In this document: positions 1-64,000 of the stretch, in pieces
Layout: every line of letters begins with the position of its first letter
How positions within the stretch are numbered: the first letter of the stretch is position 1
Assembly: GCA_033065855.1 (NCBI GenBank)
Contig: JAVXUO010002276.1
Coordinates: 1 to 64,000, forward strand
Length of the DNA: 64,000 nt
Source: Escallonia rubra
Lineage: Eukaryota > Streptophyta > Magnoliopsida > Escalloniales > Escalloniaceae
Reading direction: 5' to 3'
Notes under the pieces: model-generated
Database searches by the model: none
What the model was told of the DNA's origin: nothing
The model's input: the letters and a program-made list of their open reading frames with translations, nothing else
Translations under genes and position numbers: made by a program

Positions 1-584
1 CGAGCCTCTTCACCTGCCATTTTGGACCACAGCTTCCTTCCTTCAAGTAATCGATACTTCTTACCTTACTCTTGCCTTTGTTAGATCAAGGTGCCCCCTC
101 TGTTACGTAATTTTTGTCCTTTATTCGGGGCTTCTGTGAATTTGTAGAATAGAGTTCTCAGATGTTTATTTGAGACGAGATTAGTGTTGTTTGACCAGGC
201 CAACTAGTTAAAACTACAACTAGCAAGTTCAATGTTTTGAGTGTTGAAATGTTTATTCCTTTTACGCCGTAGCAAGCAAATTTTAAATCCACAAAGAAGC
301 TTCTTTACTAAGGCTGCAACTTTGATCTAATCTGATTCGACCCCACTGTCCACTTTTGAAGCATCTGCTTCCAGGCTTAGCTCCTCCCTTGCCATTTGCT
401 TTATTATTTTCCTTTATGAGGTTTGCCCTTAGGCTTGCTCTTAGAAGAACTTGCTTCAACAATCTAAAATGCCACTCTTTGCACGTAAAATCACATATTT
501 GGATTTAGAAGATTGCAAAGATGCGGAGGGTCGATTTTTGTCTTGACTTCAGTGCACCTTTAATTCGATCCTCCGAAGTTCAAA
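1..584. other. non-coding stretch at window start
   Basis: No open frame, RNA gene or clear repeat terminus was recognised. If the protease-like gene downstream has further 5' exons, they lie here or before the window, because its first visible exon starts in phase 1 at an acceptor. Confidence 0.4.
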
Positions 585-830
585 ATGCCCGACATAGATA
601 AGTTTGACGGGACCACTGGCCCTAAGATCTGTATTCTTATGTACACTCGTGCGTTAGGCTTCCGTAGTGCTAACAAACGGCACTGTTTTTTTGATGGTTT
701 CATAGCCTTGAGGAATCTCGGACAAGGACATATCAAGATGTTATTCGTGAGTTTGTGGAGCAACACCAAGTGGAATTTCTTTACACTACCCGCTGTGACT
801 TGGAAACAAATAACGATTAACCCTAGATGA
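585..830 (+). mobile_element. Ty3/gypsy-like gag fragment (fossil)
   Basis: The translation opens with a stretch (MPDIDKFDGTTGPK, followed shortly by MYTRALG) that resembles the start of the conserved gag region of plant Ty3/gypsy elements. The remainder is weakly gag-like. No LTRs, protease or polymerase domains are seen next to it. It is a short, broken, old relic. The family call rests on pattern recall and is moderate. Confidence 0.4.
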
Positions 831-1084
831 CTTATACTAATATTACAACAAGCCACGGTGAACAAATTGAATGAAATGCATCTCAATAGCCTGTCAGCTA
901 ATTCGGCAACCTAAGAGCTTTTTGAAATGTAGCTCGGCGGAGTTCATCTAAGGCGCTTTTCATGGATACCAAAATTAGTTCTGCTATACTAGGGTTTTTA
1001 CCTTCATTTTGAGAAATTATGTCAACCTTCATGGCTGCTGACAACCTTTTTCTCCTGCAATCTGCCTTTTTCCGGAATTGGTAA

Positions 1085-1125
1085 AAAGTCAAAGGGGACA
1101 AAAATTATGAAATGGAGGGAGTATG
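1085..1125. mobile_element. Stowaway-like terminus
   Basis: The stretch ends in a GGAGGGAGTA-type motif preceded by a TTATGAAAT-like tract, the usual inner edge of Stowaway (Tc1/mariner) MITE ends. No opposing terminus was found, so the outer limit of the element is unknown. Confidence 0.35.
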
Positions 1126-1171
1126 AGAAGCCTCTAGGTTTTCTTATATAGCTTCTTTGTTTTGGTTATAG

Positions 1172-4100
1172 GTATTCATAATTGTTTGATAGTGCCTTTT
1201 ATTTTATATGGACCGCCTATTGCGATCTCCTCTGATTGTTTTCGGCTGATTGGATCAGAATGTGTCGTCCCAAGTTGTTATTTGCTTGCAACCAGAGGGT
1301 TCACAAACTCGCAGACCTATACGCTGCAATATGCTTATCCTAATCCAGGTTTGCCTGTTATTGATTTTTGATGCATCTAAGTCCTCCTAACCTTTGTTGT
1401 TAGTTGGTTAACCTTTTCCCTCTATCCCAATGTGGCAGGTGAATCACCTCAGGATCGTGGTTGTGAGGTTTACGTGATGGAACCTCAGAAGCCTATGATG
1501 TTTACTCGTACGCCCGAGATTAGGGAAGTTGCTCCTACGGTTTCTCCTACTGTTGTCAACGTATACTATCGTCAAGGTACGTCATCTTGTTCATTCTCGA
1601 GCTGGTGGGATGCTGGCAGACCGTAGAAATAGGTTACTTTTATAGTAATGGGCTGCGGTCACCATAGGTTGTTTTTTCCCAAATTGTCTACGCTGGGCTG
1701 TTAAATCACCTCATCCACAGAACCACATACCGTTCTTCCTGGGGCATCAAAGCTAGCAACTTGAACGTTTGCTTGAAGAATGAGGTAAGAGCCTTGTCAT
1801 GACATTTTGAAGGAGGAGCGCTGTTAACCAGAAATGAACAGGTTGGTTAAAACGTAGAGGAATGGATGGATCTTCTACTGTTGTAATGCGCGTTTAAATG
1901 TTTTTCAGCTCAAACGATCCCATAGCAAATGCCATGAGAGTTTTCCATATAAATTCAAGGGGCTGGACCAGTCAATTGCGTTCTTTCAGTATACCGAGCA
2001 TGAAAAGGCTACAGAAAAGAGGAGTGATATTCCATAAAAATCAAGGGGCTGGACCAATCATTTGTGGTTTTTCAGTAAATCAAGCATGAAAAGGCTGAAG
2101 AAGAGAGTAGAAGACACCTCCTGAAGTTTTGAGAACCTCCTTCTGTGACTGTCATGGACGTGGGCATGCTTTAGCTATTGCATCAACATTACCTGTATCG
2201 TTATCACGTCGTTATAATTTAGGAAAAAGTTCGCGCAGGAATAGTAAACTTCCATTACCTTTCTCCTTCCTTGCCCAGCAACATTAGGGTTACGTGGTTT
2301 AATAAAAAAGTCGAATTTGCAACTACATGCTTATGATTTGGACAAGATGACATTTACAATTATAATCATGCCTAAAACTTCCTGCACGTGTGAGCCCCCT
2401 ATTGCGCTGAACAAGAAATGAATGGGACAACTCGAGGTGCATAAAGCGTAGAACAAAATATAGTACATTCTGCACCATCACGAAGGGGACGAAAAGTAAA
2501 TTGGGAAATTTAAACTCAAGAACTTCCACAATCAGAGCTCTGGTACCGTGTCATCTGCTCTGAAAGTTTTAGCTGTTAGAGAACATGCCCAAAAATGTAA
2601 ATTGGGCAAGTCCCCCATTAGCATGAAACCAGAAGTGCACATACAGGGCAAAAACACATAAATCAACGCACACCAGGGTACAGACATAAAGATCGAAACA
2701 GTTTCCACAGCATGTTAAATTAATATTTTCCCTTGAAGCTGAGTTGATATTCTTTAACTTTCAACCACAATCATACAGTATGGTTCTACAGTCACTTACA
2801 CAAACGACCATAGGCGGGGAGTTCACCACGCCAAGCCCACAATAGTTTATTTCATTTATGGCTCCGGAGTTCTCTAGATGGACAGACTAAGTGGCCCCTG
2901 GTGCGATCTCTCTCTTCCTTGGGTGGGTAGTTGGACCCTCACGGTATAAGCGCACTCATTTTCTTTATCGACACTGCCAACCCTGTTCTATGTGTCGTTT
3001 GTGGAAGTGCTGTGACGGACTTTAGAAGGCAGTGGCGGTTGTTGCATTTTAGATTAGGGGCAGCTGTATCGTGATTTGGTCATGGGTGCTCTTGTGGTGA
3101 TAAAGCAGATATCAAGTTGCCTCTGCAGCTTCTTTTGTAGTGAAAACTGGACCCTTGATGGGTTTGGGTCATTTGACCATTTTTACTGCGAACTGTGTTT
3201 CCCATCGCTATAGTCGCCATTAAATGGCACTCGTATGCTTCGACATGGGTTGTTTCATGGCCTGTTGTAAAATTCTATATTCCTATTACTGTATCCGATC
3301 CTATGTTGTGAAATTTGCATGAGAAATGTCGATTCATATCTGAACTTGATAGCTTAGTCCTTGTTTCCATCCTCCCTCCCTCTCCCTCTCCCTCTCTCAC
3401 CCCCCACAACATGATTTTTTTTTTCTCTTTGATAGGGTGTACGGTTCTCAAGCAAGGTGCAGGTACAATAATAGATCCTAGCGGCATCATTGTGACTGTC
3501 GCTCATCTCATGCCTTCTCAGGAAGCGACTGAAGATCTGAAGAAGATAGAGGTGCAGAATCAAACATGACTATTTGTTTTCCTTATGTACGTATATTACG
3601 GAGTTGGATCCCGTTCCTATTTGTATGGTTCCCCCTTCCCCCCGCCCCCTCCTATCAGAGTAAACTTTAAAAAATTTGATTCTTTATGCACGTCTGGTGA
3701 TTGATAGACAAGAAATTAGGCACATAATTCCTTTTCTTTCCCTGGGCTAGGTTGGAATCTGCTTGTCACTTATATTTTCTTGACCAATTATCATGAAACA
3801 TATCATTTTGCAACTTACTGCTGCCAAAACATGGAAGCAGAGAGCTTGAAATTAAAGGGAAGCTAGATGTCCAGCTGTGTTAAGTGCATGGCTGATAGTT
3901 TCTTATGGAATTTAGAGGTCTTGTACCTTAACGTACAGTAGTGAGGAAGTCTAGAAAGCATGTATGTCTGGAGAAAATGTTTCGTTTGACACGAGGAGAC
4001 TTGTATCACTCTACGAATCTCCGAGAAGCAAAGAAATCAGTGACGAAGCTAAAAATAACGGAATTGATTGTAGTTGTAGAATAGTATTATAGGAGGGCGT

Positions 4101-7100
4101 TGTGAGTGTGTTGTATGTGTGCACGTATGACTAGATGAGTTTTTCTTCATACAATTTCTACATATCGACAAGAATTTACTAAAGCTTGGGGACAGAAGAG
4201 GCGATGAACATGCTACAAGCTTGCTAAGTTAAGGACAAGGAAAAGCAAAGACTTGAGCAGAGGGTTCAACCAAGAGATTTTCTTCCTGTTTATAATTTGT
4301 ATAGAGAATCTGCTTCCCTCCAGAAAGACTAAGTTGCCCTCTGTCTCAACGAGGTATCGCATGCCTTTTCGCCTCCCCTGATCTGCTCATTCATTCTCCC
4401 TATTCACCTTTGAAATTGTATCTTGCTCAAGGGGGTGGGGAAGGCGGAGTTTCTCCACATCTGAGACGCTTCTATTTGCACAAGGGTATGGGGGTGGATT
4501 TTCTCTCAATCCGAGCTGCCCCCTCCATCCTTGGCGGATGCATCCTTCTGCCCCTCATTTTTTACATAGTTGATTAAAGTTGAGGTCAACTCTGGGTCGC
4601 TGATGCAATAGCAGGTGGGTCTCTATTCGATTGAGTGGAATCATTGCTCAATTTGGGTGGTTGCGATTGTCAATGAGGTACAAAGTCAAGCATGATAGCA
4701 GTTTGCAAATTTCTTGTTGGCTTTTAATGAAGCTGCACAAGTTGTGTTAGATAAGTTGTCTGGTTAAAGTTTGTGAGATGGAAGATCTGCGACGACTTCT
4801 ATGGTAGCCTGGCACCAGATCTGGTGGAGGTGAGGTTTGCACTTGCAGGGGTTTTACGATGGTTTTATATGGTTGTCTCGTAAAAGAAGGCTCATTAGAT
4901 TCATGCTGTGGTCACGTGGTAGTAGTTCTGAAGGCCACATGGCTGCATCAGATTATACAGGTGTGCATTAAGATGTCTCTAGTCATTTTGCTGGATAATG
5001 TATCAAATGAGTTTCTTTTTGGGAGCACTTTGAGCCTATAGTACCATCTAGCTTCATGTTTTGTTCCAAATTCGTTGATGACATAGGTTTGTGAAGAAAT
5101 GTGAGTAGCATTAGCACCGCAATGTAGTGGATTTTAGTAATTGTTGCCGTGTCATTCTATGCATTTTTTTGGTGGTCAATGGTCATCTGCGTGTAAAAGC
5201 CCATGACGTTTTGTAGGTTTCTGTAACCCTTGAATCAAGTTGTAAAGATATCAATCTAGAGGGTACTGTGCTGCATGCTGATCCTGTCAATGACGTTGCC
5301 ATTTTAAAGATAAAACCTTCAACTTCACTACAAGCAGCAACACTAGGAAAGTCCCGGGAGCTTTGTTTGGGTGATGTTGTGTTTTCTGCTGGACTCTATA
5401 ATCGATGTTACAATGATGGGCTTCCTCGGTTCAAGGTAGAAGAAGGTCGTTACATTGGGTAAGTATGCTTAAATTGTTTTTACTTGGTGCTAATTTTATA
5501 CTTGAGCAAGGAAAAAAATTTCCTTTTGCGTTTTCTTCCGAAATTGAATGTTATTATTGCTGCAAAATGATTTCCTACCCCATGCCTCAGTTGATACCTT
5601 TCTCATCATTTCTCCCTGTTTTCTCTAACTGTAGTGACCAAGGAGGAATGCTTGGCAAGCTATTGCGTGTGACTTGCTCAATTATAGAGGTACCCTAGTC
5701 CCCTTATTGCTCCAGGAGAAGGAAATTTTTTCTTTCTTTTGTAAGAAAATGCTTTACTGGGCAAATTTAAATGTCACGGTGGCGAGTGGGTCCAAACTTC
5801 GAGCGGGTAAATCAGTTCTCTTATCTTTTCTCGAACTATGGTTTTCTAAACAAGGCTCTAGGCTCCATTACCGCACGATATCTTGCCAACTGGCACGATA
5901 AAATCATATCATCATTTAAGAATATTATTTGGCACACATTCCTACGAGTAGATTTCACTGTCGATTGGTCTAGTTGGTACTCCTTATAATGTGCTTGCGG
6001 TGTGCAAGAATTGAGAAGAGTCTTGACAAGCGTTTTTGGCGTGCTCGTAGTGAAAATTATTTATTTGGTTAAATCATCATTGTAATAATGAAAGAAAAAC
6101 CCTTTGGAAAGCTCTCTAAAAATATTACTGATATTTCATGGCAACAAGGTGAAATTGATACCTGACTTCTTAACACTGCACCGTGCCCGTTTCAGTAGAA
6201 GTAGAGTTAAATACACTTCAGTACCTTGAAACACCAAAAAATCTCACTTCAGTACCTCATAGTTCGATTTTAATTTAGAAGGGTGTGAAGCTTTATTTAG
6301 TCTACTAAGTAGTAGCTTGTTAGACTTTCCGTCCAGAACTGTTAACAAAATGAAGCATGTACTGGTCACATGCATCTATGAGGCATGTGACAAAGACATG
6401 CCTTATTTTGTTAGTAATGAGAATAGATAAAAAGCCATCGTTGACCAAATAGTATCCATAACACCAGCAGGTCCAACACCCGACCACCACTACAGAGAAT
6501 GCACGCCGCCATCACTGCCCCCACCGCCAGATTTACCCCACTGCATTTTTTCTCGCTGTAGACTCCATCACCATTACCACTATCGCAGCACACACTAGAT
6601 CTAACTACACCAAGCAGATGAAACCCTATGATAGTTTCCTCATTCTCCCGCCACCGGTATCACGGCTCTGCCGAACAACATCATCAATATCAATCCCCAC
6701 CAGCAAACAGAAGGCACAAGCACATCAATACCTAGCCTATTTTGCGACCCCAGCCGTGAACGTCCTGGCAAACCACAAAAGATTGATCAAGCATTGTGAT
6801 TATTTGGATGCTTACAATAGATTATTCAGCTTCGCCTTGAAACGGGAAATGGTGGTAAAATGGTGATAAGATCGTTCTCCAAAACTCTGGATTTTGCACG
6901 GGAAACTTCCATTTCCCGAGATAAATTCCTCAATTCCATCGAATCCCTCTGAATATCTGATGACTACTTCGTTTGCATGTAATTGATTGGTGCTTTTGTG
7001 GAAGCTTGCCGGGTGAACGAGGTTGATAACGCCGCGGTGGGATGGGGACGGGAATGAAGATCAACGAAGAAGAAGGAATAAAGAATGAGAAACAGGAAAA

Positions 7101-10064
7101 GTAAAAAGTCTATTTTGGCTCAGATTAATTCATTTTTTTACTAACCGAATTTGTTTAGTTGTTTGAAAAGAAAGTTTCAGACCCTTGTCAATTTAAATTA
7201 AACAATGAAGAACTAAACTGAGACCCTTGTGTGTAAGTTTTCAACCATTTAACTCATAGAAAACGTCCAGATCTTAGTGATCTCAAAATTTGCACACCCA
7301 TACATACTCCCACTCCATCGCTGAGGCACCTGCATTTGCAATCTAGGGTGACGTAAAATGAGATTTGTGAAATTGGGAGCCAAATAAGTGTTATAAGCAA
7401 AATGTGGTGTTATTTTTGTAGAAATTTTGGAAGACAGTAAGGAACCAGGTTCATGGCCCCACCACAGCGTACAGTTTCCTCCTAGGTAGCATGGACACCT
7501 CTCCTAGGTGGAGGTATGGTGTCCTAAACGGACGGACACCCCGACACCCTCCGGACACCGGCCGACACGTGTCGGACACGGCTAATCAGTGTCGTTTTTT
7601 TTTTTTGGAATTCCCCGACACCGTGTCGGACACTTCAACGACGATTGTCGGACACGGCATGCAGCAGTGTCGGACCGTTTGGGGCCAATTTCAGATGTTT
7701 TGAACTATTACCGTCTTCTTCTCCCTCACCTCATGGCTGTTGTCTGCCGACCACATCAAGGCGGTCGTCGGTGTTGTTGGTGTTGCCGGAGCTGTCGCTG
7801 GAGATCTGAAGCCGAAGCCAACGAATCTGACGGCTACAGTCGCTGAAAGAAGAGAAGCCAGCTGCTGCAGCAATTGCCGTCGCCGTCTCCGTCGCCAGAC
7901 GTCTCGCCGTCGTCGCCGGAGGTCCTCCGCCATCGTTGCTGGCCCACAGGTCTCATCTCGACTCCTTTCCCTCACTCCCTCTCGTTTCTTTCATGTTCTT
8001 TTTTCTTTTCTCCCTTTGTCCTCTCGTTTCTTTCCTTTTCTTTTTTCTTTTCTCCCTTTGTCCTCTCGTTTCTTCTTTTCTTTTTTCTCCCTTTGTCGTT
8101 ACATTTCTAGTACATTGGACTAAATAAATATTGACCAAATAAATTATAACTTTTGTTTTGATAGTTTTTCATTATTGTTTGTTATTTTAGATTGTGGAAT
8201 ATATTTCATATTTATTTTATATATATATATATATATATAATAAAAAATACATTAAAAAATAGTGGTGTCCTGCGGTGTCCAAAATCTGATTTTTTGGAAA
8301 TTGCGGTGTCGGTGACACCGACACCGTGTCCGTGCTACCTAGGTTTCCTCAAAACAGGTTGCCAAGTAGGTACCTCTAGCTAATGGGCAGGGTCTTATTT
8401 GGCCAATCACCAATTCTCCCACATTAGATGTGTTTATCGCAGTATCTCCTCCTTATGCCTCGGCGTCCCCGCTGTAGCGCACAATCTTCTATAGTTACTC
8501 ATAGCCATAATCCTTGTCTATAAGCCATTGTTGGATAATGCTGGCAAAGCCGATTGAACAACCTAATCCTAGTCTGCTCCCAACCTCTGGCAATCCTACC
8601 ATAAGGCCCGATCCAACTTTCGAGAGTCGGCTCTAACATCATCTATAGCAAACCAGTTCCATGGCCCCACCATAGGGCAATACCTCCCTCAAAAGGGCTG
8701 CGAGTAGGTACTGAAGAGTTTGTCGTACAAAGCCAATCACAAATTCTCCCACATCCGTTGTGGGATTTTACAAGACGGGAATTCTAAAAGAGCCTCAATG
8801 CCAGACGATCGACAAGTCATTATTACGACACAATCACTATTGAAAGTTTTTGAGAAATAACTCTGAACTCCTAAGCTGCAGACCTATGTTGTTAAATGAT
8901 TCAATTTTTTGTCTTCTTTATGGCGGTAAGGAACAAGTGGATAACGTAGGTGTGGGATTCGTTTTCCCCAATGCTTGTGGTAAATGATCTAGTGCTACGT
9001 GTATCGTGATTTGTGAATTAGGTATCATAAAGTTGAACATTTTTTTTCTCGTGAATTGAAAAAAGAGTGTCTTATCCCCACTTGCAATATCAGGTTATTT
9101 GGGTTTCTTATTCAAAAATTAACTGTATACATTCCTCCATTTTCCCTTGTTCTGTTTACTTGGCCAGATTTTTGAGCTCATTACCTCGTATTGCTTAAGC
9201 CGTTTATTCTTCGAACTTCACCTGCAAGCTGGTTGAATGATGACCTTTTGTCCTTTCCTGACATTCAAATATTTTCTTGGCCTGCTCTTGTAATGACATT
9301 GCATTGCTATGACTTTCCTCAGCTTCATTTCCTTGTAGCAATCGGTTTGTCTAGCTCAAACCAATGTGATCACTGCCTGCCGAGTCTTCTTCCTCACCCT
9401 TGTCTTGAGGGGCCACATTCAGACCTATAGAGTTAGCACAAATAGAACATACCATCCAGCATTTTGGCCAATATTATGGGGTTGTACAACATGCGATAAG
9501 ACTTTGTATCTTAATAGCAACTGCAAAGAACTTGCAGATTATTCGTATGCCAAGCAAGTGATTAAAATGTAAAGCATCTTTACCAAAATTAATTAAACAT
9601 TTGAAACACGCTTTGTCGTAAAAAAATTGGAAAAAGTACAATGAAGGTTTCAGTGTGCTCGCCTTGACAATAACAGCAAAATATTTGTGCATGACAACTA
9701 TTCCAGGGGTACAAAGGGGATTCGCTTTCTTTTTTACTTCTTTTTAGTTTTTAGTTTTTATGGTGTTTGTATGCGCTATAAATGTTTTTAACAATTATGT
9801 TCTATATCACAGGGAGATGAGGGTGGACCCCTTTTTAATCGTAAGAAAGAATTTGTTGGAATCATGTCTGGGAAAGAATCATCTTCTAGCTGTGGTGCTA
9901 TTCCGAGTGACGTCGTTTTGGAAGTTCTGAAAGACTTTATGAAACAGGAGTATGTCTCACGTTTCCAATTTCTTGAACAAATATTTGTCATTGCAGTTCT
10001 AGTTCGCTCTGATTGTGTTGATCTGCAATTCGACTTAAAAGGAAAAGAAGTCCAGAAAATTTAG
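1172..10064 (+). CDS. DegP/HtrA-like serine protease homologue, catalytic Ser replaced
   Basis: Six exons join in phase: 1172-1348, 1439-1576, 3436-3551, 5217-5458, 5635-5689 and 9813-10064, giving 325 codons plus a TAG. The first is phase 1, so an upstream exon is missing from view. The trypsin-like fold is shown by PTVVNVYYRQG, then GAGTIIDPSGIIVTVAHL with the His, then GTVLHADPVNDVAILKIK with the Asp. The serine motif reads GDEGGPLFN, so Glu stands where family members have Ser in G-N/D-S-G-G-P-L. A second GDQGG lies just before it. The residues before PTVV are not recognised. It is nearest to the plant Do-like (DEG) proteases. No PDZ domain is visible. A separate exon-like segment (10519-10572) could replace the 3' end. 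The peptide is probably not a working protease. It may be a pseudoprotease gene or a decaying copy. No promoter was identified. Confidence 0.7.
1577..3435 (+). other. intron 2 of the DegP-like gene
   Basis: The intron opens with a strong GTACGT donor and ends in a pyrimidine-rich acceptor next to a CT-rich run (about 3360-3430). It has no coding signal of its own. It holds an 87-bp tandem duplication, listed separately. Confidence 0.6.
1943..2110. repeat. 87-bp tandem duplication
   Basis: Two diverged copies begin with TTCCATA at 1943 and 2030. Each contains a CAAGGGGCTGGACCA core and a later GCATGAAAAGGCT. It lies in an intron and has no assigned function. Confidence 0.75.
3552..5216 (+). 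other. intron 3 of the DegP-like gene
   Basis: The donor is GTGCAG, weaker than its neighbours. The acceptor is TTTTGTAG. Joining the flanking exons gives the uninterrupted reading KKIE-VSVTLESS, a usual DegP beta-strand order. Nothing recognisable lies inside. Confidence 0.55.
6204..7241. mobile_element. candidate TIR DNA element in intron 5
   Basis: The left edge (AGTTAAATACACTTCAGTACC) resembles the reverse complement of the right edge near 7215-7241 (GTGTGTAAGTTTTCAACC). Terminal tracts of the form 'cactt-agtacct' are common in a class of plant non-autonomous elements. The interior has CCACCGCCA-rich gene-like sequence. The match is imperfect and no target duplication was found. Confidence 0.35.
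7275..7375. repeat. dispersed repeat, copy 1
   Basis: The sequence around GCACACCCATAC, GAGGCA and TGCAATC followed by ATGAGAT recurs at 15705-15815 with the same order and spacing. It may be a shared edge of two related elements. Confidence 0.5.
7482..8342. mobile_element. non-autonomous TIR transposon, 8-bp TSD
   Basis: It begins CTAGGTAGCATGGACAC and ends with the reverse complement of CTAGGTAGCACGGACAC. It is flanked by a perfect 8-bp direct repeat, GTTTCCTC, at 7474-7481 and 8343-8350, the size made by hAT elements. Subterminal GTGTCGG/GGACACC repeats are dense. The interior carries a GC-rich gene-like tract with an Arg-rich frame and a CT-rich tandem repeat. No transposase is present. 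It sits inside an LTR of the older TRIM. Confidence 0.8.
7981..8105. repeat. CT-rich tandem repeat
   Basis: About two and a half copies of a roughly 48-bp unit containing CTCTCGTTTCTTTC and TTTTCTCCCTTTGTC. It is part of the interior of the enclosing transposon. Confidence 0.7.
8773..9812 (+). other. remainder of intron 5 of the DegP-like gene
   Basis: No coding or repeat signal was recognised. It ends in a TATATCACAG acceptor before the exon encoding the serine-motif region. Confidence 0.5.
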
Positions 10065-10226
10065 AATCATCTTAATAATCCTCAAGAGTTTCATACATCC
10101 AATTTGAGTAATTAAGGTCATTGCACGTGTTCCAAATAATTGGACGTGATTAAATTCTTCTATGCATTTTGTAAACTTTTTATGTGGAGTCAAAATAGTT
10201 TAGACACGTAAGCATCATTATGATGG

Positions 10227-10269
<43 letters not shown>

Positions 10270-10270
10270 C
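10227..10270. repeat. (TC)n(TA)n microsatellite
   Basis: A run of TC dinucleotides passes directly into TA dinucleotides, followed by further short CT runs. Confidence 0.9.
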
Positions 10271-10518
10271 TATCTTTCTCTCTGTCTCCCCGCATATGAT
10301 GTGGGAGATGATTGCTTGGTTGTATAACTTCATATCTAGATCTTACAAACTGCTAGCATGTGTAGTGCAACTTAATGAAATGAAAAAGGTAACATGTAGT
10401 GGATGCTTGTTCGGAAGGCAGCATTCTTTTTGATCTGTGATGACTCATGATGGCTGATTTCCTAGTGTTCTTTTCCGCTAGTCCTAAAAATGGTGTAATT
10501 AATTGTTCTGTGGTTTAG

Positions 10519-10572
10519 GGGTGTCAGAGCCAGAACTGGTCAAATTCAAGATCGCAGGGAAACGTTGAGGAG
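10519..10572 (+). other. possible alternative 3' exon of the DegP-like gene
   Basis: Eighteen open codons (GCQSQNWSNSRSQGNVEE) lie between a GGTTTAG acceptor and a GAG-GTAAAA donor. Joining it requires a weak donor inside the 9813 exon (TAT-GTCTCA). Skipping the following 1.7 kb to GCAG-GTTTAA at 12308 would add Val and a stop. Use of this exon is unproven. Confidence 0.3.
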
Positions 10573-12590
10573 GTAAAATTTTTGGAGCTGTTATTTCAAA
10601 CATGGTCAAGTATTCAAGAATCTTGATTTCATTTAGGGTATTTAGCTTTCAAAAGCTGTTGAAGTCCTGTCATTTCTTACATGTCTACGATTTCTTGCTT
10701 GAACACGTCATAATTTGGGATGCAATCTTATCATGTAGATGGGGTTTTGGTATGCTGTGGTTAGTGGAACAAGTAGGATGTATTAAGTAGCTTGACAGAT
10801 AAACACAGATGCATGTTTCTCAGACTCAACTCTGTTACTGCATCTCAGAATTTTGATTGTTAGGTTGAATTTTAAATCTTTGTTAAAAATCGCTTCATGA
10901 AAATAAAAAATCATGATAGCCGCTGCGGGAGTTCTGGCGGAACGACTGCAACAGCGTTGAAGGGAGTTGAGATGTATTGCCTAGACCGTACCGACACCCG
11001 GCTGCCTTGTCACCACCCAACACGCCTAGTCCACCGAGCCCTCGGCCTAGTCTTGCGCCAGTTAAACCTTTACGCTTGAATTTTCCCTCTGTGTGTATGA
11101 TTCTATTCTTGCAAGTCTGAGCATAGTAACAATTTCCAGACGTGGTCTCTTTGTTGGATGGAAGTTGGTCAGCCGATTTAAAATCCATCAATAGTGGATA
11201 CCGCACAAGGAGTAAAATGGAGGATTGATGATTATATTTGCAGATTTGGGTAGTGTTTACAATGGGTGTAGGAGGGTGGTGGTGTTGTTAGAGAAAAGCA
11301 TTGTTGTAATTTGTGGAGAGACGAGGGGGGAGGGATTCGAAAATAAACAATGTTTGGTGCTTGATTTAGAAAACTAAACAGCTATTTTGTTACAATCCAA
11401 AAGGGAGCTGCTACCACATATTTTGCGACGGAGGGAGTATACATTTACCTTTTTACAAACAATTTTTTAACATGTCTTCATGGCGCTGCTTCCTGTTGGA
11501 TCAAATGAAGCAACAGTCTAACAGTATTGTCTCTGCCATTACATAAACTACTTGGCAGGTCTGAACCTAAGGTTGGGCAGTCTATATTAGTAATCTATGC
11601 TGTCGCAAGCTATCAGGAGTTACTTGTTTACAAAATTCTTGTGCTGGTATCATCAATAGCTTAAATATGCTATTGGATGATTCCCTATCATCAAGACCTA
11701 TTAAATTAATTTTTGATGAACATGACTTCTCCACCTATGTTGCAAGCTGTGCCATATACCTGCAACCTGCTGAGTGTGCATTTCTTCCGTAAATGGAAGA
11801 TGCTGTAAATCCTTATTTTAATGCTATTCTTGTATCTGATCATTACCTTTTTAGGGACAACAACCATGTCTTTAGTTTCTGCTGGTTCATCATAATTCTT
11901 AACGTATTTGTTCTTGCTGTCATGTCTGTTGGCGTCGTTGACTACTACCATAATTGCTATGGCATGCTGCCCTATATTGTTTGAGCATGTTCTTGGCTAA
12001 CTTTGAAAAGAACCATGTGTGAAATGTAAAAGAGTTTTTATTTTCCTAGAGAAAAAGTAACTCCCACTGTTGGTACAAATTGAGATTAACTTAAGTTCTG
12101 TTCATTATAGAATATGTTACTTGTTCTACATCAACAATATCCTCGACATACGCAAAAGTATGAAGTGATGTTATTTTGATATTGATCTTCTTTAGTAAAT
12201 GTAGTTGTTGCACTTGCTACTTTCCACCATGAATTTTATTGAAGTGGTAGGCTGGTAGCTGCTAGTTGTGATCGTTCACGTTATAATTCCTCTTTCTGGA
12301 ATTGCAGGTTTAACTGAAAGGTGTAAAGATCTTTAGCATTGCTAAGTTCCGCGATGCATTAGCGTCTGCTTCAGGGAGTTTTGAAATGTAATTATTGTAG
12401 ACTCTTCCCTTTTGAGTGTTAGGGAAACCTGGGAAGTGGCACCAAAACTAGTTATAACTAGAATGTTTGACTTGGGAAATGCAGATGTTCCCCTTTCTTT
12501 TTCTTATTTGTCATGACAAAGGGTATCGTGTTCCCTTTAGTTTCCTTCTATTTTTTTCCCAGGGGCTGCATGAATGAATGCAAGGCACAC
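10573..12590. other. stretch without recognised genes
   Basis: It contains a Stowaway-like end and otherwise only short shadow frames. Confidence 0.4.
11405..11441. mobile_element. Stowaway-like terminus
   Basis: CACATATTTTGCGACGGAGG followed by GAGTA is the typical right end of a Stowaway MITE. The matching left end was not found. Confidence 0.5.
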
Positions 12591-13334
12591 ATCATCAAAG
12601 AGGGCATTTAGCGACAACGAATGCCATATTTACAAAAAAGAGAGGAAATTTGGCAAAACAAAATAAATCTCTGCTCGCGTGTTTCATCGAGCTTCAGATT
12701 CAAACAAAAATAATCCCTCATTGGCTTGAATTTCTGGAACAACATAGACCCGCAACAAAGACATGCGACGAAAAGGGAGGGAATACTTTCAAATCAAGAT
12801 CGTCTGGACATTTTATAAACGAAATAGTCAACAAGCAAACGTCAACAAGTTTATGAATGCAAAGACTTTAAGAAACGTAGTCCAGAAGGTAATCGCTCTC
12901 ATTTTACTCATTAGTAGCTAGCACACCCGAAACATATTGTTAGTATTAGATTGTTAAGATCATATTTGTTTGTAATGTGAGTGAAGTTCAAGACTCAAAT
13001 GGTCTTGTTCTTTGTCCTATATTTGAGAGAAAATGAACTTTATCTTACCTAAAAAACAAGCAAATGTTACTTTCATTTGAATTGTTTTAAGATGTTTTGG
13101 AGAAAAGTTCGGGAATGCTATTGTGCGGTGCACAACACGTGCGTGTGCGTCTGCGCATGTGATGTATTATGGGCGCACTTAACACTTGTGTAGGGTGCGT
13201 TGATTTATGATCTAACGGCCCAAATTTTTAACTGGTTTTCATAATTATTTATTTCAGCCATTTAGTTTTAGTGACAATTCGGTGAGTTTGAAATATTTCT
13301 GAAAAGGCACCAAAATTAACAGTTATTTCTGAAA

Positions 13335-13429
13335 TGGTGCATTTAATGGTTGTATTTCTTCATGAAATGGTGTCTTTAATGACTGTGTTTCTTCATGAAA
13401 GGGTGCCTTTAATGGTTGTATCTCTTCGT
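13335..13429. repeat. 33-bp tandem repeat inside the solo LTR
   Basis: About three copies of a unit of the form GGTG-TTTAATG-TTCTTCATGAAA. The third copy is split by the hAT-like insertion and resumes at 13987. Confidence 0.75.
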
Positions 13430-13986
13430 TAGGGGTGAGCACGGTTCGGTTGGTTCGGTTTGAAGGCTGAATACCAAACCGAACCGACCACCATCGGTTT
13501 GGAAGAAAAAAACCGAACCGTAGTTGAACGGTTTGGTTTCAGCGGTTCGGTTTCGACTGTTTGGACGGATCAAACAGATTTGTTTGGACGGATTGACTGG
13601 TTTGGGTTAGTAATTAATTTTGGGGCCTAAATATTGATTATTTAGCATTATTTATACACATAATAACTAGTTTTTTAGAGCCTACCTATTGAAATTAGGT
13701 AGAGTTTACACATATATGTGGTGGTTAGATCATAAGTATAGCAAAAATTAAATAATGACTAGGATTAGATAAAAATTTATAAATTTTTAATTAGATATAT
13801 ATATGTTCGGTTGGTTCGGTTTAGAACGGTTTTGAAAAAACCAAACCGAACCAACCGAACTGTACATCAATTTGATAAAAAAAAAACCAAACCAATTGTT
13901 TCTTTAAATCGGTTTGTGATCAGTCAGTTTGGTCGGTTCGGTTTGACCGGTTGGATTGGTTTGAACGGTTTAAATGCTCACCCCTA
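13430..13986. mobile_element. hAT-like MITE
   Basis: The terminal inverted repeats are TAGGGGTGAGCA and TGCTCACCCCTA. The 8-bp flanks are CTCTTCGT and CTCTTTGT (7 of 8 match), the hAT target-site size. The subterminal zone is packed with GGTTCGGTT repeats in both orientations. No transposase, 557 bp. It lies inside the solo LTR, so it is younger than that insertion. Confidence 0.85.
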
Positions 13987-14587
13987 CTCTTTGTGAAAGG
14001 ATGATTGTTAGTTTATAAATTAATGTTCTGAAATTTCAAAACATTAACATATTCTAACTTCAGAATCTCTTTCTCTTTCTCAGTTGCATACACAATTTCA
14101 AAGAGCAGTTATAAAATGAATTTTTAGAATTGTTATATGCAGATTGGTGATTTGAGTAATCCTGGAGATGATTTGTCATTAATCATGTAGCAAACTTGAA
14201 ACGAGTGGGGACAAATATTGCTTAAAGACAGTGTCTTTAGACGCGCTTCAAGCCATAAAATTTCATTTTTCCTTCTTTCATTCTGCACTATTGCTCCAAC
14301 ACATATGAGGTTTGCCTCATATTAAAAAGCACAAAAAGAGAGGTTATACTTGTTTGCAGAGAAACACTCAAATGTTTAAACCAAACAACTTAACCCAACA
14401 TGGTCACTACATTTTGAAACTAGTAGCTTTTATAAACCAAAATTTCAAAACAACATAAAAAGGTATACCAATATTTTTCCAAATCTAATAGTCTTGAAAG
14501 GCATACTAGATCTGGAATTTCTATTGATTGCGATTATTCTATACAAAAATTTGAACCTCATAATTCTTAAGTTAAATACGCCGTTAA

Positions 14588-15600
14588 CAATTAGATAGTC
14601 ATTGAACTTCAATATGCGTCGATATAACGGCTGAGCTCGTTAATTTGTCCAATAAAGTCATTCTGTTTAATTGCGTCAGGCCTAACTCCGTTAAGTGATT
14701 TAATTTACGGACAAGTCCGTACTCTCTATTCTCTTTTCTTTTTATCCCTCCTCTTCTTCTTTCTTCTTTCTTTTTTCTTATTCCATATCCCCGACTACAG
14801 GCCAGCACCACCAGCCAGTGCGCCTCATATTTCCCTTCAAGTCCAACACCACCACAACGCCACCACCAGCCACCAAGCGCAACCATGACACCAAACCTAA
14901 CACCACCATCAACCACCAGGCAGGCACAACCAACGGCTCCACTACCAACCACCAAGCACAACCACGACACCACCCTATAATCAAACACACAAACACACAC
15001 TGCCACCACCAATCCATACCCCCTTCCCCATGACTGCCACCCTAGACCTCCCCACCCAACCGCCACGGAACTACCGTTCAAAATCACCATCACCCTTTAA
15101 CCATTAGTCAGCACCACAAAACCAACCACAACCACACCAATTTCGCTGCCCATGACCCAAATCTCTCCCACATAACAACTATCCATTTCTTACAGCCACC
15201 ACCTACCTTCACCGCCGATCTCCCATTCTTTCTTCTTCCATCACCTTCCCCCTCGCCACCGCCAAGACCTCGTACCCACCTCTGTTGCCAGGCAAGGACC
15301 ACACTTTCTCCCTTTAATCACAACTAGACATCTTCTCCGCCTACGACCCATCCGCTGCCTCAACGTCGCCACCATCCCACCATTAAATGGAATTAATTGA
15401 ATCGAACCACCATTTGCTTACAGATCTAAGAGCAACCTCTGATAGGATAAAGGTGAAGCTAATGAAAAGAGGGTGTTGTGGTTGTGGTGGTGGCGCTGAA
15501 AGTGGGTAATGGTTTGTGGTGGCAGTGGAGCTGGGTCGGGGGTGCTGGTAGTGGGCAATGAGTCACAGTACGATCCTCAGTCGATTAATTGTGCATAAAA
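14588..15600. mobile_element. candidate non-autonomous element with gene-like interior
   Basis: The left part (GTTAACAATTAGATAGTCAT onward) has the style of plant elements with 'cattgaacttc' termini. The interior is strongly skewed CCACCACCA on the left and GGTGGTGGC on the right. The 164-residue minus-strand frame here is low-complexity and is not called as a gene. The ends are not proven. Confidence 0.3.
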
Positions 15601-15704
15601 TTACTTACTTTGGGATCATACAGGCAAAAAGCCCCAGTAGATTTTTTTTGGTTTCATCCATCCCAGACTTTAAAAACGGTGTTCCAATCATTAATTGACG
15701 GTAA

Positions 15705-15815
15705 AAGTTCAAAAGTTCTTGATGTCTTACGTATGCACACCCATACTTATTCCAACTCGATCGTAGAGGCATGCATATGCAATCCAGGTTGGCATATAAT
15801 GAGATATATATAATA
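15705..15815. repeat. dispersed repeat, copy 2
   Basis: Second copy of the 7275-7375 repeat (GCACACCCATAC, GAGGCATGCA, TGCAATCCAGG, ATGAGAT). Confidence 0.5.
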
Positions 15816-16330
15816 AAATGACAAATAACCCCTTCGTATATTTTAGGTTTGCGGGTCAACCCTCGGGTATAAGTTCTGGCAAATCTCCATTTTCATCTAT
15901 AAATTTAGTGCAATCGGAGGATAATTAACTGCTTTTTTTTTTTATATCAAAATTGGCTTGTAAAAAGATACAACTACCCCTCATATTTTTTATGCCTTAT
16001 CTTTCGCTTCCTCAATAATGGTGGCGGGGGGGGGGTTGACAGTGGTTCAATTGGCGGTGGCTAGGTTGGGGGGAGGGAGGGGGCCAGTGGTTCGATTGGC
16101 CATGGCGGGGCTGTTGGGAGGGAGGGAGGGGAGTGCTAATTGTAGGCTTTTTTTTTTACAGGAAAATTTGGCATTTTAGTGAAAGTTAAGGTATTTTTGT
16201 TATTTCACATCCAAATTTATCCGAGTTATAATTTTCAATAGATTAGGGAGGTCAATATTGTAAGAATTAATACATAAGACGGTTAACCTGATTAAAACTG
16301 AAATACACGAAGGGAGTCGTTTGACATTTT
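15815..16330. mobile_element. TIR DNA element, about 515 bp
   Basis: The two ends are imperfect inverted repeats of about 32 bp: the left reads AAAATGACAAATAACCCCTT and the right, reversed, AAAATGTCAAACGACTCCCT, each followed by CGTRTATTT. The interior has G-rich GGCGGTGG tracts. No transposase, and no certain target duplication. Confidence 0.6.
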
Positions 16331-16547
16331 CCCTTTGTGGTGCATCAAACATTGATGTTTACCACTGTTGCTTGATCACCGATTATACGTGTACATCTAG
16401 ATGAGTTTGGATCATGCGTGTTATACTTTGCTCTTGGGAAGTCCAGTAGACTAAGGCATTTACTTTGCTATTTAAACGAATGACTGCAGATATGCATATG
16501 AAGCAAGTCACAAAGTTTCAAAAATATGTTTAATACAACACTAATAA

Positions 16548-17414
16548 TGTAACGACCCGGTCCACGGCCCCACCACAGGCATTGCCTCCCTCAAAAGGAC
16601 TAGTCAAGTTGGTACTTATGAATTCATAGACAAGGTTTTATAAGACCAATCGCAAACTCTCCCACAACCGATGTGGGATATTACAATCTCCCCACCTTAT
16701 TCCTTAGCGTCCTCGTTAAGGCTCGATCACACATAGCCCAGAATCTTCCTCTCTAGCCAATGTGGGATATACCCAGCTCACCCTTCGTTGCCCCAACCAT
16801 CCTCTTGATGTGGGATATACCCGGGCTTGCCTTCGTTTCCCCCAACCATCGGCAACTCGACTGGACAGCCCAGCCCGAGCTTTCGAGAGTCGGCTCTGAT
16901 ACCATCTGTAACGACCCGGTCCACGGCCCCACCACAGGGAATTGCCTCCCTCAAAAGAGCTAGCCAAGTTGGTACTTATGAGTTCATAGGCAGGGTCTTA
17001 TAAGGCCAATCACAAACTCTCCCACAACCGATGTGGAATATTACAATCTCCCCACCTTATTCCTTAGCGTCCTCTTGAAAGCTCGGGCTGGGCTGTCTAG
17101 TCGAGTTGCCGATGGTTGGGGGAAACGAAGGCAAGTCCGGGTATATCCCACATCAAGAGGATGGTTGGGGCAACGAAGGGTGAGCTGTGTATATCCCACA
17201 TTGGCTAGAGATGAAGATTCTGGGTTATGTGTGATCGAGCCTTAGCGAGGACGCTAAGGGATAAGGTGGAGAGATTGTAATATCCCACATCGGTTGTGGG
17301 AGAGTTTGTGATTGGCCTTATAAGACCCTGCCTATGAACTCATAAGTACCAACTTGACTAGCCCTTTTGAGGGAGGCAATGCCCTGTGGTGAGGCCGTGG
17401 ACCGGGTCATTACA
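16548..17414. mobile_element. three-LTR TRIM composite with inverted outer LTRs (fossil)
   Basis: LTRs of 138-139 bp lie at 16548-16685 (minus), 16907-17045 (minus) and 17276-17414 (plus). The minus-strand LTR starts TGTAATAT and ends GTTACA. Next to the middle LTR a tRNA-iMet-type primer-binding sequence (TGGTATCAGAGC, minus strand) is visible around 16893-16905. A polypurine tract (AAGGTGGGGAGAT) abuts the left LTR. After the middle LTR the internal part starts again, then switches orientation near 17073. The whole is flanked by AATAA at 16543-16547 and 17415-17419, so it appears to have integrated as one unit. It is non-coding and fairly young, judging from LTR similarity. Confidence 0.85.
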
Positions 17415-17419
17415 AATAA

Positions 17420-18160
17420 ACTCATAATTTTCCAATAAAACCTGCACGATATATATTGCCCAAACATAACCACATTTGCTTACATGCCAGCTTTAAAATT
17501 CATTAGTTTTAATTTGAGGAGCATTGGGCCATTGATATGCCTCCTTCAACCTAAGATTGATAACTTCACAAGATACAAGTGGAAGCGTTTGAAGGTAATG
17601 GTCAATTATACACATGGGACTAACTTCATCAAGAAGCACTTGGCATTCAAATAATCAACACGGCGGTTCTACAAAAATGAACAAAAAGTGCAAGTAATTC
17701 GTCACATTTCTCTAGTTTATAACCTCCATAACCATGTAGCAGTTAACTACTTTGTGCCTTGACATTATAATAGAGCTAAAAAGCAACGACATGAACAATA
17801 GCTCATAATTTGCAACTTGAACTCACAATTTTAGTAATTTACTTTTTATTACCAAAACCCCGTGACATTAATTTGACTATCTACTTAAACATTGTATTTT
17901 TTTTTCAAATTCATTTCGAGATTAAAGGGACATGTGAAATGAAACTCTCAAAAAGCTCAATCCATTCAAAATGCTTGAATTATTGAATAAGGTTCAAAAC
18001 TTAACTTCCAAGAGTAAAGTTTCACAGTGTTTTGAGTTTAGCATCATATTTCGTAATTCTCTGCCGGCAACCTCACTTGGCGGTCATTCATTTGCTGTCT
18101 TGTAGGTCATCGGTCTAGGTTAAGGTTCCAGAATATACCCGAGGCATATATTTAGCAGCA
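17420..18160. other. stretch without recognised features
   Basis: AT-rich sequence with no frame or repeat boundary that can be supported. Confidence 0.4.
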
Positions 18161-18200
18161 TTAGATTGGCACTATCTGTGGGACCTGCCAGCATCGATTG
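18160..18200 (+). mobile_element. possible gypsy-type primer-binding region (fossil)
   Basis: ATTGGCACTATCTGTGGGAC resembles the conserved sequence just downstream of the 5' LTR in many plant Ty3/gypsy elements. No LTR pair was found, so this is at most a relic. Confidence 0.3.
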
Positions 18201-18224
18201 ACCTCATGACAAATGCTTTGTAAT

Positions 18225-18720
18225 TTTTTTGATCACAAGTTGCCGTCGACAATCAAGCCACCGACAGCCCCGTCGTCGTCAAACGGCCCTAACGTTGACA
18301 AACAGTAAAAAAAAAATTCCGAGAAGACGATGCCACTACTGCAGCAGCGTCGCTAGAGACTATCACCAACAAAGCCCACAGCCAGAGGTTGCTGTCGATG
18401 CAATACACTGTGTATTGCCGATGGTAGAACCAATCAGCTCCGTCTTTGATGCTGCGCCGTCCAAGACTGCAACTGTGACACTGCCTCGACCGCCGCAAAT
18501 GACACTCTTCGCGGCCGCATATCCGTTCCCCACCAGAGTAACCGGCACCATAATTAGCCTAACAGCTGTCGCGAAGAAGCAACATCAACAAGAAAAAAAA
18601 GGGAGAAAAGGAAGAGGCAACAACGACGCAGGGTTAAACGTTTATACTTTAAATGAGATTGTCACCCCAACACCAAAGACCATCCACTGTACATTATATA
18701 TATGACGGTGTTATAAATGT
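18225..18720. other. GC-rich gene-like segment
   Basis: A 158-residue plus-strand frame at 18229-18705 is Arg/Pro/Thr-rich with no recognisable domain. It has the same compositional style as the interiors of nearby transposons. It may be a captured or decayed fragment. Not called as a gene. Confidence 0.3.
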
Positions 18721-19245
18721 AACTCACAACCATTTAAATTTTCTAATGTAGTTTACAAAAATTAAAAGATCAATTATAAGCCAATCAACTGTATTCAAAA
18801 GATATTAATAAAAATATTATAATGAGGTGTTATGGTCCATCACTCAAAAATTATAACGAGGCACTTAAACCATAATCATGGACCAACAAAAGGATGGTAC
18901 AAAATAATAGTACTTCCGTAGCTTTTTGGTAAAGACTTAATTATGGAGGACATAAAACCACACACTAACTTCAAAATAAGTAGGGGCTTTTATTTTTATT
19001 ACAGTAGTCCAATATTTAGCATTGAATATTAAATTGATTATCAGATTATGTAACTAGTTTAACTGTCCAACAGTGAAGACTTTATTTTCTCTTTATATTG
19101 ATGATGAGATTTCTCTACTGTTTACCAATCACCTGACTTTAGTCCAAGCTACATTGAGCATCGAATTGCTACCATATACCCCGCTTTTCGTGGACAAAGT
19201 AATAGAGATGGAAAAGGATCTGAAATGTAGATAAAACGTTTTTGT
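18721..19245. other. stretch without recognised features
   Basis: AT-rich sequence leading into duplicated segment B. Nothing supported. Confidence 0.4.
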
Positions 19246-19664
19246 GGCGTTTAGCGACTACAAAAAAGAGAGGAAATTTGGCGAAACAAAATAAATCTCC
19301 CCTCGCGTGTATCATCAAGCTTCGGATTCAGACAAAAGCAATTCCTCATTGCTTGGATTTCTCGAATAGCATAGACCCGCAAAAAAGACCTGCAATAAAA
19401 AGCAAAAGAGAAACCCCCAAATTATTACCGTTCCGACATTTATAAACGACATAGTCAACAAGCAAACATAAACAAGTTTATGAATGTTGTGATTTTTTGA
19501 GAAACGTAGTCCAGAACCTGATCTTACTCCCACTTCACGCATCAGTAGCTAGTGCACCCGAAACTTATGAAGGGTTGCCTCAGATTAAAAAGCCAAAAAA
19601 GAGAGAGAGAGGCTATACTAGTATGCAGAGGAAGATTCAAATGTCTAAACCAAGCAACTTAACC

Positions 19665-20299
19665 AGGGGCGGAGCCAGGATTTCATCCGAGAGGGGGCTA
19701 AATATATATCGCCGGAGTTTTGGCCGCCGGTCGCCGGAGTTTAGCCGCCGGTGAACTGTTGGAGTGAAGACAGTACAACCGAAGTCGCCGACTCGCCGTC
19801 GGCGTAGATCCGGGGTCACTGGGTCCTTGCCGCCGGCGGTGGACCGTTGGAGTGAAGACTGAAGACTCTCCGTCGCCGACTCTCCGTCGCCGACTCGCCG
19901 TCGCCGTAGATCCGGGGTCACTGGGTCCTTGCAGTTGCCGAGTCGCCGTCGCCCGTCGGCGTAGTCGCGTAGATCTAGAAAACGAGAGAGAGCCCGTGAC
20001 CGTGAGGCGCCGTCGCCCGTCGCGCCGAAGTGCGTTCGTCGTGGGTGGGTGCCGCCGTGCCGGAGGACGGGAGGAGTGAGCCGAAGTGGGTTCGTCGTGG
20101 CTGCCGGAGTGAGGCGCCGGCCGCCGGTCGGTGTCTCGGTTGGTGACTGGTGAGAACTGAGAAGAGAGAGCCGGTCGCCGGAGAGAGAGAGAGAGCCGAA
20201 AAAGTGTGAAAAATACTATATATATATATATATATTTTTTTTTTCAAAATTTGACAGGGGGCTATAGCCCCCTCTCGTACATATGTAGCTCCGCCCATG
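19665..20299. mobile_element. Mutator-like non-autonomous element, 9-bp TSD
   Basis: It starts AGGGGCGGAGCCAGG and ends with the reverse complement of CATGGGCGGAGCTAC. A perfect 9-bp repeat, AACTTAACC, flanks it at 19656-19664 and 20300-20308. Copy A has a single AACTTAACC at the equivalent place, so this is a clean insertion. The interior is very GC-rich with repeated GCCGGAG/GTCGCCG motifs, plus a (TA)n run before the right end. No transposase. Confidence 0.9.
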
Positions 20300-22069
20300 A
20301 ACTTAACCCAACATTTTGAAACTATTAGCTTTTATAAGACTAGTCAGACCTCCACGCGCTACACGTGTGGCTGTCTTCCTAGTTTTTTTAATACATTTTA
20401 TTTATTAAAAATCTGAATGAAGGAACGTAAAGGAAAATGAGTTTTTTTTTTTTCGTTTTCAATAAAATATTAATAATTGAAGATTTCAAAGTCGTCTAAC
20501 GGTTGATAAAGATCACAACATTCTCGTGATTCTGTGTATACAATATCGCGAAGTTCAGAAATGAACAACTAACCTATAGACCCAATATAAATACAATTAA
20601 ACTAAATAAGAGCATATCCTATAAAGTTGTCGAACGGCAAAAAAGATGAGAAGTTAATTTTGCCATATTTGTTATCTTTTCTCAGAGGTCATAGGCACTT
20701 CATTTCCTCAATATTTAAGATGTAAGATGTATGTAATTTTAGCGTTTAAATTATCGTACCAAATTTTATATGTATCCACTTGTAGGAAAGAACTCATGGT
20801 AATTAGCGAAGGTGTTGCCTATAAGTTTATTAGAATAAGCATAATAGCATAAACCTTCAATAGATGGGTAACTTACACTTCTTAGCTTTTTACTCTTAAG
20901 AACTTGATAAAATTCAGATATTCTCTTTCTCTCGTCTTCTAGATTAAATTTCATTCGTTACTATATTCGCAAACACAAGCTAACTTATATTGTATTCTAG
21001 AAGTATGCAGTAGATTGGGAAAATCTGCCTTTATAACTTTGTGTGGCTCAATATGGAAGTCGTTTATTTCAAAGGGATATAGAAAAGCAAATATTGTTCT
21101 ATTTGGAAGAGGAAAGACTCAATTTCCATTAGGCCAAGCATTTGAAACAATACATAACATCATCAAACATGAAGATCCTTGCATGAAGATACCAAAAAAT
21201 AATTAGGGTGCATCAGACACGCAAATCGAAGTAAACATAGCAGTTCATGTAGATCCTTGCAGAAATTCAAAAAAATGTCTAGATATGACTCATTACAGTA
21301 GCGTTTAGGAGGATTTTTCAAGCATGTTGGGTAGGTTCAAAGGAGTTACTACATAGAGGAGAAGAAAAACAAATAAAGAAATGCTAACTGCTTAGTTGAA
21401 TTCTTTCTCCATATACTCAGGATCGAGACGCTTTTTGTTGTGGAGGAGAGCAGCTACATTGTTATGGTGTAGCATAAATAACAGACAATAGACATAGTGG
21501 TTAAATGAATTTTAACATTGTTGATCACTTATGACTAAAAGGCTTAAAGAACTAATCATGTTACCACTCAACCCAATATATGAACCTAGAAGTTGGATAC
21601 ACTTCAAAAGAATCAACTGCAGAGCACATAGTACATACATATTGGATAGTATCTGACTTCTTTTGAATTACATGTTAATTTGTAAATCAAAACCACTTCC
21701 ATCAGGTAACATCTCCACCCTAAGCACCAATTATTCACGCTTCCCTTCTAAAACTCGTTGAAAATCAAATTCACCGAGCAATTTAAAAAGTGAGACCAAC
21801 AAAGCAAAAAAAATAAAAAATAAAAAATAATTTTGCCATATGACCTTGAAATGAAACGGAGATGTAAACTTTCATTCCACGAACATAATTTGTTCAACAC
21901 CCACATAATACAAATCGAGTATTCCTTCCCAAATCAAGTGCATCAACTCCTCTTTCTTTTCATTCTTCTAAGCCAATTAAAGATTCTAAATACCGGAAGA
22001 AAGTTGATTTCCTCTTACTACTAATATAATAATATATATACTTTTTTTTTTGGGGTTAATATATATACT

Positions 22070-22470
22070 TAATAACAACACAGTTCGTCTATTAAGGAAT
22101 AGTAAGTACCCATATAACGTTTCTTAACGAGTTCAAGCAGTTCAGTAAGAAATATTTTCAATAAGAACGTACTTTATTAGGCGAATCAGGACGAGTGCAA
22201 GAAAAATTTATTAGGAAATAGGATAAAGAATATCACAAGTCCAATCGGTTGTCCAAATTGGAGTTCTTTCGAGACAAAATGATCATCAAGCTTGGCCAAT
22301 ATCCAATTTCGCCAGAAAAACGTAGTGCACGTGTTAGCTCTAAAATTATTATGATAATTCGAGTCAAAAGCCATGAATAATACAAACATGTGAAAGTAAG
22401 AAACAATCTCAAACACTAAAGGCACATACAACATATTCACTAATATGGCATCATTATACATCCTGCAATA
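22070..22470 (-). repeat. internal duplication within the Helitron-like element, copy 1
   Basis: Blocks such as AATAGTAAGTACCCATATA and ATGGCATCATTATACATCCT have counterparts in 23935-24870 in the same order. On the minus strand a GCAG acceptor precedes ATGTATAATGATGCC, parallel to the second copy. Confidence 0.5.
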
Positions 22471-23006
22471 CTAAAAGTAATTGGAAAGTTGTAACAAACC
22501 AAAAATGTGAAAAAATGTTTGTTTAGTAGACACCTTCCAATACGTTTGATACGTAAATAAACAAAAAATGTTCCCATAAAAATGTTTGATAAAATCATGG
22601 TCAAGATTTTTAACTTGCAATTTTATTCACTTTCTCTAGTGACCAATTGGAAAGTTCTTTCATAATTTGTTTTCCTATGAAATTGCATACTATATATTTT
22701 ATTGTCATGTCGCTCAAAACGGCACATTTGTTTACAATTTTCAATTTCAATTGTCATAGAAGTAATGCTACTTTTCTATACATAACAAAGCGCATCATAA
22801 AAGTTAAATGCTTGTATTAATAGGTATTGTGTAATTTGAGTGGAAGAAGCAACTGGTTTTATAATGCCGACAATCCTAAAAAATGTATCCAACTTGGAAC
22901 GGATAAAATCGCCTTTTCACGGAAAAAAGAAGAAGCAAAATGTTGGAATCCTTTAAGAAGGAGGAACTGTTCAATTACTGAGCAGAAGAATATAGTGCGT
23001 GCACAG

Positions 23007-23135
23007 GTCTATATCTAGCCACTTCCCTGCTTGCATTACAATGTCTCGAAGAAGGGTTGCCTTTTGAAACCTGCGTCAAAAATCTTATAATCCTGCAAGA
23101 AAAGCTTAAGACTGCAGATACGCCACACATCAACG
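23007..23135 (+). pseudogene. captured exon, unidentified protein
   Basis: After a GTGCACAG acceptor, one frame in phase 1 stays open and protein-like: GLYLATSLLALQCLEEGLPF, then ETCVKNLIILQEKLKTADTP. The helical, Leu-rich composition differs from the surrounding AT-rich DNA. The donor is uncertain; AAC-GTTCAA at about 23133 is possible. I do not recognise the family. It lies inside the Helitron-like insertion, so it is probably a captured fragment. Confidence 0.4.
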
Positions 23136-23934
23136 TTCAACCACGAAACCTGTTAAACACACAAAGCACTCAATTTCAATACTAAGTACCTAAGACACAA
23201 CCTGTAAGATTGCAAGCCCCCTCTTTTCTTCTTCTTTACCCCCCTCATGCAGAAAGCCAAAAGAATATTTCCCAAGTTAATTATTGTTATAAAATGGTTT
23301 TAACCAACTTGTCACAAATGTTACAACCAAGTATAATGATGGCAAGTGTTTGCCTTTATTGCTTGTTAAATGAATGCTACAACTATTTTTTGGTGGTTAA
23401 CAAAAAACGAATCAGAGAAGGAAAAGAGCTTTCATCAAGCTGGAAATATGAACCAATATAAGCCACCACGTGTTTGTGTTATTCCACCTTCATCTGCATG
23501 AAAATCCTGGATTCCCTCGTCTGCATGAACAAAGTGAAGCCTTTCATATATAGTGCTAGGTATATGAATGAAAAAGAGTAAAAAAAGAGCTTGTGCAACG
23601 AGAACATGGTGATTTCAAAAGGAGATAACATATCAAACTCAAAAAATGGTAGGCCAACTTTGACCAACACCAGCCAACAACAGGGAACTTGCGCAAAGTA
23701 AAGTCTTTTGTTAATAATGCACCACACACCAGCCAACGCTGATGCAGAAAAATAAGTATAAGAATAAACATATGGCAGACCGTTACAATGTATTCCGCAA
23801 CTTTAACGCTCTCTTTATCATGAAAAAAAACGTAAGAAAACAAAAGAATATACTTCTAAAAAAGGGAACTATCTATTAGTCGAGGCATTTAGTGCGAAAA
23901 TGGAAATAAGCAAAGGCCAATTATTATATGCTTA

Positions 23935-24895
23935 TAACGAAACACAATTTGTCTTTATTAAGGACGAATAAGTACTCATATAGCATTCCTTAATGAGCTG
24001 AAGCAATTCTCTAAGATCCATTTGTTATTAATTCTTTATACAAGAATGTAATTTGTGAACCAATAGAAAACATAAACATAAAAAATTGCAAGAAAAAATC
24101 AATATAACTCAGTAAATGAAAAAAGTATCACAACTCCAATTGACTCTATAAAGATGGAACGGAGCTACATCTGAATTTTGCTAATCTGTACAGAAGTGAT
24201 AAGCAAAGGTTGACTTTGGATCAAGAGCACAAAATCAGCCTAACCTTTTCCAGCTGCTGATAGAATGCTATAATTTGGTCTTGCTCATCAAGGTGGGAGT
24301 AACTGATGCAAGCCCTATAAGAAACAATGTGGCTATCGGAAACAAAAAGGTTGCTCATCGATAGCAACTCACCAAGAGCTATTCCAGCCTGCAAACATTT
24401 AAGAAATTAAAAGTTCCATCTGCCAAAAACTTACTTGATACATAGTAAACCCTAGAGTTGAGGCATGTTGACAAAAATAATTACATGAGCAAATTTTGGC
24501 ACCATCTAGAACATGGTAGGAGAATATTCAGATTGGTGGCTGCAAATAATCTCACTGAAAAACATTATACACATGCAATCACAAAGAAATCTGCAGAACA
24601 AGTACCCTCCAAGAATACATGCAAACACAACAAAAGCAATGTACTATTCCGCAACCGTGGTTTCTCATCCTACCTTACATTTTAACCCCATGTAATATCT
24701 GAATACGGCTAATCATGGAAATAAGGAATTTATATTCAGTATGAAACAACACAAAATTAACGCAAAAGCCAAGAACAACACATGCCATGCCTGTGAAAGT
24801 AGGGAAAAATCACAAAAACCAAAGGCAAATACAACATGTTTACCGATATGGTGTCATTATACATGCTGAGCGACGTCGTAACAGCGCTAAGGTAT
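23935..24895 (-). repeat. internal duplication within the Helitron-like element, copy 2
   Basis: Diverged counterpart of 22070-22470 (AATAAGTACTCATATAGC, ATGGTGTCATTATACATGCT), spread over a longer interval because it keeps the extra exon at 24245-24388. Confidence 0.45.
24245..24388 (-). pseudogene. captured 48-residue exon, unidentified protein
   Basis: On the minus strand an exon of exactly 144 nt, phase 0 at both ends, lies between a TTTGCAG acceptor and an AAG-GTTAGG donor. It reads AGIALGELLSMSNLF, a middle part ending in YRACISYSHLDEQ, then DQIIAFYQQLEK. A second short exon may lie at about 24850-24873 (MYNDTIS before a GTAAAC donor), giving MYNDTIS-AGIALGELL. The splice signals and clean frame mark it as from a host gene. 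The family is not recognised. As it sits in a Helitron-like element without the rest of its gene, it is called a fragment. Confidence 0.45.
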
Positions 24896-25139
24896 CTTAT
24901 CAAGTGCTTTCATGAACATGTGGTCCTTATGCAAATTGTGCAAATACTGAAGCTACAAAAGCATATTCGTAAAAGGAGGTTGTGATATGTGCAATTGTGC
25001 ATAAGATGATAAGATGATATGAAAATCATTTCTCTAGTCTAGTTTCAGTAAAACTTTTAATTAAGGGACGATCCAAAGACAGTAATGAAGAAATTTTTCC
25101 AAACAAGTTTGGACACCCTTTAAATGGGGGGTCGTACTA

Positions 25140-25521
25140 TCCGTTGGGGGATGGCTAGGTGGTTCTTTGCTGCTGCTAATGGATGTGGATTTGTTAGCTT
25201 TCTTACCTTTTGGTCTTAAAGCCTATGCCAAGAAGTAAGTACTGAAACAATTAAATCAAATTTACTGCAGTAGTATTTAAAGAAATTCACTAACTCTATA
25301 ATAGCGTAACACTGATGCAAACTGTGTTACAGATTCTGCTTTGATTTCTCAACTACATATGTTGGCGTTGGGATCATTTTCCCTTATATGGTTAACGAAT
25401 CACAGATTATTAGAGACATAATCTCATGAAGAATCATGTGGCCGTTTATTGAGGCACAGAAAGGCCATTGGTATAGTGCTAACTTATTACCGCCAGTCTT
25501 CATGGCATCCAAGGAAACAGG
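25140..25521 (+). pseudogene. Yellow-Stripe-Like (YSL) transporter fragment
   Basis: Two exons (about 25140-25234 and 25333-25521) joined across a GTAAGT...ACAG intron encode a segment of a YSL/OPT-family metal-nicotianamine transporter. Diagnostic pieces are WFFAAANGCGFVSFLTF, GLKAYAKK, FDFSTTYVGVGIIFPYMVN and, further on, RIMWPFIEAQKGHWYSANL, which match the family's conserved FDFS-TYVG-GMI and IMWPLI-KGDWYPA regions. One extra T in the first exon (TTTTGG) shifts the frame before GLKAY. A TGA stands where the family has the Trp of LSWG. Only a small part of the roughly 650-residue protein is present. It lies in the Helitron-like element and is most likely captured cargo. Confidence 0.8.
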
Positions 25522-25595
25522 GTATGATACCTCAAATCTCCATTTTTCCCTCTTTTTTTTTTTAACTACAAAAGGTGTGGGTTTAGCGAAAATGA

Positions 25596-25690
25596 GCTAT
25601 TATTTTTGAAAGTCAAAGTTCAACTGATTTTTGTGTTAATCCTATTATTTTTGAAAGTCAAAGTTCAATTGAATTTTGTGTTAATCCTAT
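25596..25690. repeat. about 50-bp tandem duplication
   Basis: Two copies of TATTATTTTTGAAAGTCAAA continuing into TTTTGTGTTAATCCTAT. Confidence 0.85.
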
Positions 25691-25924
25691 GAAATGTTAC
25701 CGTAAGGCAAAGTTTACCGAGTGCTACAGCAAGGATAAAGTAAAACATATGTATTATGTACCCATAACGATTCAAAGAACTCAATACAGGGATGTACCCA
25801 TAATCTTTCTCACTAATAAAGTTGGAGAAGAATCATTATACAGGGCTGTAATCTTTCCCACTAAGAAAGTTGGAGAAGAACTCGATACAAGGCTGTAGTT
25901 ACTGTGGCTCAGATTGAGCTTAGT

Positions 25925-26097
25925 GCATTGTGAAGCTGGTTGGTCAAATTGAGCTTAGCTCCATCTCTATTCTGAATTCAACTTTATTAGTGGGAAAGAA
26001 CTCAATACCAGCTTCAAAGAACGTATGTACAATGATTCTTCTCCAACTTCAGGTACAGATGGAGCTAAGCTCAATCTGACCAACCAGCTTCACAATG
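25925..26097. repeat. inverted repeat / potential hairpin
   Basis: GTGAAGCTGGTTGGTCAAAT with TGAGCTTAGCTCCATCT (left, 25930-25968) pairs with AGATGGAGCTAAGCTCAATC and TGACCAACCAGCTTCAC (right, 26057-26093). Nearby AATAAAGTTGGAGAAG blocks (25815-25880) also occur inverted near 25980 and 26040, so several foldbacks are possible. Confidence 0.75.
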
Positions 26098-26880
26098 TAC
26101 TAAGTGTTAGAAAATAGCCATGAGAGAATTGGAAGGAGAAAAAGATGACAACTGTGTCCGGGAGTCCATACCTGAAAAAGATGTTGTTGCCGAACTGGGG
26201 AGTCGAGGAAGAAATAGGGCCATGGAAGCAGCAGCGACGGTAGAGCCAATATCGAAGAAGATGAAGGGGATGCAATTAGGGTTTGACGAGATCTAAGAAG
26301 AGGGTGGGTTTCTGATGATTTTCAAGCGGCAGAATATTGAGAAAAAAGGAAGGGAGGAGCGGCAGACCCGTGAGGATCGTAGCTGGATTTTATCGAGTGG
26401 CACGGATGTAATTTGATTCAAAAGTGTGGGCAAAGTGCTAAAATGGATGGAGATGAGCTACGGCTCTTTTATACTGTGTTAGAAAAACCACAAATGTAAA
26501 ACAGCGTAAAAAGGCTGGATCGACAAGAGTAATTTATTTGATGCAATTTCCAAATAGTTTAGACTCTAGAAAGCCCCCAAGACAGTGCCAACAGAAGAGA
26601 GATTAATTACCAGCTTTCAATGTTTCTTCCAAGAATAACCGTCTGGGAAGGCATACCAAATCTGGATTTTCTATTGATTTAACTACTTTAGCGCTTCGAT
26701 GCTAAGGGCCTGTCTTCTACAATAATCTGAACCCGATCATTCTTACATAACATTCAAATCGAGAGCCTGTTGCATGACCTGCAACATTTCTCCAGCAGAA
26801 GACATACTCTCCAAACCTCAAGAACAAACTAATCATAGTTGGCAGTGGCGTCAGTCAACAGGACAAACAAGTATTAGTTA

Positions 26881-28151
26881 CTTAAACGAAGAGATAAATT
26901 AATGGTGACGGTCGCAGATGAGTGACTATCTATTAAATATGTTTTCTTATGAACACAAAGGCATACTAGCAAACCATATATCTTGCATTTTATGCATAGA
27001 GCAGATAATTTAATCATCTTACTAAATCATATAATACAGTTCCGAGGATCTTCGGCTAAAGCTGGTTCTGGCGTTAAAAAAAAACTAATTGACAGATGTT
27101 TGCGCGGCAATGAGAGGAGCTGTTGTGACAGTCTACTCCAAATTTTTCTGGGATAAGAAAAACCGTGAGTAGTTGTTTCAATATTTAGAAGCCTCAAATT
27201 ACTTTTGAAAAGTTAAAAATATTGGTTGATGTGATCCTCTTTATTTTGTTTTATAGATCGAAACTGTTATTAGCAGGATGTTTAATGTCTCTCACTTTGT
27301 TTCTTTTCGGCTGTTCATACAACCAAGGAAGTCTGGGAAGTGGAGTTCTCGTTGCGCCTAAGAATTTTGTAACTTCGTGTTATCATGTTGTTACCAAACA
27401 ATACAAACTTGATATTGGCAAAGGAACCATTACACTTGCTTGTCCAGCTACTGAGGTAATGTATAATAACTTCATTTGTGTTGTTTTCAGGTAAGGACTA
27501 ACTTTTGTCATTTATTTTACAGATTATGGTGGTGGAGAAGAGTGGCATTCGCCATAAGGCTGTAACGTGGGTATTAAATAATAAGACAGACTTGGCTGCA
27601 CTCAAAGTCCTCACTGAAGATTGGCATCCAGTGAATTCTGAACTAGAATATCATGTCTTTCAAGGTAATTGTCCATAAGTATTTTAAATCTCGCTATTGT
27701 CCATAAGCACACCTAGAGGACAAAAGGATTCTACTTGTTACTATGGGAACGTGACATCTCGCTCGTACAAGAGTTCTTTAATCTATAGATCCACATTTGC
27801 CTTTAATCGAGCATTCATGCTCCATCTACCCAGTAGATGCTTTATCCTCCTTTCTTTCATCTTACATATTCAGCTTAACAAACTTACTTTTCAAAACGTT
27901 GTTTCGAATTTAGGACAGTTCAGGTAGCCTGATCTTTAAAAAAGAGATGAGGACAATTGGAATACATGCACGAAATCTACTATCTGTCGCAGAGCTTATA
28001 AAGTACGCAATTTCAGCCAAATATGTTAACGAAGTTCTTGAATATGCAAGAACTAGAAGGTATCGACTTTTCGATTATTTTTTCTCTAAGCTCGTTTGCT
28101 TTACATTGGCGGAACTTTAAAACCTTGTATATATCTGTTTAATTTTTTCGC
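26881..28151 (+). repeat. left arm of large inverted repeat
   Basis: The arm pairs with 28186-29511 over nearly its full length, from CTTAAACGAAGAGATAAATT at the outer edge to CTGTTTAATTTTTTCGC at the centre. The spacer is only 34 bp (28152-28185). Identity is roughly 90% by eye, with several small indels and a block of about 40 bp extra in the right arm. Each arm contains a copy of a trypsin-like gene. Confidence 0.95.
27100..28125 (+). pseudogene. trypsin-like peptidase gene, left copy
   Basis: Exon-like pieces on the plus strand: MRGAVVTVYSKFFWDKKN before GTGAGT (about 27109-27164); a piece with GSLGSGVLVAPKNFVTSCYH followed by VVTKQYKLDIGKG, ending at GAG-GTAATG (27455); IMVVEKSGIRHKA onward to DLAALKV and EYHVFQ (about 27525-27665, CAAG-GTAATT donor); and a 3' piece with DSSGSLIF, then IHARNLLSVAELIKYAISA and EYARTRRY (27913-28058). 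These give the order Gly-Ser-Gly/His, Asp, Ser-motif of PA-clan peptidases. Joining the Asp piece to the Ser piece by the visible splice sites does not keep frame, so an exon is missed or the copy is broken. His and Asp are retained. Family below PA clan not recognised. Confidence 0.6.
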
Positions 28152-28185
28152 AGGTATTCAGCATAAAAAAAAAGTCTTCAGACCA

Positions 28186-29511
28186 GCGAAAGAATTAAAC
28201 AGACACATAAAAGAATTAAGGTTTTAAAATTCCGCCAATGTAAAATAAATGAGCTTAGAGAAAAAATAACTGAGAAGTCCATACCTTCTAGTTCTTGCAT
28301 ATTCAAGAACTTCGTTAACATAATTGGCCGAAATTGCATACTTTATAAGCTCTGTGACAGATAGTAGATTTCGTGCATGTATTTCAATTGTCCTCGTCTT
28401 ATTGTTAAAGATCGGGTTACCTGAACTGCCCTAAAGTCGAAGCAACGTTTTGAAAAGTAAGTTTGTTGAGCTAAACATGTAAGATGAATGAAAGAAAGGA
28501 AGATAAAGCATCTACTGGGTAGACGGAGCATGAGTGCTCGATTAAAGGCAAATGTGGATCTACAGATTAAGGAACTCTTGTACGAGCGGGATGCCTCATG
28601 TGCCTGTAGTAACAAGCAGAATCCTTTTGTCCTCTAGGTGTGCTTATGTGACCAACTCTTGCCTTGTTAGACAAGAGAAAAACAACAATAGCGAGATTTA
28701 AAAATACTTATAGACAATTACCTTGAAAGACATGATATTCTAGTTCAAAATTCACCGGATGCCAACCTTCAGTGAGGACTTTGAGTGCAGCCAGGTCTGT
28801 CTTATCATTTAATGCCCACGTTAGCCTTATGGCGAATGCCACTCTTCTCCACCATGATCTGTAAAATAAATGACGAAAGTTAATCCTTACCTAAAAAACA
28901 ACACAAATGAAGTTATAATACATTACCTCAGTAGCCGGACAAGCAAGTGTAATGGTCCCTTTGCCAATATCAAGTTTGTATTGTTTAGTAACAACATAAT
29001 AACACGAAGTTACAAAATTCCCAGGTGCAACGATAACTCCACTTCCCAAACTTCCTGGTTGTATGAACAGCCGAAAAGAAACAAAGTAAGAGACATTAAA
29101 CATCCTACTAATAACATTTTCGATCTATAAAACAAAATAAAGAGGATCACATCAACCAATATTTTTAACTTTTCAAAAGTAATTTGAGGGCTCTAAATAT
29201 TGAAACAACTACTCACAGTTTTTCTTATCCCAGAAAAATTTGGAGTAGACTTTCACAACAGCTCCTCCCATTGCCGCGCAAACATCTGTCATCAGCTTTT
29301 TTTGAACGCCAGAACCAGCTTTAGTTGGAGATCCTCGAAAGCTTGGAACTGTATCATATGATTTAGTAAGATGATTAAATTCTCCGCTCTATGCATAAAA
29401 TGCAAGATATATGGTTTGCTAGTATGCCTTTGTGTTCATAAGAAAAGAAAACATACTTAATAGATAGCCACTCATCTGCGACCGTCACCATTAATTTATC
29501 TCTTTGTTTAA
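28186..29511 (-). repeat. right arm of large inverted repeat
   Basis: Reverse-complement partner of 26881-28151. It carries an extra AT/GT-rich block near 28640-28695 and small indels relative to the left arm. Confidence 0.95.
28215..29300 (-). pseudogene. trypsin-like peptidase gene, right copy
   Basis: Mirror copy on the minus strand, convergent with its twin. It reads MFNVSYFVSFRLFIQPGSLG then SGVIVAPGNFVTSCYYVV, so the His of the left copy (CYH) is Tyr here. The Asp-bearing piece has small deletions (3 bp after GTGGTG, 2 bp after AAGGCT) that shift its frame relative to the left copy and bring a TGA. The serine region reads GSSGNPIFN, then TRTIEIHARNLLSVTELIKY, a better match to the GxSGxP motif than the left copy's DSSGSL. 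The mixture suggests each copy has lost a different part. Confidence 0.6.
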
Positions 29512-30560
29512 GAAGCAAACACCGGGGAAAAAAATGCAGGTGTATACAAAACATGGTACTACATACTAGCACAATACCGTTGCAATATGCAAGGGAGCCT
29601 ATCATAGAAAGATAAAACATCAAAACTAGAAACAATCCAACATCATCGGGGCTTACACTGCAGGTCACAATTAATCACCACATTGTACTGTGATCTATAA
29701 AATTGTTACCACTGTAGATAGATTCAAAAAGACGACTATGTCCTAAGTTGTTTCCCTACTAAACAGAAGCATGATGGCTATATTCAAAATAATTATATTT
29801 TTGGCAAGACTGATACTGATTATCCTCTAACGATGAGAGAATAGAAAAAAGAAATTATCAAAGCTATATAGATCGAGTAATTGTGTCAAAAGGGTACGTA
29901 ACACATGCAAAGTTTAAGCCAAAAAGGAAAAGAACAAATGTCCTCTATGTACAGCCATCTGCAATACCCTAGAGTATTAACAATTCTCTATCCGGATGAA
30001 ACGCTTCAAAAGCGAAAAATAAAATCGAGAAAAGTGCAAATTAATGTCAGCAAAATTAATTTTCCCAGAGTGGCATACTTCCATTTTATCCCAACATAAA
30101 GATGACAATCTGATGCAATAGTGTCACCTCCTGATCGAGCTACAATTTTAATAAAAAATACAAAAACTAAAGTCCATGGAAGTCAGTAATAATATGCATT
30201 GATTTAAGCATTCATACATAATTAAATGGAGGAAAGTAACAATGATCATTTAAATGTTCGAACTGTGATTATGAAGTGAGTTTTACCCTCGAGAGAGGCC
30301 CACATGAGCTTTCAAAAACATCGTATTACAAATGGTAGTACAGTATTTGGATAGGTCTCGAACCCACTCCATATAAGCGTTGATACTAAGAAGAAGCACC
30401 TAAAGGGGCAGTAGTGTCAGTTGGTCAAGGCTAAGTAGGCATTTGTGATTTGTCTATCAGAAATCCAGAGCAAAGCATATAAAACTAGGCGACCAGAATA
30501 CTTGTTTTTCCATAAGAAGGTGTTAGTACATGGTGATTGAAGCACCATACATTCTATCCG
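29512..30560. other. stretch without recognised features
   Basis: AT-rich sequence between the inverted repeat and the LINE. No supported gene or repeat boundary. Confidence 0.4.
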
Positions 30561-33500
30561 GAATCATCTAGGACAAGTAGAAGTAGTACAGGGAGGAGAT
30601 CTTGTGGTTAAGGAAGCAATTAGAAAATTTTGCTACCTCTCTTTAATTTGATGACCAGTATAATGTTAGGAGCCAACAAGTGGTAACCGAAGGCTTACTT
30701 CAGAGCAGGAAGAAGCATTAACACAACCTGTTACCTCAGAGGAGGTTAAGCAAGATTTCTGTTCTCTCAAGCATATTAAGGCACCTGGACCTGATGGGTT
30801 CAACAGATTTGTGATAGAGTGGGGCAGGATGTGGCTTTTTTCAATCAGGGTAAGTCCATTAAATTTCTCAAGAATACTGTCATCACTCTCATTCCTACAG
30901 CCAAGCGCCCCGCTACAAGACAGTCAGCTATGAAGCACCGGTGCGGCACTTAGGGTGAAGCACCGGCACCGGATACGCGTCGGGTGCGGCACCGGTGCGT
31001 GTCAGTGCGTGTCCAGCTTTTTTTTAAAAAAAAATCTTAAATATCGGGTGCGTATCCGGCGATCTGTGACCACCGGTAACACCGGCCACTCCAGCGACAC
31101 CGGCGACCACCGGCAAGGACTCTGACGAGAGAGGAGACTGGAGAGAAGAAGTAGAAGCAACAGAAGAAGGAGAAGAAGAAGAAAAAGAAGGAGAAGGACT
31201 AACCGGCGATGGCGACGGCGTGCGGCGTGCGGCGTGCGGCCAGAGAAGAAGAAGAGGCACGGTCAATGTTATCTATGTTGGACCGTTGGTTGTATGGAGT
31301 GGACTCTTGACAAATGTTTGTTATTTTATGTTAAAGTACCCATTGTTAAGTTATTATATAAACTACCCCAGTACTTCAAAGAAATAAAAGTGATACCACG
31401 TAAAAACTTTATTCTTTTCAAATTTATAATTTTATATTTATAAAACAGTCCATTAAACTTAACAAATTCTTACTAATTTGGTTGAAAGTTTTAAAATTTA
31501 CGAAAGAGCCCATTAAACTTAAAAACTCACTACTTTGTTTGGAATATTAATATCTTTTTACATATATCAAACACATATATTATGATTATTGAGATTCAAA
31601 CTGTTTAAAAATTTAATACTAAGTGTATATAATTAAAAAAATATTTATAAAATTTGCCGTATCCTCGCCGCACCCGTATCCTTAAATTCAAAAATGTCAT
31701 AACCGTGTATCCGCACCCGTGTCATCCCGCATCCGTGCTTCTTAGACGGTCAGTTTTTGTGGAAGGTAGGCATATTGCTGATATTATATTTTATGCAAGA
31801 AGCCTATTGATGCAAGAATTGGTGAATAAACACAACAAGAGGGAGGTCCCACCTAGATGTGTGTTGAAAATTCATTTACGGATGGGATGAGATTTCCTGA
31901 GGTGTGTTCTGGAGACTTTCCAATTCCTTGAGGAGTACATCAACTGGATAATGGAGTTTATTACCACTATCCTGTTTTCCCTAAACTTGAATGGAAGTAG
32001 ATATGGATATTTTTCAGCTGCTAAGGGTCTTAGACAGGAGTTCCTGTATCCCCTTAAATCGCCTTAATTGTTCTTACTGGTCATGGAGGTGTTATCTAGC
32101 TTGTTGGATGTTTATACCAGCTGACCTACCGTCGTACAAGTCATTTTTTCAAATGACAAGTTGATTTTCGCTGCTGCTGATGCTAACTCAAACTACCTTA
32201 GTTAGTCAAGCTTTGGAGGAATTTGCAAATATGTCAGAAAAGTTACCTGTTTACTACTAGCCTCAATGAAGCTCTAACCATGAACACGATCCAAATCAGT
32301 GGCACCACTCGTGATAGCCATCCTGTGACTTATTTGGGAGTTCCATTGATTTCTACCTAGCTTTGTGCCAAGGATTGTACAAGATTATTCAAGAAAATCA
32401 CTCAGAGAATTACCACTTGGACCGGTCAATACCTTTCATATGCAGGTAGAATTCTACTAGCTACCTCTGGCCTACTGAGTATGCATATGCACTGGTGCTC
32501 CATCTTTATCTTGCCCAATAAAAGTCATCATGACTATTGAGAAGAAGATTATAGCATTTATCTGGCATGGTCAGGAACTGAGTATGCACAAAGGCAAAGG
32601 TAGCAAGGAAAGGTCTCTGTCTACCTATTTAAGAAGGAGGTTTGAGTGTTTGACGCTTAAAAGCTTAGATGTACGGAATCAAGCTGCAACGTCTTAACAT
32701 TATTATGATAGCTGGTACACAAAAAGGACTCTGTATGGGTTTAATGGTGTCCCACCTATATCATAAAGGGCAGAGCGTGTGGTCCTTTTAACCCCCTGCT
32801 TGCTTGTCTGGTCTTGGATGAAGTTGATTAGCTAAGGAGCAAGATTCAACCGTTCATTAAGTACAGAGTTGGAAATGGAAGGGATACTTGGTTGTGGTTG
32901 GATAACTGGCTCCCTTGTGACTCTATTCTTGATAACTATGGAGCTAGAATTGTGTGTGATGCAGCCAGTTATTTAAATGCTAAGGTTAGTACAATCCTAC
33001 AGGATGGCATCTCCCTTATATCTGATCGCAGGCACTTAGATCTCTTAATACCATACTTCAACGTACTCCTATCCCTTGCATGGAAAATGAGGATAAGGCA
33101 TACCGACTCAAACAGCTAATGGGGATTTGTTTTATAAAATCTACTAATGCTTTGAGAGTCCACAAACCTAAGGTGTTTTGGTGGAGATTAGTATGGTTTC
33201 CTGGTCATATTCTGCAAATGGATGTGATTATGTGGATAGTATGTCATAGAAGGCTGCAGACAGAGAATAGTCTTCTTCGATGGAACATTGCAAATGATAA
33301 TAGCTGTTGTCTTTGCTCTTGGTGAAGTGAGACTATGGAACAGTTATTTGTGGTTGCTCTTTTACAAAACAAGTCTGGCAGAGAGTGTTGGATAAATTGC
33401 AGGTTCAATAGTAGGTGCATAGTTGTTCTCAGCAGATTGACTTTACTACTGCAAATTTCAGAGGTAAAAGCTTCAGAGAAGGAGCATGCAAGCTTGCCAT

Positions 33501-33840
33501 TGCAATATAAAGGCTGTGTATTGTATTTGGATGGAAAGTAATCTTAGAAGGTTTCAGTAGGAATGCTTGAACTGTGATCAGGCGGTAAAGAATATGAAGC
33601 AATGGATGAGGTTCCAAATTCTCAACTGGTCCAATCTTTGCAAGAATGCTGTGCATGCTACCCTCTGTCACCAATGGGGGGCATTCCAATTCATATCTTC
33701 GAGAAGTTTTCCCAGTTTTCTTGAGCTATAGATTTAGTGTAAAAAGTGATATGTAGAGTTTGTGATTTTGTATAAGTTGTAAACTTTGAGTTTTCACTGC
33801 AGTACAAGGGACTTTTACCCAAATAAATAAATAAATAACA
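30560..33840 (+). mobile_element. decayed L1-type LINE
   Basis: Reverse-transcriptase pieces appear in order on the plus strand: KAPGPDGFN (about 30780), VITLIPTAKRP (30878), then after an inserted DNA element GRHIADIIFYARSLL and PRCVLKIHL (31770-31880), YAGRILLATS and SIFILPN-like sequence (about 32440-32520), WLDNWLP (32895), and a zf-RVT-type end with KVFWWRLVWFPGH, CHRRLQTENSLLRW and CCLC (33170-33325). It ends in an AAATAAATAAATAA tail near 33820-33838. Many stops and frame changes occur throughout. The 5' part (ORF1, endonuclease) is missing, as in 5'-truncated copies. Confidence 0.85.
30928..31744. mobile_element. non-autonomous TIR element inside the LINE, 9-bp TSD
   Basis: The ends are inverted repeats: CTATGAAGCACCGGTGCGG, and, reversed from the right, TAAGAAGCACGGATGCGG. 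Flanks are GACAGTCAG (30919-30927) and GACGGTCAG (31745-31753), an 8-of-9 match, the length made by Mutator-like elements. CACCGG/GTGCGG motifs cluster at both ends. The interior has a GC-rich coding-like cassette (VVAGVAGVAGVTGG on the minus strand). The LINE sequence continues on both sides. Confidence 0.85.
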
Positions 33841-33994
33841 TTCGTTTCTTTGTACTTAGATTATTGATTTTTACTAGCATTTGCATCTCAATAGATTTGA
33901 TTTTTGCTATCATATTTTAGTGCCTTTTCTAATAAACATCGCTAACAAAGTTCGCATACTTCTCAATACCATATGTTCGCTAGTAAAAACAAGG

Positions 33995-34095
33995 TTAAAA
34001 CCACTAAGGGTTGGCCTCGTGGTTAAAAAAATTTGCTCCCTTCCTTGATTTTTTGGATTCAAACATTAGGGCCAACACCCAAGTAAAATTAAAAC
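33995..34095 (+). mobile_element. possible tRNA-derived SINE head
   Basis: GGTTGGCCTCGTGGTTAAA resembles a Pol III A box and GGATTCAAACATTAGG, about 50 bases later, a B box. No tail or target duplication is established. Confidence 0.3.
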
Positions 34096-34864
34096 CGAAG
34101 AGGAGACTTTTAGTTTCGACAGTTGCGCAAGCTGGTCTGAGGATACCCTTTACTTATAGGTACAAGTCGGGTCGGATTTTTTTGGGTTTAACAAATTCGA
34201 CCTAAGAAAATGTTGCTTCTACCCAAACCGTTGTTATCAAAAGCGCGCCCTAGCCCAACGCAGGGAGTGCGCCTCGCTAAGTGCAAGGCAAGGGTGGAGG
34301 TGCAAATAAAAGCCCAAAAAATCAAGACTCTAATTTTCGCCATTGAAAAATTGTTTAACCACATTGGTAAAAGCGACAATTATAAAGCTGAAGTATATAA
34401 AATTTAAAGTGAAGTTCCAATTTCAGCTTCCAAAGTAAATCAGGTGCTATGAAAGAAGATTATAATCTTAAGAAAACCACGATATTTGCAACAGTCCAAA
34501 ACAAGCACAAAGAAATTAAAAGAATTGCCCACAAGCATGGTGGTCCGCAGGAAGACATGACAGAGTTTGTAGGGGACCTACATTAGCTCGTGATGAAGAG
34601 ACATGTACATACACACACATTATCTGTATGTATGTATATAGTGCAGTGCAAAAATAAAAAAGTCGCGGAGAAACCATTACCGCCCAAGAGAGGAGGAGGA
34701 GAGGCGGCGAGATGACGCCGAAAGCCACGTGGAAGACCTCCAAATAACAGCCCCATCTTTTGCAGAGAAATGCTTTGAGCCCGTCTGGAGTGAAGGTGTG
34801 GAGAAGATGAAAAAGTTACCGACACAAAAAAATATCCGTTAGTCAAGGCTCGGATCTTTTTAAA

Positions 34865-34879
34865 CCCCCCCCCCCCCCC
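34865..34879. repeat. C15 homopolymer followed by CCCAA repeats
   Basis: Fifteen consecutive C, then AACCCAACCCACCCCCAACC. Confidence 0.9.
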
Positions 34880-35769
34880 AACCCAACCCACCCCCAACCC
34901 AAAAAAATGTATACTAAAACTATTCATAGTTAATGAGATAGACCTACTTAGACATGATCGATCGATCTAAATTAAGAGCGCGTGAAAGAATTTCACATGT
35001 TTTTCAAAATTATAACTTCATCCCTTCTTCACTTTCACGCCCGTTAAATACCCCCACCCAAGCAATGCCACGCTCATCCCCCTCTCACCCACCACCACAC
35101 ATAAGCACACGTACTGTCGTCCCTCCGTGCAATGCATTAGAAATTCACAGAACATTGTTACAGTTAGCATATTTTTGCAATTATATGCTTACATTTGAAC
35201 GCATAAAATTATGCATTCAAATCAATGTGTACATACACCATAAACACAATGTTTAGGACTGCGGTTGCCAGAGGAAGAGAGGAAGACACTAGTCAGTGAC
35301 ATTAAAGTTCCTATATTTTATGTCAACATATATGCCAATTTTTACCTTCCTCGTCTATTATATTTTTGTCATGTTTCATTCTGATAACCTCTGTCCTTAC
35401 TGGTTTTGCCACCACAAACAAACTTGCTTCTTTGAGTTATATATTCTGGAGTCAAAAGAAATGGTATAAAGGGAGATAAAGCTCAGATATTTTTCTCTTT
35501 ACATGCACGGTTTTAATTATATCATTCGAAGTAGTATTATGTAAGTTTAATGAAGGAAAAGAGAAAAACAAACCTGGATTACCAGATATTGTAGCTTATT
35601 TGGACAAAGCACACAGCTATTAGTCTATATAAAGGGACACAATGTTTAGGGCTGTAGTATGATCAAATTGAACTACTTGCAGTGAACTAATGATCATTCA
35701 GGGTCTTTAAAGTATTGCCAACTTTGAAATTCTTTGGAAAAGGGTTTCTGTAAGGCGCTTATAGAACGC

Positions 35770-35878
35770 TTGTGTGTGTGTCTGTCTGTCTTTGTGGGGG
35801 AGTTGGAGGGGGGGGGGGGGGGGGGGGGGTCACTGAGGTGTGTGGGTTCACTCTCTGTGTGTGTGTTTGTGTGTGTCA
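35770..35878. repeat. G22 run flanked by GT repeats
   Basis: TG and TCTG repeats, then a run of 22 G at 35808-35829, then further GTGTGTG runs. Potential G-quadruplex on the plus strand. Homopolymer length may be affected by sequencing error. Confidence 0.9.
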
Positions 35879-36336
35879 ATTTAAATCCTTTAATTCCATA
35901 CCCAATAACTTTGGGATTCCATTTGTTATCATTAGATGCATGATCCACCCATTTCTGGTGGCCACCCTCTCTTATCGCTCCACTTCTCTTCCTGCCCATT
36001 ACTTGCTCCATTTGCACAAGTGAAAGATTAAGTAAACTAAAAATCTCAGAAAGTCCCCAAGAGACTACTAAACTCAGGTGTTAGTATGTTGTGGGTTTAG
36101 GTGACTTATGGCTTTGCCTTCACAAAACCTTCTTACAATTAACATATTTTTGCATTAAAATATTTATATTTTAATGTGACTGTACTGCCAATCTACTTTT
36201 TTTTTTTTTTTTTGTAATTCTGTACTGCCAATCTACGGTTATTGTCTTAACATGACATTAAGATATGTTGATAATCAGTAACTTAGTAGCTTTTTGGTCT
36301 GATTATTATATCAATTGTGTTGCACTCGAATCGCAG

Positions 36337-36386
36337 CCGACCGGCCCTGAGTATCAAATCAATACAAGGACAATGGCAACCGGCAG
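36337..36386 (+). other. isolated exon-like segment
   Basis: Fifty open bases (PTGPEYQINTRTMATG in one frame) lie between TCGCAG and GTAAAG. No neighbouring exon was found and the protein is not recognised. Confidence 0.2.
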
Positions 36387-37435
36387 GTAAAGTATACCAT
36401 TTTTTTATTTTTATTGTGAATTGAATCTCCTAAACAAGAAGTAGAAGAACAAGAAAACTATTATAAAATTAAAATAGCACAACTATTTGAGCACTAGGAT
36501 TTTTCATCAAAGATGTTGATGAGTAACTAAAGATAATTGCCATTTGTTTGAGTTTTTAAGAGTATGATATAAGCTTCCCTTTTTAGCTTAAGGCCAAAGC
36601 CCTTAACCAAATAAATAAATAAATAAATTGTGGTTTCACTAACCCCAACTTCCGGCCGTGCTTGCCAAAACAACCTCGCCATACTCACCCTATATCCATC
36701 AAGAAACTACGTAAGCCAAATTCAACCTCACCATTTTGTACGAGGTTCCCCCATACAAAATGGTCAAAAGAGCAATGCTAAAGTAAGAGTTGAGGTAAAT
36801 TGTCATATACGTTCTATGATAACTATAAGTAATTAAGTGAGATGAATTTGGCTTATAGATGTGTTTTTTAATGTGAATATAGGTAAAGAGTCGTGATGGT
36901 AAAGACCCATCTCGTTGTAAGTTAGTTTAAGGGTACACACAATTATAAGGCACGTGAGAAGAAGGGGCAGTATACAGTTGCCAAAGTGGCTAAAGCTGTT
37001 GTATGTGTTTTTTCCCCTTATATTTTCCAATTGCTATTAACATTATAATAAAACATTGTTATAATTGTAATAGACTTTCTCTTTTGTTTGTGTTAACCCT
37101 ACGGTTATTTAACCTAGGATTATATTTGATTTTGATGATAACTAACATTGATGATTATGTTGTCTAACTTGCATTGAGTTGATGAAGCAAAAGAAACAAT
37201 CTCATACTCATGCAAACGGATTATTAGACGAGCAACACGGTCAATGACTCTCAACGGAACGCATCAAAGAAGAATTTCGTCGATTGAATTTTTACATCGC
37301 TTTATTTCCTTCTTTGTAAACTAGACATAGAGAGATGATCGTTACGATGACTGTATACCTAGAATTTGCCCATAAGTTTCCCTTGCATGCATAAAAGTTT
37401 TTCATGCTTTAAAAACAAGGAAACTGCATTTTCAG

Positions 37436-37632
37436 AAATGCAGTCGACTGCATTCCATGCAGTCGACTGCAAGTTGGGCAGTGAGGTATTACAGTCGACT
37501 GCATTGGAATGCAGTCGACTGCAATACTTTCAGTAGCCTATTACAGTCGACTGCATTGCATTGCAGTCGACCGCAAGTTGGAAATTTGCATTTCCAACGG
37601 AACTTTTGGGAATACAGTCGACTGCGACTGCA
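37436..37632. repeat. cluster of CAGTCGACTGCA palindromes
   Basis: Six or seven copies of a 10-14-bp palindrome centred on GTCGAC, irregularly spaced within the LTR. Not CRISPR-like: spacing is uneven and the host is a eukaryote. Confidence 0.9.
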
Positions 37633-37689
37633 TTTACCGTTTGGCGCATTAAATGCCCTACCTAACTCGAAACGGTCATATTGATTTCC

Positions 37690-37705
37690 ACCTCTATAAA
37701 TACTC
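37690..37705 (+). promoter_or_regulatory. TATA-like box in the solo LTR
   Basis: CTCTATAAATACTC has plant TATA-box form and sits mid-LTR, where a U3/R boundary would be expected. Confidence 0.4.
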
Positions 37706-39039
37706 ATCTTGGGCATAGTTTTCATTCATCAATTGCATTCAAAAGCTCTCCTATCTTTCATATTCTCAAAGATCAAAGCAATTGTTCAAATCTCTCTTGT
37801 TTTCATTGATTTCTCATCCTTTTCAAGAGAGCATTTATTGTGAGCTTACATTTGAGAGATATACACTTTCATAAGTCATCATACACTCATCTCTCTTATT
37901 CTAGTACTTCAACTTGTACTCATCTACTTATTGAGAGTGAAATCTTGTACACATTTCTTCATTGAAAGGTTCTTGTATCAAAGCTTGGGGTTGTCAAGCT
38001 TTGGGTTTGTCAAAGTTTGTTCTTGATGTGGGCATAGCATCAAGGGATTGTAAGAGGTTCGATCTTGACCCGTAAGGAAGATCATACTAGTGGATTCTAG
38101 GGCCTTTCAAAGGACTTCCTTGAAGGGGTGGACGTAGGCTTGTGGGTATATCAAGCCGAACCATTCAATTCTCCTTGTCAAGTATCTATAAACCCTTCTC
38201 TCTTTACATTATCGTTTTACATTTTTGTTGAGATTGGTTGTTTGCTTATTTGGGTTATTGAGATTGAGGTTTGTTGTTTGTTAATTTTTAAAGTAGTCTT
38301 AAAACCTTATTCACCCCCCCCCCCCGTCTAGGGTTATTTTATTGGTTTCAGTTTGCATAGGATAAAAGTGTACAATTTTGCATCTGAGCTTTCCGATTTC
38401 ATTCGAGAGCCTGCTTATGATTTCGTTACTTTGAAAAATTGGGGAATGAAATTTACTTGAGTGTATAGATGTTTCTGACATAGGTCGTATTTTTTCTTTT
38501 GTATAGCAAATGATTGGTTGCATGGGATCCAATTTTTCAAGTTTTTCACCATAAAAATGCAAAGAAGAATTTCGTCACTTGAAACATTTGCAAAGTAAGA
38601 TGCAAGAATGAAAGGTTACGAATACGAGCCTTTACCATCCTTGATACGTTCTTTTTGTAGGCCACTTTGTTGGTTTAAGTTCACTTATATAACTAGTTAA
38701 GTTTGTAACCTTTATTCTGAGTTTTTTTTTTCCAGGTTAAAGTGTTGGAACTTGGAAGACATCACAACTTTTGTTGGACATAAGGGAACAACATGCACTA
38801 TGTTAATATTTTGGATGAGATGTATCTTTAGGTTGTGCTGATCTATATTATTTTATTTGTATGTTTTCAAAAACGAGAATTTCCAAATAGAATATGTTAG
38901 GACGTGGATATTGGATATTGGATGTGTTGCGGTTGAATGACATTAGCTTATAATTGGTTTTAATGATGAGTTTATTTGTTAGTAGGTCGACTTGGTTGTT
39001 AATTATCATTTTGAAGCAAGGATTACATTATCACTTTTA

Positions 39040-39070
39040 CTAGTTTTTAGCCCGTGCTTTGCACACGGGT
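39040..39070 (-). mobile_element. Helitron-like 3' terminus
   Basis: On the minus strand a CCCGTG-loop-CACGGG hairpin (39051-39069) is followed by seven bases and CTAG, then T: the usual Helitron 3' end. The element would extend rightwards. No 5' end was found. Confidence 0.5.
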
Positions 39071-40669
39071 GAGCTTGATAAAACCATCAAAATACTCAAA
39101 AGAAAAAAATTATAATATCAATCATTACAAATAGTAAGTGTCATCGTTAAAGTCATGATAGGTACGTCATAACTACAATAATCAAGTGCTAAATCTAAAC
39201 TAAGTAAAAATCAGACGTAAATTTTATGTTTAAGATTGTCTGATATCGAACAACCAATCAATACCAAATGTGAATAGAATCGTATGATGAGCCCAAATAT
39301 TCTTTAATCCAAAATCACTAAAATTTCATATGTGAATAATTTAAAATAGGGTTCGAATTAAACCTACACAAAATCGTATTATAAGTAACAAAAATAATAA
39401 CGTGGGTTAGAAGCCAATTAAAAAGATTTACACCTTCCGGCATAACTACCAATTCCTTAGAAAGAAGTTACTTCGGTCGATGTAAAGTTGGTACTTCGTA
39501 TTTTAGTTCTTCTTCATTGGTCAATCATGCGTTAAATACCTCAGAATTCATAAGATCAAGCCATTCTCTTTGAGATTTAGCAGACTGCGTTGTTGAGGTC
39601 TAAGAAGTTCTCATTATTAACAGTTCTTATAAAATTTGTGAAAATTGGTCCTATTATGATCTTTTTATCTCTCATTATTTTTATTGGTCAGTTTTGCTCT
39701 TTTATGACTTTAGCATTTTAACATTGTATGTTGTTTTATATGCATAGATTGGTTATATAATCTTCTAAGAGAACACCAAATGTGGTTGATTTATCGAAAT
39801 GATACGAGATTTTTTGGGTCAGGAATGAATATTTTTAACTCTTACGTATATTAACTGTTTTGTTTGTTTTCTCCACATTTGTATTCTCAATTGATATAAT
39901 TCAAAGTTCTAAATGTGCATTGTGTGCAATGCACGAGATCAAAATTAATAAAAAAAAAAAGGGTTAAGTAAACCTAATCATATATGAATGCATAATTAAG
40001 GGGATTGAGAGTAAGATAAGGCATGAACTTTTGATGAAATCTGCCCCTGTTTTAGGTTAATGAGATAGAAAATCAAGGACTTTCAAAAAATAAAATCACA
40101 TTTTAAGTTAACCGACAATGTTGGATTTAAATAGAGTTTTAACTTTTAGTAAGTTATATCATAAACTTGGTAAGAGTTTTATCGTTGGATAAATTTTAAA
40201 GTTATGATAGGAATGAGATAAGTGGAATTGAATTAATATTCAAAAAATTGCTACAACAGTAAAATGCTTTTGAAATTTACTTGATGAGGCTAATTAGAGT
40301 TTTAACAACTAATATATGAGATAAACTCTAACAGATTGGTGAGAGAGAACCAGATTCAAAAAGGAAAGTGATAATTCTAAGTTATTAAAGTTAATATTAT
40401 ATAACAAATAAATTTTTATCCACGTAGTAAGGAGAGAGAATGTCTGCGTAAGCAGTGACATGACAATATTATTTCAGTTTCACCTTTCATATATATGTAA
40501 TTAGATTTGGGAACATGAATTATGTACTACCTATAAATGTAAGAACAATTTTTGACAATTTTTAAAAACTGCCAAGGCAAAAACTTAATGCAAAGTTGCT
40601 TAAACGTGTCATAAATAGGAACGACAAGATACTGTTGCCAAACATTTCTGACATTTTAACACAAGTGTC

Positions 40670-40860
40670 ATTAGTGTCGCATGATTAACATTGACTATTG
40701 ACTTCATGTGAGACACTTATAAGTGTCGCATATAAAGCGCCGTAAGTGGCCGACGTGTATCAAAAGTGTCGGGAATTCTAGATGGACAAATTTGTGACGT
40801 TTGAGAAATGCGCTAAAAAGTATCTGGAGACCTCTTTGTGACACTTTTTTTGTGTCGCCA
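40670..40860. repeat. GTGTCGC-rich repeat cluster
   Basis: Repeated AAGTGTCGC / GCGACACTT-like words in both orientations, as in subterminal regions of plant CACTA elements. No terminal CACTA was found. Confidence 0.35.
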
Positions 40861-41571
40861 TAACTTCTTTTTTTTCCGTAACGGGGAGAAAATAAAAGAA
40901 AAGAAAAGATCAGCGATGGTGCAGGGGGTGGGTAATGGTGGTGGTGTAAGGTGGTGGGGTCACTGTGGTGGTGTATGGTGGTTGGCATTGGTGTGTGGGT
41001 GGTGGGGTAAGCAATGTCCAAGGTATAGCGATGGTTTGGGAAAAAAGAGAGGAAAGAAAAAAAGAAGAGAAGAAAAGAAAAGGAATTCACCTCATAAGTT
41101 ATATAGGTAATATAGTCATTTATTCGAACCATTGAATATTTTACGGTTCTGTTTGGTAAACAGAAACCACTGCTATTTATCAAACTAACGGACACTGTGT
41201 AATTCACTCTAACACCAATGTATTTAATAAAATGCAGTCATTAGAATAAAATAATCAGATTAGATCATACGATTTGAGTGGATTAAAGGGATACTTAATG
41301 AAATCACTAAGATATATACAAAACAAATGTAAGATAATTACGTGGAGAGTAGGATGTTGACATTTTAGACAAAAGATTCGGAGATAAAAAAATTTAGGGA
41401 GGTTAATTTTATTTTACTTTAAAGAATAAATCAATGTCATTTTTTAAATCAAGTGAGTTACGGCAACAAGAAATAGGCCCTTTCATCCAAATGTCTAAAG
41501 TAAATTAATACACTATACACACACGCACACACACACAATAGATTCGTGCAAATGTGCAATAGGTTTTCCTT

Positions 41572-42272
41572 GGAGCAGGATCGTCTGTTGTAACTAGGGT
41601 TACAGCAGACATGCTGTAACTCTAGTTACAGCCGTCCGATTGAGATAGGTTTGAGATGACGGCCTAGATTATGCTACATCATCAAGTCTCTGCTGACCCC
41701 AATTCTCTCTCTCTCTCTCTCTCTCCACAATTCCAACTACCGGCAGCCAAGAAACGTTCTACTCCTCCACCTTCCGGCGGCGAAAACACCTCCTTCTCCT
41801 CCACCTCCAAACAGTGAACCGGCCTGAAATCGTAGTTTTGCCATGGAAGAACTATCACCTTCCGGCAACTATATAGCCGGAAGGTGGGCATAGGATTAGT
41901 GGTGATGGTGGTGGTCCTGAATTACGATGGTGGCCGGCACGGTGGTGGTGACACAGGCTGTACGGAGACGGGAGACGACCAACGAGATAAGGGAGATAAG
42001 GCCATCTATGCTATATCGTCGCTGGAAAATGGAGGGTCGTCGTCGTCGGAAGCTGGAGAGTCGTCGTTGCCGGAAGTGGAGGTCGTCGCCGGCAGATTGA
42101 CTGTAGAGAGAGAAGATCAGGGTGCTCTCTCTCTTTGGACTTCACGCCAACAATTCGGAAACAGAAGTTTGCTGACGTGGCTTGATCGTGGCCTTCGAAA
42201 TTGATCGGATGGTTGTAACTAGAGCTACAGCATGTCTGCTGTAACCCTAGTTACAGCAGACAATCCGGATCC
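41572..42272. mobile_element. Mutator-like TIR element, 9-bp TSD
   Basis: Long inverted ends of about 70 bp: the left contains GTCTGTTGTAACTAGGGTTA and CAGCAGACATGCTGTAACTC, and the right is its near-complement. It is flanked by a perfect 9-bp repeat, GTTTTCCTT, at 41563-41571 and 42273-42281. The interior is CCGGCGGCG/GTCGTCGTCG-rich and gene-like. Its right part, from 41932, is included in every unit of the tandem array, so the array arose after this insertion. Confidence 0.85.
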
Positions 42273-42436
42273 GTTTTCCTTCTATCTCAAAACAGCATTG
42301 ATGAGCCAGAGAGGCAGATGAGTCAAATTAAATGTGGAGCAGCCACCAGAGCTTCGTGCAACAGGTTTTCCTTCTATCTCAAAACCGCATTGATGAGCCA
42401 GAGCTACCACAGCCAGCTGCTTTGGCAGGTTCTCCA

Positions 42437-42501
42437 CTACAGCCAGCTGCTTCTGCAGGTTCTCCACTACAGCGAGAACCTGCAGAAGCAGCTGGCTGTA
42501 G
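42437..42501. repeat. perfect 28-bp hairpin, present in each array unit
   Basis: Arms CTACAGCCAGCTGCTTCTGC+AGGTTCTC (42437-42464) and its exact complement (42474-42501) are separated by a 9-base loop, CACTACAGC. A direct partial copy of the left arm precedes it (42410-42436). Outer arms containing CAAATTAAAT (42315-42340 and 42505-42535) extend the foldback. The same structure recurs in all seven units. Confidence 0.95.
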
Positions 42502-42539
42502 TAGCTTTCATATTTAATTTGGCTCATCTGCTCACGTAT

Positions 42540-42677
42540 GAAGCTTGAAGATAAAGAACCTTTACTGGCCCAAATCAAAAGTCAAGTGTTCCTTTCTTCC
42601 ATTTACGTTAGCTTTCAACGGGCATCTGCAGAGACTCAGAGACTAAAGGTAAAGGTTCTTTCTTATCTTCAAGCTTC
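42540..42677. repeat. second inverted repeat in each array unit
   Basis: GAAGCTTGAAGATAAAGAAC+CTTTAC (42540-42565) is inverted at 42649-42677 with a 3-base bulge. The intervening 83 bases contain the beginning of ClpB-like exon 1, so the start of that exon is itself part of a small inverted duplication. Confidence 0.9.
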
Positions 42678-43903
42678 ACGCGTATTTCCCTCAAATCTTG
42701 CACCATTTGTTTACACCCATCAGTCTCATTTCAATGGGAGAGCTAGAATTTTGGCCACTGCGCTCACCAGATTATCGTCTGAGCTTCTAAGCAGTTACTC
42801 CTCCAGTTCCGAGTCCTCCAATCCAGGCAAAGATGTGGTATAATTCATGTACATATTTTTCATTGATGCTTACAAAGGAAACATATGACGCGATAAGGAT
42901 TTATTGCTTGCATTCAATCTAAAATTACCTAGTAAAATAAGAATGAAAATAATCTTCTCTGTTTCCATGTTTACAGATTACAAATACATGCTTCACAAAG
43001 AGGGCATGGGATGGATTTGTTGGTGGTGCCTCTTTCGCATTTGTCCACTATCACCGCACAAGGGACTGAGAACATCTCATGAAAGCTCTTTTAGGAGGAT
43101 GGGATAGCTGCTAGAATCTTAGCCAAGAGCGGACATGACCGAAAATCTATTCTAGAAATAGTGGATGAGTTCTTATCGAAGCAACATGAGATGTTCGCAG
43201 TCCATTGTGCGGTGATGGGTGATGAACGCGTCTTGACACTAGCTCCACATCTGAACAACGTGTTGCACGTTGCAAGAAATCACTCAAAAAGTTGTGGGCA
43301 AGACTTGATCTCTGTCGAGCATCTAATGCTAGCATTATATGCCGACGATAGATTTGGTCTGCCTTTCTACAGGCGCCTGCAGCTGAATGAGACCGATCTG
43401 AAGGATGCATTCCCTCGTGTTCGCAGAGGCGAGGGTTCAACTGATAGAGGTAGTAACGTCCTCTTATATTCATGTTTTTGACATAACGTCCCACTGAGTT
43501 GCTTGCTTTTTTTGTATCTTTGACCTTTGTCACTTCTCTAGGCTAAATATGGTCAGACAACGACCTTTACTACATGCTTGTCAATAGTACACAGTTCATA
43601 ATATTCGGGTTGTTATACTAATTTGTTTTCTGTTAAGTGCCCTCAGTCTGGTTAATAATTCAGATGACTTCCATGAGAACTTAGATAGTGTGTTAATGCT
43701 GCAGCACCAGGGATCTTGTGGATACTAGTTCTATAGATGTTTTTGTCTTTTTGGGCAACCAGAAAATATTCTGATGTCTTCTTGTAAGGCTAGTTGCAAA
43801 CTACTCAAATTATAAAGTGGTAAAACTAATGTCAGCATTGCCTTGTTCTCCAAAAGGCTGCATTTTACGCTGGTTGACAGATTAGGGGACTCTGGTTCCA
43901 AAA

Positions 43904-45879
43904 GGCCGGCACGGTGGTGGTGACACAGGCTGTACGGAGACGGGAGACGACCGACGAGATAAGGGAGACAAGGCCATCTATGCTATATCGTCGCTGGAAA
44001 ATGGAGGGTCGTCGTCGCCAGAAGCTGGAGAGTCGTCGTTGCCGGAAGTGGAAGTCGTCGCCGGCAGATTGACTGTAGAGAAAGAAGATCAGGGTGCTCT
44101 CTCTCTCTTTGGACTTCACGCCAACAATTGGGAAACAGAAGTTTGCTGACGTGGCTTGATCGTGGCCTTCGAAATTGATCGGATGGCTGTAACTAGAGCT
44201 ACAGCATGTCTGTTGTAACCCTAGTTACAGCAGACAATCCGGATCCGTTTTCCTTCTATCTCAAAACAGCATTGATGAGCCAGAGAGACAGATGAGTCAA
44301 ATTAAATGTGGAGCAGCTACCAGAGCTTCGTGCAACAGGTTTTCCTTCTATCTCAAAACCGCATTAATGAGCCAGAGCTACCACAGCCAGCTGCTTCGGC
44401 AGGTTCTCCACTACAGCCAGCTGCTTCTGCAGGTTCTCCACTACAGCGAGAACCTGCAGAAGCAGCTGGCTGTAGTAACTTTCATATTTAATTTGGCTCC
44501 TCTGCTCACGTATGAAGCTTGAAGATAAAGAACCTTTACTGGCCCAAATCAAAAGTCAAGTGTTCCTTTCTTCCATTTACGTTAGCTTTCAACGGGCATC
44601 TGCAGAGACTCAGAGACTAAAGGCAAAGGTTCTTTCTTATCTTCAAGCTTCACGCGTATTTCCCTCAAATCTTGCACCATTTGTTTACACCCATCAGTCT
44701 CATTTCAATGGGAGAGCTAGAATTTCGGCCACCGCGCTCACCAGATTATCGTCTGAGCTTCTAAGCAGTTACTCCTCCAGTTCCGAGTCCTCCAATCCAG
44801 GCAAAGATGTGGTATAATTCATGTACATATTTTTCATTGATGCTTACAAAGGAAAAATATGACGCGATAAGGATTTATTGCTTGCATTCAATCTAAAATT
44901 ACCTAGTAAAATAAGAATGAAAATAATCTTCTCTGTTTCCATGTTTACAGATTACAAATACATGCTTCACAAAGAGGGCATGGGATGGATTTGTTGGTGG
45001 TGCCTCTTTCGCATTTGTCCACTATCACCGCACAAGGGACTGAGAACATCTCATGAAAGCTCTTTTAGGAGGATGGGATAGCTGCTAGAATCTTAGCCAA
45101 GAGCGGACATGACCGAAAATCTATTCTAGAAATAGTGGATGAGTTCTTATCGAAGCAACATGAGATGTTCGCAGTCCATTGTGCGGTGATGGGTGATGAA
45201 CGCGTCTTGACACTAGCTCCACATCTGAACAACGTGTTGCACGTTGCAAGAAATCACTCAAAAAGTTGTGGGCAAGACTTGATCTCCGTCGAGCATCTAA
45301 TGCTAGCATTATATGCCGACGAATAGATTTGGTCTGCCTTTCTACAGGCGCCTGCAGCTGAATGAGACCGATCTGAAGGATGCATTCCCTCGTGTTCGCA
45401 GAGGCGAGGGTTCAGCTGATAGAGGTAGTAACGTCCTCTTATATTCATGTTTTTGACATAACGTCCCACTGAGTTGCTTGCTGTTTTTTGTATCTTTGAC
45501 CTTTGTCACTTCTCTAGGCTAAATATGGTCAGACAACGACCTTTACTACATGCTTGTCAATAGTACACAGTTCATAATATTCGGGTTGTTATACTAATTT
45601 GTTTTCTGTTAAGTGCCCTCAGTCTGGTTAATAATTCAGATGACTTCCATAAGAACTTAGATAGTGTGTTAATGCTGCAGCACCAGGGATCTTGTGGATA
45701 CTAGTTCTATAGATGTTTTTGACTTTTTGGGCAACCAGAAAATATTCTGATGTCTTCTTGTAAGGCTAGTTGCAAACTACTCAAATTATAAAGTGGTAAA
45801 ACTAATGTCAGCATTATCTTGTTCTCCAAAAGGCTGCATTTTAGGCTGGTTGACAGATTAGGGGACTCTGGTTCCAAAA
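43904..45879 (+). pseudogene. array unit 2, ClpB-like N-terminal part
   Basis: Same layout as unit 1 (exon 1 from 44512, exon 2 from about 44951). It keeps FPSN and HLNN/HVARN as in units 1 and 7. One extra A (GACGAATAG) truncates the second Clp repeat right after LYADE, a break unique to this unit. Confidence 0.8.
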
Positions 45880-47854
45880 GGCCGGCACGGTGGTGGTGAC
45901 ACAGGCTGTACGGAGACGGGAGACGACCGACGAGATAAGGGAGACAAGGCCATCTATGCTATATCGTCGCTGGAAAATGGAGGGTCGTCGTCGCCAGAAG
46001 CTGGAGAGTCGTCGTTGCCGGAAGTGGAAGTTGTCGCCGGCAGATTGACTGTAGAGAAAGAAGATCAGGGTGCTCTCTCTCTCTTTGGACTTCACGCCAA
46101 CAATTGGGAAACAGAAGTTTGCTGACGTGGCTTGATCGTGGCCTTCGAAATTGATCGGATGGCTGTAACTAGAGCTACAGCATGTCTGCTGTAACCCTAG
46201 TTACAGCAGACAATCCGGATCCGTTTTCCTTCTATCTCAAAACAGCATTGATGAGCCAGAGAGACAGATGAGTCAAATTAAATGTGGAGCAGCTACCAGA
46301 GCTTCGTGCAACAGGTTTTCCTTCTATCTCAAAACCGCATTGATGAGCCAGAGCTACCACAGCCAGCTGCTTCGGCAGGTTCTCCACTACAGCCAGCTGC
46401 TTCTGCAGGTTCTCCACTACAGCGAGAACCTGCAGAAGCAGCTGGCTGTAGTAGCTTTCATATTTAATTTGGCTCCTCTGCTCACGTATGAAGCTTGAAG
46501 ATAAAGAACCTTTACTGGCCCAAATCAAAAGTCAAGTGTTCCTTTCTTCCATTTACGTTAGCTTTCAACGGGCATCTGCAGAGACTCAGAGACTAAAGGC
46601 AAAGGTTCTTTCTTATCTTCAAGCTTCACGCGTATTTTCCTCAAATCTTGCACCATTTGTTTACACCCATCAGTCTCATTTCAATGGGAGAGCTAGAATT
46701 TCGGCCACCGCGCTCACCAGATTATCGTCTGAGCTTCTAAGCAGTTACTCCTCCAGTTCCGAGTCCTCCAATCCAGGCAAAGATGTGGTATAATTCATGT
46801 ACATATTTTTCATTGATGCTTACAAAGGAAAAATATGACGCGATAAGGATTTATTGCTTGCATTCAATCTAAAATTACCTAGTAAAATAAGAATGAAAAT
46901 AATCTTCTCTGTTTCCATGTTTACAGATTACAAATACATGCTTTACAAAGAGGGCATGGGATGGATTTGTTGGTGGTGCCTCTTTCGCATTTGTCCACTA
47001 TCACCGCACAAGGGACTGAGAACATCTCATGAAAGCTCTTTTAGGAGGATGGGATAGCTGCTAGAATCTTAGCCAAGAGCGGACATGACCGAAAATCTAT
47101 TCTAGAAATAGTGGATGAGTTCTTATCGAAGCAACATGAGATGTTCGCAGTCCATTGTGCGGTGATGGGTGATGAACGCGTCTTGACACTAGCTCCACAT
47201 GTGAACAACGTGTTGCACGTTACAAGAAATCACTCAAAAAGTTGTGGGCAAGACTTGATCTCCGTCGAGCATCTAATGCTAGCATTATATGCCGACGATA
47301 GATTTGGTCTGCCTTTCTACAGGCGCCTGCAGCTGAATGAGACCGATCTGAAGGATGCATTCCCTCGTGTTCGCAGAGGCGAGGGTTCAACTGATAGAGG
47401 TAGTAACGTCCTCTTATATTCATGTTTTTGACATAACGTCCCACTGAGTTGCTTGTTGTGTGTTGTATCTTTGACCTTTGTCACTTCTCTAGGCTAAATA
47501 TGGTCAGACAACGACCTTTACTACATGCTTGTCAATAGTACACAGTTCATAATATTCGGGTTGTTATACTAATTTGTTTTCTGTTAAGTGCCCTCAGTCT
47601 GGTTAATAATTCAGATGACTTCCATGAGAACTTAGATAGTGTGTTAATGCTGCAGCCCCAGGGATCTTGTGGATACTAGTTCTATAGATGTTTTTGTCTT
47701 TTTGGGCAACCAGAAAATATTCTGATGTCTTCTTGTAAGGCTAGTTGCAAACTACTCAAATTATAAAGTGGTAAAACTAATGTCAGCATTGCCTTGTTCT
47801 CCAAAAGGCTGCATTTTACGCTGGTTGACAGATTAGGGGACTCTGGTTCCAAAA
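45880..47854 (+). pseudogene. array unit 3, ClpB-like N-terminal part
   Basis: Exon 1 from 46488, exon 2 from about 46927. Inner-type variants: FSSN, HVNN and HVTRN. The 106-codon frame over the second Clp repeat (47111-47431) is open. The shared TGA and frame change upstream remain. Confidence 0.8.
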
Positions 47855-49829
47855 GGCCGGCACGGTGGTGGTGACACAGGCTGTACGGAGACGGGAGACG
47901 ACCGACGAGATAAGGGAGACAAGGCCATCTATGCTATATCGTCGCTGGAAAATGGAGGGTCGTCGTCGCCAGAAGCTGGAGAGTCGTCGTTGCCGGAAGT
48001 GGAAGTTGTCGCCGGCAGATTGACTGTAGAGAAAGAAGATCAGGGTGCTCTCTCTCTCTTTGGACTTCACGCCAACAATTGGGAAACAGAAGTTTGCTGA
48101 CGTGGCTTGATCGTGGCCTTCGAAATTGATCGGATGGCTGTAACTAGAGCTACAGCATGTCTGCTGTAACCCTAGTTACAGCAGACAATCCGGATCCGTT
48201 TTCCTTCTATCTCAAAACAGCATTGATGAGCCAGAGAGACAGATGAGTCAAATTAAATGTGGAGCAGCTACCAGAGCTTCGTGCAACAGGTTTTCCTTCT
48301 ATCTCAAAACCGCATTGATGAGCCAGAGCTACCACAGCCAGCTGCTTCGGCAGGTTCTCCACTACAGCCAGCTGCTTCTGCAGGTTCTCCACTACAGCGA
48401 GAACCTGCAGAAGCAGCTGGCTGTAGTAGCTTTCATATTTAATTTGGCTCCTCTGCTCACGTATGAAGCTTGAAGATAAAGAACCTTTACTGGCCCAAAT
48501 CAAAAGTCAAGTGTTCCTTTCTTCCATTTACGTTAGCTTTCAACGGGCATCTGCAGAGACTCAGAGACTAAAGGCAAAGGTTCTTTCTTATCTTCAAGCT
48601 TCACGCGTATTTTCCTCAAATCTTGCACCATTTGTTTACACCCATCAGTCTCATTTCAATGGGAGAGCTAGAATTTCGGCCACCGCGCTCACCAGATTAT
48701 CGTCTGAGCTTCTAAGCAGTTACTCCTCCAGTTCCGAGTCCTCCAATCCAGGCAAAGATGTGGTATAATTCATGTACATATTTTTCATTGATGCTTACAA
48801 AGGAAAAATATGACGCGATAAGGATTTATTGCTTGCATTCAATCTAAAATTACCTAGTAAAATAAGAATGAAAATAATCTTCTCTGTTTCCATGTTTACA
48901 GATTACAAATACATGCTTTACAAAGAGGGCATGGGATGGATTTGTTGGTGGTGCCTCTTTCGCATTTGTCCACTATCACCGCACAAGGGACTGAGAACAT
49001 CTCATGAAAGCTCTTTTAGGAGGATGGGATAGCTGCTAGAATCTTAGCCAAGAGCGGACATGACCGAAAATCTATTCTAGAAATAGTGGATGAGTTCTTA
49101 TCGAAGCAACATGAGATGTTCGCAGTCCATTGTGCGGTGATGGGTGATGAACGCGTCTTGACACTAGCTCCACATGTGAACAACGTGTTGCACGTTACAA
49201 GAAATCACTCAAAAAGTTGTGGGCAAGACTTGATCTCCGTCGAGCATCTAATGCTAGCATTATATGCCGACGATAGATTTGGTCTGCCTTTCTACAGGCG
49301 CCTGCAGCTGAATGAGACCGATCTGAAGGATGCATTCCCTCGTGTTCGCAGAGGCGAGGGTTCAACTGATAGAGGTAGTAACGTCCTCTTATATTCATGT
49401 TTTTGACATAACGTCCCACTGAGTTGCTTGTTGTGTGTTGTATCTTTGACCTTTGTCACTTCTCTAGGCTAAATATGGTCAGACAACGACCTTTACTACA
49501 TGCTTATCAATTGTACACAGTTCATAATATTCGGGTTGTTATACTAATTTGTTTTCTGTTAAGTGCCCTCAGTCTGGTTAATAATTCAGATGACTTCCAT
49601 GAGAACTTAGATAGTGTGTTAATGCTGCAGCCCCAGGGATCTTGTGGATACTAGTTCTATAGATGTTTTTGTCTTTTTGGGCAACCAGAAAATATTCTGA
49701 TGTCTTCTTGTAAGGCTAGTTGCAAACTACTCAAATTATAATGTGGTAAAACTAATGTCAGCATTGCCTTGTTCTCCAAAAGGCTGCATTTTACGCTGGT
49801 TGACAGATTAGGGGACTCTGGTTCCAAAA
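47855..49829 (+). pseudogene. array unit 4, ClpB-like N-terminal part
   Basis: Exon 1 from 48463, exon 2 from about 48902. Nearly identical to unit 3 (same length, same FSSN/HVNN/HVTRN variants). A 76-codon frame in its tail (49424-49654) is open only here and in unit 5, because of a few point differences; it is not thought to be a gene. Confidence 0.8.
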
Positions 49830-51802
49830 GGCCGGCACGGTGGTGGTGACACAGGCTGTACGGAGACGGGAGACGACCGACGAGATAAGGGAGACAAGGC
49901 CATCTATGCTATATCGTCGCTGGAAAATGGAGGGTCGTCGTCGCCGGAAGCTGGAGAGTCGTCGTTGCCGGAAGTGGAGGTCGTCGCCGGCAGATTGACT
50001 GTAGAGAGAGAAGATCAGGGTGCTCTCTCTCTTTGGACTTCACGCCAACAATTGGCAAACAGAAGTTTGCTTACGTGGAGGACTCGTGGCCTTCGAAATT
50101 GATCGGATGGCTGTAACTAGAGCTACAGCATGTCTGCTGTAACCCTAGTTACAGCAGACAATCCGGATCCGTTTTCCTTCTATCTCAAAATAGCATTGAT
50201 GAGCCAGAGAGACAGAGGAGTCAAATTAAATGTGGAGCAGCTACCAGAGCTTCGTGCAACAGGTTTTCCTTCTATCTCAAAACCGCATTGATGAGCCAGA
50301 GCTACCACAGCCAGCTGCTTCGGCAGGTTCTCCACTACAGCCAGCTGCTTCTGCAGGTTCTCCACTACAGCGAGAACCTGCAGAAGCAGCTGGCTGTAGT
50401 AGCTTTCATATTTAATTTGGCTCCTCTGCTCACGTATGAAGCTTGAAGATAAAGAACCTTTACTGGCCCAAATCAAAAGTCAAGTGTTCCTTTCTTCCAT
50501 TTACGTTAGCTTTCAACGGGCATCTGCAGAGACTCAGAGACTAAAGGCAAAGGTTCTTTCTTATCTTCAAGCTTCACGCGTATTTTCCTCAAATCTTGCA
50601 CCATTTGTTTACACCCATCAGTCTCATTTCAATGGGAAAGCTAGAATTTCGGCCACCGCGCTCACCAGATTATCGTCTGAGCTTCTAAGCAGTTACTCCT
50701 CCAGTTCCGAGTCCTCCAATCCAGGCAAAGATGTGGTATAATTCATGTACATATTTTTCATTGATGCTTACAAAGGAAAAATATGACGCGATAAGGATTT
50801 ATTGCTTGCATTCAATCTAAAATTACCTAGTAAAATAAGAATGAAAATAATCTTCTCTGTTTCCATGTTTACAGATTACAAATACATGCTTTACAAAGAG
50901 GGCATGGGATGGATTTGTTGGTGGTGCCTCTTTCGCATTTGTCCACTATCACCGCACAAGGGACTGAGAACATCTCATGAAAGCTCTTTTAGGAGGATGG
51001 GATAGCTGCTAGAATCTTAGCCAAGAGCGGACATGACCGAAAATCTATTCTAGAAATAGTGGATGAGTTCTTATCGAAGCAACATGAGATGTTCGCAGTC
51101 CATTGTGCGGTGATGGGTGATGAACGCGTCTTGACACTAGCTCCACATGTGAACAACGTGTTGCACGTTACAAGAAATCACTCAAAAAGTTGTGGGCAAG
51201 ACTTGATCTCCGTCGAGCATCTAATGCTAGCATTATATGCCGACGATAGATTTGGTCTGCCTTTCTACAGGCGCCTGCAGCTGAATGAGACCGATCTGAA
51301 GGATGCATTCCCTCGTGTTCGCAGAGGCGAGGGTTCAACTGATAGAGGTAGTAACGTCCTCTTATATTCATGTTTTTGACATAACGTCCCACTGAGTTGC
51401 TTGTTGTGTGTTGTATCTTTGACCTTTGTCACTTCTCTAGGCTAAATATGGTCAGACAACGACCTTTACTACATGCTTATCAATTGTACACAGTTCATAA
51501 TATTCGGGTTGTTATACTAATTTGTTTTCTGTTAAGTGCCCTCAGTCTGGTTAATAATTCAGATGACTTCCATGAGAACTTAGATAGTGTGTTAATGCTG
51601 CAGCCCCAGGGATCTTGTGGATACTAGTTCTATAGATGTTTTTGTCTTTTTGGGCAACCAGAAAATATTCTGATGTCTTCTTGTAAGGCTAGTTGCAAAC
51701 TACTCAAATTATAATGTGGTAAAACTAATGTCAGCATTGCCTTGTTCTCCAAAAGGCTGCATTTTACGCTGGTTGACAGATTAGGGGACTCTGGTTCCAA
51801 AA
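49830..51802 (+). pseudogene. array unit 5, ClpB-like N-terminal part
   Basis: Exon 1 from 50436, exon 2 from about 50875. Inner-type FSSN/HVNN/HVTRN, plus a private GKAR for GRAR. The transposon-derived part carries a private GCTTACGTGGAGGACTCGTG variant near 50070. Confidence 0.8.
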
Positions 51803-53775
51803 GGCCGGCACGGTGGTGGTGACACAGGCTGTACGGAGACGGGAGACGACCGACGAGATAAGGGAGACAAGGCCATCTATGCTATATCGTCGCTGGAAAA
51901 TGGAGGGTCGTCGTCGCCGGAAGCTGGAGAGTCGTCGTTGCCGGAAGTGGAGGTCGTCGCCGGCAGATTGACTGTAGAGAGAGAAGATCAGGGTGCTCTC
52001 TCTCTTTGGACTTCACGCCAACAATTGGGAAACAGAAGTTTGCTGACGTGGCTTGATCGTGGCCTTCGAAATTGATCGGATGGCTGTAACTAGAGCTACA
52101 GCATGTCTGCTGTAACCCTAGTTACAGCAGACAATCCGGATCCGTTTTCCTTCTATCTCAAAATAGCATTGATGAGCCAGAGAGACAGAGGAGTCAAATT
52201 AAATGTGGAGCAGCTACCAGAGCTTCGTGCAACAGGTTTTCCTTCTATCTCAAAACCGCATTGATGAGCCAGAGCTACCACAGCCAGCTGCTTCGGCAGG
52301 TTCTCCACTACAGCCAGCTGCTTCTGCAGGTTCTCCACTACAGCGAGAACCTGCAGAAGCAGCTGGCTGTAGTAGCTTTCATATTTAATTTGGCTCCTCT
52401 GCTCACGTATGAAGCTTGAAGATAAAGAACCTTTACTGGCCCAAATCAAAAGTCAAGTGTTCCTTTCTTCCATTTACGTTAGCTTTCAACGGGCATCTGC
52501 AGAGACTCAGAGACTAAAGGCAAAGGTTCTTTCTTATCTTCAAGCTTCACGCGTATTTTCCTCAAATCTTGCACCATTTGTTTACACCCATCAGTCTCAT
52601 TTCAATGGGAGAGCTAGAATTTCGGCCACCGCGCTCACCAGATTATCGTCTGAGCTTCTAAGCAGTTACTCCTCCAGTTCCGAGTCCTCCAATCCAGGCA
52701 AAGATGTGGTATAATTCATGTACATATTTTTCATTGATGCTTACAAAGGAAAAATATGACGCGATAAGGATTTATTGCTTGCATTCAATCTAAAATTACC
52801 TAGTAAAATAAGAATGAAAATAATCTTCTCTGTTTCCATGTTTACAGATTACAAATACATGCTTTACAAAGAGGGCATGGGATGGATTTGTTGGTGGTGC
52901 CTCTTTCGCATTTGTCCACTATCACCGCACAAGGGACTGAGAACATCTCATGAAAGCTCTTTTAGGAGGATGGGATAGCTGCTAGAATCTTAGCCAAGAG
53001 CGGACATGACCGAAAATCTATTCTAGAAATAGTGGATGAGTTCTTATCGAAGCAACATGAGATGTTCGCAGTCCATTGTGCGGTGATGGGTGATGAACGC
53101 GTCTTGACACTAGCTCCATATGTGAACAACGTGTTGCACGTTACAAGAAATCACTCAAAAAGTTGTGGGCAAGACTTGATCTCCGTCGAGCATCTAATGC
53201 TAGCATTATATGCCGACGATAGATTTGGTCTGCCTTTCTACAGGCGCCTGCAGCTGAATGAGACCGATCTGAAGGATGCATTCCCTCGTGTTCGCAGAGG
53301 CGAGGGTTCAACTGATAGAGGTAGTAACGTCCTCTTATATTCATGTTTTTGACATAACGTCCCACTGAGTTGCTTGTTGTGTGTTGTGTCTTTGACCTTT
53401 GTCACTTTTCTAGGCTAAATATGGTCCGACAACGACCTTTACTACATGCTTGTCAATAGTACACAGTTCATAATATTCGGGTTGTTATACTAATTTGTTT
53501 TCTGTTAAGTGCCCTCAGTCTGGTTAATAATTCAGATGACTTCCATGAGAACTTAGATAGTGTGTTAATGCTGCAGCCCCAGGGATCTTGTGGATACTAG
53601 TTCTATAGATGTTTTTGTCTTTTTGGGCAACCAGAAAATATTATGATGTCTTCTTGTAAGGCTAGTTGCAAACTACTCAAATTATAAAGTGGTAAAACTA
53701 ATGTCAGCATTGCCTTGTTCTCCAAAAGGCTGCATTTTACGCTGGTTGACAGATTAGGGGACTCTGGTTCCAAAA
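51803..53775 (+). pseudogene. array unit 6, ClpB-like N-terminal part
   Basis: Exon 1 from 52409, exon 2 from about 52848. Inner-type variants with a private APYVNN for APHVNN. Same length as unit 5. Confidence 0.8.
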
Positions 53776-55745
53776 GGCCGGCACGGTGGTGGTGACACAG
53801 GCTGTACGGAGACGGGAGACGACCGACGAGATAAGGGAGACAAGGCCATCTATGCTATATCGTCGCTGGAAAATGGAGGGTCGTTGTCGCCGGAAGCTGG
53901 AGAGTCGTCGTTGCCGGAAGTGGAGGTCGTCGCCGGCAGATTGACTGTAGAGAGAGAAGATCAGGGTGCTCTCTCACTTTGGACTTCACGCCAACAATTG
54001 GGAAACAGAAGTTTGCTGACGTGGCTTGATCGTGGCCTTCGAAATTGATCGGATGGCTGTAACTAGAGCTATAGCATGTCTGCTGTAACCCTAGTTACAG
54101 CAGACAATCCGGATCCGTTTTCCTTCTATCTCAAAATAGCATTGATGAGCCAGAGAGACAGAGGAGTCAAATTAAATGTGGAGCAGCTACCAGAGCTTCG
54201 TGCAACAGGTTTTCCTTCTATCTCAAAACCGCATTGATGAGCCAGAGCTACCACAGCCAGCTGCTTCGGCAGGTTCTCCACTACAGCCAGCTGCTTCTGC
54301 AGGTTCTCCACTACAGCGAGAACCTGCAGAAGCAGCTGGCTGTAGTAGCTTTCATATTTAATTTGGCTCCTCTGCTCACGTATGAAGCTTGAAGATAAAG
54401 AACCTTTACTGGCCCAAATCAAAAGTCAAGTGTTCCTTTCTTCCATTTACGTTAGCTTTCAACGGGCATCTGCAGAGACTCAGAGACTAAAGGCAAAGGT
54501 TCTTTCTTATCTTCAAGCTTCACGCGTATTTCCCTCAAATCTTGCACCATTTGTTTACACCCATCAGTCTCATTTCAATGGGAGAGCTAGAATTTCGGCC
54601 ACCGCGCTCACCAGATTATCGTCTGAGCTTCTAAGCAGTTACTCCTCCAGTTCCGAGTCCTCCAATCCAGGCAAAGTTGTGGTATAATTCATGTACATAT
54701 TTTTCATTGATGCTTACAAAGGAAACATATGATGCGATAAGGATTTATTGCTTGCATTCAATCTAAAATTACCTAGTAAAATAAGAATGAAAATAATCTT
54801 CTATGTTTCCATGTTTACAGATTACAAATACATGCTTTACAAAGAGGGCATGGGATGGATTTGTTGGTGGTGCCTCTTTCGCATTTGTCCACTATCACCG
54901 CACAAGGGACTGAGAACTTCTCATGAAAGCTCTTTTAGGAGGATGGGATAGCTGCTAGAATCTTAGCCAAGAGCAGACATGACCGAAAATCTATTCTAGA
55001 AATAGTGGATGAGTTCTTATCGAAGCAACATGAGATGTTCGCAGTCCATTGTGCGGTGATGGGTGATGAACGCGTCTTGACACTAGCTCCACATCTGAAC
55101 AACGTGTTGCACGTTGCAAGAAATCACTCAAAAAGTTGTGGGCAAGACTTGATCTCCGTCGAGCATCTAATGCTAGCATTATATGCCGACGATAGATTTG
55201 GTCTGCCTTTCTACAGGCGCCTGCAGCTGAATGAGACCGATCTGAAGGATGCATTCCCTCGTGTTCGCAGAGGCGAGGGTTCAGCTGATAGAGGTAGTAA
55301 CGTCCTCTTATATTCATGTTTTTGACATAATGTCCCACTGAGTTGCTTGCTGTTTTTTGTATCTTTGACCTTTGTCACTTCTCTAGGCTAAATATGGTCC
55401 GACAACGACATTTACTACATGCTTGTCAATAGTACACAGCTCATAATATTCGGGTTGTTATACTAATTTGTTTTCTGTTAAGTGCCCTCAGTCTGGTTAA
55501 TAATTCAGATGACTTCCATGAGAACTTAGATAGTGTGTTAATGTTGCAGCACCAGGGATCTTGTGGATACTAGTTCTATAGATGTTTTTGTCTTTTTGGG
55601 CAACCAGAAAATATTCTGATGTCTTCTTGTAAGGCTAGTTGCAAACTACTCAAATTATAAAGTGGTAAAACTAATGTCAGCATTGCCTTGTTCTCCAAAA
55701 GGCTGCATTTTACGCTGGTTGACAAATTAGGGAACTCTGGTTCCA
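53776..55745 (+). pseudogene. array unit 7, ClpB-like N-terminal part
   Basis: Exon 1 from 54382, exon 2 from about 54820. It combines outer-type FPSN and HLNN/HVARN with transposon-part variants of units 5-6. Private changes are GKVV for GKDV and YVSMF for SVSMF. It is the last unit; after GGTTCCAG the sequence becomes unique. Confidence 0.8.
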
Positions 55746-56098
55746 GGAGTTTCATCACTTTCGGGTGGAACTTGCTACTTTGGTTCCAGAAATCCATTTT
55801 CGTGCAGGTTGAAGAGTTGCTGCTTTGGTTCCAAAATCAATTGTCTTTCAGGTCGAAGCATAACAACAATTGACTTCATCTAACCGTCAGCAGTATGCTT
55901 TTGGTAATAGAAAATAGACATAAGTCCTGAATAAAATGCAAATGTTAATGCATTTGACTGGTCCTTACATTATGTGCAATGTTGAAATTTTAGGTAATTC
56001 TGCTAGAGCAAGCTGTGGTTCTGTATTCTTGTCTACTGCATTTGCTAATTATTTTGCCTTCCTCACAAGTATAACATATATCCAATTCTTCTTAATAG
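55746..56098. other. unique sequence after the array
   Basis: It contains several TTTGGTTCCA words and a short open piece (LATLVPEIHFRAG) before a GTTGAAG donor-like site. It may hold remnants of the next part of the gene whose 5' end was amplified. Not resolved. Confidence 0.3.
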
Positions 56099-56467
56099 TC
56101 CCTGTGCTACCTGAGCTACCCAAAGAGGATGAAGAACAAACCATCCGGCCTCCAGGTGGGCATATTTGCAACTGAAACATTCATTTACCATATAATAAAC
56201 AGTTTTATCTTGTTTGATAATAATGTCTGCCTAATCAAAGTAAAAATAAAAGCATAATGCGTGTACATTATGCATCAATACGGATGCCTGAGCTTGCCTC
56301 CTCTCCTTAGCTTTGAAATGTTAAAGTTGAGTTAAACTATTCTGCTACAGCAATCTGAAGTTCTGTATTGTTGGCTAATCTCTGCCTAATATCAGCTCTT
56401 CGACTCTAAGTACCTGTTCTTGCTATCTGTGGTGGTGGCTTTTGGTTTATATCGCTCGGTGAGCTAG
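56099..56467 (+). pseudogene. two exon-like pieces with a C-terminal membrane segment
   Basis: The piece at 56099-56155 encodes VLPELPKEDEEQTIRPPG between AATAG and a CCAG-GTGGG donor. The piece at 56396-56467, after an ATATCAG acceptor, encodes LFDSKYLFLLSVVVAFGLYR then SVS and a TAG, a hydrophobic helix near the C terminus as in tail-anchored proteins. The phases of the two pieces (1 and 0) do not match directly, so either an exon between them is missed or they are remnants. The family is not recognised. Confidence 0.35.
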
Positions 56468-56517
56468 CTTGATCGTGGGCACTGGGAACTAAGACGGCTA
56501 AGTCTACCGTGGATCTC

Positions 56518-56795
56518 TGCTTTTACTCTGCTTGCTTAGATGAATGAGATACATTGCTTTTACTCTGCTTGCTTAGATGAATGAGATACATATTCTTGTC
56601 GTCGTTGAAACTAAATTAAGTAGCACTTCATTTACTTTGACTGGCATGTATTTGGATGGACTATGTAGCCTGGTTGCTCTGCTTTTACCCTGCTCGCTTA
56701 GATGAATGAGATTCATACTCTTGTCGTCCTTGAAACTAAATTAAGTAGCACGTCATTTACTTTGAGTGGCACGTATTTGGATGGACTATTCGTGA
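56518..56795. repeat. nested tandem duplications
   Basis: TGCTTTTACTCTGCTTGCTT starts at 56518 and 56555 (37-bp period). A longer unit of about 115-125 bp, including AAACTAAATTAAGTAGCAC and GTATTTGGATGGACTAT, occurs at 56555-56670 and 56680-56795. Confidence 0.85.
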
Positions 56796-58385
56796 TGATG
56801 ACCCAGGGACACATGAAGGGGTGCCTCCTCACAAAGGGGGTATCTAATTAGTATGCTTGACTACTTCCCTCATCTCTTTCCTATCGGAATGTAGGGGGGG
56901 CGCTATTCCTGAATAGGAATAGAGTAGAGGCCTTGACCATGCGAGTAGAATGGTCTTAACTAATTACATTAATCCCTAGTTTTTTTTTTACTCCTTTATT
57001 TAACTTTCTGCGTTGGGTGTAACATGATCACAAGCCGGCATGGCAAGCAAAAAGCCAACAACATCCAAATGTTGCTGGTGGCAAAAGGTTTGAACCCGCT
57101 TGCTTCTGTTGTCTGAACAATTTCTTCTCTAATAAATGGGGATATATCGCTATCCCTACGGTTGGACATTCGTTCAACTTGCTGTGTCTGTCATTAGTGG
57201 TCTCTAATTGAAACAGTAGTTGGGTTTTTTAACATGAAAGATTTACAGATGTAGTGAGTTGTACGAGTAGTTGGGCATATGAACAAAAAAAGAATGAAGC
57301 AATTGGAATGAAGAACAATTGCTTCATTCTTTTAATGGTTCTCAACGTCAAAGGAAGGTAAAAAGTATCTAGAAAGGACCAAATAGGATGGCGAAGGACG
57401 CCCATCTTACCATTTGGTGTTTTACCTATTGACCATAGTTTGGGACCTGTTAGTAGTAAATAGTAAACATTTTTAACCACAAATGAGCTAACGAGGTAAT
57501 TGAACTTTTTATTTATCCCTCTTTTTGAAATAATTTTACACCTCTCCTAAAAAATTAACAGTGATCATTAAAATGTAAATATTTGTATAAATTTAAGCTT
57601 ACGACCAAATGAAGAAAACACGTACGTGCGTAGTGCCATTTAATCACGTGCTTTAAATGGAACGCTGGATCATGGCTTTAACAGCCATAAATAGTGGTAG
57701 TAGTTGTGACTTGTGAGAAGGGAGATGCAGTGTTGAGGTAATTAAATGGTGCAAGGTTACGATGATTATGATGGTAAAGATATCTCAGAATTACTAAGCA
57801 ACAATGTTATAACGGCAAATAAATCATGAGAAATTCGTTGTAAAAACCGTAATAGCATATTTTAGAAACCGAGCTCACAGGGTCTTGATGCAAGCAAGTA
57901 TGGATTTTCAAGTTGGAATCTAATGCTTCCCCTCATTCAAGATAACGAGAAAAAAAATTACGGGATCATGCTTACATCCACCTTCTTTTATATTTGTTCT
58001 GAATTCAGTCTTTGATCATTATTTTGTTGATTTTCTTCTGGGCTAATGGTGCGTCTTTAAGATCGGTAAGAAAAGACGTTTAATTTCAGTTGACGTTAAA
58101 GTTAGTACAAAGATATCCTTTAATATCCAAAGAAAAATATTAAAGTAGACCTCAATAGAAAATGGGAATTGAAAATGACAATTCATAAAATGAGAAGTGA
58201 AAGTTTGAATAACACAGAAAATATACTTGTAACGAGCGACAATTAACGACCGACCATATAAATTTGTTTAATTGAACACAATATTTTTAGCGACAGATAT
58301 CCAATGGAGCCACGCACGCACGCACGCGCACACTCTCCCTAACCAACAGTCACGCATTCACGGCAAAACCCCGGAGAGAATCACA
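56796..58385. other. upstream region of the BORCS6-like gene
   Basis: No gene was recognised. It holds the 57.29-kb hairpin and AT-rich sequence. The last 100 bases before the ATG include a (GCAC)n tract (58312-58330). No unequivocal TATA box was assigned. Confidence 0.4.
57288..57333. repeat. perfect 18-bp hairpin
   Basis: AAAAGAATGAAGCAATTG and its exact complement are separated by 10 bases (GAATGAAGAA). The stem is isolated and AT-rich. Confidence 0.9.
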
Positions 58386-61300
58386 ATGGAATCCGAAGCA
58401 GCAGCGAACTCAGAAACCGTGGTTTCACGCGGCGATCCGACTCGGCGGTCGGCACAGCATACGAAATGCCAGGAGGAAGAAGGAGCCGAGGATCGAAGTG
58501 AAGAAGCAAAACCGCCGCCTCCGCCAGACCAGAAGGAAATACTGAGGGCACTGGAGGTGGTGGAGAGGGACTCCGTCGCAATCGCCCAGAGCTTCACCTC
58601 TCTCTTTGCTTCCCTCCGCGTCGCTCTCTCTGAGGTCCGTCTCTCATCCGTTTTCTTAGCGATTCGTTGGGCATTTGTGCGTTTATTTACTCTGATTCGA
58701 TGCGAGTATTTGGTTAATCGATTGCAGTATCTTAAAACATTTCGGTAGAATTTGAGGATCACACATGTTTTGGCAATTACTCGCTCTGTCTTGTTGTCTT
58801 TTGACTTTTTACGAATTGTTAGAATGAAGTTAGAGCACGTGGACTTTGACTTCATGGTTTTAATCTTAGTTTGATTTATCAGAAAATGCTTATTTGGTTT
58901 GTAGGTACTAGTTGAGTTCATATCTATGTTTTAGAAGCATAAATTATATCATAAGAATTTGCAAAAAGTTGGAGGGAAAAAAATTTGTGAAACGGAGGGA
59001 GTTGTTTCTTTACATGTAAAAGAAAAGGAATTATGTCTCGGTTTAATACTTTTTGCCCCTTTAATTCCTAATTTGAAGATGTAAATGTTGACTTTAATAG
59101 AGTTTTACTTGATTACAATTCAGAGTTGAATTCTTAATATAATCCCAAGTAATTAGTAAAAGTCAAAGGAGACATTTATGAAATGGAGGGAATATACAAG
59201 TTAGTATAAGTTGATTTTTTTGGGACAAATTCAGTTTTTTTCTCCATCGCTGGGATATATGATTGAGTTGTTTCAACATGTTTAACTGTTATGGAATATG
59301 TCTCTGTGTTGTAGGTTACTGGACGGTCTGTTGATCATATGCAGTGTTTCAGTGATGCTGCTGGCCACCTTCAAGAATGTGGTAAGTGAAAGTATTGCTA
59401 TGCATATTGTGCCTTATTTTCACAATAATACTAGGTAGCCTATATGACTAACACCAAAGGAAGGTTTTGATACTAGGTGCAGCCTAGTACCATGATTGGT
59501 AACGTAGAAGAGGACTCTTTGAAGCCTATATGACTAGCATTGAAAGGAAGAAGCAATTTTTTTCTGTTTCATTTGTTAGATTGGATTGTGATGGGAGGTC
59601 TGAGAACTTTTTCTTTCTATTCTTCTCCCACCCCTGCCCCACCCGGTTTTCACCTTAAAGGGTGTGAGATTGTGAATAATAAGATAGTATACCTCGGATC
59701 TCTTAGCAAATTCTTCTGTGAGGAGCCCTGGCCCAACCGTAAAGCTGCTCCATTTGACCTGGAGGTGCGTCATCGAAGACAGTCTCTCCGTGTTGAGCCG
59801 CCTTTTTGTTCTTTTTCTATTGTTGGAGTGATTACCAAGCTCGTAGTCTTAAATAGTTTTGGAATATGCATCCCTTTCCTTTGATCTCGTCTTATTCAAT
59901 TTTACAATGATTAATTTCTAGAGAATAGTTGACTTGGTTAAACAAAAGAGACTTGATAGAGTCTTTCCAAACTGTATGCCATAATCTGGCAATATTAGCG
60001 GACATGAGGATAGGCTATGGCTGCTTAATCTTAGTGTTATCTTGGTGCAGCAACTTACGGTTCTGTTTCAGCCGGCGTATTTTGCTTTTATTCACATATG
60101 CATTTAGACATGATCTTTTTTTCGGCTATCTTCTGTCCAAAGTCATCTTTGTTGAAAGGATAGGCTATTCAACAATTACGCATTCAATTATGGGAGACGT
60201 GCAAATGACCAAAATGCCTAAATGAATCTCTTTGTTACAACAAGTTGAGTGACGTGGTTTGAACCCAAAGTACGCCAAACTAAGCCATTTCGCGGTGGTT
60301 CATATATTACACTTGTACACCATGGTGAACAATGACGCCTTTGACCATACGATTGTATATAATAGACAGGCTCTATATCTCGTAAGGACTGTATGCCATA
60401 TTAGTAAAATTAGGAGAAAACAGACATGTGGTGGCTGCTAACGTAAGTTTTGTTCCAAGGTGTATTCAAACAACAACTTATGGTGGCGCTTTAGTTGATC
60501 TTCTGAGTCTTAAGTACCATGAGTTTTTGATACACGTGTGTGTGTTTTAAATAATTGGATGTGCGTGTCACTGCAAGCATCCTACGGGACACATGCTTAT
60601 GACCAAAATGCCAATAATGATTATCTTTGTCGGTACAAGTTGAGTGATGTATGTTTGAATCTAGATTATGCCAAAATAACCCATTTTGGGTGTGGCCCAT
60701 ATATTGTACTTGTACGTACGTGGTGCTAAATTTGAACACTTTTGTAAATCATTTGGTGCAAAACAGGGAGTTGCTAATGCTTACCTTAAGTGACAATTTG
60801 TTGTGCATTTGGGTTCAAATGCATATACAGTAGTACTACTAATGTGTAGTCAAAGCTTCTCCTGTTCCTTCTTTCATGCCTGCTACCGTCTTCGATGTCA
60901 CAATCATCATCATCTACGCCTTTGCCCCAAACTAGTTGTGGTCGGCTACATGCCTTTTCTTCCATTCCTCCCTATCAAGGCACCCTCTGTTACTGTCTTC
61001 GACGTAGTTAGGGTATTCATTTACTGTCTAATGCTTGAGCTGACAATTTTAAATGCCAAGGTTTTGGTAGTCAGCAGTGTTGCTCTGGCTGTTAGATGGA
61101 TTTTATAATGTCATAAATTTAGTTCCTGCACCATGTCTCCACTATATGGTTGCCATAGGTCTTCCTTCATGTCATACCTTTCTGTGCATTGATCGGTATT
61201 TCTTGATAAATATAGCTTGTGGTTGTTGCAGTGTTTCTACGTAGTTTGTTGATAGGCTCAGAGACATGCATAACAGAGATTTTTGGGGACTTATTTTCTA

Positions 61301-62893
61301 ATTTTCCATCCCCCAGAAGACTGTTTGTGTTTCTTTTACCTTTCCAGGGTCCGGTAAATTTCTATCCCTTAGAAGACTGTTTGTATATGAGCAGTACCCT
61401 TCTCTTTGTTATCTTTTCATGCAGCACTTGATGCAGCAACAAAAGGGAATCGGTATATAAACTCCTGTCTCAGGTATGTTTGCAAATCTTACCTTGACCA
61501 CTATAAACAGAGTGTATGTGTGTCAACGAGTTTCTCAGGATGGGTGGGATGATTACCAAGCTTATGATAAAGCAGTAACACCGTATTGATATTAAATTCG
61601 TGGGTTGCAAGTGTCAGATCTTACCACTGCATAAAAAATGACCCCTAATGAACGACAAGAAAAGTTCTGAGAGTCCCATCAAGCTAGAGGAAAGCTCCAG
61701 AAACACAGTTTGATTTTAATTTGTCAATTTTGTATTTTACAGCTCCTAGTGTCTTCTATTTTCAAATCCTTGTAGGCATGTATCTGCCACCAGGCATTTC
61801 TGGTCTCATGTGTGTTCAATCAGGTCAAGGACTGGTGACCAGAGTTATAGGAATCTCAAGAAACACCGTTTCTTTATCTTCCAAGCTTTAGTATTCAATA
61901 TCTCTTGGGTGTTCTATTTTGAGTCCTTGCTAAAGACTTTTCTGCTGAAGGACTGTAGCGCTGCAACTGGCAGCTCAGGTTCACATGTTTTTTATCAGAT
62001 CAAGGACTGATAAAAGTAGTAAGAAAGTGGAGCTTTTCGTTATTGCTGAATTATTTTGACATCATCACTATTTCACCAAAAAATGGTCATTTAGGTTTTG
62101 TTTGATAACTTGTTAGTTTTCAGTTTTTTTCTCCAGTTTTATAAAATGGCGAAAAAAACGCGTTTGGCACAGTTTTCGTTTTTTTTTTCCTTCAGTTTTG
62201 AAAATTATTTTTTAAAACTTCCATTTAGGAGTTTTGGATTTTCAGTTTTGATTTTTATTTTGAGACCACCACCACCCTCCCACCGCCATAGCCACCACCC
62301 ACTGCCATCGGCCAACGCAGCTGCCGGCGGGCCATTGCCTGCGGCCGGCCACCGTCACGCTCCACCACCGCCACCACAAATTACCACTAAAGAAAAAACT
62401 CAAAATAAAAACTGAGTAATTAAACACCTATTTGTTTTTGTAAAAAATAAAAACTAAACTGGTTTGATTTTTGTTTTTTTTTTAAACAGAAAACCAAAAT
62501 TTGAAGTGATTTCAAAGACTATCTTAGTTTGTCTCTTCCTTCTACAGGATGCCAGGGGTTCGACCTACTCTTATTTTTCAAGTGTTATTTCTGGTTGCAG
62601 ATTAAATGAGGAAATGAAAGGCATCGACAGTCTAGCCTCGCAGTTGTATCCTTCATTGGTTTAACAAGTCCTTTTATTGTGGGTGGGGTGGAGGGGGTAT
62701 GGATATGCGTACTTTCCCAGTGTTATGGCACCTGATTCCACAATCTACCTGGGAACCAGGGCTGGTGCTTTGCTGCATGCTATATAATACCATAATCTCT
62801 TGCTGGCTCCCTTAATGCTTGTTTAGAAAGATCCTGAGGAGAAACGTGGATGCTTTGGACTCGGGTGTGAATAAGCTTCTTCGCCTTCCATGA
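58386..62893 (+). CDS. BORCS6-like subunit of the BLOC-1-related complex
   Basis: Five exons keep frame and end in TGA: 58386-58634, 59315-59381, 61425-61473, 62601-62645 and 62827-62893, giving 158 residues. The first ATG with a long open exon was chosen as start; it is preceded by an A-rich context (TCACAATGG). Residues 1-50 are acidic, low-complexity and include PPPPP. The rest is helical: EILRALEVVERDSVAIAQSF, LRVALSE, TGRSVDHMQCFSDAAGHLQE, NRYINSCLRLNEEM, LASQLKILRRNVDAL, KLLRLP. This order matches the conserved C-terminal domain of BORCS6 (DUF2365), part of the BORC complex that in animals recruits Arl8 to lysosomes; in plants a role at vacuole or endosome membranes is inferred. All introns are GT/AG. 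It looks intact. Confidence 0.8.
58635..59314 (+). other. intron 1 of the BORCS6-like gene with Stowaway-like ends
   Basis: GGAGGGA motifs at about 58971, 58995 and 59186, each next to AT-rich TTTATGAAAT-type tracts, resemble ends of partial Stowaway MITEs in one orientation. Confidence 0.5.
59382..61424 (+). other. intron 2 of the BORCS6-like gene
   Basis: A 2-kb intron with a GTAAGT donor and a CATGCAG acceptor. It contains a diverged duplication (about 60204-60390 and 60596-60780) sharing ATGACCAAAATGCC, ACAAGTTGAGTGA and ATATATT-CACTTGTAC. No coding signal. Confidence 0.5.
61474..62600 (+). other. intron 3 of the BORCS6-like gene with candidate MITE
   Basis: At about 62090-62480 a segment begins GGTTTTGTTTGATAACTTG and ends in TAAAAACTAAACTGG-type sequence. 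It encloses a CCACCACCGCC-rich core, as seen in plant elements with variable GC-rich interiors. A shorter repeat (CTCCAG/GACTGG and ATCAGGTCAAGGACTG at 61822, ATCAGATCAAGGACTG at 61996) also occurs. Confidence 0.4.
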
Positions 62894-63628
62894 TGTTGAT
62901 CTTGAGAGAGTTATTCCTTTTTTTGGGTTGCAATCTTGAGCGATTGATTTGGTAAATCATGAAGACTGCTTGGAACTGCCTTCGGCGTTCCTTGTGCTGG
63001 TTTATTCAGTGCTTTTTATACGATCCGTGGGGTGGTATTGTAACTTAAAATGACAAACTAACATAAACAAGTAAAGAATGTACTTCAGCGGACCGGCTGG
63101 ACGGTAATGAGGATATAGTTCGAGCTCTGAAATTTGGCAGCATTTTGCTACTGCATATTTAGTACATATATTCACCATTGGTGTTTGAGTGTTGACTTCA
63201 TCTTTGCCAATCCAAAGCTATCTGAACAACTTTGGAGGACATACTCCTGCATTGAAAAGAGCGTCTAGTTTGTCTCAGTTTAGAGATCAAAGAGCTGAAA
63301 GACGCAGAAAGATTTCTTGGCTGTGTTCATGGTATGAAGCACCTTTGGGACTCGGCTTGTAAAACTATGCTCATGTTTGGGCTTGCGTAGCTAGCTCGTG
63401 TTTGTGAAGAGCGTGTATTTTTGTTCAAGCTCGTTTTCCTTGTGGTTAACGAGCATTGTGATCGACCAGTTTGGCTAGTTTCATGTTCATGCTCAAGCTT
63501 GAAGCTCTTACTCGTGATTGACCTCGTTTCACTTCATAGTAATTGAATTGCCTTTCCCAATTTCACCCAAATTAGATCATAGATTCATAGTACTATCATT
63601 ATATTAGATTTCATTGAATTATCACTCA
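62894..63628. other. 3' flank of the BORCS6-like gene
   Basis: It probably contains the 3' UTR. No certain poly(A) signal was assigned and no further gene is seen. Confidence 0.4.
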
Positions 63629-64000
63629 TCTATACTTCTATACTATATATAAAGGAAAGACTTAGTTTAGTGTAACACCTCTTTGGTGTTACTAACTACC
63701 TATCTAGAATGGTGAAAAGTGACATTCAAAGTAATTTTTTTAAAAAAGTATGACGCAAAATACAAATCTTAAATGGTAAATAATTACTTATAACTACATG
63801 TATGGTTTTCATAATTTAAACCTCATTAAAAAATATAACTAAAATAAATTATAAAGCCCAAAATTTGTATTCCAAAAATAACATATTGCTAACTTTATCT
63901 TTGTAGATGTTTGGTTTTAACAATTTCAAATTCATTAAAAAATTGTAGTTAAAATCAAATATCTAAGTTTGATATGTTGATAATATTTTACTAATTTATT
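63629..64000 (+). mobile_element. Helitron-like 5' terminus, truncated by window end
   Basis: TCTATACTTCTATACTATAT followed by ATAAAGG is very close to the 5' ends of plant Helitrons, and the base before TC is A, as their A/T target rule predicts. The rest of the element is outside the window. Confidence 0.55.

Follow-up and report, generated by a model that had tools for sequence, protein, structure and literature searches.

The closest described system to the locus reported here is the PAI1-PAI4 gene pair of Arabidopsis (Ws, C24 and Cvi), a tail-to-tail gene palindrome that gives rise to a fold-back RNA by read-through transcription (PMC3203196); its Cvi form also appears in PMC13213937. 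As described there, most PAI1-PAI4 transcripts stop at the centre of the palindrome, and a minority read through it to yield dsRNA and 21-24-nt small RNAs, which help to maintain methylation at PAI genes, including unlinked ones (PMC3203196). The origin of pseudogene-related miRNA genes from inverted duplication is also documented (PMC3237417).

The locus under study is a near-palindrome in a 64,000-nt stretch of DNA from Escallonia rubra (contig JAVXUO010002276.1, positions 1 to 64,000), the whole of which is termed the window. It resembles PAI1-PAI4 in that a coding gene has been duplicated tail to tail, so that the 3' ends of the copies lie at the centre. PAI1-PAI4 differs in having a shown promoter, read-through transcripts, 21-24-nt small RNAs and methylated unlinked targets, all of which would be predictions for the Escallonia palindrome; both Escallonia copies are broken and 6.5% diverged, unlike PAI1-PAI4. 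The VIM4-VIM2 pair of Arabidopsis Cvi is likewise a gene-family palindrome with near-perfect stem-loop potential, but its genes lie head-to-head, and it produces siRNAs and is linked to reduced expression of VIM (PMC13213937). The soybean CHS inverted repeat (I locus) is similar in that inverted coding genes spawn siRNAs there, and differs in its identical 10.91-kb arms, placed 5.71 kb apart, and in its known siRNAs and targets (PMC6710647). Inverted paralogous pseudogenes with predicted hairpins and mapped small RNAs are described in rice, where the arms given are 154-185 bp and the illustrated loop is 1,283 nt (PMC2708354), compared with arms of ∼ 1.3 kb and a loop of 26 nt here. The Arabidopsis inverted repeats IR71 and IR2039 are processed to small RNAs, with small RNA production and methylation both measured there (PMC5910406). 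A literature search for a trypsin-like gene in siRNA palindromes returned nothing relevant. Judged on its sequence features, the Escallonia palindrome is, in structure only, a further example of inverted gene duplications that could form a hairpin, a kind already known.

When the DNA is aligned locally in inverted orientation, 26881-28155 pairs best with 29512-28182; the 1,268 aligned columns comprise 1,186 identities and 82 mismatches (93.5% identity), there are 13 gap openings, and blastn places the borders of the arms at the same positions. This agrees with the two arms of about 1.3 kb, pairing almost end to end, that were described in a first-pass annotation of this DNA; the spacer measures 26 nt, rather than the 34 bp given there. 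Global alignment of the arms, which ends at 29511, one base short, and so comprises 1,267 columns plus one extra end gap, contains 67 transitions and 15 transversions (K2P distance 0.0685). The largest gap between the arms is 34 nt and lies inside a proposed intron. Mismatch counts per 50 bases show no overdispersion or clustering (variance/mean 0.92 over 25 bins), with somewhat denser mismatches towards the centre (raw counts of 30 in the first 12 bins and 50 in the last 13). The inverted-alignment score of the palindrome is 1947, as compared with a best score of 525 among 21 control windows taken elsewhere in the 64 kb; these followed a fixed grid, were 2,632 bases each and were split at the midpoint, the resulting halves of 1,316 bases being slightly shorter than those used for the palindrome. 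The top-scoring control contains a second fold-back at 16.5-17.4 kb. The near-palindrome is real and beyond chance. Its features are collected in Table 1.

Table 1. Features of the Escallonia rubra near-palindrome (positions are those of the window).
Feature	Position	Strand	Remarks
Left arm; copy of the Trypsin_2 peptidase gene, decayed, introns proposed	26881-28155	+	
Proposed exon 3, left copy, presumed catalytic His (CAT, 27384-27386)	27277-27455	+	Splice borders by eye
Proposed exon 4, left copy, presumed catalytic Asp (KTDLAAL)	27523-27664	+	Borders by eye
Proposed exon 5, left copy; frame and borders uncertain	27708-27832	+	Open 79-aa frame 27688-27927
Proposed exon 6, left copy, serine region DSSGSL	27914-28059	+	Borders by eye
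Proposed last exon, left copy, TAA end inside spacer	28154-28166	+	By eye
Spacer (loop), 26 nt; includes proposed left-copy stop TAA (28164-28166)	28156-28181		
Right arm; second copy in inverted orientation, identity to left arm 93.5% over aligned columns	28182-29512	-	

Other repeats are present in the window. The second fold-back (16548-17417) has 343-bp arms of 94.5% identity and a 182-nt spacer, and diverged copies of it (∼ 76%) lie near 8347-8773. It carries on the minus strand a stretch, TGGTATCAGAGC, that we take to resemble a Met-tRNA primer binding site, and it is perhaps an LTR/TRIM-type element in an inverted array. To the left of the palindrome, a small diverged fold-back at 25804-26104, with arms ∼ 70-96% complementary in pieces, is perhaps a MITE-like element on the evidence of its sequence. 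To the right, 30670-33325 holds a broken LINE-type reverse-transcriptase remnant, with a KAPGPDGF motif seen by eye at ∼ 30.8 kb, in a frame with no Pfam match above cut-off, and a zf-RVT domain at 33.1-33.3 kb (E 6e-12). Further along, 41932-55745 consists of seven head-to-tail units of ∼ 1.97 kb, which share 98.3-99.1% identity across blastn blocks and each carry the same exon. The first copy, the only one scanned, matches Clp_N (PF02861, E 5e-12), and a 128-aa frame is open in six of the seven copies, with 85 aa in the second; by its sequence, this array arose when a ClpB-like N-terminal gene fragment was amplified recently.

The exon pieces of the left arm, when joined, match the Pfam family Trypsin_2 (PF13365) over the whole profile (1-144 of 144) with an E-value of 1.9e-6 and 29.1 bits, 1.5 bits over the curated cut-off of 27.6; this match depends on hand-drawn splice borders, and no other Pfam family matched. 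Neither of the two right-arm pieces searched against Pfam matched a family, proposed exon 5 alone gave no Pfam match, and phmmer against the PDB found no peptidase, its single match being unrelated (E 0.073). The gene models were drawn by eye, without a plant protein for comparison. GT-AG borders are seen by eye at most proposed junctions; exon 5 as drawn is out of phase with its neighbours and the tentative exon 1 donor is lost in the left arm, and as both of these exons are uncertain, some lesions there may reflect wrong models. The copies lie tail to tail with both 3' ends at the spacer, and the position of the left copy's proposed stop codon within the spacer indicates that the centre of the palindrome is the end of the coding region. 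Identity between the arms is continuous through exons and intervening sequence alike, which indicates that genomic DNA was duplicated and that the arms are not two retrocopies.

Each copy carries lesions that the other lacks, the polarity of which was judged by which arm retains the frame. In the left arm, proposed exon 2 lacks 8 nt at its start and has an extra nucleotide further in, and the serine motif bears substitutions (DSSGSL, as compared with GSSGNP in the right arm, read from 28430 down). The right arm has lost one nucleotide in exon 3 and two in exon 4, its last acceptor is TG in place of the AG of the left arm, and its presumed catalytic His codon, CAT at 27384-27386 in the left arm, is TAT (Tyr) at 28998-28996. 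The presumed His, Asp and Ser, a triad assigned by eye, are thus retained in the left arm, yet that copy is frameshifted; with the right arm frameshifted and its His changed to Tyr, neither copy combines the three residues with an open frame. The description of the locus in the first-pass annotation as two convergent trypsin-like genes therefore holds for the family, at a score just above the Trypsin_2 cut-off, and not for the word 'genes', since the lesions mark both copies as probable pseudogenes.

No lesion common to both arms was seen in exons 2-4 and 6, which suggests that the gene may have been intact at the time of duplication. In the 168 codons that could be compared, dN is 0.053 and dS 0.094 (dN/dS 0.57; binomial p=0.19 against neutrality), and mismatches are about as dense in the compared exon codons (30/504) as in the rest of the arms (52/763; p=0.56). 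Exons 1 and 5, the beginning of exon 2 and codons beside indels do not enter the exon count, so that 'the rest of the arms' comprises introns together with these excluded exon parts. With only 30 exon differences the power of these comparisons is low, neutrality here means a failure to reject it, and the dN/dS value could include a period under constraint. From their sequences, both copies look like pseudogenes that are drifting neutrally.

Taken together, the palindrome is probably an old inverted tail-to-tail duplication of an intron-containing trypsin-like peptidase gene, both copies of which are now neutrally drifting pseudogenes. The surrounding genome is of plant nuclear type, to judge by the introns, the zf-RVT remnant, the Clp_N repeats and the general character of the repeats. 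The event would have been a DNA-level inverted duplication at the 3' end of the gene, for example by template switching or break repair. Plant substitution rates are ∼ 6.5-7e-9 per site per year, at which the K2P distance of 0.0685 would correspond to roughly 5 million years, a figure uncalibrated for this lineage.

The duplicated arms retain the capacity to pair. The predicted minimum free energy of a 2,670-nt region containing the palindrome is -1967 kcal/mol for the plus strand and -2028 kcal/mol for the minus strand, against -658 to -740 kcal/mol in five control windows, with 1,218 and 1,234 predicted cross-arm pairs, respectively. The predicted hairpin is near-continuous on both strands, with only one loop side of more than 8 nt on each besides the terminal loop. 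A duplex capacity of more than 1 kb, as claimed at first pass, is thus recovered in silico, and the palindrome is, as a modelled fold, a long inverted repeat of the structure that characterizes a hairpin-RNA (hpRNA/IR) siRNA locus. If transcribed through, it could be a Dicer substrate, by analogy with PAI1-PAI4 of Arabidopsis: a transcript crossing the spacer would fold into a long hairpin, which would be diced to 21-24-nt siRNAs. As at PAI1-PAI4, these would act mostly in cis, by RNA-directed DNA methylation, and would reach an intact relative of the gene only incidentally. The chances that the palindrome yields siRNAs in some tissue may be put at about even. An AATAAA at 28244 on the plus strand, ∼ 60 nt into the right arm, might polyadenylate the plus-strand transcript early and leave only a short central hairpin; for a minus-strand transcript, an AATAAA lies at 27516.

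The first-pass annotation had also presented inverted gene duplications as known precursors of siRNA loci and of young MIR genes. The first part has its precedent in PAI1-PAI4, from which small RNAs are made, as noted above. A young MIR gene finds no support at this locus, as no short conserved duplex stands out between the arms: the longest identical stretch, at 72 nt, is within chance (expected mean 64.5, p=0.26), the mismatches are spread without clustering, and an Rfam scan of the window gave no match at the gathering score. A tRNA scan of the window also found none.

A rival to the reading as a drifting pseudogene pair is that the palindrome is an active hairpin-RNA locus, in which read-through RNA is diced to 21-24-nt siRNAs, a paralogous peptidase gene is silenced in trans and the palindrome has been retained for that purpose. 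Consistent with this, the predicted hairpin is near-continuous on both strands, and in the arm alignment 248 of 1,318 windows of 21 columns match perfectly and 939 differ at no more than two positions, so that many of the siRNAs produced by dicing would fit either arm; PAI1-PAI4, VIM4-VIM2, soybean CHS and the rice inverted pseudogene pairs provide precedents. Against it, changes that preserve G-U pairing are not in excess on the plus strand (28 transitions lead to G-U and 39 to A-C, p=0.22), and the longest identical stretch between the arms is, as above, of a length expected by chance.

C/T differences between the arms are enriched at CG+CHG sites (31/149, against 36/335 at CHH; odds ratio 2.2, p=0.004), as in methylated DNA, which would favour an active locus. 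However, the same excess is found in one of five control pairs, units 1 and 7 of the ClpB-like array (p=0.001), and for this reason it was not used as evidence of silencing. The remaining controls were ClpB-like units 1 and 4 (p=0.81; CG alone p=0.02) and, each with small numbers, the 16.5-kb fold-back (p=0.77), the 12631/19259 pair (p=0.40) and the 56555/56680 pair (p=0.18). Moreover, CpG observed/expected ratios are 0.79 and 0.68 in the arms, 0.61 in the flanks and 0.68 in the window, and so are not lower in the arms than in the flanks. As a sequence-based proxy, these data neither support nor exclude siRNA-directed methylation. On balance an active locus of this kind is unlikely, and a maintained regulatory role of the palindrome in trans is likewise doubtful. 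In engineered hairpins, mismatches are reported to guard against self-silencing (PMC9263138). The bolder proposal, that a dead protease pair has served as a dsRNA source on a scale of millions of years and continues to silence or methylate living paralogues, protected from self-silencing by its arm mismatches, is very unlikely.

Palindromes with short spacers are a recognized assembly hazard, and the locus might be an artefact in which one locus was folded back on itself or two haplotypes or paralogues were joined tail to tail. A simple fold would yield identical arms, whereas those observed differ by 67 transitions, 15 transversions and several indels, one of them 34 nt long. The assembly fold that the first-pass annotation had itself raised is thus argued against by a divergence of 6.5% that arose mainly through transitions. 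Such a divergence also strikes us as large for a pair of haplotypes, and blastn at an E-value of 1 finds no match between the left flank (25401-26880) and the right flank (29512-31500). An assembly artefact of either form is accordingly most improbable. Equally hard to sustain is a fold-back transposon or Pack-type element with gene fragments within long terminal inverted repeats, for although the arms are 1.3-kb inverted repeats and mobile-element remnants lie nearby (the zf-RVT domain and the 16.5-17.4 kb fold-back), there is no target-site duplication at the outer borders (26841-26885 and 29506-29560; the best shared word, the 6-nt CAAACA, lies 11 nt off the left border and is non-abutting), the flanks lack a blastn match to each other (a single 27-nt direct match at 78% joins 26115 and 29828), the window holds no further copy, with only weak matches outside the arms (blastn E at least 0.02, tblastn E at least 0.45), and zf-RVT is the sole mobile-element domain among 20 frames given to Pfam.

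The inverted duplication of a peptidase gene, with both copies decaying, would bear on the fate of gene palindromes in either of two ways. If it is transcribed, the Escallonia locus would be another natural case in which a gene palindrome works like an RNAi construct built into the genome, and the measurable divergence of its arms would make it possible to study how much decay a hairpin tolerates while still being diced. If it is not transcribed, it would be an example of a palindrome's possible end, in which both genes are lost neutrally and pairing is slowly lost.
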